In this document: in pieces, positions 1-64,000 of the stretch
Position numbering within the stretch: the stretch's first letter is position 1
How the letters are laid out: each line of letters begins with the position of its first letter
Assembly (NCBI GenBank): GCA_903813345.2
Contig: CAIIXF020000010.1
Coordinates: 19,107,181-19,171,180 of the forward strand
DNA: 64,000 bases
Origin: Owenia fusiformis
Taxonomy: Eukaryota; Annelida; Polychaeta; Sabellida; Oweniidae
Direction of reading: 5' to 3'
Notes under the pieces: generated by a model
The model's input: the letters and a program-made list of their open reading frames with translations, nothing else
Told to the model about the DNA's origin: nothing
The model's database searches: none
Translations under genes and position numbers: made by a program

Positions 1-250
1 GTTTAATAACCCCTATTGTAACTATTGGGGTTCTTAAACAGGACACTGGGCTTGCTTTTTAGAACTTTTTTGCTGGTACTATTACTGTAGATTGATTAAA
101 ATGGTTATATGGCATTTCGTGGTGAATCTCAAATGGGATTGCCTTGAAACAGATTTAACTCAATTTTTACTTATATATACATGATATAAAGAATGAGTTC
201 CTGTTTTAAAATTGTAAATGAATACAACATAAAGTCTTTCCTCCTTAAGT

Positions 251-787
251 CAAAGGACCATGTACAGTATGGTTAGTGATTTTAAACAGTCATATCTTTC
301 ACCATAAGGTATCAATTTTCAAAACAGTTTCTCAGCTCACAGACACCGACCAAGCCTATGCCTGAAAACCAGACGGGCAAGAAGGTCAAGTGAAATGTGA
401 ACTAAGAAAATGGTCCAATATATGACATATCAAAATTATGCTGAAATCAACGGAGAGCATGAGTTTTCCCTATGAGAAAGTAACATTGGGATATGTGATT
501 TAACTCTAAAGTATTTCTCAATAACCATTCCCTTTTTAAAAGTTTTCAAAATCTTCCAAAAACATCCATTGAAAATGTCATTGTAGCATTGATTGCTCTT
601 AAGCAATACCCAAAATTGAAAAAAGGATTTGATAGAAACACTCAAGAAGTTCAGAAAATTGGATTGATCATTCACTGGACTTAAAAACACATTTTTAATG
701 AAAAACATTGTATTTATGGCCAGAAAGTACTCATGGTGAAAGCTATGATTGGCCAAAATCACTTGCCATACTATACCTGGTCCTTTC
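251..787. mobile_element. Miniature inverted-repeat element, family 1 copy a
   Basis: The left end (from about 251, AAAGGACCATGTACAGTATG) is repeated in inverse orientation at the right end (about 716-786). The ends are about 70 bp long and imperfect. The same ends bound a second copy at 8017-8641. The interior has no credible coding capacity; the open frame across it is non-coding. No transposase is present, so it is classed as non-autonomous. Confidence 0.6.
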
Positions 788-960
788 TAATTAAAATTAT
801 TATGGAACTATTTACAAGCAGTCAAGAAGTGAGTTACAAGTCACAAGTGGGTCTACTCTACCCATTGAACATGTCATAATATAAATCTCAGCTCACAGAC
901 ACTGACCAAGCCTATACCTGGAAAATGGTTCAATATACTGATATATGTCATGATAATTTT
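343..960. repeat. Direct repeat of about 90 bp
   Basis: A block starting CTCAGCTCACAGACACCGAC at 343 recurs at 889 with a few changes, followed in both places by a similar segment (GGTCCAATATATGACATA in the first copy). The copies lie about 545 bp apart, one inside and one just outside the inverted-repeat element at 251-787. This suggests a partial duplication or a nested insertion. Confidence 0.5.
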
Positions 961-1016
961 TGGACCACATAGGCACATCAGAAACTCGCTTGCTTTATTT
1001 GATTCTCACTTGAAAT

Positions 1017-2044
1017 TTACATTTTCTTTGACTTTCTACTTGCACTGAGTGAAGCTCTCAAACTATGTGTGCCCTGTCGGTCAATGTCTTCTAACTTGTT
1101 CTTCCAAAATTTTACAAATGACTTTGCTCTAAGAGTAACAAACTTAGACAAGACCTTCTTCATCAACAACGTATTCAAACTGTCATCAAAAATATGTTCA
1201 GTTATTTCACCCCATGCCTGTTGTACATTTTCATCAACTGAAAGTTCCTCTAAGATATGTTGGTCTATCTTTGAACTATTCAAACGGACAACGTTGGAGA
1301 CATTCAGTGATTTTCTTACTATAAGTTCTATTTGTCTGAAGAAGGAGTATACAGAGGAGTTGACAATGAAGAGTCCTCCTCGGTTAATCTGTGCAGTCCA
1401 ACTATTTCTATAAGTTTCAAAATGTTCAGCTGAAGGGTTTAGATCATCCTCATCCTTAACCTTCCACGAATTCAGGCATTTTACTAGTATTTCAGAATTG
1501 CGTCCTTTAGATTTTGATAACTGTTTGATTAATGAGTGTGGGATGAAGCCAGAAATGTAGGATAGTGTGCTCTCTTCATCTTGTGATAGTGATAGGTCTG
1601 TGGGACTGGGAAGTGTTGATGGCAGATTGATAGAAGAATTGACTTGGAAACATATTTCTTTGAACATTTCATCAATAATTTTGATGCTTAAAAATGAATC
1701 CTTATACTCAATTCCTATGTTGGAATAAAAATCACTAAAGAGTTTGGTAACTTCTTTAGAAATTTTACACTGATGTAAGCTCTGCAGCATGTTAAAAGAC
1801 TTATTTGCCTTAAGTTGAGCTGATTTTGAAGAATCGAGCGTTGGGTAAAGGAAGCTCATAAGTACACTTGGAAATTCACCAAATGGTAATTCTTTAAGCT
1901 TAGTTGCAATGGTAACAGCTACATCAGCTCTTGATCCACTAGGATAGGCTTTAGCCATGGGGTCAGATGATATTTTCACTATAGCTCTTTCAAAACATCC
2001 CCCTGCCTTACTTTGAAGATCTTTTAAGCTTGGAAGAGGATTTA
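1017..2044 (-). CDS. Unrecognised protein, long 3' exon (possibly transposon-derived)
   Basis: This 342-codon open frame ends at a stop at 1017-1019. It extends upstream of its first in-frame ATG to a plausible acceptor (ATTTCAG) just after 2044. The protein is mixed alpha-helical in composition, with a Ser/Pro/Asp-rich stretch in the middle, a YISGF motif about 160 residues in, and a basic Lys/Ser/Arg-rich C-terminus ending SRKSKKM. I do not recognise the family. The YISGF-type motif and solitary long exon recall transposase-derived genes, but I see no DDE or zinc-finger signature that proves it. The acceptor phase (one base borrowed) matches the donor at 5226, so it may be exon 2 of a two-exon gene. 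It sits antisense in front of the sorbitol dehydrogenase exons. Confidence 0.5.
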
Positions 2045-2449
2045 CTGAAATGGATACATACTGAAGGTTATTTTTTGTATGAGAGATCTAGGTTGCCACT
2101 ATAATTTATAATGGAAACAAAATACAGGAACACAAATGCCTCTTTTAAAACCAATGTCATCAAGTGACCTTGTTGTGTAACCCTTGCAATCATCCTATAT
2201 TATTGTAGACAGTATTCATTAAAACTGCCTATCAAAAATATACAACAATATTAGTGGCTTTTGTCAAGTGGCCTCAGTTAGATCAAAACCTGAGATATTC
2301 ATAAAATTATTAACTATTCTTGTATTCCATGTTCAACAATCACTGGTCATACTTATATGATTGACCAGGATATACATTTAATGAGATCAACAGGCTATTG
2401 AGCAACTTATGTCATTTTTCATGTGGCCAGCTGTATAGTTCACATTTTA

Positions 2450-2815
2450 CAGGGTGATCCAGAAGTAACGTCAAAGAAAATAGATAATCAACTAAAATAG
2501 TGTGTTTGACATCATATGTGATACTACATTGATGTTTGAATTGCAACATGAAACAAATGAAAATATTTTGAAATATTATTGATATCAGTATATCCAAAGT
2601 CAAGAAGAGTTCTATTTCTTTCACAAAATTAAATGTGTGACGTCACATCGAGTTACTATAGTAACCGTGAAATGAACCAATCAAACAGTAGAACCTTTAT
2701 ATTTGATATTTGATATGTTGACTCAATAATGTTTGAAGAACATCTGTACCAAGTTTCAAGATGATTAGTCAAATAATGTAGAAATGGCAACACTTTTGAC
2801 TTCTGGATCACCCTG
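2450..2815. mobile_element. TA-flanked miniature element with CAGGGTGATCC ends
   Basis: Inverted ends CAGGGTGATCCAGAAGT are nearly perfect at 2450 and 2815, and both are bordered by TA, the target duplication typical of Tc1/mariner-type elements. It is 366 bp long with no coding capacity. The same CAGGGTG end occurs on elements at 4373, 21568 and 61399 and singly at 6376. Confidence 0.75.
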
Positions 2816-3119
2816 TATGTAATATATTTTCAAGTTTGATTTTGTAAACTGGTAAATGAAATTTTATGTGAATTAACATAAATGAAATAAATTAAATGTG
2901 TCTTATCTAGAAATTATTCTCATGCAACAGATGTTTTGTGTTATAATTTAAAGTATTTTTACAAAAAATTAAGCACCATTTCATTAAAATTTCCCTAATT
3001 AATCTCAGTTTGTATGTACCATTAAGGCTAGAATTTAAACTATTAAGTTAAGTGATAAACTTATTTTTAAACCCAAAAATTAAAAAAAAAAGTAGAATGT
3101 TTGTAATTTACCCCGTATG

Positions 3120-3178
3120 ACTATGATATAAATATCATCCCTGATATCATCCCTCTAATCCTGATATCATCCCTGTCC
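3120..3178. repeat. Short tandem repeat of a GATATCATCCCT unit
   Basis: Three to four degenerate copies of GATATCATCCCT(GTA/CTAATC) lie in tandem in otherwise unique AT-rich intergenic DNA. Confidence 0.5.
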
Positions 3179-3547
3179 CAAATATGTGATTTCTCACTTT
3201 CTATTATATACCTGATATTGATCTGACCATGGTATAAAAGGGAATATTACATTATGAGTACAGGTTTGAATCCAACAGTTGCATTAGGTGAGTCCCAAGA
3301 AAGCAATTTTTTAAAACAAAACAAGTGTGTCCCCCATTACTTGTTACAAGGCTGTTTTAAAGAATAACTTTATTTTAAAAGCATTTTTCACATAAACGCT
3401 ACCTATAAGATCATTTTTTCAGCTGATATTCTTTATATCAACAAAATAATAATAGGTCAGTGAAACATTATTCCAATGTCACATTTATTACTAGTTACGA
3501 ATCGGAACTGACACTTACAATCATATACATTGTTTTAAGGGATCAAA

Positions 3548-3688
3548 TGCAAGAGTTCAAGCTGACTCTCACAATGTTCTTTCGAGCTTAAATTTGAGTC
3601 TAGCTGACTCTCTCAATTAACTTGAGTTCAAGCTGACTCTCTCAATTAACTTGAGTTCAAGCTGACTCTCACAATGTTCTTTAGAGAC
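3548..3688. repeat. Tandem repeat of about 30 bp
   Basis: The unit GAGTTCAAGCTGACTCTC is repeated four to five times with two alternating tails (ACAATGTTCTTT or TCAATTAACTT). No coding signal is seen. Confidence 0.6.
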
Positions 3689-4372
3689 CCTTCCCACTGA
3701 TTTTCAATATCAATGGTCAGTATCAAGCGAATGTTATGGCAGTCACCTTCGCATTTAAGATGACGAATGGAAAGTGTCGATTTCAATATTTTTAGTTTTC
3801 AGCAAATTGAACTACTTTATAGTTTGAGTTATGCTTTGATATTTTAACTAAACCTGGCTTATATGACATGACATCTCTGAAGTATAATCATTTGTTTAGT
3901 ATCATGCATGGGCACTACAGTTCAACCATATCTTCCAAAGCTTAAGGAAAGGTACATATAACAACTGGAAATGTTTGATATGGAAACGGTCATGAAACCA
4001 AAATCCAAGAAATATCATTTTCAGTTTGAAGGTGATGGCCATTACCTTCGCTTCATACTGACCAGTTCATAAGAAAAGGTGTCACCACCTCACAGTTACA
4101 TGTCATGTAAATTGTACCAAAGTCAGCATTCATTTGTTATTTTCCTCTTGTTCCTCTTCTAGTAGATCTACTTGTTGTTTAACCCTTGCAATCATTGCAT
4201 ATAATTGCAGACACTATTGAATAATAATTGCCTGACAAAAATATACAACAATGTTATTGGCTTTCAACTTCAATTCAGATTGTAGACATTGTCTTTTATT
4301 GTCGGTTATCGGCTCACATCTCTGTTTACAAGGCAGCCCCACACTTTATTACCTAAAACATATTTTCTTCTA

Positions 4373-5103
4373 CAGGGTTACCAGAAAGAAATGTTATCCA
4401 CCTTAATTTTCAACAACGTTTTACTCCAGTTTTTAGGCACTACCAATAGTTCTAATAATAATTACTCCTCTCCTGGACGGATTAGGCATATTTGAAGCAT
4501 TCCCACCCTCTTTGTATTGCCTTATTTCAAAGAAAAACTACCTAAAAGTTTGGTTTCATGACACAAAGCTCCGATAGAGATGACACAACACTATACAAGT
4601 CAACCTCATCCCTCACACCAACATAACATAATGCAACAATCTTATCAATTTAGACAAAAATTTGGATGCTCTTTCGATCTAGACAGGTAAGAACATTCGC
4701 TGTGATGTCGTTCGACCCAAAACCTCCATTTTTGTCGTCAAAATGGCTTCAGTTCGATGACTCTATTCAATCTCAAATGTCGATATTTTTTCAATTACTG
4801 ACTTTTATTCAAAACATTGCTCATTTTTCAGTAAACTGAATACCCCCTTATCCATGAAACGTGTATCGTTTCCTCAAATTTGTTAATTTAATTTGACGAG
4901 TCAACTTCCGCGTTCATTGAATTAGTTGAAATCCAATTCACTTCCGGAAATGCGTAGTGGACGTAAACTCGTAATAGAATCTTGACTTCCAAGTACAAAC
5001 CCCAATTAAGATCCCCACATTTATGGGGGTAACCAGTGGTAGTGCCTAAAAACTGGAGTAAAATTTACTTAAAATTAGGACACATTTATTTCTGGTCACC
5101 CTG
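4373..5103. mobile_element. TA-flanked element with long inverted ends
   Basis: CAGGGTTACCAGAAA at 4373 is matched by the inverse of TTTCTGGTCACCCTG ending at 5103. The terminal inverted repeats run about 70 bp and include the shared block ACTCCAGTTTTTAGGCACTA. Both ends are next to TA. The interior has no plausible transposase, so this is a 731-bp non-autonomous Tc1/mariner-like element. It lies between the two proposed exons of the antisense gene at 1017-5397. Confidence 0.75.
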
Positions 5104-5225
5104 TACAAGAGGCCATCTGGGTCTGTTGGTCACTTGTAAAATACAGATAGGGCGCCTAGTCTAGGCTAAATCTGTAAGGCTAAATTTAATTTAAATTAAA
5201 ATCATTTTTGGGTCTAGATATCTAC

Positions 5226-5397
5226 CTATAAGTGTATTTCTCTTTTTTGCTCCCTGAGTTGATGTCTTTTTCTTTGTTCCCTGTTTGCCTCGAATCGTCG
5301 CAACTTCGTCAACTTCATCAGCTTCGTCAAGATCTAATTCTAAAATGTCCAAAACGCAATCCAAGTCTTCTGAAAAGAGAAAATCATTTGACGCCAT
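5226..5397 (-). CDS. Possible first coding exon of the antisense unknown gene
   Basis: An ATG at 5397 opens 57 codons, starting MASNDFLFSED. An acidic Leu/Asp/Glu stretch at residues 10-31 is followed by a Lys/Thr-rich segment. It ends at a good donor (ATAG then GTAGAT) in phase 1, which matches the acceptor after 2044. The joined model would be about 399 aa. Upstream, on the - strand, there is a perfect CRE palindrome TGACGTCA at 5454-5461 and a TTTATAT box about 40 bases before the ATG. The exon pairing is inferred, and further exons between 2.1 and 5.2 kb cannot be excluded. No known domain is recognised. Confidence 0.35.
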
Positions 5398-5435
5398 TTT
5401 AACAACAGAAGGAAGCCCGGATGTTGTTCAATGCG

Positions 5436-6215
5436 CATATAAATTGCGCACAATGACGTCATCTTTAGCAATGACGTCTGAGTCTTCCCCAGGGGAATAC
5501 GTTTGATTACGAGGCTCTGATTTTGATTCAAATAGAGGCTAGTCACGTGACCGAAACACAGACCGAAAGTAGGTCAAACGGCTGTTAGGTATCCAGTTGA
5601 TATACGTCCATGCTACAATGTACTATTCCCGAAGCCGCAGGCTGAGGGAATAGTACATTGTAGAGGATATTCCCAAGGGGAAATCATTTACACTATTGCT
5701 CGAAATTAGGCAGTCACTATTTGTTTTATTATATACCCTATACTGACTCTTGTCCCGTTTCCTCTGCGAAGGCCAAAAAGGCTTAGAAAGCCCCCTCCCC
5801 GGGTCCATTGTTAGCATTATAAGCTGTGACGTCATCAGATGCTCAACAGAAATTTTTGCCTCTGAGACTCTCACTTGACAAATTCAATCGCGTTTAACAC
5901 GCGGAATAGATTATCATAACACCTGAAATTACACAGACGTATTGAGCTTAGGGAACTTTATACACGTTGCTTATACTGTATCGTTCACGCACGTCTGTCA
6001 TGGTGAACGGAGTTGATTTGTGTTTGTGCTCATCCTCCATTTTTCTGTTTTTCGTCTGCGCAGTGATGATGCGCAGACGTTTCCAAGGGTAATAGAAGTT
6101 GCAATTGTGACGTCAGCGGGCAATAGTTCAAATGTATATTCCCGCTGACGTCACATTTGAGGGAATATAACTTTCCGGGGGAAATAGTAAATCTATTTCG
6201 GAACACGTGACTAGG
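5436..6215. promoter_or_regulatory. CpG-containing block with four CRE palindromes
   Basis: Perfect TGACGTCA palindromes occur at 5454-5461, 5827-5834, 6108-6115 and 6146-6153. Outer inverted CTAGTCACGTG motifs lie near 5540 and 6203. This block is richer in CpG than its surroundings. It could be a promoter for the antisense exon at 5226-5397, or a fold-back element that carries CRE sites. The inverted CACGTG ends favour the second for at least part of it. Confidence 0.4.
5613..5663. repeat. Perfect inverted repeat, 18-bp arms
   Basis: CTACAATGTACTATTCCC at 5613-5630 is repeated exactly in inverse at 5646-5663 around a 15-base loop. As DNA it would form a strong hairpin. It lies inside the CRE-rich block, which fits a fold-back element. 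Confidence 0.8.
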
Positions 6216-6375
6216 TATTGACCAATCAGGATTAGTGTTACATATTGGGTATATAATAAATTCATCTATTATAGGGTCAGTTGGTTTATTATGCATGATG
6301 GTGTCTAAAGCAATGGGGGCTGCTACAGTATGTATCACAGGTACTCGTTCATTTACTTTTTGATCACTACATGTA

Positions 6376-6400
6376 CAGGGTGAGCCAAAACAGGTAACCC
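6376..6400. mobile_element. Solitary end of a CAGGGTG-type element
   Basis: A TA-adjacent CAGGGTGAGCCAAAACAGGT end is present, but I find no partner end within the next kilobase. It is probably a truncated copy of the TA-flanked family. Confidence 0.35.
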
Positions 6401-6879
6401 AAACAAATCTATTACTCAGTCATCCAGCATGGGTTTTATTCAATGTTCTTTCATTCCACCAAGTCTCATTGGTCTACTAGCTATAAGCGACCACCCTCTA
6501 CTTGACTAAACACCTTCTCACACAAGGTGTACTGTTGTGTTGTGCAAGGGCTTGGAGTTTTACAAATGTTTTCCAAATGGTCAAACTTTTATGACCATTT
6601 TACAAAACATGCTTATATTACCGGTCTTGAACGCATCCAGTGTTTTTTCTGACCATATGCTTACAGATATCTTATGTCTTCCTTCTTATCTCTTGTTTCA
6701 ATTTTCCGGTGCCCTGGGGGTTCTCACCCTTTCTCAATATTTCACTTTTCTCCTCCAGGTCATTCAACGAAGAACCCACCCCTTGAAAGTATTTCAGATA
6801 TTGCCATGGCATTTGATTAAAGAAAACAAAATATTCCAATATTAAAGACATCTCTAAGAAATAATTTTTTCTCTCTTAG

Positions 6880-7052
6880 ATATCAACCAATCAAAACTTG
6901 ACCTGGCCAAGAAGTTGGGTGCCAATTTTACCGTCTTAGCAACTGGTAGCAGCAGTGATGTAAAGAACAAAGTGACAGATGCCATTGGGTGTATGCCAGA
7001 TAGATCGGTAGAATGCTCAGCTGCAGAGACCAGTGTAAGAGCCGCTATATTG
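6880..7052 (+). CDS. SORD: Sorbitol dehydrogenase-like, exon n-2 (coenzyme domain)
   Basis: This exon reads INQSKLDLAKKLGANFT through to SVECSAAETSVRAAIL. It corresponds to the later part of the Rossmann NAD-binding domain of medium-chain polyol dehydrogenases (animal SORD, L-iditol 2-dehydrogenase), including the G-A-D/N segment after the adenine-ribose-binding acidic residue. A TCTCTTAG acceptor precedes 6880 and a GTAGGT donor follows 7052. The first two bases complete an Asp codon begun in an upstream exon. Exons for the zinc-binding N-terminal half are not visible in 1-6879, so they either lie before the window or are lost. Role: NAD-dependent oxidation of sorbitol to fructose in the cytosol. 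Confidence 0.88.
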
Positions 7053-7089
7053 GTAGGTTATGAATTTGGCAAGGTTGTGCCAGAATATA

Positions 7090-7256
7090 ATACAGTAAAA
7101 CCTGTCTAATCTGAACACCTCAGGGACCACCCAAGTGACTGGATGAGAAGGTGTTCACATTTCTAGGTTTTTAAAACATGTAACTCAATGAGAGAAAATC
7201 AAATTGAGACCGAGAAAAGTGTTCACATTGAGAGGTGTTCAGATAAGAGCCTCAAA
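7090..7256. mobile_element. Copy of the CAGTAAAACC miniature family in a SORD intron
   Basis: It begins with CAGTAAAACCTGTCTAATC and carries repeated GAACACC/GGTGTTC motifs typical of the family seen at 32147, 33920, 61738 and 63319. The right end is degenerate. The preceding exon frame runs on into its first bases, so the extra residues after the GTAGGT donor are not protein. Confidence 0.5.
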
Positions 7257-7455
7257 ATCCATTTTCATTATAATTATTATATATTTAGTATATTTGACTT
7301 ATCTGTTAAACTTCACAAGTTTTATTCTAATTATGACATTCATTTGTATTGCTGACTTAAGGTTATCAACATAATTTTACCATTCATGTTTGGTATTTCA
7401 AACAATTAGAACATTGTTCTTCAACAAATGAGATGAATTGGTTAATGCATACAAT

Positions 7456-7638
7456 AACTTGTACATTTCAGAGTACTAAATCTGGAGGTACTGTCACACT
7501 ACTAGTAATACTCAGAAAGGTAGAACTTGTACATTTCAGAGCACTAAATCTGGTGGTACTGTCACACTACTAGTAATACTCAGAAAGGTAGAATTTTTAC
7601 ATTTCAGAGCACTAAATCTGGTGGTACTGTCACACTAG
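7456..7638 (+). repeat. 68-bp tandem triplication of a splice acceptor and exon start
   Basis: Three copies at exact 68-bp spacing (7456, 7524, 7592) each contain ACATTTCAG followed by the first about 30 bases of the next SORD exon. Acceptor AG positions are 7471, 7539 and 7607. Only the third copy continues into real coding sequence; the first two diverge after GTCACACTA into CTAGTAATACTCAGAAAGGTAG. Because 68 is not a multiple of three, use of either upstream acceptor shifts the frame. Confidence 0.9.
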
Positions 7639-7732
7639 TCGGCCTGTCTAACAATGAAATGACTCTGCCCATCGTGAATGCTGCCACAAGAGAGGTGGAT
7701 ATCATTGGAATACTTGGTTACTCCAGGAAAGA
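7608..7732 (+). CDS. SORD: Sorbitol dehydrogenase-like, exon n-1
   Basis: Encodes STKSGGTVTLVGLSNNEMTL to REVDIIGILGYSRK. SGGT-x-x-LVG is the conserved strand and turn of the NAD-binding fold in SORD, and REVDI matches the family motif that precedes the substrate-pocket segment. It joins the previous exon in phase 0 (TTG then AGC) and leaves with two bases (GA) before GTGAGT, so the next exon completes Asp. This is the third copy of the triplicated acceptor. Confidence 0.88.
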
Positions 7733-8016
7733 GTGAGTGAAGAAACTACTAGATATAGTATATCTTAAAGTAGTTTGTTTCATGTTTCCATTCCAAATCA
7801 ATCCGTTTTATCAACAAGGGTGTCTAATTTTTGCATGCATGTGTTAACTCATCCCTGGCCCATGGGATTATAGTTTCTTATATGAGTTATACCATTACTT
7901 TGATAAATTTAAAATTTTTATGCATTCCTATTCATATTGTCTAAAATTGCCGCTAATGTTTTTTTTATAAAACTTTGGCAATCAATTGCATGTCTATTAT
8001 TGTTAAATAAAGGAAT

Positions 8017-8641
8017 AAAAGTCCATGTGCAGTATTGTAAGTGATTTTAGACAGTCATATCTTTCACCATGAGTACTTTCTGGGTATAAATATATATTTC
8101 AATTAAAACAATATGTTTTCTTTAAAGTGAAGTCCCCATGATAGTAAAATATAAATACAAATCTCTGAAAAATTATGGATTAGGACCCCACCTTGTCACT
8201 TTTTTAAAAATGTAAGGCTTATTTTCTAAAAAGAGGATCTTGTTTTTCTCAATTTAAATATATCAAAAGTTTCTTTTATACTATATTAATAACTTCTGAA
8301 AAGAGGATGGGTATTGAAGTACGATAAAGTTAAAAACCACATTTCCCATATTATTTTCCTATAGGGAAAACTCATGCTATCCATTGTTTTCAGCATGATT
8401 TTGGTCATCAAAAATTGATATCTTCAAAACTAGGCTTTCAATACCATTCTACTTTCGAAGATGTTTTAGATCCCTTGTTGAATAATCTTTTCATGCAATG
8501 AAAATCAGAAAAAGAAGATCCTCTTTTGAGCAAATAAGTTCAGCATTTTGAAAAAATTGTTGACGTTTTATGCCCAGAAAGTACTCATGGTGAACGATAT
8601 GACCGTCTAAAATCACTCGCCATACTGAACATGGACCTTTA
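8017..8641. mobile_element. Miniature inverted-repeat element, family 1 copy b
   Basis: Its ends match those of the element at 251-787 (AGTGATTTTAGACAGTCATA and inverse). The inverted arms are about 70 bp. It lies in the last SORD intron and has no coding capacity. Confidence 0.65.
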
Positions 8642-9052
8642 TGCATAAAAAAAAACAAAAAACAAGGGTGTCACTTAGTTAACATAACAAATTGGACTTC
8701 ATGAAGAATGTATTGGGAAACCCTAAAACCCAGTTAATCCATGCTTAAGGCCCCATGTAGAGTTTATATGGGTCCTTTAACATTTGAGACAAAAAGTGTG
8801 TGAATCAATTCTTTCAAGGAAATGATCCAGTTGCATTAGAATTATAGCACAAACTCATAATTTTGTCCATTTTCACAAAATGTATCACAAAAAAGTTCAT
8901 AAATTATTTCTTTACATATTAGATCAAGGTTTGAGATATTTGGTGTATGTTTCATTTTCTTGTGCTGTTTTTAACACATTTTGGTACTTCCCCATTGGCA
9001 CTTGTGCATACCCATTCATATTTATACCATACCAACAACTGTTCGATTTCAG

Positions 9053-9212
9053 CTACGCCAGCGCTGTTAGTCTAATGGCAACAGGCAGAGTAAATGTGAA
9101 GCCTCTTATAACACATACATTTAAACTGGAGGACACATTGAAGGCGTATGAACTAGTCAAGAACCAAGAGGATGGAGTTGTAAAGGCAATCATAAGGTGC
9201 AATGACTTTTAA
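9053..9212 (+). CDS. SORD: Sorbitol dehydrogenase-like, last exon
   Basis: After an ATTTCAG acceptor the frame reads YASAVSLMATGRVNVKPLIT, then HTFKLEDTLKAYELVKN, ending RCNDF and a stop at 9210-9212. VNVKPLITH and the 'AYE' helix are strongly conserved at the C-terminus of animal SORD, and the length fits the family end. The open frame upstream of 9053 is intron. Together the three exons supply about 152 C-terminal residues of a roughly 350-residue enzyme. Confidence 0.9.
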
Positions 9213-9463
9213 TGTGCAGATAACCGATACCTTGAGGATTGAACAGTGATGTATATGAATGTTGAAAATAGTAAACTGATATTTTAACCAGACTTACTCA
9301 TTGTCTGATCCTATTTACTTTTTTGCCAATGATATTGAGTGAGACATAGTTGAAGGAGAATTAGGTTAAATGATTTAAGCCTGGGCCTCAATGAATTGTG
9401 GATGAATTCTTGCATCAAGGCTTAGAATGAGGTTGGTAGTCCAAATTCAAAGTCAAAGATATG

Positions 9464-9959
9464 GCTTTGTATAAAAAACCTCCTACCTCATACCCACCTA
9501 CCCACTTACGTTGGACATGATACAGTCTTTGAAGGGTTCAATTTTAAAGATGTTAGTTCATTAAATCTTAGTTTATGATGAAATATAGATGCATTTGTAA
9601 CGACCCTTGATAGCAAGTTGCTACTACAGCCCAGCTGGGTTCTATTCCCACTCGGGGCATCGAATTTAGCACACTTTCTTTCAATTTCTTTATCTGGCTC
9701 GTGGTTGTTAGTTAGTTATTCCCCTAGGGCGCCCTCAGGTCATTACACATTACAATGCACCCATATGCCTTTATTTATGGATCTGTCATCCGTCTAGTCA
9801 TAAAATAAAGCCGGAATTGTAGAAATGTTAATAATTAGAGCTATTTTGAAATTTAAAAATCTTTAGAACTGAACCCTTCAATGACTGTATCATGCCCCAC
9901 GTAGGTGGGTAGGTGGATATGAGGTATATGAGGTGGATATGAGGTTTTTTATACAAAGT
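9464..9959. mobile_element. Fold-back element with arms of about 90 bp
   Basis: CTTTGTATAAAAAACCTC at the left is inverted at the right (GAGGTTTTTTATACAAAG). The arms continue through ACCTACCCAC and GATACAGTC-TTTGAAGGGTTCA with small indels. It has no coding capacity and lies between the SORD end and the LINE. Confidence 0.65.
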
Positions 9960-10190
9960 CCAAAGATACAAGACATGACTACATCTAATCACAAATTTGT
10001 TTTACATGCTTACATACATTAGTTTTATCTTAAAGGTAAAGGTATACAACTTATCCAGTTAACCTTTGGTAAAGTCAACAACTATGTCAACCATCTCCAT
10101 TCCAAACAATGGCAAAAACATAAGATTAATCACTTTTTGATGAAATATATATTGCTGATCGATTGCCCATTAAATTGTACATTATATTAA

Positions 10191-11411
10191 CTAAAAACAT
10201 ATTGTTCAAAATGGAAATTAAACATTAATATTGAAAAAACGAAAGTTGTGATTTATAATAAATCAGGAAAAATAATAAAACATAGTCATTTTAAATTTGG
10301 AAGTATAAATATAGAAAAAGTAAATGAATATAAATATTTGGGATTTGTTTTAAAAAGCTCTGGGAGTTTGAAACATGGCATATCAGAATTAAGTAAGAAG
10401 GCGATGAAAGTTATTTTTATGATGAGACAAAATTTTAAGTTTTCAACTATCAATGTAGAATTGCACACAAAAATCTTTGACATGTGTGTTAAGCCTATAT
10501 TATTATACGGAAGTGAATTTTGGTCAATGCTTCACTTGAAAGTTGACAGAAGGATTAGTCAAGGGGACCTTAAACTAGAGAGTTCTTATGAAGACTTTAT
10601 TCCTGAAAAAATACACAATAAATTTTGCAAATTCCTTTTAGGGGTTAACAAATATACTTCAAGTTATGCCGTTAAAAAAGATTTAGGAAGATTTCCATTA
10701 GCTATAGACTCACTTATATATTCCATAAAATATTGGTTGAAATGTGTGCATCAAACAAACGCGGATAGCTTAATAAATATATCATTTCGGGATAAAAATA
10801 ACATATATGTCAAACATATGGAATGCATATTAAAGTACTTTCATTTTCAACATGTCTTTGAAAATGGGAGTACGTTTGGAATAAAACGATTACTAAAAGC
10901 AATTAAACTTGAAATGCAAAGAAAATATATAGAACTTAATGATAGAGCTATAAGGGAAAATAGAAAACTTGGAAATTATATGAAAATTGATTACAATCTG
11001 GAAAGATATTTAACATTAAGCGTGAACAAAATGTTAATTTTTAAAATGGCCAGGTTTAGATTAGCAAACCATAATTTAAGAATTGAAACAGGGAGACACG
11101 AGAAAAAGAAAAAAGATGGCACTAAACAGCATCGACTTGAAATAAATGAAAGAATTTGTCAGATTTGCAATAAGGGGGAAGTAGAGGATGAAAAGCATTT
11201 TCTTCTTGTGTGTGATGGCTATAAAAAATGTAGATTTGAATTTTTTAATAAACTAAGTGTTATTGACACATTTGATAATATGTCGGATAAAGAAAAATAT
11301 AACTTTTTGATGACTTCTGATGATTTTGAAATTGTTAACGAATTGATACATTTTATAAATAAACTTTTTAATCAGCGTCGGGAGCTATTTGAAAAAGGAA
11401 AGATTGTATGA
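10191..11411 (+). pseudogene. LINE reverse transcriptase, C-terminal remnant
   Basis: This is a 406-codon intact frame covering the reverse-transcriptase thumb and C-terminal region with a zinc-knuckle-like C-x2-C-x8-H-x4-C motif. The palm with the catalytic aspartates and any endonuclease domain are absent because of 5' truncation, the usual result of incomplete target-primed reverse transcription. The frame has no internal stops, which suggests the insertion is fairly recent. Codon use is very AT-rich. Confidence 0.8.
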
Positions 11412-11543
11412 TGGTATTTGTGAAACAATGCATGTTGTTTTGTTTTTTTAACTGTATAATTATATGTAAATGTCTTGTAATTGATTTTGTGAGGAAACCA
11501 AGTGTTTGGTTTGAAACACAATAAAATCTTGAATCTTGAATCT
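10191..11543 (+). mobile_element. 5'-truncated non-LTR retrotransposon (LINE)
   Basis: This one open frame begins right after a stop at 10188. It runs WKLNINIEKTKVV, YKYLGFVLKSSG and KPILLYGSEFW, the segment that follows the catalytic YADD box in LINE reverse transcriptases. A Cys-rich motif near the C-terminus is C-x2-C-x8-H-x4-C (CQICNKGEVEDEKHFLLVC). Endonuclease and the catalytic palm are missing, so this copy cannot act by itself. After the stop at 11411 comes a short 3' UTR and an ATCTTGA-type repeated tail ending near 11543, the 3' end style of some LINE clades. The last 95 bases recur at 52017 and 53579. Confidence 0.85.
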
Positions 11544-11779
11544 TGTAAACAGAGAATACATATCACTTGATTGAATTTGATTTTGAAATACAGAATTACA
11601 TTCTTAAAATTGTCCATAAGAAGACGACCAACAAAGCTTTATATTCAAAATTCTTTTGTGTCGACGAGACAATTAAAATGTAAAATGTTTTATTTAAAGC
11701 CAGTGATAGTTGACTAAAGGTGTTAAAATTGTATGTTTGTTTTGAGATGGATCCTTTCTAAACACAGAGTTTATTTAGA

Positions 11780-11914
11780 TCAAACTATATTCCTTTCCAA
11801 AGATACATCAAAAGGTTCATCAACATCTAGACTCCCACTACCAGCAATGGTAACATCTTCAATTGGTTTGTCTCTATTGTTTGTATTGACCTTCCCAATT
11901 TTCCGTATAATATC
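11780..11914 (-). CDS. PPIB: Cyclophilin B alternative exon 5', form B terminal exon
   Basis: 44 codons and a [23 protein letters not shown], then [20 protein letters not shown] and RNIV. It is clearly paralogous to exon 5, but the ER-holding PFAVAKE segment has become PFDVSLE and the Cys is replaced by Ser. A polyadenylation hexamer AATAAA (- strand, 11770-11775) lies right after the stop. Acceptor CCAG, phase 0, compatible with exon 4'. Confidence 0.85.
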   Translation of the reverse strand, partial: DIIRKIGKVNTNNRDKPIEDVTIAGSGSLDVDEPFDVSLERNIV

Positions 11915-14900
11915 CTGGAATTGCATTAAACAACAATATTGTGAAGATAATGTGAGTGACAGATAAGATGAAAGGCTAATGTGAAGGGCTGGAATTAATG
12001 CGAAATTTCAAGGTTTGTGTCAGCTCCCGAAGGAAAGGGGTGAGGATTTTGACAAAATAAAACACAAGCCATCAAATTTCCTAATAAATACAACTTAGTG
12101 TCTATTTCCCACCTTGGGAGTAAGAGCTGGTCAAATAAAGTCAAAACGGATTATCAAGAATATGCATTTCTAGGCTCTGTACGCTGAAGGACAAGGTACT
12201 TTGTCAAAAGTAACTGTAGATTCTGAATTGAAAAAAAACTCTCAGAAATTTTTTATATCATGTGAACTCCAACTGTATCATAAAACATAATTCATACTGT
12301 CAACAAAGTAAAAAAACAACTTGCCATTCCATCTAAAACCACTCCAAATACAACATGTCTGCCATCAAGCCACAGAGTTTTGACAAGTGTGATAAAGAAT
12401 TGTGAGCCATTGGTGTCTGGTCCCGCATTAGCCATGGACAGCAAACCAGGTGCAACATGGCTCAATTCAAAGTTCTCATCAGGAAACGTCTCACCGTAGA
12501 TACTCTTGCCTGAAATGTAAAGTCACTCAAACATCTAAAATTATCATTGGCTATTTTTTTTAAGCTTGGTCCAAATACTTTGAAAACCCTGTTCTTAGTA
12601 ACTGGGTGATTTCTTTGGTTACTACGTATTTTTAGAAACTAGGTTAAATTATTTGGTAATACTGTTTTTGAGTATCTTGGTTAAAACATTTTGGTTATCC
12701 TGTATTTTAAAAACTGGGTTCCTCATCGAGGTTACATTCATTTTAGAAACCCCAAAAGATCTTTAATAACCCTGTTTTTAGAAACTGGGTTTAACTTTTT
12801 TGTTTCTGTATGTACCTTTTATTATACAATAATACTCTTACCTTCAAAAAGAGACCCAATTTAAAATAATTTTGGAATATGCAGCTCATATAAAACTCTT
12901 CAATTTTTAAATCAATATATTTTCTTAGATTTAACCATGTGGCTAGAATTTGCAACAAATTCAAAACGCAAGTATGATGTTGGTCTTTCAATTGAGCAAC
13001 ACTGATTTCAGTTCATGCATTTTTTAATCAATTATGCCTTGTTGTAATGGAGGTTTTTTGTGGTAATCGACCTCGAGATAACGCATTTACAATCTGGGGA
13101 ATATACAAACTTGGAGGTAAATGATCGCTTATATTTGTTTGGCAAAATTTAAGTTGAATTAATTTGGCACTAAAATTGGCATTTTCAATATTTTTGACCT
13201 AGTGGCAGGGAAACAATGATAAAGTTCATTGGCAGGAGGGAATAAATAATTTAAAATAATAACCTGGTTTCCTTAATTCTGCGAATATAATTTTGTTGTG
13301 ATGTATTTTAAGTGTGCATGTCCTAGAATCTCATTCAACAAGATGTTGAGCATTCGTATCAAAAATCATGCCAATATTTTCCAAACATTTTCATTTTTTG
13401 CTCGATAACCTTTATCAAGTGATAAATCCTAAATTATGTCAGAAGAATTGATATATATTTTAGATGAGGCTTTAACATGCAAAATGTCACCACCTGCCAT
13501 TTGTTAGACTGCCTAACACCACCTATAGACTGCTGAACACAACCAGCAAATGTGGTTTACGAAAAAAGTTGGGAGACTATAACAATATGTCCTCACTTGA
13601 CATGAATATACTTGTACTGTATATAAAGGAATACAATTGACCCATTTTAAACTAGAATTAAACCTTAACCAACATAAAAGACTGCAATCAATTTTTCTAT
13701 AAAATGTTTATTGCTGATCCTTTGGCAATTTAAATTGTACATTCTAGTGTAAATGATTCTTCTTGGAGTAAGTAAATGGAAAAGAAACACATAGATGAAC
13801 CTAGAGGGTGGCCCTTTAAGAAATGGAATGGGTGGACAAATGTTATGCTCCGTAGTCATGAAGGGGTTAATCTTTCCTAGTCATGGAAGGATTAATCTTT
13901 CAAGAAATATATACATAGTAAACATAATTGTACTTTCAGTCCTCGTTGGACACTGAATATTAATCTTGGGATAAACCCCATCTAAACCCTCCCATTTATA
14001 CATAACTTTTTTGTTTTGAATGCATAGAATCATACATGATCAAAACAATATGTTCTACTTATATATGATCTGAATATGATAAAAATGATAGAATATATTC
14101 CTAGAACTGTTCATAATATGGCAACAAATAAATATCTACTCTGGAAAAATTGTGTGCGATAAGACTATTATTTCAGGTGTAGAATGAGCATTTGAATGTT
14201 CTAATACGAGTCCTTGCTCATTGTCATTGACTGCTTAGCCTAAAGGTGGTGAAATTGGAAATGTTTCTTTTAAGATGGACCCCTTATAAACACTCCAAAA
14301 TTTGAGCAATCTATTTGGATTCATCTGAAGGCTCCTTGGCAACAGCAAAAGGTGTATCAACATCCAGAGATCCACATTCAGCAATGACAACATCCTCTTC
14401 TGGTTTATCTCCTGGCTTTGTTTTTGAACTTTCAATTTTTCTAACAACTTTCTGAAAACACATGTAGAAACAAAAAATTATTATCGGGGTATTATTTGCT
14501 TATTCCTACCTTCTCATGTTTAGGGGAAGGAGGGCGGGGGTGGGGTTATTGCAATATTTGGGTCCACGCCATTGACACAGTTTAATAAGGAAATGTGTTC
14601 TGATGATTAGGGCCTATATGTTTGACTTTCACACTTTGTTCCAAGAATGAACCATATTTTCACAATTTATCTGGATAATAAAACAATATGGTGGCAGAAA
14701 TTAGATGTGAGATGAGAGTGATTATCAGTTCATTTACTAATTTATGACATCCAAAGTATAATATAAACCACTTAAATAGACTAAAATGTAGACATGCATT
14801 TGTATCCAAATATGTGAGTTTCTGTAAAACAAAAAATGTTTGCTTGCATTGTAATTTAATTTCCAAGAATGCAAAACCTGTTAGATGAATCATTTTCCTC

Positions 14901-17900
14901 GCAATTGTGATAGACCAGATATTGCTGAGTTGTGAAAAAATGAAAATTAAACTATGTGAGATTCTTACACTGAAAGTAGGAGAAATCATTGTTCTAAACA
15001 AGGCATTAACATGACAAAATGTCACCACCTAGTTGCTCACAATATTATGAGTTCAAACTTAATATAAGTCAGATTTGAATTTCTGAGAACTTGTAAAGTC
15101 AAATTTGAACTTCTGAAAAGATGTAGATGATTTCGAAAAAAAAATTTGGTCAATTTGAAGCAAGTTGAAAACAGACCTTTTTGACCTTTTTTGACCTTGA
15201 GAAGGTCATTAAAGGTCAAATGTCAAATCTAAAGTCAGATTTGAATTTCTGAGAACATGTAGATGATTTTGAAAAAAAAAATTAGTCAATTTGAAGCAAG
15301 TTGAAAAAATACCTTTTTGACCTTTTTTGACCTTGAGAAGGTCAAATGTCAAATCTAAAGTCATGTTTGAATTTCTGAGAACATGTAGAATGTAGATGAT
15401 TTTGAAAAAAAATTTAGTCAATTTGAAGCAAGATGAAAAAATACCTTTTTGACCTTTTTGACATTGAGAAGGTCATTGAAGGTCAAATGTCAAATCTAAA
15501 GTCAGATTTGAATTTCTGAGAACATGTAGATGATTTTGAAAAAATTTTTTAGTCAATTTGAAGCAAGTTGAAAACAGACCTTTTTTGACCTTGAGAAGGT
15601 CAAATGTCAAATCTAAAGTCAGATTTGAATTTCTGAGAACATGTAGATGATTTTGAAAATTTTTTTTAGTCAATTTGAAGCAAGTTGAAAAAAGACCTTT
15701 TTGACCTTTTTTGACTTTGAGAAGGTCATTGAAGGTCAAATGTCAAATCTTAAGTCAAATCTAAAGTCAGATTTGAATTTCTGAGAACACGAAGATGATT
15801 TTGAAAATTTTTTTTAGTCAATTTGAAGCAAGTTGAAAACATACCTTTTTTGACCTTGAGAAGGTCATTGAAGGTCAAATGTCAAATCTAAAGTCAGATT
15901 TGAATTTCTGAGAACATGTAGATGATTTTGAAAAAAAAATTTAGTCAATTTGAAGCAAGTTGAAAAAAGACCTTTTTGACCTTTTTTGACTTTGAGAAGG
16001 TCATTGAAGGTCAAATGTCAAATCTTAAGTCAAATCTAAAGTCAGATTTGAATTTCTGAGAACACGTAGATGATTTTGAAAATTTTTTTTAGTCAATTTG
16101 AAGCAAGTTGAAAACAGACCTTTTTGACCTTTTTTGACCTTGAGAAGGTCAAATGTCAAATCTTAAGTCAAATCTTAAGTCAGATTTGAATTTCTGAGAA
16201 CATGTAGATGATTTTGAAAAAAAAATTTAGTCAATTTGAAGCAAGTTGAAAACAGACCTTTTTGACCTTTTTTGACCTTGAGAAGGTCATTGAAGGTCAA
16301 ATGTCAAATCTTAAGTCAGATTTGAAGGTCAAATGTCAAATCTAAAGTCAGATTTGAATTTCTGAGAACATGTAGATGATTTTGAAAAAAAATTTAGTCA
16401 ATGTGAAGCAAGTTGAAAAAAGACCTTTTTGACCTTGAGAAGGTCATTGAAGGTCAAATGTCAAATCTAAAGTCAGATTTGAACTTCTGAGAACATGTAG
16501 ATGATTTAGAAAAAAATTGAAGTCAGTCTAAACAGTATTTGTTAAGTTATAGGAAGTTGTAAGAAATTGTTACAGACGCCAACCGCCGGACGCCAACCAC
16601 CAACCGCCGGACGCCAACCACCAACCGCCGTCGCAAAAAAAACGGAGACCATAACAATATGTCACCACTTTTGGTGGTGACATAAAAACCTATCAAACCA
16701 TTTATATTTTCTGCAATAAGGTATCACCCCCTAATAAGCTCCCACCCTGCTTCTCAAAGTTCAAGAAATATTCAGGAATGAACAAATATTAACAATTCGT
16801 GAAAAAGATTGAAATTCTAAAGAAATCAAGTGGGTGATAATAGAGTACTTACACTTAAACGATGCCACTTATAGAGCATATGGTAACTTTATTTGAAACA
16901 AAGCTTGATAAACATTAATGTGAGACAGGCCCGTAGCCAGGATTTGGGGGGGGGGGGTTCGCTTGAACCCAATCGAACCCCCCCCCCCCTGGCTACAGGC
17001 CTTTGAGAAATGTATAGATTGTCTTAATATTATTCACACCATATAATGTAAAATACTTACCATTCCTTCTAAAATTTTTCCAAATACAACGTGTCTTCCA
17101 TCAAGCCATTCAGTCTTCTTAGTAGTAATGAAGAATTGTGAGCCATTGGTGTTTTTCCCTGCATTAGCCATGGATAACCAGCCAGATCCAAAATGCTTCA
17201 ATTTAAAGTTCTCATCATCAAACTTGTTGCCATAGATACTCTTGCCTAAAATGACAAAAATATGTTGTCATAAATATGGTTGTTTTAAAGTTTGGTAACT
17301 GTATACATGTACAGCTTAGAACTAGGTGAAATTAATGTTTGATTTAATTTCTATACCAGATTATCTCGTACAAAAGAGCATAATTTTGTACATAATCATA
17401 CTACCCTAGCCCCATACTGTAGCCTGTATTTCTTTAAAAGTGATACAGGCTACAGTGAAGTAGATTTTACATATATTCCAAGTATTCGACTATACATTGT
17501 ATAGATTCACTGAGCTCTATTTGCAACTTCAATGAAGCCTAAATCCCTGGTTCGTATACCATTTTAAGAAATACAGGCCACAGTATGGGGGTAGGGTAGT
17601 GTGATAATAGTCCTATTCGCGTTAGGAAATTACTGGTCATTAACATAATTATTTCCCGCAATGCAACACGATAAAATGGACAATTTTCTATTGGTCCGCA
17701 AAACACAACGTCATAGGCATTATCTCGAACCAACATTAGTACATTTGTATAATAATATTCTATAATCCAGACAATAATTAGAAAAGAAGATGGAAATTCA
17801 ATTTGCTTCGATTATTTTTTCTATGGCGTCGGAGCAAGTTCCGGGAACTGAGCAACTTCCGGGAAATCTGTGACGTCACTTGAATTTTAAACTTAGGATT

Positions 17901-20900
17901 TTGACGATTCTGGTGAATATATTTTTAAAAAACTTGTCAAATGTCTTTATAATGATCATATCTATCGTATGTGCAAATATAATTCATGATAAACCTCTAA
18001 TAAAGTCACAATGCGTCATTGAAAAACACAGCCAATGTTATTCCAATGGGGAAGTGCCCGGATGTTGAGAAAGTTGTACCACGAAACTGAACTCTCCAAT
18101 GCGGAGATAAGAATATTTCGCACGTTAAAAGTTAGCGCGTATAGGTATATTATGCTTCATATTTAGTTTTCATCAATTCAGTGTGCTAACATTATCCAAA
18201 AAATATTTTCTGGAGTCCCTCTTTTTTATCATAAAACTGTCATAATTTTGCCCCCTCAATATAAGTGATGGATATGTCAGTTACACAGTTATTTTTGTTC
18301 AATTTACAGTAATTAGACTATATACTGTACACTAAGATCATGCAGATGAACATCAACCAAGATTAAATATTAAGATAGTAAAATGGTATAAAATAAAAAT
18401 GCAGTAGTGTTCAAGAGTCAAAATAATAAAAGTAAAGAAAATTTAAAGTAAACTTATGAGTGATTAAATCTTGTCAAATGAAAACTCATATAAGCCAGTG
18501 GGGTCAACTATGGGATGTCGATGGTAGCTTTAAATTCAAAACAATATTTTGCAATACTGTACTCCCAGTAATTTTCATGTTCTACTATATTTTGCACTTT
18601 TCACGAGTTTTGGAAAAGCCGTAATTTTGTGTCTTTAACGCACTGCAGCCTCATTTTGAACAGCTACGCATGGCTGCCACCCATTACCTCTGTCCACCTT
18701 GGTAACGCTCACTTTCATGGTTGATGAACAAAAAAATACAATTGGGCAAATGCATTAAGACACCGGTGCTCTGAGGGTGGGGAGTTCTTGGAACTGGTTT
18801 CTAGCCTGGCAAAAACAACAGCCAGCAAAGGGCTTTTATGTTCACAGCACTCTGCTCGGACTCATCCCATAGTTGACCACTTGTGACTTTGTGCAAGAAA
18901 TCTCGTGATAGTATGTGCTTGCCCATTTTTGAAATACTATATATGTGATTTCCCATTATTCCTATTGTAGTGTGAAGAATTATCATATGTGACAATTTAC
19001 TAACCTAGCACAGCAGTATAAAATGAACATATCGGGCCATGATATGTGACTGTGAGTAACTGTAAACTGAATGTTCAATTATATCGTTTGAAGTCCTACA
19101 CCTGTTTTTGGAAATACTGTATCATTCCCTGGACACCCTACTGTAGATTGGGTTTAAAAGTCATGTTCGCTTGATTTTGGCGAATTTGGTATCGCCAACA
19201 TTTAGAAAAATTCTCTGGAACTTCTCTGGGTATTGTTCTGTGTATGAAGTCACTTCCAGTTGAGTTTTTACAAAATCAGAAAATGTCACATATAAACTGG
19301 CTCCGGAGAGCCAGTTCCCAGTCAATACGGATGGAAAAACTAATAATAAAAAGAAAAAACTTGGGATTGTAGCAGTGTCTATTGAGGTTCAAAATGTGCA
19401 GGATAAACATCAATTCATGATAGGTTTGTCAAAAAATATCACAAGTCCCACAGAAAAGAACCTGTTTGTTCCAAGTATATGGAAGGTGTGGCGTCAGAGC
19501 AATACCCTACCCCAACTGTTCACCAAACTAAATAGCTGCCAATATGCCAAAAATGGAAAAATCGCCAAATTAAGTAGCACCAAATCAACCCAATCTACAG
19601 TATATTTGGAAATCCAATTCGCTAGCACTTTTCCGAAAATGTTCAAATCTTACTCATATTTGATCTCCGGTTATAAACTGTTGTGTTATTTATCAAAAGT
19701 TAAATGGGATTTCTTGTAATATCAACCTATATGGTTTACCTGGATAAAACATCTGTTTTCCCAGAAGTTCATGACAATGATATTATATTTGAATTTCCGA
19801 TCTTGGAGTTGTCCTTTCAGAACTGGGAAGTTGAAGAATAGGTAGGTACAAGTTCAGATTTGGATAATGACCCAATATTGTCTCAATCTTTCCAGGGGTG
19901 TATAATTGAATTTGAGAGGAGTATTCATTAATTAGAAACACAGAATTATATTTACGCAGTTGTGTTTTAATATTTATATATTAAAAATAAGTCATTTGTA
20001 TATGATAAAATGGTTAAAATAAGGCAATATGTGAAGGTTAAGCACTATGTTACAAGTTTCTTGCAAAAGAGACTCAAACAAATTATGATGCTAAAATACT
20101 CCAAAATTAAAGAATGCGGAACAGAAATAAAAAGCTGCCATCACTTGGATTCTGGAAATCCACTGCAAATGGCTATAGAAGTGTAACACTTGTTACAGGT
20201 ATCGAATACATACACTCAATGAATGAAAGCAATAACAACCATGGTGAGTGACATAAATATCACAATGGTCTGCAACTAACTTGCACAATCAATAGTCTAC
20301 AATTCAAACCTTCTTTTCTTTGAATATCAAAGCTTGAGAAAAAGTCACTGATCTTAAGTAGTAGATGACTAAAGTTTCCATCACAGGTAGTCCCCAATTT
20401 TCAATGCTGTTACTGAAGCAATTTTTCAAGCTTTCACATTTTCAAAAATGGGTTTCCATGATCCATTAAAAGAAGCATGTTGCTATATGGTTTTACATGC
20501 TTCAGGGCTATTAAGCTAAATAAAGGTGGAGTCCCTTTAACTTGTAAAAGTAAGGTAACATACCTCCTGTGCCATCTCCATTGGTGAAGTCACCCCCCTG
20601 GATCATGAAGTCTTTGATGACGCGGTGGAATTTGCTGCCTTTGTAGGTGAGGGTTTCTCCACCTTTCTGAAATGACGGAATATATGGCAATTAGTTTTCT
20701 GAATACATTTTTAATGGCAACTATGCTAATGAGTATCATTACATTTCACTTATTTAATTTTGTTGTCGAATCAGTATTAAACTACCTATACAACATTACA
20801 GTACATATCAGCATATGGGATTTACTTCTGAAGTTTTCTTGTGAACATTTTTAATTTTGCCATCTACTAAAAGAACTGAACTTTCACTTTTGAAAACAAA

Positions 20901-23900
20901 TCCTTTCTATCCAGTAAGGATAGTGTTCTGAAACATTCCAAAAACACAAACCTCAAATCCTTCAGCTAGTTTCTTGAAATTTTCTACAGTTTTAGGGACA
21001 GTCTTTCCAAAAAGTCCAATAACAATCCTGCCTGCCTCCTTTCCTCCAATGGTGATATCAAAGTAGACCTGAAATGAACAACACATGTTGTGGTAAAATA
21101 AATTCAATAAGGCATTAATTTAATGAAATAGGACAGATTTCTTGGATTGCTTCGAATAAATATACAAAGCTTTTATATTCACCACTATTTAGTATAATAA
21201 AATGAAACAAAAGATAAATCATTTATCACTGGTCACTGTATCAAGCAAAAGTTATGGTAGTAACCTTCGCATCTAAGATGGCAGACAGTAAGTGTCTATT
21301 TTGATATATTTTTTTTTAGTTTTTATCGAATTAAACTACTAAACAGTTGATGTAATGCTTTGATATTTGAACTTGCATACTGACAAGTGACTTATGTTGG
21401 TGCCTCTATGTGTCGGACTGCCTACATATTATACACAAGTGACTTATGTTGGTGCCTCTATGTGCCGGACTGCCTACATATTATACAAGTAGTGTAAAAT
21501 TCTCATACTTGGATGAATTTGTGGTAGATAACATCGAAGATATCAAAGGAGGTTGGATATAAAAATACAGGGTGTCCATAAAGTCCCATTAAACTTTATA
21601 CAGAACTTGTGTAACTGTAGACTGTATGGACACCCTGTATATTCCATCTCCCTCTAGAGCAAGAGACAGATGTGAAAACAGGTTATGAGGATGTTTTCAC
21701 TACAGCTTGACATTCAACCTTCTTTATTTCAACCTGAATATTCTCTCAATTCAAATAACATTTATTTAAAACATTTTTAAAAACACTACTCCCACACAAT
21801 GCTGGATTATGGGACACCAAGTAGTACACAATTTTAAAGTGGAATGCATCGTAAAATAAAACAAGGCATTAACATGACAAAATGTCACCACCTAGTTGCT
21901 CACAATATTATGAGTTCAAACTTAAGTCAGATTTGAATTTCTGAGAACTTGTAAAGTCAAATTTGAACTTCTGAAAAGATGTAGATGATTTTGAAAAAAA
22001 AATTTGGTCAATTTGAAGCAAGTTGAAAACAGACCTTTTTGACCTTTTTTGACCTTGAGAAGGTCATTAAAGGTCAAATCTAAAGTCAGATTTGAATTTC
22101 TGAGAACATGTAGATGATTTTGAAAAAAAAATTTAGTCAATTTGAAGCAAGTTGAAAAAAGACCTTTTTGACCTTTTTTGACCTTGAGAAGGTCATTGAA
22201 GGTCAAATGTCAAATCTAAAGTCAAATCTAAAGTCATATTTGAATTTCTGAGAACATGTAGATGATTTTGAAAAAAAATTTAGTCAATTTGAAGCAAGAT
22301 GAAAAAATACCTTTTTGACCTTTTTGACATTGAGAAGGTCATTGAAGGTCAAATGTCAAATCTAAAGTCAGATTTGAGTTTCTGAGAACATGTAGATGAT
22401 TTTGAAAAAAAAATTTAGTCAATTTGAAGCAAGTTGAAAAAAGACCTTTTTGACCTTTTTTGACTTTGAGAAGGTCATTGAAGGTCAAATCTTAAGTCAG
22501 ATTTGAATTTCTGAGAACATGTAGATGATTTTGAAAAAAAAATTAAGTCAATTTGAAGCAAGATGAAAAAAGACCTTTTTGACCTTTTTTGACTTTGAGA
22601 AGGTCATTGAAGGTCAAATGTCAAATCTTAAGTCAAATCTAAAGTCAGATTTGAATTTCTGAGAACACGTAGATGATTTTGAAAAAAAATTTTAGTCAAT
22701 TTGAAGCAAGTTGAAAACAGACCTTTTTGACCTTTTTTGACCTTGAGAAGGTCATTGAAGGTCAAATGTCAAATCTAAAGTCATATTTGAAGGTCAAATG
22801 TCAAATGTAAAGTCAGATTTGAATTTCTGAGAACATGTAGATGATTTTGAAAAAAAATTTAGTCAATGTGAAGCAAGTTGAAAAAAGACCTTTTTGACCT
22901 TGAGAAGGTCATTGAAGGTCAAATGTCAAATCTAAAGTCAGATTTGAACTTCTGAGAACATGTAGATGATTTAGAAAAAAATTGAAGTCAGTCTAAACAG
23001 TATTTGTTAAGTTATAGGAAGTTGTAAGAAATTGTTACAGACGCCGGACGCCAACCGCCGGACGCCAACCGCCGGACGCCAACCACCAACCGCCGGACGC
23101 CGTCGCAAAAAAAACGGAGACCATAACAATATGTCACCACTTTTGGTGGTGACATAACAATGATATAGTAAGAGGGATCTGGCAAACAAGAATGAACAAC
23201 AGTATTGAACTCTTACATAAATTAATAAGTAGACATTTATTCTATGAATACAGCATTGCAGAAGCCAGCATATGGCATTTCAATATATGTGTTTCATAAA
23301 TGCTATATTAATATTTTATTGATCTTTTAATATTGATATATTAGATGCAACTTTATACTAGTAGTTATAAATATTCAAATTGATGTGCAATTAATCATTA
23401 AGAAGACTAGTATTTAGGACTAATGACTTTTCCACAGATAGCTGGCTAATTATGTTCATCATTGATCTGACATGAAAATGACCGTGTGATATATGATATT
23501 GCTTTTCAATTAAGACTGATATTCCATAGTTGGAAAGTGATATTTCCTGTGATCTACAAGTATAGATATACAATTCTAAAATATTCCCTGTCAGTACCAA
23601 TAAATGTAAGAGATGCAAAATAAATAAAATATCACCCATCTGAACAAACAATTGCTATTCAGATATGCAACATTGAAATATTGCCAGTCTGTATGAATTT
23701 CAATGGGACATAAATCTTACCCAACAAAAGGCGCGTCATCATTTGGGTGTATTCCTACAGATTATACACTATAGATTTCTGATAATCATTAAAAATCAAA
23801 TACAGACTCTTAATTCAGTACATGCTAACTGGAATGGTAAACTATGTGCTAAGATAGTGAGGACACCCATCTATTTAAGTCTCCATTAGGGAGTTTAATT

Positions 23901-25935
23901 ATGAAAAAGATCATCGAACAAGTCTTAATCCTTCGGTTAAAAGGCTGGTACAAATATAACCAATGTTTCAGAACTCCAATGTGATAAATTTCCAAATCGT
24001 CCCTCTACTATTAAAAGGTTCTATGTCCTCATGTACCATATTTGAGAAAACGGAGAACAAACATTTAGCTTCCTCTATCTTTGTGATACAGTAAAGTAGA
24101 ATTTTGACAAGAATGCTCATGCAGTATATAACCATGATGAATCATTCCTGATCAGGATGGCAAGAAATGTCAATGTTTAAGACTACCTTTTTTAAAAATG
24201 CCTTCTGGGATAGAACCTTTTGCGTCTGTAACGCAACAATGAGTTAAATTGATGGAGATGAAACTATTTTTAAAGAAGCAAGCCACACTATTGCGAAGAG
24301 TGACCCTTTTATATATCCAGAGCAAACATGATAAGGCATTATAACATTTTTACAAAATCCAGGCGCCCCTGCAAAGGAATAGATGACTCGTCTTGTAATG
24401 CTCATAAAGGTGCATCTAATTCGGCTAGCAATCTGAAACTTCCTGTGGGTCTGCTCCATGGAGTAAGGTTGTACTATGTAAAAGGACAAGTCAGATATCA
24501 TCCAGATAAAAAAGTTATGCAACATTATGTGGGTGTGTGTCATTTTGTCTTTGTCACACTGTATATACTATGTCATTAAATGTAAAAAGGTTTTATCTCC
24601 AATTTGAATCATGACATTGAATGCTAAAAAGTTTTATCTCAAGAGATAGAACCATGTAGCAGTAATTATCTTTTTCAAATAAAGGACATAGAACCTTATT
24701 GCATTAGAAATCTCCTATTTCTAATTGAGAACAGCTTTATAACCTTAATTTTTGAAAAGAGCACTAGTGACGTGGGGGTTAGAGGACCTATCACATACTG
24801 TTAATAAGTGGATACAGTATGTGGTGAACATCATATAATTTGGTTACTTTTCAGCATTAAAGTACTTAATCGAAACAGACTTTCCACTGTAACATCGGTG
24901 AAAACAATCTACAAGGGTGGCCGGTTATGCAAGTCTCGCTGAGATGAGGCAACACTTGTCCATATTTGTAGCGTGCGATGTACATGTGAACATCTTTGTT
25001 TGTGACACTAACAGTTCATGTATCGGGCTAAACTTAGTGGATAACAGCTGACTGATTTCCCTATAACTGTCACGGAAGTGTTGTCATAAAACTCCATTCT
25101 CGTGATTGACTCTAATAAATACTAGTGTTGTCGCGATGTGCCATAATAGTACATCGATGCATCGGCAGTTCTCAGTTGTAAACATCGATGCACATCGCGA
25201 TGTACATCGAGAAAAAGTCCGAGAAAAATGCACTGAAATACCGAACGCTAATGCACTAAAATACCGAACAGAACATATTAATAAGAGTACGCTGGTACAT
25301 CCGGGAACTTCTAGTAACGTTGAAATGAAAGTAAAGTAAATTGTTTTAGATTAATGGTTCATTTCTACTAACTAAAACAGTTTTAAAGCGAAAGAATATC
25401 AGAAAACATCAGAAAATGAAATAAGACATGAGAAAGGTAAGCGATTTGGGTCAAAATAAGATAAGAAAGGGTGATTTTTAGCAAATGAAATTTTTTTTAA
25501 AAACATCGATGTTTTGTTTCAGACATCGATGCATCGCCAGAATCAGCTTTGGCGATGTATATCGCGATGTATCGATTAATCGCGACAACACTAATAAATA
25601 CCTGCGATAGCATTTGTTCAGACACTAAACAATCAAAATGTACAAATTTATGCGGATCTTGTAATGATTTTGGATGAGAACGATATAAATTAATGACAAA
25701 AGCTTTTTTGAATCTCACAGGTAATGGTGTCACCATGGGCGTCACTGAATAATTCATTATCTGAATGCCATGTCATCAATGTTGAACTGATTTCCGGTTA
25801 CAAAAACAAAAACTCCGAACTTACTTTGTCCGTAACTTTGGGTCCAGTCTTCTTTTCTGCAGCTTCAGATTGGCCAAAATGGTAGATACAAATAATTCCT
25901 ACCACTAGGAAAGTGCTTACGGCAAGGCACTTCAT
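11780..25935 (-). CDS. PPIB: Cyclophilin B gene, full span (two alternative 3' ends)
   Basis: Peptidyl-prolyl cis-trans isomerase of the ER lumen. Exons: 25825-25935, 20952-21068, 20564-20666, then either 17061-17245 plus 14311-14451 (form A, 218 aa) or 12325-12509 plus 11780-11914 (form B, 216 aa). All phases agree: 0, 0, 1, 0. The protein has an N-terminal signal peptide, the cyclophilin core with [15 protein letters not shown] (catalytic Arg, Phe, Met, Gln), NGSQFFIT and the [10 protein letters not shown] drug-binding Trp/His segment, and the C-terminal extension that separates cyclophilin B from cyclophilin A. Human PPIB has 216 aa. The two 3' pairs could instead be a gene plus a headless duplicate, but no copies of exons 1-3 are seen between 12.5 and 14.3 kb. 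Confidence 0.9.
12325..12509 (-). CDS. PPIB: Cyclophilin B alternative exon 4', form B, GC donor
   Basis: 185 nt, exactly the length and phase of exon 4. Reads [20 protein letters not shown], then [16 protein letters not shown] and [17 protein letters not shown]. The active-site positions of exon 4 are kept, while surface positions lose positive charge (several Lys changed). The acceptor is CAG. The donor reads ATG then GCAAGT, a rare GC-AG intron with an otherwise perfect consensus; exon 4 has GTAAGT at the same place. No premature stop or indel, so it is under coding constraint or is a recent copy. Confidence 0.88.
12575..12795. repeat. Degenerate tandem repeat with GTTTTTAGAAACTGGGTT core
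   Basis: Four to five diverged copies of a unit of about 45 bp, (CTGTTTTTAGAAACTGGGTTnnn..TTTGGTTA), lie immediately upstream (on the - strand) of exon 4'. They are too decayed to give an exact period by eye. Confidence 0.4.
13466..13605. mobile_element. Short member of the TGTCACCACC element family
   Basis: The left end CATGCAAAATGTCACCACCT and right end CTATAACAATATGTCCTCAC match the ends of the large elements at 15000 and 21864, but the 140-bp body lacks the minisatellite. It lies between alternative exon 4' and exon 5 of cyclophilin B. Confidence 0.55.
14311..14451 (-). CDS. PPIB: Cyclophilin B exon 5, form A terminal exon
   Basis: 46 codons and a stop: [20 protein letters not shown], then [20 protein letters not shown] and PSDESK. 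The segment through PFAVAKE matches the vertebrate PPIB tail (PFAIAKE) that helps hold the protein in the ER. Here six further polar residues follow it. CAG acceptor, phase 0. Confidence 0.93.
15000..16686. mobile_element. Minisatellite-filled mobile element, copy A
   Basis: It starts GGCATTAACATGACAAAATG-TCACCACC and ends with CATAACAATATGTCACCAC and GGTGGTGACATA, so the ends share inverted TGTCACCACC. The body is a tandem array of a unit of about 130 to 170 bp with AGTCAGATTTGAATTTCTGA, GTAGATGATTTTGAA, GTCAATTTGAAGCAAG and TTTTTGACCTTGAGAAGGTC as landmarks, about ten copies. A GC-rich ACGCCAACCGCCGG repeat sits near the right end (16574-16634). It lies in the intron between cyclophilin B exons 4 and 5. 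Open frames across it are read-through of the repeat. Confidence 0.8.
15045..16520. repeat. Minisatellite array A (unit about 130-170 bp)
   Basis: About ten units of variable length; the length differences come mostly from poly-A/T runs and from gain or loss of small sub-repeats (GGTCAAATGTCAAATCTAA). Each unit contains the palindromic-like GACCTTGAGAAGGTC. Neighbouring units are very similar, which points to ongoing unequal exchange. Confidence 0.85.
16929..17003. mobile_element. Small GCCCGTAGCCAGG hairpin element
   Basis: GGCCCGTAGCCAGG is inverted at the far end as CCTGGCTACAGGCC around long G and C runs. It is a short copy of the family also seen at 31192, 34334 and 53990. It lies 57 bp from cyclophilin B exon 4. 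Confidence 0.65.
17061..17245 (-). CDS. PPIB: Cyclophilin B exon 4, form A
   Basis: 185 nt; reads [20 protein letters not shown], then [16 protein letters not shown] and [17 protein letters not shown]. Acceptor TTTAG, donor GTAAGT, phase 0 out. The closely matching human segment is [20 protein letters not shown]. It is the same length as the alternative exon at 12325-12509 and identical at 44 of 61 residues by my count. The active-site Phe, Trp and His positions are all present. Confidence 0.95.
17401..17599. mobile_element. Inverted-repeat element of 199 bp
   Basis: CTACCCTAGCCCCATACTGT at the left is inverted at the right (ACAGTATGGGGGTAGGGTAG), with arms of about 36 bp that run through GCCTGTATTTCTT. 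Non-coding. It lies in a cyclophilin B intron. Confidence 0.7.
17790..18135. other. CpG-bearing block with ETS and CRE sites in a cyclophilin intron
   Basis: Contains GTTCCGGGAACTGAGCAACT, a second TTCCGGGAA and TGTGACGTCAC near 17870. It is richer in CpG than its surroundings, and the 62-codon frame after it has no recognisable features. It could be an internal promoter or a piece of the CRE-carrying fold-back family seen at 5.4-6.2 kb and 47 kb. Confidence 0.3.
18495..18881. mobile_element. Inverted-repeat element of about 390 bp
   Basis: The left arm GGTCAACTATGGGATG is found inverted at the right as CATCCCATAGTTGACC. The arms are short and the interior is unique, non-coding sequence. Confidence 0.45.
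19139..19602. mobile_element. Inverted-repeat element of about 460 bp
   Basis: TACTGTAGATTGGGTTT at the left pairs with AACCCAATCTACAGTA at the right. The arms continue loosely through TTTGGCGAATTTGGT. The 114-codon frame crossing it begins inside the element and has no domain, so it is not annotated as a gene. Confidence 0.55.
20564..20666 (-). CDS. PPIB: Cyclophilin B exon 3 (catalytic Arg)
   Basis: Reads [20 protein letters not shown] then [14 protein letters not shown]. It holds the catalytic Arg (FHR), Phe-Met and Gln (FMIQGGDF) and ends with one base in a Gly codon before GTATGT. It is common to both predicted protein forms, so both keep the key catalytic residues. Confidence 0.95.
20952..21068 (-). 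CDS. PPIB: Cyclophilin B exon 2
   Basis: 39 codons, [20 protein letters not shown] to [24 protein letters not shown] is the classic first half of the cyclophilin fold. CAG acceptor and GTTTGT donor, both phase 0. The family usually has TGEKG here; this protein has AEGFEKGG at the join with exon 3. Confidence 0.95.
21568..21637. mobile_element. 70-bp TA-flanked CAGGGTGTCC element
   Basis: CAGGGTGTCCATAAAGTC and the inverse ending GGACACCCTG lie between TA dinucleotides. It is the smallest member of the CAGGGTG group in the window and lies in cyclophilin B intron 1. Confidence 0.7.
21864..23157. mobile_element. Minisatellite-filled mobile element, copy B
   Basis: It has the same two ends as copy A at 15000-16686, in the same orientation, with about seven to eight repeat units and the same GC-rich ACGCCAACCGCCGG block near the right end (23040-23104). 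It lies in intron 1 of cyclophilin B, 6.9 kb from copy A. The flanks just outside the ends differ, so it is an independent insertion or an old duplication, not a recent segmental copy. Confidence 0.8.
21910..22985. repeat. Minisatellite array B
   Basis: Same unit family as array A. The first and last units of the two arrays match each other better than neighbouring internal units do (for example the ending CTTCTGAGAACATGTAGATG then ATTTAGAAAAAAATTGAAGT). This is what is expected if both came from one parent element whose middle then changed copy number. Confidence 0.8.
24300..24570. other. Decayed relative of the 61.4-kb element
   Basis: The segment AAAAAAGTTATGCAACATT and the bases before it resemble the interior of the TA-flanked element at 61399-61630. 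The ends are not clear. The overlapping open frames have no protein features. Confidence 0.25.
25123..25593. mobile_element. Non-autonomous hAT-type element
   Basis: Inverted ends TAGTGTTGTCGCGAT and ATCGCGACAACACTA are bordered by a perfect 8-bp target duplication ATAAATAC (25115-25122 and 25594-25601). An 8-bp duplication and TAGTGTTG ends are typical of hAT transposons. Many ATCGATGCATCG-type sub-terminal repeats are present on both sides. It is 471 bp long with no transposase. It sits in cyclophilin B intron 1, 230 bp from exon 1. The 77-codon frame within it is not a gene. Confidence 0.9.
25825..25935 (-). CDS. PPIB: Cyclophilin B exon 1 (start and signal peptide)
   Basis: ATG at 25935. 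The 37 codons start [20 protein letters not shown]: a short basic start followed by a hydrophobic core, then small residues (SEAA) that could be cut, then [11 protein letters not shown]. That tail matches the KKKGPKV segment leading into the cyclophilin core in vertebrate PPIB. The donor is GTAAG in phase 0. The start is only 246 bp from the arrestin ATG on the other strand. Confidence 0.92.
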
Positions 25936-26181
25936 ATTTCTGCTCACAAACCGTTTCAAACCAAGAGCTGCAATTTTGGTGAAAAATGTGATTCCAATAT
26001 GGCGGTAGCGCAGGGTGTCGCAATTTGATTGGCTAAGCCAAAATCATAACCCTACGCATGCGTATTAGAAACCTCAGAAATTGCTTCCGGTGTCAACAAA
26101 ATTTTCAGAAAGTAAAAATCACTGCGGTTGTTTTCAACATTTTGCCAAGATGTAGCGTAAAATGGGAATCAAAAGGCAAAT
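25936..26181. promoter_or_regulatory. Bidirectional promoter between cyclophilin B and arrestin
   Basis: Only 246 bp separate the two ATGs of these divergent genes. There is no TATA box. Visible sites typical of housekeeping promoters are AATATGGCGGT (YY1-like, 25996-26006), an inverted CCAAT box ATTGG (26028-26032), TACGCATGCGTA (NRF1-like perfect palindrome, 26053-26064) and CTTCCGG (ETS-like, 26084-26090). Site names are from consensus matching by eye. Transcription start sites are unknown, so the two 5' UTRs may be very short or overlap. Confidence 0.75.
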
Positions 26182-26440
26182 ATGGGGAAGCTAAAATGCT
26201 TCGAGATCATCTTTGATGAAAATAGGACCGTTTATCATCCAGGGGAACTAGTAAAAGGACAATGTATCGTGGAATTAAAAGGAGACATGAAAATGAGGGC
26301 CCTGCGCATTTTTATGCGGGGAGTTGCAAAGGTTCACTGGACCGAATCGAGAAGTACGGGTACTCGGCTTGGAAATTATACCGAACATTACAATGCAGAA
26401 GTTGAATATTTCCTAAAGAAACAAGTTTTATATGGAGGAG
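26182..26440 (+). CDS. Alpha-arrestin exon 1
   Basis: 86 codons plus one base: MGKLKCFEIIFDENRTVYHP then GELVKGQCIVEL and ending KQVLYGGG. WTESRS with the following Y/N-rich strand matches ARRDC3 (WTESRN). Donor GTAAGT, phase 1. The next intron is 16.8 kb. Confidence 0.92.
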
Positions 26441-29400
26441 GTAAGTGTTTCATTCATGAATTTCTTAAAGAAATTCTATCCAGATTTTGGAAGGGTTATA
26501 CCCTTTTAGTCTTATTCCTCAAATCATAGGCCCATGAAGAAGCATCATAATTGTTCAACAACTTCAGTTTTACACAGTTTATTTATTTATACAATTTCTT
26601 GTCAGCTTTTTGGGATTCGTGGCAGGATTCGTTCATGATCGATGGATCTTCTAGTCTGATGACTTCTGGTCAGACTGTCAACCTTACGTACTGTCCTGTA
26701 CTGGAAAATGCGTTGAAATTTTATGCACACAATTATAAATTTGAGGAAGCATCGAACTTAGCAAAATAAACATAGCACTTCTAGTAGGTTGTTAGGTATA
26801 ATATTAAATGATATAAAAAGTAACACAACATATTTTAAAGTGGAAATAAAGCTAGGGAAAGTAATAAATATGCAAATTAATTTCAAATGACAATTCCCAT
26901 GTTAACAAATGGCACAAATGCTTTTTGAATACCTTTTAACATAGACATTTTCAGCCAATCTCTAGAGGCAGAATCAGATTTTCTTTTCTTGAATGGCGTG
27001 ATTTTGACACGAAAAGTTCACATATTGTCAATAAATCAGACTCTGCTAAAAGGCCATGGGCCCCTTGTTTCTATTCTGCCATGCTTTTTTGCTGAAATTT
27101 GTTATATGCGATGATAATGATCAATCTCTCAATTTGCACTTTTTCATTTTGTTTCAGAATAACATGCAATTTGTATGAATCATGCTGTAGCAATCTATTA
27201 TTTATTATCATATATCAGCTTTATATATGTACACATTATTAAATAGGCTGTCTGGTATTAACCTTACAAAGTAAATACATAAACAGCAGCAAAGAGCTGG
27301 AATCTTGAATTCTCCCTTCACATTTTACCATTTCTGTTAAAGATATTCTCATTTCTTTTAAGATTATCTTTACTCTTAGCTGAGATGAAATTCATTTTTC
27401 AATTTATTAGGTGTGAGGTCATTTTTAAATTCTCAACAATGTGCAGCACCGTGTTCCTTATGTATGGAAGATGAGTTTAGATAACACATAATATTTTGCT
27501 AAAATAATAAGATGCTAGGAAGGGAACTGTTAGAATGTATATAGTTTCAAAAAACAGATGTAACAAAAAAACTCCAGACTGATCTAGTGTAAACATATAT
27601 TTCAAGTTCAATGGATAAATGTAAGATTTTCTTGCTCTTTCAAAATGTTAAATATAATATAAGGTAAAATGTGTAAAATAAAGAACCATTAGGGGCCAGC
27701 CTTTTGGAATCTTTGCCCAATTCAGCATTGTGGTTAATTAATTTATTTACAAAGAACGGCAAATATAGGATCTATTTTTTAGCTCACATGGCAAGCTTTT
27801 TTATAAATTGATATTATAAAACTCCAGCTGTTGGCTGCATCATTACAAACCTTTCAAAGTTTGCAACTACATGTGAATCATTGTTTGATGAATCAGAAAA
27901 AGAAATTCCAGATGAATCTTTTATTACTCAAGTGATTACCAAGATGGGAGCAATGAAACACAGTACATGCACTGTCATCTGAAACACCTAGGCCTTATTT
28001 GAGTTCTCTATGGGTTAAATCCTTCAGTCCAGAGAAGCCCTTATTATTAAAAAGTGCAGTTACAAAATTTACATTTGAAATGATAAAGGATAATTTCTTT
28101 CATAATAACTTATAAAAAGCCGATCAATGTATCAAGAAAATACGTTTAACAATGTCAAATTATCTGTCATTACATGATATTTCTAGAATCTAAAATATGA
28201 AACCTTAAAACAGTTACTACCCATGACTTGATTCAACCGCAGAGCCAGATTACATATTTGGAAATAGACAATTTTGAACATCATTTCAACACTTTTATTG
28301 ATTGAAAACATTTTTTGAATTTCACCTTTGAATCCAGTTTTTGATATTTGAGGTTCATTTGTTATAAAATTTAAGTCTATTTTCTAAAATAGGGGTATTT
28401 TTAGAAAATCAGTTCTGTTTAATGCTGAAAAAGTCTTGACCTTTTTTCTTTGGAAAACACCAATGGGTCACTAAATAGTATAATTGGTATTCTGTCCCTT
28501 AGGTACCATTCATGTCAGTAGCTCCTAAGACAGGGATAATTACCATCAATAACCAAGTATATTTTAGAAGTATGTATCGCAAGTCAGCATATGGAGTTGA
28601 TTAATATGTATATTTGTAAAACTCAAAATCTATACGTAACTTAAAAAACTAAACATCAGTTGGAAAATTCCTATAAACCATGATAGAATTTTCAAATGAG
28701 TTATGACCAAAACATCCTGATGGTAATTCCATATGATTCAGAGGTGGAACATATGACTGAGACATGATAGCCTCTTATATTTACACGATACTCAGCCTTC
28801 CAGGATGGTTCACAGAGCTCTTGCAAAAAATTTGTGGGCTTACTTTCCTTTTGTGAAAAATGAAAATTCATCAGTTTAGCAGTCAACACTATCTGGCTGA
28901 AGCATGGTAAAGTCACTAAAGCAGGATGGCTTAGTCCAGCCTATCCTTTTAGTTTTGACTTTTTTCTTACTTAGATATACCAGGTTCAGAGAATATATCC
29001 TAAAAATGCCTGGCTTAAAACAAAGGAACACACAGCATGGTTTGGGGCATACATAAGATAAAGATGATTATTTTACTTGCAATTTCGGTATGATACTTGA
29101 AGATACAACTGAACCAAAGATAGAACCCCTGTGTGCTAAATAACATTCCCAGCAATTCTTGATAATGAATTTGGTATAACCCTATACTGTACATAAGACT
29201 GAGCTCTTGTCTAAAACTGATTGAGTACTTGCCTTGTCAGATGACTTTAGGGTCTCAAAAGTATGTAGATTTTTATTACAATCTTAAAAACCCTGAATTC
29301 TAAAATGTTTTACACAAGACATATTAGGTGTTAGTATAAATCCAACAAATGATGATGGGGACAAGGGGGGGGGGGGGCGCAGGGGCGGATCCATGAACCA

Positions 29401-32400
29401 ACAATTGGGTGGTTCCCGTATTTGAAGTAGGCCCAGATTTTGAAAATTTAAGGCCTGTTTTCCTGATGTTTGCCTAAAATTAAAAAATAAGGCCTTAGTT
29501 TTGGGCCCAGAATTTTTTAGCCTTGAGCTATCAGTGGAACACCATCCAAATCAAACATTATTTGAGTTATCAAAATGCATTTCACTTATACACAGGTTTT
29601 ACATATTCAGTGAGGAAAATTCCAACAGAGAACTGGAAGTCCCATGATTTCTTATGATCTTAAAATGATACTGTAAATATGTATGTATGATGTTTACTAA
29701 AACATCATGTGAACAATGGAAAAACCAAGTGTCAATTCCAGTTGGCAGGGATACTTGTTGAAAGTTATTTTGACCTTTTTACTGAGAATCATTTTCTTGT
29801 TTCTAAATACTTGCACAGATGTTGTTGGTATAAAGAACAAATATCCAACAATGATGCCATTTAAAAAGGCATTGTGTATTTTTTGCAAAATGACTAAAAT
29901 TCAGAGTAACAGTAACTATGAGATATGAATTTTATTTTTGTCCAAGCTTACAAAAATATTTAAGGTATGGAAATTAAGTGGTGAAATATTCAAATCCTTA
30001 TTTTGTCAGTATTTATAAAAAGGGCTTCATTACAGTTCTGTTGGCACATCTACATGTGCCTTCTTATCTCTATGTTTACAGACTTCTTTGTTTTTTGTCA
30101 TTGTTTGCTTCAATATTTATTTGTTAGAACATTCTTAAGTCAAATCTTGGCACAGTAAGGCTTATTATATTTCAACAAAATATTAGGTTTTGACAGGAAA
30201 ATACAAAGAATTTTAGTATTAAGTTGAAAGACATTTATGGGAATTGGAATTTATAGTAAAACGATGTTTTTGAAATCAATGAAAAATATCATATTTTTCA
30301 ATTTTTTGCCAAACCATCAAATATGGCATATCTGATGATGAATGGATTTTTGCCGCATCACTTTCAATTTATGTTGGGCTGTCAGATTTCCCACCCTGGG
30401 ATGAATAATTGATGGTCAAATGAGAGTGAAAATTCAATGAGTTTAAAAGTCCCTGCTCACAGGTCGGAGAACTTTGTCAAAATCCCATCCGTCCCTGGGA
30501 CAGTTAATACTGCTAGTCGAATTTCATAACCCTCTATAAAAATAAGGTATTAGTGCTTGGCTCTGTGGGTCATACTCAAAGACCCCATGAGACCCAGAGT
30601 AAACCTAGCTGTTGGATTGCCCTGGTGAATACATATGAATATAAAGGTAAAGAGAGTACATGTGTATTGCTCTTACATCAATCAATTTACGTTCTTCCAC
30701 AAGTTCTTGTTTATTTTCACAGTGATTCTGATATACTCTACACTTAGAGAATCTATATTTATAACAGCCTCTTACCTGGACTTATTCTCCAAAATGACTA
30801 ACATTTTCTGTTAATGAAATGATTGATTTTCTGAACTATGTTTCTCACATATTCTAGTACTCGTCAGAGTGTTTATGTGAAGCATTCTTCTTGTTGCTGT
30901 GTTCAATCTCCCATTCTCAATCTATTCAAGTTTAACAAATTACGTCTATTGTGGGGGTTTTCAAACTGGATTTTCTCAATGGACCAGACACGAGCAAGAC
31001 AGATAGGAGAAAGATGCTCTTGTAAGGTCTTACTCATTTTGTATGCTACAGAGCAATCCCTCGCCAAATATTTTCTTATTCTACTCCACTTCTTTCGACA
31101 ATCAGTACAAACTGAAATGAAGAGTAATAGTTTGTTTCTGCCAGTTTCACATCTCCATGTTGCACATATAATTTACCTACGCAGGGCTTTCAGGCCCGTA
31201 GCCAGAATTTTCCAAGGGGGGTTCACTTTTCCCAAAAATTCTTGGGGGGGTTCACTTTGGCAAATTTGGCCAAAAATCACTCAAAAATAGTCAGAATGGT
31301 GAAAAACTGCATGATTTTGAAAGAAATTTTGGCCAGGGGGGGTTCGCCCGAACCCCCCCCCTGGCTACGGGCCTGGCTTTCAATAGAATTTCTCACAACA
31401 GGCTAAATAAATGAAAACAACAGGCAAAATTAATGGAAATCGTAAATTTAACATGGGAAAGTTGAAAAATCCTGGAAAACAACAGGCGATTTTGTTAAAA
31501 CAGCCAGTGAAAATCGCGTATTGCCTGCTGCTAATGAAACGCGTGCTTCTTTAGAAAACTTCTAATATCATGAGCTTTTTCCTGTTGGTAAATAGTTACA
31601 TGACTATGATTAGTTCATAATGCCCCAAATTGCCTAACACATGGATAATGTTTTTGATTAACAATCAATGATCAACAAACACCAGGGTAGATCCTTTTGA
31701 TATTGCATACTGGCTGATTGAGTGGATCATATGTTTCACAGAGTTAAAGCATCTTGATAAAGGTCTTGCTCCAAGCACTTTTGATCCCCCTCCCCAACAT
31801 ACCCAACTTTTATATATAGACATGTTAGGTGGGGAAGTAGATAAGAGGGATCTGAAACTTGATTTGGAACTCAATAAAACAGAGCATAAGGCTTTCTCAG
31901 TCAGGAGAAAAACTGGAGTGGAATCCTGCAGAATTAGCCCTTTTTGCAAAACTTGAGGTTAATACAAAATGAATCTTATACCCTGTTAAATATGTGATGT
32001 TTGCCTATAATAACATTGCATGTATTCATATGCACATCAATGTCTTCACATGTACTGTCTGTCTGAAGGTTTCATTGTAAACAAATAATAATATATAATT
32101 AATTTACGATAAACATCATTTGATAAATAAAAATCTAAATAAACTACAGTAAAACCGGTCATTGTGAACTCTGCTCTCAAGGTGAACACTTATCTTTAGT
32201 AGACATCCTTACTCCGCACATATACTCTACTGACTTCTGTATAAATTACCCTCTCTGTGAAGTGAAAGCCTACAAACACTGAACATCTTTCATCTGCCAA
32301 AAGTTTTTCTCTGCAAAAAATGTTCAATATACACAGGTTTTACTGTAAAAACAAAAATAATTGCAATAGAACAGCAAGATGTGATGGATTATCAGAATGT

Positions 32401-35400
32401 GGAGCATTAAAAATAAGATACAAATATCTAATGAAAGGAATCTTGTACTGTTACTTGTTCAACAGATTTAATCTACCAGATTCAGTTGATTGATTTACAA
32501 ATAAACACAAAGATAAGCATAAGTGATACTTTAATGTGAAGCATATCTCAACTTGCCATTCAGCCAGCCAACTTTGCCAATTTTGAAGTTATAAATTTTC
32601 GCAACCTTGAGAAAATGTTATCAAGTTGAACTTTTTTTTACAAATAATTAAAAAAAACTTGAATAAAAGTGAACAACAGTCTGTTAATCCAAAATGCTTT
32701 TGATCATCCTGATCATGTAATCATTCTTGAAGGTTGGTTAACTTAAATGTAGATTTGGAATCAAATAGTGATTCCAGTTCACTCTTTAATACCGATTAGG
32801 ATAATCGACAATAATCTGATTGGTGATTCATTTAATGTAATGATTTTTATGCGAAGTTGATGAAAAATAAATTGATTCATTCAGTATCAAAAAATTGGCA
32901 CATGCTCAGCTCAGCTCATAGATGTGTTATGCCATTTTATTTTATTAATAAGATGTATGTATGCTTCATTTGACCTTACCAAACTGCCTTAATAATGAGT
33001 TAAGATTGTGCCATAGTATTAATATCATAAAAACTCTGCCCAAAGCCCCATATACCCCTGACTTTGGCACATTGGTTGATAGTCTTGCGTTAAGAACCCT
33101 GCGTGCAGAGTCTAGTTAAACTACACTCTGCCTAGTAGAGACCATATTACAGTTTAGTAGCCCCGCCCTCAGGACGGGTACCGGTGACAGTTTGGGTACT
33201 AAAGCACTTCTGACCTACGTGCTGACCTTTCTTCCACCAATCAGCAAGCTTGAAGAAACATACGCTAAATGCATTCTAATTAAATATGCGCATGTCATTG
33301 GTCAATTCCGGGCTCAACGATGACATCAGAAGGAATGCCCATATATAGAACGTCGGTCAAATTTGGCCCACGAACACTGATTGGCGCGGTGAGTTCACAG
33401 GTTTATTTTAGTTTGAAAGAGTGAAGACGAAGCTCTCTTTTAAGAAGTGAAGTCAAACGGATGCAAAGGGTATGCGTTAAGCACATTTTCTTGGAAAGTG
33501 AATACTCAGGCAATGGTTTGATGAAAGACTAACCGCCATTCAACCTGTATGATATTTACATGCATTAGTGAAATACATGTAGTCATAAAAAAGATAATTC
33601 TTTCTGATCTGGAGCAATACGCATAGTTTGGCAGGAGCTCAAGTACTGGGAGGAAATGCTAGAAAATGATAGGGAAGGAATGCAGAATTATCAGATAAGT
33701 TCCTCTAGGTATGCTCTAAGCATATAACATAGTAATTAAACAATCCAAATTGTAATTCCCTCAGGCGGGTGCTGCATACTCTTATCATGCATGCATTCCT
33801 ATGGAAAGCATAAGCCAGGGTAAAATGAGTTAGATGTCGCTTAGATTATAGGTACAAAGTTATCAGAAAGAGTTCTTGGCAAAACTGATCAGAAACAAAA
33901 AGCAAAACACCAGTAATACAGTAAAACATGTGTAAGTTGAACACCATTGGTTCTAATAAAGTGTTCTCCTTTGGAGGTGTTCTACTTTCAGAGGTTTAAT
34001 AATGGGTCATTAGACTTATAAGGGGGTTTCACTTATAGAGGTGTTCCACTAAAAAGGGTTAACTGCATAAAGTTGATTTGTGCACATGTAAAAGGACTCA
34101 GATGGTTAGATCTGATATTTTTCTTAAATATTTATGACGAAAGTACTCTTATAATCTATCTTAAAGTGTCCCCCTCTCAGTATAATTGCAATCTTTATGT
34201 TGTTCTAGATTCACTTGCACCTTCCTCATGCCTAAAAGCCCTAAGCCCATGAATATAAAATTTATAAAAATATATAGTAGTTGATATGTTGATTTTCTTT
34301 TTTGTTAATTTCATTAATAGCTGGCAGTTAAAACAGGCCCATAGCCAGGATTTATGGGGGGGGCAGTTTTGCCAAGGGGGAGCTTTTTGACAGTTTTGGC
34401 AAAAAATCATGTAAAAAGTGCTCAGAATGGTGAAAAACTGCATGATTTTGAAAGAGAGGGGGAGCCACTCTCTCCGCTCTCCCCTTGGTTATGAGTATGT
34501 TAATAAGAGAGAAAAATATTTCAGCCAAATTATTCATCCTTCTTCAAAGGACTTCGTGTATGCTTATGGAAAGAAGTGAAATACCTTTGAACCAAAGATG
34601 AAATTATTATTCTGAAACAATTTAGGGGATGATTCACTCTGATCTGTATGGAAAGTTAAAAATTTCTACCCTGCTCAAGAGATCAGGTTATAAACCACTC
34701 TAATCTGTGTTTAGATTGGAATAAATAAGTACTTAATGGCAGAGTGGTGGTAAGGTTACATCACCCTGAAACCACAAAGCTTTAATTCACCATCCCAAAG
34801 TTGTAAGATAAACATACAAAGAATGTTAAGTCTTGATTGCTTTTTTAATTGGAAATAATTCAACAATAAAATAGCCAGTAGATACAGAGTGAGAACATGC
34901 AACTCAAGTGAACACATTTCTCTTATGAATGCTTAATTGAACACTACCCACTGTCTTTAGAATCAGTTGAGCAAAAGAGCATACTTTGAATAATATTTCA
35001 CAGGATTTAAGCTATAATCCAAATGAGTTACTATGGGAATCACTTGGTTCTAATAGGAATGTAGATCATGATCGATAGATTGTTCTTCAATTTAATGCAC
35101 AATGCGTGTATTGAGTGAGCAATCTGCTAGGATAGTCGTAGGCCTTGAGCATTTTCATGCTTGATAAAAAAAGTTTGAAAGATATATTTTCTCTATCTTT
35201 TTATTATTTTATCTTGCAAACATTGTTGAATGGTAAAAACCAGTGTCTAATCAGATTTAATGGTAAAATCAGTATAGGTAGATATCTTGATTTATTTAAT
35301 CATTTACCATCAATTTTACACTTCATTTAAATAGTAATCATTCCTAAATAAGATTGTGAGAACAGTTGAATCTGTCAAGTGGAACACCTCTATAAGTAGA

Positions 35401-38400
35401 ACACCTATGTTATTTGAACACTTTTCAGTCATGTGATATATTGGAGAAGAACACACCCTTAATAAATCACGTTTTAAGTAGAACACCTCTGTAAGCTGAA
35501 TACTTTTTATTAAGTCATGTGGTTTAGAATTAATATTGGACCTCTATAAACATGATAAAGGGAACACATTCTTAATGAAACAAGTCAGGACTGAGAAGAA
35601 ATGAGAAGTCATGGTTTATCATGATGGGGTCCAGAGATTTGGTAGAGCTCTTAGAGCCTAGTCCAATCATTTTGCACTCAGTGGAATCCATGGATCCAGG
35701 GCAGAAAACTCATCTCATGTACGCAAACCATGATTACCTGAAGTTAACATGTATGGAGGAAAGAAAGAAAACCCAAAGCAAATGAAGATCAGCCCATGCA
35801 TAAAGATCATGGTCCTTATTTGTATGAACTAGACTTTCTGTGAAGAAGTAAAGAATAAAAATTCATTAAAATAGTTGAAGTTAATCTTTCAAATAAAGTA
35901 TAGTACACATCAATTCATCAGAATATTGGTTCCTTTTTAAAAACCAGAATGAGTTTTAAATCACAGGTTGTACTCAACAGGAAATATCATAAGTGCATCT
36001 CGACTCATCCAAGGCATTTAAAAAGAAAGGCAATTAGTCTCAGTAGGTCATAAGAAGCCATTTGGCTTTTCTAATATATCGTAGTATTTATGAAGGAGAC
36101 TACGTTTTCCTTAGACCCCGATTTGTATCTAGCAGCTGAGAAAAACATGTTACAATAGATTTGTATGTTTGAACACTTACTTAGCTCATCTGAACAAATC
36201 CTACTTTTTTTCATCGACTCCCATGTAAAAAATATTGAAATGTGATTGTCTCCTAAACTGAACAGATTTCACTGTATCATGCTTTTTGAAAGCTCCATCT
36301 TCAAAGATATTAAGTTTTTGACCTTGGTGTGGATTGTCACTTTTTGTTGCTAATTATTTCCAGATTGTTATTTCAATGACTTACCACAATAAGCACATGT
36401 AGACTAATTAACACTTATCTTAAATCTTTCAATATTCCTGTATTTCATGTAGCTTTAAGTGCCCCACATAACATTCATCAAAGTCAATTTATGTAAACAT
36501 GATTTTCAAGGTATCTTACATACATACATATATGAACTGAAACATAACATTGGGAAAATAGATGCTGTTGGTCAACTTATTTTAGTGTAACCTTTCAATA
36601 CAATTTGGTATAATGATTTTGCTTCTTAAAAGAGAGCTTCATCTACATATGCACTACACTGCTATGCTCAGGGTAACATAGATCATACTGAGCAGTCAAA
36701 TGTGAGACTCTTTTGATAAGTGACAACAAAGCGGGAGACACTGACATGATTGAAAGGCAATATAATTAAAATTCAACACGTTTGAAATTAGAGTTGAATT
36801 ATTTTATTTCCGGTTGATATAACGTCGTAACGTTAGTGAAATCGAACGCGATTTCAACTGATTGGATAACATGATGTGATCATGAGTAGGTTATGTGAGT
36901 AGATGCACGATATGATCGTGTTATTCTGCGAGCAGCAACCGAAGCGTTTATACACAGTTTTAGTTTATGTTGTAAGTTGTCATACAACGGATTCGAAAAT
37001 TTAGTTTTATTGTTCGAGGAGGCATACCTTTTTCCCTTTCGAAGTCACAAAGATTTTGATCTGGGTTTTAACGGTGTCAGGTCGATAAACTAACGTTTTT
37101 CATATTGAAGTTAGTGAACACTTTCTTGTAAGTGCTTTTGACCAAATCAACGTTTTTGAATTAAGTATATGTGTTCTGACGTTGATGTAACCTGTTCCCA
37201 TTTATTACTATCTTGGGAAGTATATTTTTCTGCAATTATTACAATGCATTGCATAATATAGGATGTTAATTAAAACAATTAGATATTAGGTTTCTTTGAA
37301 GCAATTATGTAATTTGCATATAAATCTGAATCTCAAGGCATGGTTTAATTTTTACTGACAGCGCATTGTATCTTAGCGAATAAACATGTATTTAAGTGCG
37401 TTTCTGTCATATTGTTTCGAGGAAGGCACAAAGTTTTGCTTTTTAAGATATTGATTATATTCGAAAGGCCTTTATATTTTTAGATATATGTAATATCTAT
37501 TTCCAGAAGGGCATCAAGTCTTGGTATTTTAAGATGATAGTTTTCATCAACAACATTTACAGTAGTTGTTTTATATTAATGTGACAAACACATTAAGAGA
37601 AGTGCTTGTCAGCTAATTGCATTTTATATTAAACAGTTTTTATAGTATTTAGATTTTACAACGTTTCCAAGAGTTGTACTTTTGCTTTTGTTGCAATACG
37701 AGACCAGTTGGTATAAGGGTTTGCAAAGCATGGTGCTTTCCAGATTTTATATTTTTCATCACAAAAGGTCGTAGGATTTTTGTATACGTTCGTTCGTGTA
37801 TTGTGATAATCACGGAATTTTTGTCTATTGTGACCAACAATGTCGCATATTACGACAGTCTGTTAAAGAAGTAAGTTTCATTTCAGTTACGTTTTTTTGC
37901 CAAGAGGCAATGATATGGTTACAGTGCAAGTCTGTAGACAGTTATTTAGATTATTGTTAATATGTATTAATGACAGTTTGTGATTACTGTATTAGATAGT
38001 GAGGTATATTACTCACAGATTTTGCATAGTGCTAGAAGGCACTATATACGTGTATGGTCCTTATACAAGTTTTTTATAGTGCAAGTTGACAGATACAGTC
38101 ACAATTTAGAATTTGGTTTATTCCGAAATTTGTGAATTTATTTGAGATCTTTGACGTGTTAACAAACGTGTAGCCACAATGGCTTTAATGACAGTTGATC
38201 ATTGGTTTTGGGTTGTTGGATTTAGATGTTTTAATTATACGGTGCCTTATTGATGTCTTGAAGGCAGTTAACATCGTAAATCAGCAGCGAGGTTGAGAGC
38301 CGAGGACGGATGTTGGGTATATTTGAACCTAAGAGGTTTCTGGCATTAATGCCATCGGCATCGTGGCCGCTATGACATTGGCATCGTGGCCGTCATAGGT

Positions 38401-41400
38401 ACCTGGATGCATCGCGAACTGGCTTCATTTTTTCATTTTTTCACTCATTCTTTGTACCAGATGTACTTAACGCTTTTCCAATAAACGCGGGCTGCTGGCT
38501 CCAATTTAATCCTATAATATATGTGATATTATGTTGTGTGGTTTGTGGTGAAGACTGTTTAATTAGGAAATAAGGTACATATTATTGTGCATTAAGAACT
38601 ATGTCAGGTTGAACTACCTAAAAGGGTAATAAAAATAATACATGAGGCATAAAAAACAGCTGGGGTATTCTGGAGTATTAAATATTTGCTCTATTGATAA
38701 AGACTTTAGGATGTTAGTGAATACAGCTGAAAGTAGTTGGACAGGAGATGGTGTCTTATGTCTATGTTTTGGCTTACCTTGTAAGGTAAAATACTGGGTT
38801 ATCTTTAATCAAGCCAGGCCTTCTCAAGAGAGATGCATCCTTTTATCAGTTACTTTCTAGTATTAGGCTGAGATGGTTTGAGTGTAAGAGTGGCCAAGCC
38901 TGGTGATGAAGCAGTTCCACTTACCTGCTGTAGACCCTTACAAATGCATTCATCCCTTCTTAAAAGTTCTTATTCTATCCTCCTTAATCCTTCTGGATTA
39001 AATCTATGATCGTCTTAGAATCTTTTTCCATTTTGACATGTATTTTTACAGTTTTAGATGCAGAGTAGAATAAAGAAAATTAAACCCCTCACCATTTAAT
39101 CATTTTTGAAAAAATGCAACAAAAGTTATCTGCAAGGGTCTTTCTTTCCAGCATCTTCACTGATGAGGATTATATACTTTCCAGGTAAACAGATGTTGGA
39201 ACATATAGTGTGGTTGGGTGGGGGTCTATCAGAGATCTTTTGATTTATTATACAGATGTATACATGAAGGTTTTTTCAATGTGGGAGGAGGGAACGGGGT
39301 ATTTGGATTTCTTGTACATTGGTTTTAGAGCCCTTATACCTCATTATAATGAGTTCTCAATTAGATCAGAAAGTTTTGAATTCACTTTACTTTGACTATT
39401 TATTCATGCATTATGCCCTATGTTAATAGACCCCATACTTCATGAAGATGGAGTCACAGGTATGGTTGTCTCTCTGTCGGACCCACTATGTGGTTTGCAT
39501 TAATGTGAAGTATAAACATTGGTGTAATCGCAGAACCAGACAGGATGTTGCTATATAAGCCTGATTTTCAAGCGAAGAATATCGGAAACAGGATGAATGA
39601 TATCTCAAGAAAATGCCAAACATTTTTTAGACTTCTGGTAGTTTATATGTACAGAATGTATATGTCAGATTTTAATTTATCTGGGTTATTTTCACAACAT
39701 TTTCTTAATCAAGTGATCAACCAATGATTTATCAATATTATTTATCAAATATCTTCTTCTCATTCATTACTTATCTTCTTTAATTAAAAAAACAGGTTTG
39801 TCAAAGTCAGAAATTCCTTTTTGAGAAATGATATTTAGTATGTGAAATTGGTTTCTTTCATCATTCAAACCGAAATGTTATTTTAGTTGCCATTCAAACA
39901 AATGAGTTCATCAGACTAATGGTCTTGACATGTAAAGATTGTGGGAAGATTGCATTGTCTTAGGCCATTAGAAGTAGATGCTTTGTTTTATGTCCTGGCA
40001 CAAAAATCCAAATAATGCAAGGGTACAAGAAAAATAAACACTTACCTTATATTTGCAAATGCAATTAACGCCTGTCGGCTACCAGATTAACCTAATATTT
40101 TATGACCAGCTCATTTCATTATGAATGAAATAGTGGCAGGTACTATTCATATTTAAATGAGTTTCCAGTAAAATTAAGTACGTTTGGCTTGGCTTCATTT
40201 TGGCTTCATAATCGGCTTCATATTGGCTTCATAATCAGTTTCATATTAATGATTTTTAGATGTTTTGTTAAAAATAGGCCATGAGATGTAAAACAATGAA
40301 TCTACTTCTTATGGCCTTATTATCAATTTCTTTAAAGTCATATATCAGCTAAGCAATGATGCTGCTTGACCCATCCTTGGTCCAAGGGTATTTCACTTCT
40401 TTCCTTGAAAAAGTAATGAAGGATAACTTGACCTCATATGCCAAGGATCTTCTTAGTCATCCAATCAGAAAAATACATATTTACCCTCAACCCTTGATAC
40501 CCCTTTAATTTCTGGTTTAATGCTGAAAATGCTGTAATATCAGGTTTAACTTTCGGTGGTCATTTTCCTAGATAGTACGAGTACAAGCATAGTACGTGTA
40601 TCTGTATACAATTATCCAAGATGGTTGTTCAATAACCCATATATTACTCTGTGACTGTTACCTAGTATGTTTAGACTTTTGCAAGGTAAGTATGGATGTA
40701 ATAGTCGTTATGAAGTCAAGTATTCTCAGAGCCTAATCACGCATCGTCTGAGATCCCAAAGGCCAGTTTTAGAAAAATTAATTCTAACGCTATTGTCTCT
40801 CTATGAATAATATATAGCCTGCGTAAGTAAAGAACACTGTTGGATTAACCTTTGTGATTATTGGATTGCTCCTATATATTCCCATATTGATGCAATAAGA
40901 AATCGTGCTTTGACTTAAAGGACGGACTTTTGAACTTACTGAGAAGATCATCTCTTTTCCAACTAAAATTAGGGATATGTAACAAAAAGAAATTGAGAAT
41001 AAAGGGATGTTTACCACATAAAAACACAAAAAACAACTGAGGTTATCATATATGTGTACATGCTTAATATGTGTCATTCTCTCCTTCTTTTTGTCCTTAG
41101 ACTTACTTGGTTATTGGCAACCATATCTCATTAATTATACCTGTTAAGACTAAATATTTTTGACTGGATTAATAAAACAAAAATATCTCTTGCATATTCT
41201 GTGAAAATGTCATTAGAATGAGTATATTCTTAGTTTGAAAAATCAAAATTAGAGAAGTATGAGAACTTCTACCCTTTGCATTCGTTCGACTTCATTTCTT
41301 AAAAGAGAGCTTCGTCTTCACTCTTTCACAATAAATCTCTGATCTCGCTGAGCCAATCAGAGTTCGTCGTTGAAATATGGACGACTTTATATATGGTAAT

Positions 41401-44400
41401 TTTCTTTGACATCTCCGCATTCAATTAATGATCACGTATTTAGCACGCGTTCCTTCCACTTTGCTGATTGGTTGAGAAAGGTTCAGTGTGGTAGATTTGA
41501 AATTATTTATTACCCAGGCTGTCACAGGCACCAATTTTCGGGGCGGAGCTGCTAAACTGTAATATTCTCTATACTAGGCAGAGGGTGGTTATAACTTCTT
41601 GATCATCCCTCATTTAATACAGCATACAAAAGTATAAAGGCAATTCTAAACATATCTGAAACCTAGGTCCATATGAAACAGGGTTAGCAGAAAATGTGAA
41701 TTTCATACTGATTCTTCAAATCGCAACATGTCCCTATAAATCTCGATCCGATAAATCTCATTAACTGAACCGTTCAGAGCAAAGTAAATTGAATATTAAA
41801 TCCTGCCATTACGGCTGATAGCAAAATTACTGCTATCAAAAATAATATGGCTATTATAGAAAATTGTGTTGGTCGATATTCTTTTGGCAGTTTGCTGATG
41901 TAATTATGGCTTAATAGTGTATTTTATTCCTTTGTTCTTGATATTTGAAATATCGGTGTAATAGATTATACCTAATCGGAAATTGGATTTAGCCTGGTGT
42001 TTTCCTGTGATGAGCGACAGGGAGGGAGTGAACTTCCCAGGCATTATTGGTAGCCATTTTTTGTTCTGTATAGGAAATTAAAACCATAATGTTAACTTAT
42101 AGATATCAAATACGTCTAATGTTTTCTTCTGCCCATAGCACAGGGACTATAAGGACCTCATCATACTGTTACCTTGCTCATTATATCATCAGCTCAATGA
42201 ATGGGCTCACTCTCTGGTGCGTGCAACCCCTCACTTAAGCTATGCTATCGTAAACAAGATGACATCATAAGTCATACCTGAGCACAATGTGGATATATCA
42301 AAAATACTGCAACCAAAAAGGATGAAATTATTCATAATCTTTTATTTGCACCACATAATTACTTTTATTGGTAACAGCATAATATTTTATAACCAAAGGG
42401 TATTGTTCTATTTTACATAATATTGATAATGGTTTTAATAATGCATCGCAATGAAATCAATTAGTTATCGAAATACATCTAGAAAATCAGAATATTATGG
42501 TAAAAAACTTGTGATTTCAACAGAGTGAATAAATGTTAATACAGGCATTTATCTGGAACAATATCACTTATATCATTCTGATATACATCTTTCTGTTTCA
42601 CTAGAAATGTGGCTGAGAAGAATTGAGATGTTAAGGTTTATTATGATGAAGATTTATAGCTTTAATCATGATACCATGTGCTAAGTATGCTATAAAGATC
42701 ACAATCATGCAGATCTACCTTAATCATTTGGCTGCAACCTGTGAATGTAAAACATTATTTTGTATTATACTGGTGAAAAGGGCATATTACAAGTCAATAA
42801 TATGACTAAATATGACTTACATCTCATGACTTTTGAGGGATATGATTTTTTATTCATGAGTGGAACATAGCGCAAGTGCATACCAAAATTATCTTGTATT
42901 GTTATCCCATACATTTAGAATCTGTAGGAGAAATAAAGTTTTTCATAACATAATCATTATAATCTTTACATTTGAATTTTAATTATAGTAATGATAAAAT
43001 TTATTCAGTTTCAGATCTTTGGCTATTAATAACATATTGTTATAGTCTCCAACCTGTTTTGTGGATCGCATACTCAGCAGTTGGTGTTCAGTATTTGATA
43101 CATGTAACAAATGGCATGAGGTGACATTTTGCATGTTTTATGATGCCTTGTGAATGTTTTTCTCCTAAATGTAGCCATGGAAATATCTTTGAGTTCATTT
43201 ATTTTCTAAAAGGATATTATGTCACAAGAGAGACTTTAACAATTATGTTTTTGTACTTACAGAGCAATCTGATGTCAGAGAGGTGCTTTTAGAAGGAAGG
43301 AGGCATGAATTCTCTTTCTCATTTGAACTGCCCATTGAGTAAGTTAAGTTTTTGATCATTTTGGGTCATTGTTCAGTCAACTTTTTAATCTTTTGTATAT
43401 GAATTGTTAACATATGAGTATGTGAAAAACTTTGATAAATATTATAAATTAATTGATTAATTGATTGACTACACAAGTAAATATTTGAGTAAATTCATAC
43501 TTCAGTAAATAGTGTCAACATTTTAGTAAACATAAATTCATCTGAATAAATACTGTACCGGTATACCATAAAATACATAAAATGGTTGACATTTTCATGT
43601 TGAACCACATTGCACATATAACATAATTTTGATTTGTTGTCAATGATATTGTCTATTAACTTTTTGAACTAATATACAATATATAAGCACAAATGCCAAA
43701 AGGGAAGGGTGACTAAAAACTTTAAAGAAACCCAACAAGAAAAGCAAACTGTAAGTGTAAATCTGTCATAAGAAAAGTAGACCCTACATATCCCAAAACC
43801 ATGATCTAACGTGAAAAGAAACAATGTCTAACATCCCCCTCCCCCCTAGAGACAACAAAAATGATAGAGGTAACACTTATGTATTTTTTTTACTTTAGAG
43901 GTATATCCACATCATTTGAGGGTAAACATGGCAGTGTTAGATACTGGCTGAAGGCAGAGATGGACAAACCATGGTCTTTCAACCATAAAACCAAGAAGGC
44001 ATTCACAGTCATCAGCCCCATTGACATTAACAAACCAGAGTATCAGGTTAGCTTTGAATTCTTATAACCACTTGTGGTGGAGACATTGTTATAACCACTT
44101 GTGGTGGAGACATCGTTATAGTCTCTGTGGACAATATTCAGTGGTCGGTGTCTGTATCAAATGGCAGGTAGTGACATTTTGTATGTTAATGCCTTGTTTA
44201 ACATTGTTTTATTTATTTTAAAAAAGATATTTACATAATGGTGACAAAGATACCTCCAGAGATTTAACAAATGTAGCCTCTAAGTGAAGCTTTTGTGGCC
44301 TTAGAAGTTTGAACGTGGTAACTTTATGGTGTGAGATTAGTCATATGGGAAAATATCGAGGATAATCACCATGGTTGAGACATCATGAAAAGAATCGATG

Positions 44401-47400
44401 ATCTAAAACCAACTTAGTGTATTCAGTTCAACATTTTGATATACTTAATTGAATTAAAGCACCACTTTCTGACCACAAGGCTCTTCTTTCTAATTTAGTG
44501 ACATTTTAATTCATTAAATGAAATAAAGCTGTTCTAATTGAACTCTGGTGGCTTACTTTATTGATTTGTATATCTGAGTCTATCATGCAGGTGGGACAGA
44601 GGATCATTACAGTAAAGCAATTTGAATCCTTGATCTGATTGATATATTGACTGGGCCATTTGCAGCTTACAATTGACATGCAAACATTTTTTTCCTTAAT
44701 GTCACCTTTAATTACCTTACCAAAGTGAGTCAGTCCATTCTTAATTTTGATATTTTACTTTCTAAATTCCTATGTAATATGAAGTACAATACAGTTTGAT
44801 GATCTGCTATGAAAGCAGTGAAGGACCGATCTTGAAGGATGTGATGAAGGATGATTGAGTCTTTATGGATGCACTATTGAATCTAGGATCTATGGAGGAA
44901 AGATATCTGTATTTAATTCATGTGCATGGCTTCATGACTACATTGTTTTATGATTGTCAGTTTAGTCTAGCTCCTCCTAGCTCTAAGTCCTTGTCAACTG
45001 TATGAGAAGGTGTTAAGTCAAGGAGATGGGGGGGTGTCATAGAGGCTTGTAGCTTGACTAATGTCAGTTGTAAAGTCCATATTAACTTCATGACTTCATG
45101 ACTACATTGTTTTATGCCTGGGTCACATTTGCTCCGATCCATCTGCTGGGCGTCTGGCCGATTGAGCGTTTTGCTCAATATTGTATTCAATTTTGAACAA
45201 AATACTCAATCGGCCAGGCGCCGTAGTGAAAATCGGAGCAAATGTGACCAAGGCATTACCCATGCAAATCAGAGGAATCATATTTCAACCAATTGTTGAA
45301 TAGTGTACCTCTGCTACTATTGTGATGATGTTAAACTGGATAATAATCCTACCAGTCAAACCTACAAACAAATCATTTAGAATTTTAGGGGAATTATTTG
45401 ACTTTGAAACATGAATGTTTAATATGACTCCTGTATAAAGGTAGTGTTAAAGAAGGTTTTTATAATGTCATCATGCCATAATACATCTAGCCATTGGGAC
45501 ATGACACACCATAGATGACTAATCATTGCATATAATATGCTTGTTATACTTCATATTTAGAATGTAAAACCAATCAATCTGTCATTGCCCATCTCTTGTG
45601 TCTACTTAATATTAGAACATCAATACATCATTATGTAACATTTCGTACTTGCCATTTGGATATTATTTGCAAAAATATAAAATAACAAACTTTTTATTTG
45701 ACGCGGACTGCCAACAGAAATCTCATTAATAAAATTACATCTTCCTTTTTGCGTGTATTCTATGAATCAGCCCTAGCAATGTTTGATTTCAGCTCTTTAA
45801 AAGAAAGCTTTATCAACATAAATGTACAAGCTCTTAAGCTCGGGCTATATTGTTTTTCATAAATTCTCTATTTCACGTTTTATTCCCTGTACAATTATAC
45901 ACCATGCATCAGCGAACTATGACATTTAAGAGGTCAGTAAATCATGATGAATTGTGGGATAACTTGTTTCTTACATGAATTATTATGTCAGGCGGCCTGC
46001 GTATACACAATAACTGCATTGCTGCATCAAGAACTAATTATCCCTACAATAGTAGACTCTTGCTTGTTATTTAGTATTTGTTCATTGATGAATCATACAT
46101 TTAGTATATAAAATATTGCAATTTGAAAAGTGATTTTCATTAAATCATACAAAGGCAGTATGATAAATGTGTCATGTTTCCTGGAAATTAAACTGCTTAA
46201 CTTACAAGAAGCCAAAGGTTTACCGAAGCCACCCTTATACAAATTTACTGGCTGTCACAGCCCGCTGTCACAGCGCTCTCACAGCCCGCTGTCACAGCGC
46301 TCTTGCAGCACGCTGTCACAGCGCTCTCGCAGCCCGCTGTCACAGCGCTCTCGCAGCCCGCTGTCACAGCGCTCTCACAGCCCGCTGTCACAGCGCTGCG
46401 ACAGCGCTCTCACAGCGCTGTGACAGCGCTCTCAAAGCGCTGTGACAGCCCATCGGAATGTACCATGCAAATGAGGTTGCGACAGCGCTGTCACAGCATT
46501 GCCATATATGGCATTGATTATGATATCCTTCATACACATAAATCTTAATTACCCATAGCCTATAAATTTAAATATCTTTAAAACGTTTCAAATTATAAAT
46601 TTCAAATTCAGCATGGAAAAAGTAGATTCTAGGCTTGTAATAGTAGTAATAGGTTATCAAAATTAAAAAATAACTGTTACATCTTACCAGTCACACTGTT
46701 AAACCTGGCCAGTCACTATTTTTGCTGCATACATACCAATATTAATATGAATCCCATTAACGAAATTGATAACTCTATTTGACTAGTTGACTAAACTTTA
46801 ATAAGAAACGATTTTAAAAATATGGGTTGAGATTGGAGTGCCTGCTAAGGGGAGCAATTATTAGCTATTTCTTTTGTTTCCAACCTTTATTATTACCAGT
46901 TATTACCACCTTGCCGGGCCAGTTCTAGGGGTTTTAGTGCTAGTTTAGAAGGCATTCATTTTACTATATCGACCTGAGAAATGTGTGACGTCATAGTGGT
47001 GGTCCATATGGACCGGTCTAGAATATATTCTGGACCGGCAATTTTTCCCCGGGAAATTAGATATCGTTCAATGCGTAAGATTTTCTTGCTATTTCAGCCC
47101 TGGTCGTCAATGATGGTAATAATACTAATAACGTCATTTCTGCGAGCAATATAGTGAAATATTGGACCTTGGGCCTTCGGCCCAATATTTCACTATATTG
47201 CCCTTAGAAATGACATTATTGTACTATTATTTGACAAGTTTCATAAACAATTACTCTCTTTGACTTGATCGACTTAGCTAACATTTGCCAATCCAACTGC
47301 TGCCAACTCATTTATATTCATATTTAAATGAACTGGCCTTGAAATTAGCTGGAGTTTGTTTTCCTTATGACTGGCAGGAGAGGGAGGAGGGGTGAACCAA

Positions 47401-50400
47401 CTGTGAATTTTTCTGAAAGGTGACCCCCTCATTGGCTTCAGGCCCAACATGTTTTTTTCTTATGTCTGGATGGGTTATAAATTCTGCAACAATTTTTGGT
47501 CTTTTCCTTTGGCATTTTTGCATACATATTTAAAGTCATTTAACCCATTCAACTTATCAAATGTGAACCAACCTGGAATTTTCTGAAATTACAAAGTTCA
47601 TCTGCAAGGCTTTATATGGACTATATACATTGATATTTCAGACTTCTAACTTGCACAAAATTCATTTCATTTGATCCTTTTCCTTAGATCACTAAAACAT
47701 TCCAAAGGTATCTATAAATAATCAGTAGTACAATACCTTACATGTGCTTTATAAATCAGTAATGATATGATGGCCATTTCAGCATAATTCCTTTGCTTTT
47801 TCCTCCTACAAACTTCCTGCTCTAACTGATTTTCAGTTTGAATTTTTTAACCCACAATGCATTGGTACTTCCTGCTGTGAGAGGGCTGTGAGAGCGCTGT
47901 GAGAGCGCTGCCACAAACTCTGGCTAAGATAGCATGTTGCTGTAATTGATCCAGCCACTTAATTACTGTCACATCCCTCTCGCAGCGATGGATGGAAATA
48001 GAATGCTGTGACAGCGCTCTCACAGCGTTCTCGCAGCGTATGGATGTGAGAGCATTGTCGCTGAAATTGATCCAGCCATCAGTTTAAGCCTATATGCTGT
48101 CACAGCGCTGCGACAGCGCTGTGGCAGCGCTGTCACAGCTTTTATTTTCCGTAAGGGCAACACTAATGTATCTCAAAATTCAAATACTGTATACAAATTT
48201 GCATCCAAAATATGAATGTACTTTTCTATATGATATTGTACTTTATACTTTGATTGCTCATCTTTCTAGGGTTGATTGAAGCACAGAAAAAAGTGATTCA
48301 GACTTCTATAAGTTAAATATAAGACTCATCTAGAAGCCTTAATGTTTATTTTTCAAAATTTAAGATTTATTTTAATTGGAGCACAGTGTTTTTTCTCAAT
48401 GTTTTGTCTTGGTTACTGCATATTATGATCTGATTTGGATGAGGTGACTAAGATAAAGTGAGATAGAAGGGACGTTCCAAAGAAAGGGTTTCAGAAAGGA
48501 AGGAGGTACCATACTTTATAGTTCACACAAGTAATAAACATGTGAGCCAATAGAAAGACCAGTATTAAGTGGGAGAAATAGTATGTACCAGGCCTTGGGT
48601 CTCTTTTCTGGGAGTAGGATGTTTTCCCTTAGATAGACAAAATATCATGACAAGAGCCAAGATTTTAATCATGACAAATGAAGTGTTGTCAGGTTTTAAG
48701 GATTCAAGAACTAAATTGTAGATTAAGAATACGACTAGGATAGAAATTATGAACACTTGAATAATTTATAGGTACCAGTAATCTTAAACTTGTGACACTA
48801 ATAATAATAGAGATAAATATGTAAACAATTGCCAAAAGGGGAGAGAATTACAAAACAAAACACAAAAAAAACATTTAAGAGTACAACTAGTTACAAGGAA
48901 AACACACCCCAATATCCCAAACTATGATTAAGAGAGAACAGAGAAATCTACTGATCCAGAAAAGTATAGTTTTATAGTAGCAATATGTTATTTTTGCTTA
49001 CACAGTATGTGCGTTTGTTCTTGATATGCTCTCTTCATTCCATTAAGTATCAACTGGAATGACTGCCCTCCCCTCTGCACAAAGAGCTATTGCTCAGAGG
49101 GCATTTCCCAAAAGCAGATTCCTTTCACACATTGAGTGGCCCATGATCACCCCTTATCTGCCATCATCAAAGAGTTGGGATTTAGCTTATTTCAATCAAG
49201 GGGTAACCATTTCCTTCACAGTGACAAACAATATACACTAGAATAGAAGATTGCACTGTTTTATCTTAAAGATATGCTATACTGATATGTAGGTCAGTAT
49301 TACATAATCGTGAAATGAATAAGTCTGAATATATCATTGGTCAGAAAACACTAAAACCTGCTTGAAACTGTAAAAGTTTATACACTCTATTCCACACTGT
49401 ATAGAAATAAAATAACTTACACTATAAGTAACTGTGAACCAATTATTGCATAGAAAAAACTTTATGCACTGTTTATAAGATTCACTGAGACAAGTGGGTC
49501 AATACTTCGTGGACTTTATGTGCTCTCACACAATTACCTTCCCTTGCATAAAGTTGCTGTACAGTTATATGTAACTGAATATTGTATATTCATCACAAAC
49601 AACCTAAGCAAAATGATGGTTCGACGAAATGGACGGTTCGCTAAAACCAATAAACCAGGCAATTCAGGCCAATTTGGAAAGAAACTAGATAGCGTGACAG
49701 CGAATGAGGATAGTAAGTGAAATATATTTTGCAAAGGTCAGCTTGTATACTACTGGGTAACCCTAAATGATGAGAAATATGTACAAAATATGTTTTGCAT
49801 GATTTATTCATATCCCAATGATTTAACTCCTTCACTGCATCTAATAAGGTATATAGATACTAATTACGGGACATTTAGGAATTAAGTGACTAGACCAAAG
49901 CAAGCATGTTTGAGATTTTAATGATTTTAAATAAATTACCACTTCATTATTTGCTTTTAGACATTCAATCAGTTTTATTTGTCCAACAAACCATATTCAC
50001 AATTGTTCAATCCAACGAAGATTAGGGGATAAGCTATAGAGACCCCTCCATTTGTCCGTCCATCCATCTTTCAACTAGACAAAGCAACACCAAAGTGTAG
50101 CAAATTCCATCGAACAGCCATGGCTGGCATTTTTTTTACAAACAAAGTATACAGCAAAAATGGCAGCCATTTTTCAAAATGGCCACCTTCTACCAAAAGT
50201 GTCATTAGACAGTGTGCCACACTTATAGTATTCACGCATCAAATATGAACAAAATCGCTCTACTACTTTTCGAGTTATAGTAAAATACGTTAAAATGACG
50301 GCCATTTTTCAAAATGGCTGCCTTCTACCAAAAGTGTCATTAGACAGTGTGCCATGCTTATAGTATACACATACCAAATATGAACAAAATCGCTCCACTA

Positions 50401-53400
50401 CTTTTCGTGTTATAGTAAAATACGTTAAAATGGACGCCTTCTACCAGAAGAGTCATTAGACAGTGTGCCATGCTTATAGTATTCATATACCAAATATGAA
50501 CAAAATCGCTCGACTACTTTTCGAGTTAGAGCAAAAATCGTAAAATAACGAGTAAAGGCCGCCATAGTTCAATTCTTTGAAGCAAATGATTCTAAAAGTA
50601 CAACATATCTTTGAAAAAATATCATTCTGTTAAGTGAAATTGTAAAAAGTATTTTGCAATGTGTGAAATTGAATTAAAGCACATGATTCAATGAATAGTG
50701 GATGCTTCAATTCACTTATGTCTTCTAGTTTAGGCTTTGAATTCGGACTACCACCCTCGTTCATAGTCTAGAATCAGGACATATGTTGAATTTAATCATC
50801 TACAATGCATTGAGTCATTGGCTTAAATCCTATAATATAATATGCCTATCAATATAATATGTAATTATTTAAGTATCATCTCAATGCTTTAATTTTAATA
50901 GAATTATTTTAATATTTTACTAACTGTATAATATGTAGTTTGCATTACTGTTGATAAATAAATAAATGATTGCACTGTTCAGTAAAGAAATATAGCAATT
51001 GTATTATTTAAACTGACTATACACTATAGAAATGATTTTCATTGAAAAATCAAATCAGTACCAAAATTATGGTTACCCTGTAGTAGTGAAAGGCACATTA
51101 AAAATGAATATCACCCCCTTCAATCTATTTTTACAGGTTTTTATGATTATTTCAGATTTTTCTATAGTTTGCGTAACCAGGACGGTGAATTTTCTTCATT
51201 TTCCATCAAACATTTCGTCTTACCAATATTTATTAGATCTGTCAATTTTATCAAAATCGCGCCGCTACGTTTGAAAATAATTCAAATTATGTAGTTTTTC
51301 CCATTGAGCTCCATTATAAAAATGGAATTTTCAAACTTAATATTTTAAAATTCTACGTGGTGAAAAGTTGCATATTGAGTAGTTAGTTAATGTTATGGTG
51401 TTAAAAATTCAAAACAAAAAGGAATAAAGAAAAAATGCCACAGAGAAGTCTCAATAGAGTCTCTTTAATTGCAAACGTGATGTGAATTACTCTGTGGCTG
51501 CCTGGAAATCATTTTGCCATAGAGTTTCATTTGCAGCAGTTAACTGGAGAAAAATCCTTGTTTTTACCTAAATCACTTGTTGTTTTTAGGATTTTTTCAA
51601 TACACCATACTTCCTTGTTAAAATGGTAATTTACAATCAAATGCCGGGGGGAGGGGCCTTCTATATTTTCTGGAGAAAAGCAACTGCTTTTCAAATATAC
51701 TTTCCTGCATTTGTATTACAATTTTTATTTCAAATGGATGATAATATTTTTAAGATACATCAGTATTTAGCATCTGAACTGCAGTATAATTACTCAAGGG
51801 GCTCATTTTATTTGCCCATCTATTCATATATACTGAAGTAAAAATTCTGGTCACTGAGTCCTTTCTCAAAATAGTTTCTACTTCAAAGAGATGCTTAACC
51901 TTTAAGGTCTAAATGACAGAAAACTTTATGAAAATACTTGTACATGCCAGTGTCTCCTCATCCAGGGTTAAGTAATGTATCTAATGGCCATTTTTTAACA
52001 ATGCATTTTACTGTATAACTGTATAATTATGTCTTGTAATTGATTTTGTGAGGAAGCCAATTGTTTTGGCTTGAAATACAATAAAATCTTCAATCTAAAA
52101 TCTTGAATCTTGATTAAGACAGAACATTAAAGATTATGTAACCTAAAGGTATTCTAAAAGTACAACATATCTTTGAAAAAATATCATTCTGTTAAGTGAA
52201 ATTGTAAAAAGTATTTTGCAATGTGTGAAATTGAATTAAAGCACATGATTCAATGAATAGTGGATGCTTCAATTCACTTATGTCTTCTAGTTTAGGCTTT
52301 GAATTCGGACTACCACCCTCGTTCATAGTCTAGAATCAGGACATATGTTGAATTTAATCATCTACAATGCATTGAGTCATTGGCTTAAATCCTATAATAT
52401 AATATGCCTATCAATATAATATGTAATTATTTAAGTATCATCTCAATGCTTTAATTTTAATAGAATTATTTTAATATTTTACTAACTGTATAATATGTAG
52501 TTTGCATTACTGTTGATAAATAAATAAATGATTGCACTGTTCAGTAAAGAAATATAGCAATTGTATTATTTAAACTGACTATACACTATAGAAATGATTT
52601 TCATTGAAAAATCAAATCAGTACCAAAATTATGGTTACCCTGTAGTAGTGAAAGGCACATTAAAAATGAATATCACCCCCTTCAATCTATTTTTACAGGT
52701 TTTTATGATTATTTCAGATTTTTCTATAGTTTGCGTAACCAGGACGGTGAATTTTCTTCATTTTCCATCAAACATTTCGTCTTACCAATATTTATTAGAT
52801 CTGTCAATTTTATCAAAATCGCGCCGCTACGTTTGAAAATAATTCAAATTATGTAGTTTTTCCCATTGAGCTCCATTATAAAAATGGAATTTTCAAACTT
52901 AATATTTTAAAATTCTACGTGGTGAAAAGTTGCATATTGAGTAGTTAGTTAATGTTATGGTGTTAAAAATTCAAAACAAAAAGGAATAAAGAAAAAATGC
53001 CACAGAGAAGTCTCAATAGAGTCTCTTTAATTGCAAACGTGATGTGAATTACTCTGTGGCTGCCTGGAAATCATTTTGCCATAGAGTTTCATTTGCAGCA
53101 GTTAACTGGAGAAAAATCCTTGTTTTTACCTAAATCACTTGTTGTTTTTAGGATTTTTTCAATACACCATACTTCCTTGTTAAAATGGTAATTTACAATC
53201 AAATGCCGGGGGGAGGGGCCTTCTATATTTTCTGGAGAAAAGCAACTGCTTTTCAAATATACTTTCCTGCATTTGTATTACAATTTTTATTTCAAATGGA
53301 TGATAATATTTTTAAGATACATCAGTATTTAGCATCTGAACTGCAGTATAATTACTCAAGGGGCTCATTTTATTTGCCCATCTATTCATATATACTGAAG

Positions 53401-56400
53401 TAAAAATTCTGGTCACTGAGTCCTTTCTCAAAATAGTTTCTACTTCAAAGAGATGCTTAACCTTTAAGGTCTAAATGACAGAAAACTTTATGAAAATACT
53501 TGTACATGCCAGTGTCTCCTCATCCAGGGTTAAGTAATGTATCTAATGGCCATTTTTTAACAATGCATTTTACTGTATAACTGTATAATTATGTCTTGTA
53601 ATTGATTTTGTGAGGAAGCCAATTGTTTTGGCTTGAAATACAATAAAATCTTCAATCTAAAATCTTGAATCTTGATTAAGACAGAACATTAAAGATTATG
53701 TAACCTAAAGGTATTTACTCGAACCCCTAGTTTTCTTGATATTGCATTAATATTAGGAACTCTTACTTATAAACAAACATAGCTCTCACAATTTGCTATA
53801 GTTTTGTAGATTGCAAGATAAGATCTCAAGCTCTATTAGATATTATCTCTAACTAATACAAATAGTCTTATAAGTCATAAGTTATTGTATACATTAGTCA
53901 TTTTGTCAAAGTGAGCTCAGAAAATGTCATGCTGGTCATATTTCAAATTGCAAACTAGATTTCATGAGACGGGAAACAGCAAATAAAGAGGCACCCATAG
54001 CCAGGTTTTCCCAAGGAGGGCACACCTTTTTGGCCCAAAATCACTTGCAAAGTGCTCAGAATGGTGAAAATAAATTGGCTAGGAGGGCGTTTGCTCGCAA
54101 CCCTTACTTGTTAGTTGACACTTTTAAATTATATAGAAAGTTCAGAAAATCTGGAGGTAGAGAGATATCTCAAAAACATGGCCATCTCTGTTTTTCACAG
54201 TGGCTGTGGATATGATGATTTCAGTGAAAGTTCAAAAAGAATTTCGTGATTTCCCACGAGTTGTCTTCAAGCAATTAAGGTCATGTGATCTGAGAGACCA
54301 TCATGAGCAGGGCACGCCTTAAGCGTCGGACAGCTGGTCATTATCTGGTTACTTTTGATACTGACCAGTTGATTTTTTCACTAGGTATAGGAAAATAACA
54401 TTGCAACTGGTCAGTAATGCCTTTTTGACCAGCAGCTCTGGAATCCTTAGGGCATACACTGATCATGAGGGAAAGAAACAATGGTTCACTCGTGTTAACA
54501 TTCCTTAGACTTTTTAGATGAATGTTACTGTATGAAATGCAAAATAGCTAAGTTTGTTATTGGAAAAGGGGTACCAGCCTTGATTGATTTTACGTCATTT
54601 GTATTTTCAGCTTCCAGTAGAAAACAGTGTTGAGAAGACATTATGTTGCTGGCTATGTACCTCAGGTCCAATATGTATCAATGCAAGAACAGACAGGAGG
54701 GGCTACTGCCCAGGTAATGTACCATAACTGAAAAACAAGAAAAATATAAAAAAAATTCTAAAAAATGATTGGGCGATAATAGGGTTTTATTAGGGCGAAT
54801 ATGGTAGTTTATGTGCCAATTTAATTATTGTGATGCAATATTGCCTTGCCAACAACAGCCAATATAAACATTTAAACAGGCAACAAACTTGTTGATTTAT
54901 TCGTTTGAAACTTTCAAATTCACTTTGAGAAGACCTAGATATGATGAATTTTTTGTATCTAGGTGAATCTATTGCTATATCTGCTGACTTTGAGAACTAC
55001 TCATCGAGGACGATAATCCCATACGCAACATTGCACCAGACTCAGACGTTCTTTGCCAATGGCAAGTCAAGAGTAAGAAGTACAAAGTTTACTGTACTTA
55101 CTGGGCTACCTGTGTCACCCGGGAACCGAGCCACGTGGGATGCTCAGCTGTTGAAGATACCAGCAGTGTCGCCCTCTATTATGAACTGCCATGTGATCAA
55201 AGTGGACTATTATGTCAAGGTATGTCTTCAGATACCTTAAAATGAAATTTTCTATGAATGAAAAAAATCATATATTTGATACAAAATCACAAGATCATAT
55301 GAAAAAGCAGCAAGTAACACAAAACCTAATAAAATGTTTACTCCGGTGTATTTCCTCCAAGTTGTCAAGTTTCATGTTTTTTACTTTGATAATACCAACA
55401 TGACATTGATCATTGAATGATAAAATAAAATAATGATTTAATATCAAGCAAATAACATGTACAATATGAATAATGAGATATTTTATAGTGTTAACTGTAG
55501 ATATTATCCAAATATTTCATACTATTGAAGTGAACACCTGTTTGATCTTTCAATGATTCTAAAGCCTGAAGCCTGGAGGGCCAGGGGAATACACGTTGTG
55601 GAATCATTGAAATTGCAACGTAACATGTCTTCTTATTTTTAAATCACATGTTATGTGTAGACCAATGAGAGAGTGGGGATTATGACAATGATATAATAAT
55701 GATTGACATTATATGTATTAATTCATGATTTAGGTAGCCTTACACATACCTGGTGCCTACAACCTTGCTCTTCATCTCCCAATCGTCATAGGAACAGTGC
55801 CATTCCGTCGCTTAGCAACCTACTTAACAGACACTCGGATGCTACAAGAGGCACTATTTGCTAGCAATCTTGTTGTGCCATCTCCCCCGCCTTACAGAGA
55901 ATCCCCCACTCCCCCTCCCCCTATTGACTTCCAAATTGATGGTAAGTGATATGATGATATATTCATTCATTATTGATATATTCAATGATTTAAACAGATA
56001 GTGTTTCATGAAAAAAATCTTTTTTTGTGATTTAATAAAATGAAACATTGTTTATACTGTACTACATATTGCTAGTTGAATGTTACTAAGTATTACTAAT
56101 TTTGTATTTGTTTGGTGCATGTTACAATATTTTCGATGTTTATATTTATTTGGTGATTTATATCTGTCATGAAGTAATTGCCTTGTATGATTTATACGAT
56201 ATGTGAATTTTTTCAAAATTTTGACTGATGATGACAATGATTCCTCTTTTAATTCTGATATGTCGATACATTATTGTACCCAACATTATAAGCATTTTTG
56301 GATGGGTATTTCTCAAAGTTAATGCTCAATGTCAAGGCAATTTCATCTAGCAGTTCCCAACCTACAGTAGATGTTCTCAATGTTGTCTTTTGTTTATGAA

Positions 56401-58396
56401 AAGCTCTGCTTTTAGATCTGGGTTGACCAAAATTTTTAATGCAGGAGTGAGCAATTTTGTCTGCAGATTTCAAATGATCCAGATTTAAAAGTGAACTTTG
56501 ATAGTGCATGTTATATGTTCAAAGTGCATGTTGTAGAGTCCAGAACTGGTCATTCTGAAGTTTTGATTGATCGACCAGTCAGGCCTCCACCTAGGAGATC
56601 GCCAAGGCAACGACGAAACACAACAGTTTCTGAAATTGATATGTCCGATCAACCAGACATTTGGAATCTCTCTGGAACTGCTGTGCAAGAACACGAAGCC
56701 CTTAATGGAAATGAAGGGAACAGTCACCACCAGCAAGCAAGTGTGCCCCGTTCTGACAGATCTAATCTAATAGACCAGACAAGACAAGCACGCGAAAGAG
56801 CAAGGCACATACCTAAAACTACTCCTATTCAAGAAGATGCAACCCTCAATGATGTATCCATAGATAATAATAATGACACTCACAATACAGTTGAACAAAA
56901 TGCATCTGAACAAGATGCAGCTTCACAAATAGAAAACCCTGAAAATGGATTCACATCTGAGGTGGAGTCCCAGTCTGGAGTGGAGACACAGTCTGGGATG
57001 GAGCCCTTAGCTCCAGGTGGTCAGATCCCTGGGATGGTGATTAGACCTAGGGAGTTGAGACTTGGTAGTCTACCTGATACTTTTCCAGATGTTGTCTACA
57101 GTAAGCCTCAAATTGTCACACTAAATAAACTAAAGTACACTGTAATTGGATAATGTAATGTAATAGATTGTGCATGTAGGTATCCTCTATTGCATGATCT
57201 CTTTTGCATCATTTATTCAATGGTGGTAGTAAACCTGGATGTAAATGTTTTATTTATACATCTGTTAATATTTAAATGTTGTAGTGCATTGTTTTCATTT
57301 TGTCACTTTAATGTTCAATTAGCCTTACAGTGTATTTATGTCATTGTTGCTTTATATTAATATTTGTTTTCTTTATGTTCGTAAATTGTTCATTATAATA
57401 TGGTGATCTAGTCAGGCATGTTGTTGGACCTTTAGTCTGATAAAGTGTAATCCATGTTGCAGGGCCTCCAACCTATGCTGAGACTATCTCAGGGGCCGTG
57501 AACCTGTATGATGACGATGATGATGAGGACCATAGAGGTGCCATGGGAGAGCTGACTTTCACCCCAATGTACACATATGTTTATGATTATAGATACAGAG
57601 CACCTCCTGCATATACAGAGGTAAAATTTCATATGCTAAAAAAAAAAAATAGATTAACAACTTAAAAAGGTGGAGGAAGGGAGTGGATGATATCTTGAGC
57701 CTTGTGTGTTCAGAGGATGAAAAAGTTGAAGCTTTGTGATTCAAGATTTTTAAGTAGAATGTCCCATAATAATTGATGAAATATAAGATAGATGTCCCAT
57801 ATGGTAAGTTATGCTGTTTATGAATTATTAACAAGGAAACAATATGAAATAGTGGTGCAATAATTAGAGGTTATGTCACTATCGTTGCATATATGCCCGA
57901 GGGTTTCAGTGATATATGGCCCGACCTTGGGAGGGACATTGATCACTGAGAACCGAGGGCATATGTGCAACTATAGTGACATAAATGATTTATGACATAC
58001 CTATGATGATGTAGTCTGGTCAGAGAGTGTCGTTTTCTAATCTAATTGACTAGCAATGGTTCGGAAATGGTGATTTATTCCCATGTTTATATCTTACGAA
58101 TGTACGAGTCAATTTGACCTAGGCCTAATGTATGACGTAGTCCCAGCGCTTGACCAATCAGAAAGTTAGCGGGCGCGGGCTTTTCAAAAGTTATATTGGC
58201 CCACTCTCTTGTGAACAGTTTCCACTATACTTCGTCATAGATATGTTATAATGAGCTTTATTTTCTTATATTCTGTTCAATATTTTATTTGTTTAAGATA
58301 CAGTATTTATCTTCAAGAAAATAATGTGTACCTTATGAATCACTTTTCCAGATGGACCCCCATCCAAGGGCCAGAAGTGCAAGCAGTCGATTATGA
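26182..58396 (+). CDS. Alpha-arrestin gene (ARRDC2/3/4-like), full span
   Basis: Adaptor that links membrane proteins to NEDD4-family ubiquitin ligases. Coding exons: 26182-26440, 43263-43338, 43899-44046, 54611-54713, 54963-55219, 55734-55941, 57463-57620, 58352-58396. All phases match. This gives 417 aa, against about 407-418 for vertebrate ARRDC2, 3 and 4. It has arrestin-N (GELVKGQCIVEL, HWTESRS, FEGKHGSVRYWLKAEMDKPW), the link TLCCWLCTSGP, arrestin-C (GESIAISADFENYSS to LHLPIVIGTVPF) and three PPxY motifs (PPPY, PPTY, PPAY) for WW-domain binding. An extra 618-nt exon at 56483-57100 would lengthen it to 623 aa. Which of ARRDC2, 3 or 4 it is cannot be told; it probably precedes their split. 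Confidence 0.92.
31192..31374. mobile_element. GGCCCGTAGCCAG element with target duplication
   Basis: AGGCCCGTAGCCAG and CTGGCTACGGGCCT form the ends. A 7-bp direct repeat GGCTTTC borders both (31185-31191 and 31375-31381). The interior has runs of G and C, then TTGGCAAATTTGGCCAAAAA. The 150-codon frame that ends here is partly translation of this element and is rejected as a gene. Confidence 0.75.
32147..32345. mobile_element. TA-flanked CAGTAAAACC element, complete copy
   Basis: CAGTAAAACCGG at the left and GGTTTTACTG at the right, both next to TA, with 199 bp in all. An inverted, diverged copy of the same whole element is at 63319-63489 (shared ATAAATTACCCTC and TTTGCAGAGAAAA blocks). Non-coding. 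Confidence 0.75.
33125..33470 (+). promoter_or_regulatory. Promoter-like repeat E1 in arrestin intron 1
   Basis: In order: a CCCCGCCC box (about 33160), CCAAT (33237-33241), inverted CCAAT (33297-33301), a TGACATCA CRE-like site, ATATATAG TATA box (33341-33348), another inverted CCAAT (33380-33384) and a GAAGACGAAGCTCTCTTTTA core (33424-33443). The inverse copy E2 lies at 41276-41583 with all these elements in the same order, although the bases between them have drifted. That pattern of conserved sites looks like functional promoter sequence. What it would transcribe is unknown; no open frame of note follows. Confidence 0.5.
33920..34070. mobile_element. CAGTAAAACA element, diverged copy
   Basis: The left end CAGTAAAACATGTGTAAGTTG is followed by repeated GTGTTCTCC/GGTGTTC motifs as in other family members. 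The right end has decayed to GGGTTAACTG. Confidence 0.5.
34334..34495. mobile_element. GCCCATAGCCAGG element, diverged copy
   Basis: Matches the element at 31192 through CATAGCCAGGATT, the G-run, and AGAATGGTGAAAAACTGCAT, but the right end has lost most of the inverted repeat. Confidence 0.55.
35365..35600. repeat. GAACACCTCTATAAG repeat-rich remnant
   Basis: Multiple copies of GTGGAACACCTCTATAAGTA-like motifs, as in the CAGTAAAACC family at 61738. The ends are no longer recognisable. Confidence 0.45.
36612..36650 (-). repeat. Solitary copy of the AAGCTCTCTTTTAAG core motif
   Basis: The reverse strand carries GATGAAGCTCTCTTTTAAGA, the same core that ends E1 and E2, but without their promoter-like part. 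Another decayed copy is at 45784-45825. Confidence 0.55.
36790..37130 (+). promoter_or_regulatory. CpG-enriched block, possible internal promoter
   Basis: This stretch in arrestin intron 1 has many CpGs (AACGTCGTAACG, GAACGCG, GCGAGCAGC) against a CpG-poor background. It has TTCCGG, an inverted CCAAT (TGATTGG) and a GTAAGTGC donor-like site at about 37128. It could drive an alternative non-coding first exon. Arrestin exon 2 has no ATG, so a normal N-terminus could not be made this way. Confidence 0.3.
38350..38402. repeat. Short GGCATCGTGGCCG tandem duplication
   Basis: Two copies of GGCATCGTGGCCG with a TATGACATT spacer, in a locally GC-rich spot of arrestin intron 1. Confidence 0.55.
40191..40247. 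repeat. GGCTTCAT tandem repeat
   Basis: About five copies of an 11 to 12-bp unit TTGGCTTCATA(ATC). Confidence 0.6.
41276..41583 (-). promoter_or_regulatory. Promoter-like repeat E2, inverse copy of E1
   Basis: Read on the - strand: TATTACAGTTTAGCAGCTCC, CCAATCAGC, a TATATAAAG box (41386-41394), CTGATTGGC and the core GAAGACGAAGCTCTCTTTTA, then AATGAAGTCGAACGAATGCA and AAGGGTA, in the same order and near-equal spacing as E1. Its orientation is antisense to arrestin, and it ends 1.7 kb before arrestin exon 2. Confidence 0.5.
43031..43149. mobile_element. TGTCACCACC-family element before arrestin exon 2
   Basis: Inverse orientation of the short copy at 13466: starts AACATATTGTTATAGTCTCC and ends GGTGACATTTTGCATG-TTTTATGATGCC. 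It lies only 114 bp before arrestin exon 2. Confidence 0.6.
43263..43338 (+). CDS. Alpha-arrestin exon 2
   Basis: 76 nt: completes Glu, then QSDVREVLLEGRRHEFSFSF and ELPI, with two bases of the next Glu codon. GRHEFSFSFELP is the arrestin-N strand that precedes the inter-strand loop. Acceptor TTACAG, donor GTAAGT. Confidence 0.92.
43899..44046 (+). CDS. Alpha-arrestin exon 3
   Basis: 148 nt: GISTSFEGKHGSVRYWLKAE then MDKPWSFNHKTKKAFTVIS and PIDINKPEYQ. The near-invariant FEGKHGSVRYWLKAE motif of ARRDC proteins is present. Phase 0 out with a GTTAGC donor. Confidence 0.95.
44063..44195. mobile_element. TGTCACCACC-family element after arrestin exon 3
   Basis: Starts 17 bp after exon 3 with two tandem 28-bp copies of ATAACCACTTGTGGTGGAGA, and ends GTAGTGACATTTTGTATGTT-AATGCC. 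It is in the same orientation as the copy at 43031. The 66-codon frame crossing it is repeat-derived. Confidence 0.65.
44935..45113. repeat. Direct repeats of CTTCATGACTACATTGTTTTATG
   Basis: CATGACTACATTGTTTTATG occurs at about 44933 and again at about 45096, the second copy abutting the hairpin element at 45115. It may be a duplication linked to an earlier insertion. Confidence 0.45.
45115..45260. mobile_element. Fold-back element with two matched arm blocks
   Basis: GGTCACATTTGCTCCGAT is inverted as ATCGGAGCAAATGTGACC, and CTGGCCGATTGAGCGTTTTG is inverted (one mismatch) further in. The whole 145 bp could fold into one long hairpin. Non-coding. Confidence 0.75.
46251..46452. repeat. GC-rich minisatellite, CTGTCACAGCGCTCTCACAG
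   Basis: About six copies of a roughly 30-bp unit made of CTGTCACAGCGCT and CTCRCAGCCCG, ending in overlapping AGCGCT palindromes. All three + frames are open because the unit length is a multiple of three without stops, giving false 'SPLSQRS' proteins. It lies in arrestin intron 3. Confidence 0.85.
46960..47225. repeat. Inverted repeat with arms of about 40 bp, next to CRE and CCCGGG
   Basis: GCAATATAGTGAAATATTGG at about 47147 is inverted at about 47191-47210; the arms extend outwards to AATAACGTCATTTCT. The flank has TGTGACGTCA, GGACCGG and CCCCGGG. It resembles the CRE-bearing fold-back block at 5.4-6.2 kb. Confidence 0.6.
47876..48142. repeat. Second cluster of the CTGTCACAGCGCT repeat
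   Basis: Three sub-clusters: inverse orientation GGCTGTGAGAGCGCTGTGAG (47886), then CTCTCACAGCGTTCTCGCAG (48017) and CTGTCACAGCGCTGCGACAG (48095). It is the same unit family as 46251-46452, 1.4 kb away, partly inverted and spread between unique sequence. Confidence 0.7.
50175..50565. repeat. Tandem repeat, three units of about 115-135 bp
   Basis: Each unit has CCTTCTACCAAAAGTGTCAT, AGACAGTGTGCCA, ACCAAATATGAACAAAATCG and CTACTTTTCGAGTTATAGTA. Adjacent copies differ at a few bases only. Confidence 0.8.
50589..52150. repeat. 1,562-bp tandem duplication, copy 1
   Basis: The segment 50589-52150 is repeated directly and immediately as 52151-53712. I found no difference between the copies on inspection, and matching open frames translate identically. 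The copy ends in the LINE 3' tail (52017-52113) plus about 37 bp. The base after copy 2 repeats the first three bases (ATT) of copy 1, a possible 3-bp microhomology. No gene is visible within it. Confidence 0.92.
52017..52113 (+). mobile_element. LINE 3' end fragment
   Basis: AACTGTATAATTAT, TGTCTTGTAATTGATTTTGT-GAGGAAGCCA and the ATCTTGAATCTTG tail match the 3' end of the LINE at 10191-11543. The rest of the element is absent. It is repeated at 53579-53675 because of the tandem duplication. Confidence 0.8.
52151..53712. repeat. 1,562-bp tandem duplication, copy 2
   Basis: The directly adjacent second copy of 50589-52150. Lack of any visible divergence means it is either very young (or a polymorphism in the sequenced animal) or an assembly error. 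It lies in arrestin intron 3 and affects no exon. Confidence 0.92.
53990..54110. mobile_element. CCATAGCCAGG element, decayed copy
   Basis: It keeps CCCATAGCCAGGTTTTCCCA, CAGAATGGTGAAAA and GGCTAGGAGGGCG from the GCCCGTAGCCAGG family. The ends have no clear duplication. Confidence 0.5.
54611..54713 (+). CDS. Alpha-arrestin exon 4
   Basis: 103 nt: LPVENSVEKTLCCWLCTSGP then ICINARTDRRGYCP plus one base of Gly. EKTLCCWxCTSGP is a strongly conserved link at the start of the arrestin-C domain in ARRDC2, 3 and 4. Acceptor TTTTCAG, donor GTAATG. Confidence 0.95.
54963..55219 (+). CDS. Alpha-arrestin exon 5
   Basis: 257 nt: GESIAISADFENYSSRTIIP to IKVDYYVK. It covers most of the arrestin-C sandwich, including LHQTQTFFANGK and LLKIPAVSPSIMNCHVIKV, both close to ARRDC3. 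Donor GTATGT, phase 0. Confidence 0.95.
55734..55941 (+). CDS. Alpha-arrestin exon 6 with first PPxY
   Basis: 208 nt: VALHIPGAYNLALHLPIVIG then TVPFRR, and a tail with PSPPPYRESPTPPPP. It ends the arrestin-C domain (LPIVIGTVP) and adds a first PPPY WW-binding motif. It leaves with one base (G) before GTAAGT, so it can join either exon 7 or the optional exon, both of which need one base. Confidence 0.95.
56483..57100 (+). CDS. Optional 618-nt arrestin exon, disordered insert
   Basis: This open stretch lies inside the intron between exons 6 and 7. It has phase-1 acceptors at 56482 (GATCCAG) and 56524 (TTCAAAG) and a phase-1 donor after 57100 (TACA then GTAAGC). From 56483 it is exactly 206 codons, so it can be included or skipped without a frame change. 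It encodes LKVNFDSACYMFKVHV, a basic proline stretch RPVRPPPRRSPRQRR, then a long Asn/Asp/Glu/Gln/Ser-rich, probably disordered region ending LPDTFPDVVY. Joined to exon 7 it gives VVYRPPTYAE, keeping the PPxY tail. If not spliced at 57101 the frame ends at a stop at 57151-57153. I know of no such insert in vertebrate ARRDC2, 3 or 4. Confidence 0.65.
57463..57620 (+). CDS. Alpha-arrestin exon 7 with two PPxY motifs
   Basis: 158 nt: PPTYAETISGAVNLYDDDDD then EDHRGAMGELTFTPMYTYVY and RYRAPPAYTE. Two PPxY motifs (PPTY, PPAY) flank an acidic run, as in the vertebrate ARRDC2-4 tail, where such motifs recruit NEDD4-family ligases. CAG acceptor, GTAAAA donor. Confidence 0.93.
57871..57984. mobile_element. 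Fold-back element with arms of about 30 bp
   Basis: TTATGTCACTATCGTTGCAT-ATATGCCCGAGGG is inverted with a few changes at the right, ending GTGACATAA. It lies in the last arrestin intron. Nearby (58.0-58.25 kb) there is a CpG-bearing stretch with ATGACGTAG and ACCAATCAG. Confidence 0.65.
58352..58396 (+). CDS. Alpha-arrestin last exon
   Basis: After a TTTTCCAG acceptor the frame adds MDPHPRARSASSRL and a stop. It fits the short tail after the last PPxY of family members (PPLYSEIDP in ARRDC3). The continuing open frame in another phase is not used. Confidence 0.8.
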   Translation: MDPHPRARSASSRL

Positions 58397-61300
58397 CATC
58401 ACAGGACACACAGACAGACAAACAAATCAAATACAAGACCAGTCATCTGAGATGAATTTCACATTGATGTGATACTGTCACAAATACACAAAATGACCAG
58501 AGGTGCAGCTAAAATGGATAGTTTTATATCCACGAGAGGCATTACATTATCATATATAACCGCATTATTATGATGAGATTAAGTTATATCTAATGAAATT
58601 TATCTCAATGAGATTTAAACTTAAAGAATATTAAGCAAAGGCAGCAATATTTTTCCTACAATTTCTGCTTTGAAGATGAATTAGAGGATCAATCTATTAG
58701 GATTTAATCAACATTTATTTACTATAACGGTGCATGTGCAGAAAGTTTGAGGAGATGAGTGAATCTTTTGAGCTTGAGAAATTCATTTTTCAGATTCAGT
58801 TTTGTATTTGGAACATTTTGACATGCATCATGTACCACATTTACTTTGGCAAATAAGGAGCTAGAATCTGAAAAAAAAGAAACCGAAATCTGCAATGTTG
58901 AGAATCTGTATACCTTATCGCATAAGTTAGAATGATCTTTAAACGAATAAGACCATTTCAGTGTGAAATTGGACATATTTTTAACTCCATTTCATTATTG
59001 ACACCAATGTCTTTCCTTTAGAGAGCATGACATGGATTTAAACTTACTTGTCAAAATGAAAGTATGGATTATCATATTATTTCCACTGTTGACGCTGGTC
59101 TAGATTAAGAAAACTTGCTCTGCCCAAGATTTGACACACTTTGCCACACTTATCTCATGTGTATGTGTTTAAAATGGCAGAGTATCATCAGCCATGGTTA
59201 GATCCAGTGTGATATAGCAATGACACTTGGTATGCTAGAGATATTGATCTCTTCTAGTACACGCTTTGCATTAGGCACCTAAGTTGTCTGAGGGGGTGTG
59301 AATGAGGGAGGATATATTTATGTCACTCTTAGATTTAAGACATATGCCTCATAAATACTCACATAGTCTTGTATGATATAAATTAGAAAGATAAGCTAGA
59401 AAAATCATGTTTCTTAACAATAATGCACTTATGTAAAATTGAAAACTTATATTTATAAGGAGCATTTTATACTATAATTTAAATCATACATATGTACATA
59501 AATAATTGATCAGTGGTTTTGTGACTTCCTCTCATCCTCGATTCCATTTCTTTATACAGCACACATATTTTTGAGTGCTTAAAGTCTTTTATATGAGGAA
59601 GGCACAAATTTATTGATCTAAGGAATTTTATAGGAAACTCATAGTGATAAACAGGAAATTGAGATTTCAGTAAAATAGATAATCAATAATTGAGGTTAAG
59701 TTGAAGCTTTGGCAAAATAATATTCAATTGTGGCAACATTACCACTTGTGTGGTAGCTATTTGAATGTATGCTTTAAACAAAGTCTTGTATTGCATACTC
59801 ATAGTGATATTATACCATGTACAGTATATATTGTGATGAATAACTAAGTCTTTGCATGGTATCCCTTTTGTACTGGGTACTTAAATTTATATTGTGAAAG
59901 CCAATATTTGTGATTTATACACGGGTTGTGAGATGAGAGTAATTTTGGTTGGTCAGTTAATTTGCCTCAGTGTTGTCACATGTTAACTTGTGGAACAAAA
60001 ATGATGAAAAAAACACAATTATCCAAACAGACGTCCATTTCTCTAAAATATTGTCAATCTTTGAAATCCAGTTATCTTACGGGTAGGTTATTGCCATATA
60101 TGGTGGTAGCTAGGAAGAGACTCGTGACAATTGCCCTGTCACTTTTTGGAAAAAATAAATGAGTAAAGTCCCAAGTTGAAATACTGCAATACTATTTGAT
60201 GCTTTTAGAAACCAGCTATTTGGGAACATTTGTTTAACACTTGCTTAGTTAATATTTATTATAGTTAAGTTGTTGTATAACGTGCAATAAATGCCAAGTT
60301 TGTTATTGTTTAGTATTATAAATTGCAATATTATAACATAATGAGAGCTTTCACTTACTCAGCTATCACAGTGCAAATGATGCAATGCAATGCTTATTAT
60401 TAATTTAAAGGATTATTAATTTTAAAGATTATTAATTTAAAAGATTATTTGTGTACTTGTCTAGAGCGCAGCCCCAAGAAATGACACAAATAGAATCAAT
60501 GGAATAAAATGTGCATCAGGGGTACAGTTGAGGCAACATTTGAGGGTAACCCATGGCTCAAAAACAGCCACAGTTAAATGAGCACAAGTACCATCGATTT
60601 CTTTTTTTTGAAAATTTACCATGAACTCCCATTGCACATTGTTATCCATTGTCCATTCATTCATGTTTTTTGCAGCTGTGCTCTAGACTGTATGGTATTA
60701 GATTAGACTGCTGTCACTTTATGTTTAGTTTTCTCCACTGTTAAACTTCATAAATGTTCAATTAAGTTATCAATTTTCTCCATGTAATTGTTAAGTTTTG
60801 TACGAGAACTCATGAGTGCATGTTATGCCATTTATATTTTTCCAGTGTGACATGATGTCATTTGTGGCATGAAAATATGATATTTGGTTGACATCATTTT
60901 CGACTTTTTGAACTAAACTAGTAACTTACAAATATCACCTTTTTTGTTATCATATCATTGAAAATGTCACATAGACTTGGTTATTTTATGACTTAATTGG
61001 TTATTTTATGACTTAATGAGTCTATCTGAAATCAAAAACTCTATATGTCAGAGAAATATTCCATATTGTAGTTCCATATCTTTTGTAAGTTGTGTTGTAC
61101 AGTATTGTACAATAAGATAATATTGTGTAAAAAGAGAAGAACTCGACCACCTGTAGCATAATATATTTTTATTATGTGTAATAATTGTAATCTTAGGGAA
61201 GAACACATGAATTTTGCCAAATGTCAACATTAGCGATTGCTCCACAGGGGTTGTCTCAAAGGTTTCTCTAAATTATACACTTTTTTAATTTTATTTAATG

Positions 61301-61398
61301 TTCAGTTTCGAACTATGTAAATCTTGTCATGAAAAAAGTTCTTTGAATAATTTTTAATAGAAAATGGATAGAATTGAAAGTTTTAACATAGTTAACTA
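58397..61398 (+). other. Probable arrestin 3' UTR and downstream DNA
   Basis: No further coding exon is visible. The first clear AATAAA-type signals on this strand are near 60284 (GCAATAAATGCC) and later 63250 (AATAAATGTTCC). Vertebrate ARRDC3 has a long 3' UTR, so a 3' UTR of 2 to 5 kb is possible. The short open frames in this stretch have no protein features. Confidence 0.4.
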
Positions 61399-61630
61399 CA
61401 GGGTGTCAAATAAATATGTTCTCCCCTTGATTTCAAGAGTATGATATTTTGTGCATAAAAGTGCACAAAGTTGAGCAAGTCAGTTGAAACTTCTTGTAGA
61501 GTTGCTCCATAAAGCCTATTTTTAATGTGCTAAAGAACAATTCAGATATCAATATCATACAGACAAAAAAGTTATGCAACATTCTGTTGATGTTAAGTTG
61601 AGGGGGAGAACATATTAATTTGACACCCTG
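61399..61630. mobile_element. TA-flanked CAGGGTGTC element
   Basis: CAGGGTGTCAAATAAATATG and its inverse (CATATTAATTTGACACCCTG), with arms of about 30 bp through TTCTCCCC, are flanked by TA. 232 bp, non-coding. A decayed relative is near 24.5 kb. Confidence 0.8.
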
Positions 61631-61737
61631 TAGAGTGGCATCTCACCACACTTCCACACTTACTAAATGAAAGCATGTGTAGGATATAGTGAAATATATT
61701 TGAGACAGAACCTAAAAGAAACACAAAATTAATGTAC

Positions 61738-61942
61738 AATAAAACCTGCAATGGAACACCTTTGTAAATGGAACACAGGTTAATTGAACCTCTAAGTTAA
61801 GTGGAACACTTTTGTAAATTGAACATATTTTAAAGTCCTATGACCCATTGACTCAATGTTAATTGAACCTCAAGTTAAGTTGAACACCTTAGTGGAACAC
61901 TTAATCAGAATCAAGGGCCTTCCACTTACACAGGTCTTACTT
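61738..61942. mobile_element. CAATAAAACCTG element, family copy
   Basis: Left end CAATAAAACCTGCAATGGAA, right end CACAGGTCTTACTTT, with repeated GGAACAC and TTGAACCTC motifs inside. Imperfect inverted ends, non-coding. Confidence 0.55.
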
Positions 61943-63318
61943 TAATTTGTTGTGATTATCAACTCTATTTCATGAGAAATCATAAGGGAGCATATTGGAC
62001 TATATGTAAACAATGTGATAACTTTTTTAACTTTAATTAATATTGGGTCAAAACAGTGAGGAAATCCATGACAAATATTATTTTGTTTTTATGTTTTACA
62101 GGGAATTAGATAATTGTAAAAACAAAGTATTTGATATGTTTTTTGGAAAACTCAACGACAACACAGAATGAAATCCTGTACTTGGGGCTGATTTGAATGT
62201 CATGCTTAACTTTTGAATTATTTGAAATTAGATTTTTTATTTCCATATGAAGTTTTTGGCCTGTTTTTCTCAGCTTTAACCATGACATAATGAAAAGTAC
62301 CATTGTACACATATTACTAAAAATGAATTCTTAAATCCGCATAATAATAGCATACATATCGAGTCATTATTTGTATGCAGTATATCAATAATGTATTGTT
62401 TTGTCATGTAGAATTTGCTTGTTTACTGATGAATAGTTTAAATTATTGTTTCCAAAATCCAATTGTTTTTTGTAGTACTTTCACTTTCACTTTAACTGTT
62501 TAGAAAGTTAAATAAGTTAATGTAGTATTTATTTATGTCAGTTGTTTGTTTGAAACATTTGAGTTAAATGTTTGTTATTTAGTGATATGTTATGTTTTTA
62601 GAGTACTATTTAATGTTTAATGCTTAGTTATGTACTCCTTGTGATAGTAATGTATAATGTAACAAATATGATACCATGTATAGCTCATAAATGCAAAAAT
62701 ATTTTGTATTTATGAGTAAACTAGTTTCAAACTAGGTATAAGTCTTTAGATACAAAGCTTAATATGATAGTAAAGTCAAACAAATTCTCAAGGCTATAGA
62801 AAAAAGGATATCACCAAGCTGTTATCTCTGGCGTACTTACTCCTTTGAATCTGGTAATTTTGATTTAGAGCACATGCTCTTGACTATTGAATTACTCCTC
62901 ACTATAATTCACTTGTTTTGGCTTCTTCGGATATATTAAAACTTTGCTGGACCATTCTCAAATTCAGTGTTGGTAAAGTGTGATACTAACATATCAGTCA
63001 TCACTTGTAAATGCCAAATAATGCATTTTTAATACATAAAGCACATTTTAATTGCCAACATTTTCATTATCTCTTTGTATAATTCCTATCAGTGGAATAC
63101 ATCATAGCTATTCACGGTGCTTTGTGTAATTTCAATTGGATCTTGATAACTTTTGAGAGAGAGATGGGAAATGTTTCTCATGAACTTTTTAAGTTAAAAT
63201 GAATGTAATTTACAGTGAGAAATGATGTATGGTGGTATATAAATATGTAATAAATGTTCCATATGTTAAAAAACTATGCCTTCCGTTGATAGATGTCACT
63301 TGGTGTGCATGATGTAAT

Positions 63319-63489
63319 AAAGTAAATCCTGCGTATATTGAACATTTTTTGCAGAGAAAAATTGTACAGTGTTGGTATGTGTTCACTAGAGGGAGGGTAA
63401 TTTATACATAAGTAAGTGGAGTATGTTTGGTGTCTAGAAGAGACTGGCGTTCACTTGAGAGAGATGTTCACTAAGACAGATTTTACTGT
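63319..63489. mobile_element. CAGTAAAACC element, inverse copy of 32147-32345
   Basis: Read on the - strand it starts CAGTAAAATCTGTCTTAGTG and follows the 32147 copy through ATACTCCACTTAC, TATAAATTACCCTC and TCTCTGCAAAAAATGTTCAA. Outer TA is kept at the 63490 side. Confidence 0.65.
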
Positions 63490-64000
63490 ACATTCTTGCC
63501 TAAAATATACTAAAGTAGTAAAACTGAAACATTTTTTCAATTTGCTCATGAATTGGTTTTGGAAAACTTAATAATAGGCTGATTCACACAAATCTCAATA
63601 TGAAACCAAAAAAGTGTTTTTTGTTCGAAAAAATCGTTGATTTATTTAAAACTAACATTCAGAGGTCACACGTATCATTTAATAATAGGCTGATTCACAC
63701 CAATGCATTGCATTCATCCTCACGTGTTTTTGCCGAGAAATTAACTCATGGATGCATGGAAATGATTCAGAGAAAATGCATTTCAAAATTTTAGTTCTAA
63801 TAGAAACCAATGAACCCATACTATTTAAAACATAATACATTTTTCCTTTTAATCTTGTTAGACAACTAAAATTGGTTTATTTTTGAAGTTTATCATATTT
63901 AAAAAAGATTGACATTGATTTTTTTTTCAATATTTTGCCATCTGTGGGATGTCATGATGATGTCACCTAGGTTGCAAAAACACTGAAGTGGCACATTAGA

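Follow-up and report, generated by a model that had tools for sequence, protein, structure and literature searches.

The window, meaning the whole 64,000-nucleotide stretch of Owenia fusiformis DNA that was analysed, carries on its minus strand a gene of the cyclophilin B (PPIB) type in which exons 1 to 3 are followed by one pair of 3′ exons, 4A and 5A, and then by a second pair, 4B and 5B. The coding part of exon 1 (25825–25935) includes the start codon, the signal peptide and KKTGPK, which is the start of mature PPIB. When the sequence upstream of exon 2 was scanned for an ATG, a hydrophobic core and a phase-0 donor, two candidates came up, and this one alone was PPIB-like; its donor is GTAAGT. 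The hydrophobic N-terminus reaches a mean hydropathy of 2.65 over 11 residues, as in a signal peptide, and it aligned with the N-terminus of human PPIB in the PDB alignment. Exon 2 (20952–21068) and exon 3 (20564–20666) are present as one close copy each in the genome, and exon 3 encodes a 13-residue stretch including the catalytic Arg, which we take to be R55 in CypA numbering. These three exons form a head shared by the two pairs.

In pair A, exon 4A (17061–17245) has an AG acceptor and a GTAAGT donor, and the coding part of exon 5A with its stop (14311–14451) supplies a tail of its own, of which the last 13 residues were read out. In pair B, exon 4B (12325–12509) also has an AG acceptor, its donor (GCAAGT) being of the rarer GC type and not GT, and exon 5B (coding part and stop, 11780–11914) supplies another tail, read out for its last 11 residues. 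Both pairs have open frames, matching phases and plausible splice sites, and pair B bears none of the stops, frameshifts or broken splice sites of a pseudogene. The earlier note had claimed that the two exon-4 versions are exactly 185 nt each with the same phases, that 44 of 61 residues are identical and that each version has its own terminal exon, and these claims were confirmed. When the split glycine is included, the count is 45 of 62 residues, which is equal, and 144 of the 185 nucleotides are identical. The exact length was rejected as support for our reading because the contig carries, at a distance of 9 Mb, another cyclophilin gene (L002) with a 185-nt exon whose boundaries are identical, which indicates that the equal length was inherited.

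If 4A and 4B were both included, a stop would follow after 15 codons of 4B. Since 185 is not divisible by three, joint inclusion shifts the frame, and the choice between the two should be exclusive. The hybrid 4A–5B is also in frame; this, along with the GC donor on 4B, would fit an alternative in which the main second product joins 4A to 5B and gains a new tail only, 4B being minor or unused. However, exon 4B appears no less constrained than exon 5B, and we regard such mixed pairs as very unlikely.

Both predicted products resemble cyclophilin B in their cyclophilin domain. Product A matched PF00160 at 8.5e-52 and PPIB as the best PDB match (8k0f, 2.9e-91), and the spliced product B matched PF00160 (3e-50) and had human PPIB as its best PDB match (8k0f, 2.4e-83). 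Taken by itself, the B half also scored best on PPIB entries. The catalytic and proline-pocket residues in exon 4 are presumably A101, Q111, F113, W121, L122 and H126 in CypA numbering, and A and B are identical at all of them. B retains the 25 columns conserved in more than 85% of an 80-sequence bacterial panel that was chosen with B as the query, and the columns of this conservation include A101, Q111, F113, L122 and H126. The panel comprised 80 of at least 496 genome-contig matches and served for residue comparison only; those inspected were bacterial and archaeal cyclophilins; no relatives were confirmed among viral contigs. The tail of human PPIB, VEKPFAIAKE, plays a role in ER retention. 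In a comparison made to look for a putative ER-type tail of this kind in product B, one 11-residue stretch is kept and another 11-residue stretch is partly kept. Our literature search did not find a text confirming this retention role.

Duplicated 3′ regions behind a single head

Searching the window with the A protein (tblastn) recovered exon 4B with an E value of 7e-26 and exon 5B with one of 4e-8, which excludes chance similarity of A and B, and a single B pair was found in the genome search. The homology extends into the 3′UTR in two collinear blocks on the minus strand. The first block of B (11714–11765) is homologous to A 14240–14293 (81% over 54 nt, E 3e-9), and the second (10128–10186) to the poly(A)-signal region of A at 13686–13746 (80% over 61 nt, E 3e-9). 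Taken together with the identity of the exons, these blocks indicate that the pairs are duplicates. A protein tree of the C-terminal half (11 rows, then 10) did not resolve A, B, the C3 paralogue and PPIB, so it is the DNA and the 3′UTR, and not the tree, that make A and B sisters.

Candidate poly(A) signals (AATAAA) lie on the minus strand at 13707–13712 for set A and at 11689–11694 for set B, with a further AATAAA beginning at 11775. The distal hexamer of B, in the second block (10128–10186), is degenerate and reads AATATA where A has AATAAA. Between the two 3′ blocks of B lies a young dispersed repeat (10191–11530, plus strand) with a 406-residue open frame. At least nine copies elsewhere are 99% identical along the full 1340 bases, and a further one along bases 1–1336, among the 40 of 323 candidates that were scored. 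The repeat resembles the 3′ portion of a non-LTR retrotransposon; it gave no match in Pfam or NCBIfam, and Rfam at the gathering score gave no match in the window.

The earlier note also stated that no copy of exons 1 to 3 lies between the two sets, and our searches agree with it. On the sense strand from 14310 to 12510, the best ungapped score for sequence like exons 1 to 3 was 27, against a mean of 28.5 and a maximum of 35 in 25 shuffles, and a tblastn search of the window at permissive E values (50 or lower, exon 1 being outside the query) found no second copy of exons 2 and 3. In the assembly, one match for each of exons 1, 2 and 3 was clearly their own, and the remaining 11 of 14 matches were 45–72% identical, the 72% match spanning 29 residues only. 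A hidden head for pair B, in the window or the assembly, was thus rejected.

It is conceivable, though hardly probable, that B is transcribed separately, being either trans-spliced to the head or a unit of its own with other first exons. In Drosophila mod(mdg4), a common head is joined to several 3′ sets by trans-splicing, which gives a precedent for the former. However, exon 3 and pair B share a strand and are no more than 8.1 kb apart, B being the downstream one, so that cis-splicing suffices. As to first exons of its own, no signal-like candidate with a fitting phase-1 donor was found in 12510–14310 among ATG-started exons with GTRWG-type donors.

The main rival explanation is that a complete tandem PPIB duplicate recently lost exons 1 to 3. 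In that case 4B and 5B would be a relic without a head, its frames still open owing to selection in the past. The young repeat in the 3′ region of B and its degenerate distal hexamer are in favour of this. On the other hand, no trace of exons 1 to 3 was found in the 1.8 kb before 4B, and the head occupies more than 5 kb in the A copy, whereas only about 1.2 kb separates the poly(A) signal of A from 4B. All four splice sites beside and between 4B and 5B are intact, although a recent relic could show the same.

Constraint on the second exon pair

In simulations of neutral decay, the frame of B was still open with a probability of 0.0003 to 0.009 at d = 0.27 and of 0 to 0.002 at d = 0.34. About 26 changed residues in exon 4 would be expected without constraint at d = 0.27, against the 8 to 11 seen. 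Free decay of B since the duplication is unlikely, the simulated probability of an open frame being below 0.01 at the estimated divergence. The view that 4B and 5B have been dead exons ever since may draw on the missing head and on the bias of exon 5 change towards B, but it faces both the low probability of an open frame and the far larger number of residue changes in the simulation, and we consider it extremely improbable. When the same simulation was run for 0.10 substitutions per site, the frame remained open with a probability of 0.035–0.16. This leaves room for a loss of the front exons within roughly the final third of the branch, and the recent-loss explanation accounts for the constraint without any splicing. 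We judge a recent relic to be unlikely.

Compared with human PPIB, exon 4 has six changes in A only, eight in B only, two common to A and B and three three-way differences. It suggests that both copies of exon 4 changed fast and about equally, as would be expected if both are used. Exon 5 differs, with one A-only change against nine B-only changes in 40 columns; the faster exon 5 of B is also what a recent relic would show. The pairwise dN/dS of A and B was 0.43 (bootstrap 0.23–0.80), which alone is indecisive, being compatible with a constrained A and a free B. The six A-only changes have a probability of 0.017 if the usual dN/dS of PPIB is 0.05 and of 0.22 if it is 0.10, and the excess of change in A is suggestive only.

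Probable alternative 3′ ends and what they would mean

Taken together, we find it fairly probable that this is one PPIB-type gene whose 3′-terminal exon cluster was duplicated in tandem and now provides alternative 3′ ends. Judging from the sequence, the gene probably makes two enzymes that differ in the substrate-facing surface and in the tail. On this reading, the duplicated segment is the 3′ half of the gene, starting shortly upstream of exon 4 and reaching beyond the poly(A) region. Exon 3 would be joined to 4A, ending at 5A, or alternatively to 4B, ending at 5B, with 4A, 5A and the poly(A) site of A skipped. Both pairs would be used in RNA, and competition between the poly(A) site of A and the distal acceptor may regulate the choice. 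The products would have in common the signal peptide, the N-terminal half and the catalytic Arg; they would diverge in the C-terminal half of the barrel, to which the S2-pocket gatekeepers 81 and 82 belong, and throughout the tail, and may have different substrates or localisation.

The proposal of the earlier note that one gene makes two isomerases held in part. With one head and two intact, phase-compatible and constrained pairs, it fits better than a copy dead since the duplication; the equal exon length, in contrast, lends it no weight, and a duplicate that recently lost its front would look much alike. The faster exon 5B, the AATATA distal hexamer, the young repeat and the GC donor of 4B were counted against it. 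An intronless copy of the exon 3–exon 4 junction, which would have been proof of splicing, was rejected, as none was found elsewhere in the genome within three mismatches of a 29-base pattern covering 4A and 4B alike.

A further and doubtful suggestion is that the exon-4 copies split the properties of the ancestral enzyme, so that the 3′-end choice would let one gene give a PPIB-like resident enzyme and a PPIC-like or secreted one. A would have lost the ancestral E81, P84, P95, D106, V117 and V132, and B would have lost K89, K91, G94, W97, K105, T116, K131 and E134, while its S2 pocket would have gained surrounding residues like those of cyclophilin C, and its tail would have become a weaker one of the retention type. 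By eye, B shares T82, P105, L116, D134 and S162 with cyclophilin C (PPIC, 2esl/2rmc), at which human PPIB and A differ. However, the B half alone scored higher on PPIB (4fru, 147.8 bits) than on PPIC (2rmc, 132.3 bits).

Human PPIB has a single set of 3′ exons. The gene described here resembles it in the signal peptide, the PF00160 fold and the best PDB match of both products, and differs from it in having two sets. We found no literature on cyclophilin B with mutually exclusive exons or on PPIB with tandem exon duplication, and among the titles listed on cyclophilin alternative last exons or PPIB splice variants none pointed to such an architecture.

Two of the closest known systems are in Drosophila. 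For pip, PMC9013439 describes shared 5′ exons that precede homologous terminal exon clusters arranged as tandem duplicates, with a single cluster chosen in each transcript. The present locus likewise has homologous tandem terminal exon sets behind one head, each with its own stop and 3′UTR, and joint inclusion breaks the frame. There are two clusters here and eight in pip, however, the protein is a different one, and expression is known for pip, while the use of both sets is a prediction here. The same source describes PGRP-LC, in which competing RNA structures select the 3′ variable region (PMC9013439). We likewise propose here that a single head can be joined to either of two 3′ variable regions; as candidates for such pairings, 10 inverted-repeat pairs were listed in 12510–20563, a count from one species without a shuffle control.

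The architecture itself is already known, and a housekeeping gene carrying it is unexpected. If 4B and 5B are used, a secretory-pathway enzyme would join the few genes known with duplicated terminal exon clusters, and a conserved ER folding enzyme would swap its substrate-facing half and tail by the choice of 3′ end within one gene. The shared N-terminal half would then make this locus a natural swap experiment on how the surface residues and tails of cyclophilins affect substrate choice and localisation.

Anatomy of the gene and its reading frames

The cyclophilin B (PPIB-type) gene lies on the minus strand and begins with three shared exons, here called the head. Exon 1 (25935-25825) codes for a hydrophobic N-terminus and then for KKTGPK, the usual beginning of mature PPIB; its donor is GTAAGT. 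Exons 2 and 3 lie at 21068-20952 and 20666-20564. The two exon-4 versions of 185 nt described in the earlier note, each with its own terminal exon, were located and are both complete: 4A (17245-17061) is paired with 5A (14451-14311), and 4B (12509-12325) with 5B (11914-11780). Both exons 4 are preceded by AG; the donor of 4A is GTAAGT, while that of 4B is GCAAGT, a GC type retaining the rest of the consensus. According to PMC2490688, genes with alternative splicing show an enrichment of GC donors.

The earlier note had also listed the equal length of the two exons. The length is correct, but the same contig carries, 9 Mb away, a separate cyclophilin gene, L002, one exon of which also measures 185 nt and has AG and GTAAGT bounds at the same residues. 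The identical length of 4A and 4B was thus inherited, and we rejected it as evidence. Further cyclophilin-like exons are grouped closely at G000:C6 (11486718, 11509645, 11525642) and G000:C9 (33.04-33.06 Mb) of the assembly, which are probably tandem cyclophilin genes.

All three combinations of the head with 4A-5A, 4B-5B or 4A-5B are open up to the last codon. A 4B-5A product in cis is impossible because 5A lies upstream of 4B, and joining 4A to 4B meets a stop after 15 codons of 4B, so joint inclusion would give no full enzyme. The proteins predicted from the head with 4A-5A (product A) and with 4B-5B (product B) match Pfam PF00160 at 8.5e-52 and 3e-50, respectively, and the best solved relative of both is human PPIB.

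An arrestin-domain gene (26161-26526, plus strand; PF00339 N-terminal part, 1.6e-13) begins head to head with PPIB, ~0.23 kb from its start codon, and the two genes likely share a promoter region. Elsewhere in the window, fragments of a gene for a zinc-type alcohol or polyol dehydrogenase were seen at 6858-7106 and 8826-9209 (plus strand; PF00107 weak and below cut-off, NCBIfam matches weak). A 24-base tandem repeat, GCTCTCACAGCCCGCTGTCACAGC, occupies 46251-46451 with several frames open. Two tandem copies of 1565 bases (50589-52153 and 52151-53715) are 100% identical, so that they either arose by duplication very recently or are an artefact of the assembly.

Extent of the duplicated unit

Exons 4A and 4B are identical at 144 of 185 nt and 45 of 62 residues, and the first 42 codons of the two exons 5 have 22 residues in common. 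Beyond the exons, only short stretches can be aligned: a few nucleotides bordering exon 4 and two 3' blocks. The first block, in the 3'UTR, directly follows the stop (A 14293-14240, B 11765-11714; 81% over 54 nt, E 3e-9); the second contains the AATAAA of A (A 13746-13686, B 10186-10128; 80% over 61 nt, E 3e-9; longer gapped local alignment score 151 versus at most 134.5 in 200 shuffles). The duplicated unit therefore extended from immediately upstream of exon 4 to beyond the poly(A) region. The corresponding hexamer of B is AATATA, but two new AATAAA lie closer (11775 and 11694), where we infer that B messages may end.

A repeat of ~1.34 kb separates the two 3' blocks of B; its plus-strand open frame of 406 residues gave no match in Pfam or NCBIfam. 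Among 40 scored of 323 candidates elsewhere in the assembly, at least nine places matched at 99% over all 1340 bases and one more over bases 1-1336; in our reading, the repeat would be a non-LTR retrotransposon. Two arrays of one AAGGTCAAAA/TTTGAC-rich repeat, with periods of ~129-275 bases and GTGGTGACATTTTGTCATG-like ends, lie at 15094-16516 and 21952-22783, one of them filling the 4A-5A intron. Related short ends occur near 13600-13480 and near 2300 of locus L001; the arrays resemble a dispersed element that is itself built of tandem repeats. Inverted-repeat pairs near the exons serve as leads only. One, ~150 bases before 4A (17392-17446/17554-17608; 55 bases, 85% complementary, 107-base loop), may represent a small mobile element or form an RNA hairpin. 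Another pairs 18 bases (89% complementary) in the region upstream of 4B (12796-12813) with the tract just before 5A (14460-14477), and could mask the 5A acceptor.

Probable constraint on the second exon pair

No second head was found in the window by a permissive tblastn with exons 2-5. As the earlier note stated, no copy of exons 1-3 lies between the sets: the best head-like score in 14310-12510 was 27, against 25 shuffles with a mean of 28.5 and a maximum of 35. Nor did this stretch contain a candidate first exon for the B pair that was signal-like and had a phase-1 donor. Across the assembly, each of exons 1, 2 and 3 matches its own place, the other 11 of the 14 matches being 45-72% identical (72% over 29 residues only), and the B pair is single (19 matches in all). 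The second head is thus absent at the assembly level, and the animal itself could still carry one.

Between A and B (Nei-Gojobori), dS and dN are 0.55 and 0.20 in exon 4, and 0.93 and 0.47 in exon 5. The joint dN/dS of 0.43 (bootstrap 0.23-0.80) rules out equal rates but is compatible with a constrained A and a free B. A neutral-decay simulation set at 0.27, half of the exon-4 dS, left both B exons open with a probability between 0.0003, when indels numbered one per 10 substitutions, and 0.009, when they numbered one per 20. It predicted ~26 residue changes in exon 4, where 8 B-only and 3 three-way changes are observed. With human PPIB as the reference for polarity, exon 4 also has 6 A-only changes and 2 that A and B share. 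Had B been dead next to a functional A, A should have stayed almost as it was, but both changed; these changes, together with the simulation, speak against an unconstrained B. How unusual the six A-only changes look depends on the normal constraint assumed (P 0.017 at dN/dS 0.05, 0.22 at 0.10). Exon 5 differs: in its 40 columns, 7 changes are common, 1 A-only, 9 B-only and 8 three-way, so the tail of B is either looser or adapting.

For shorter unconstrained spans, the simulated probability of open frames rises to 0.035-0.16 at 0.10 and 0.009-0.06 at 0.15 substitutions per site. Because about the last third of the B branch could thereby have been free of constraint, a copy beheaded recently is a serious rival. 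With both frames open, B apparently constrained and no second head found, the earlier proposal of one gene making two isomerases is partly supported and is the best reading: 4A/5A and 4B/5B are most likely real alternative 3' ends of one gene.

Substrate pocket, tail and comparison with a known system

PMC2911226 gives 81, 82 and 103 as the S2-pocket gatekeepers in CypA, with 73 secondary. A has N81 K82, B has E81 T82 and human PPIB has E81 R82; position 103 is Ala in all three. PPIC has E81 T82, as in B, and by eye shares with B five residues that neither human PPIB nor A has (82, 105, 116, 134, 162). In a panel of 80 bacterial and archaeal cyclophilins, gathered with B as query and so biased to B (which outscores A in 73), P105 occurs in all 80 and L116 in 32, so the PPIC-matching residues of B may be a return to the general cyclophilin state, not a PPIC likeness. 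The human tail VEKPFAIAKE, with a putative role in ER retention for which the paper search gave no text, is kept in A and altered in B.

Common 5' exons followed by tandem homologous terminal exon clusters are also the anatomy of Drosophila pip (PMC9013439); here there are two clusters, predicted from the genome sequence. No comparable arrangement for cyclophilin B was found in open-licence papers. The arrangement is ordinary in kind, and unexpected in a cyclophilin B gene.
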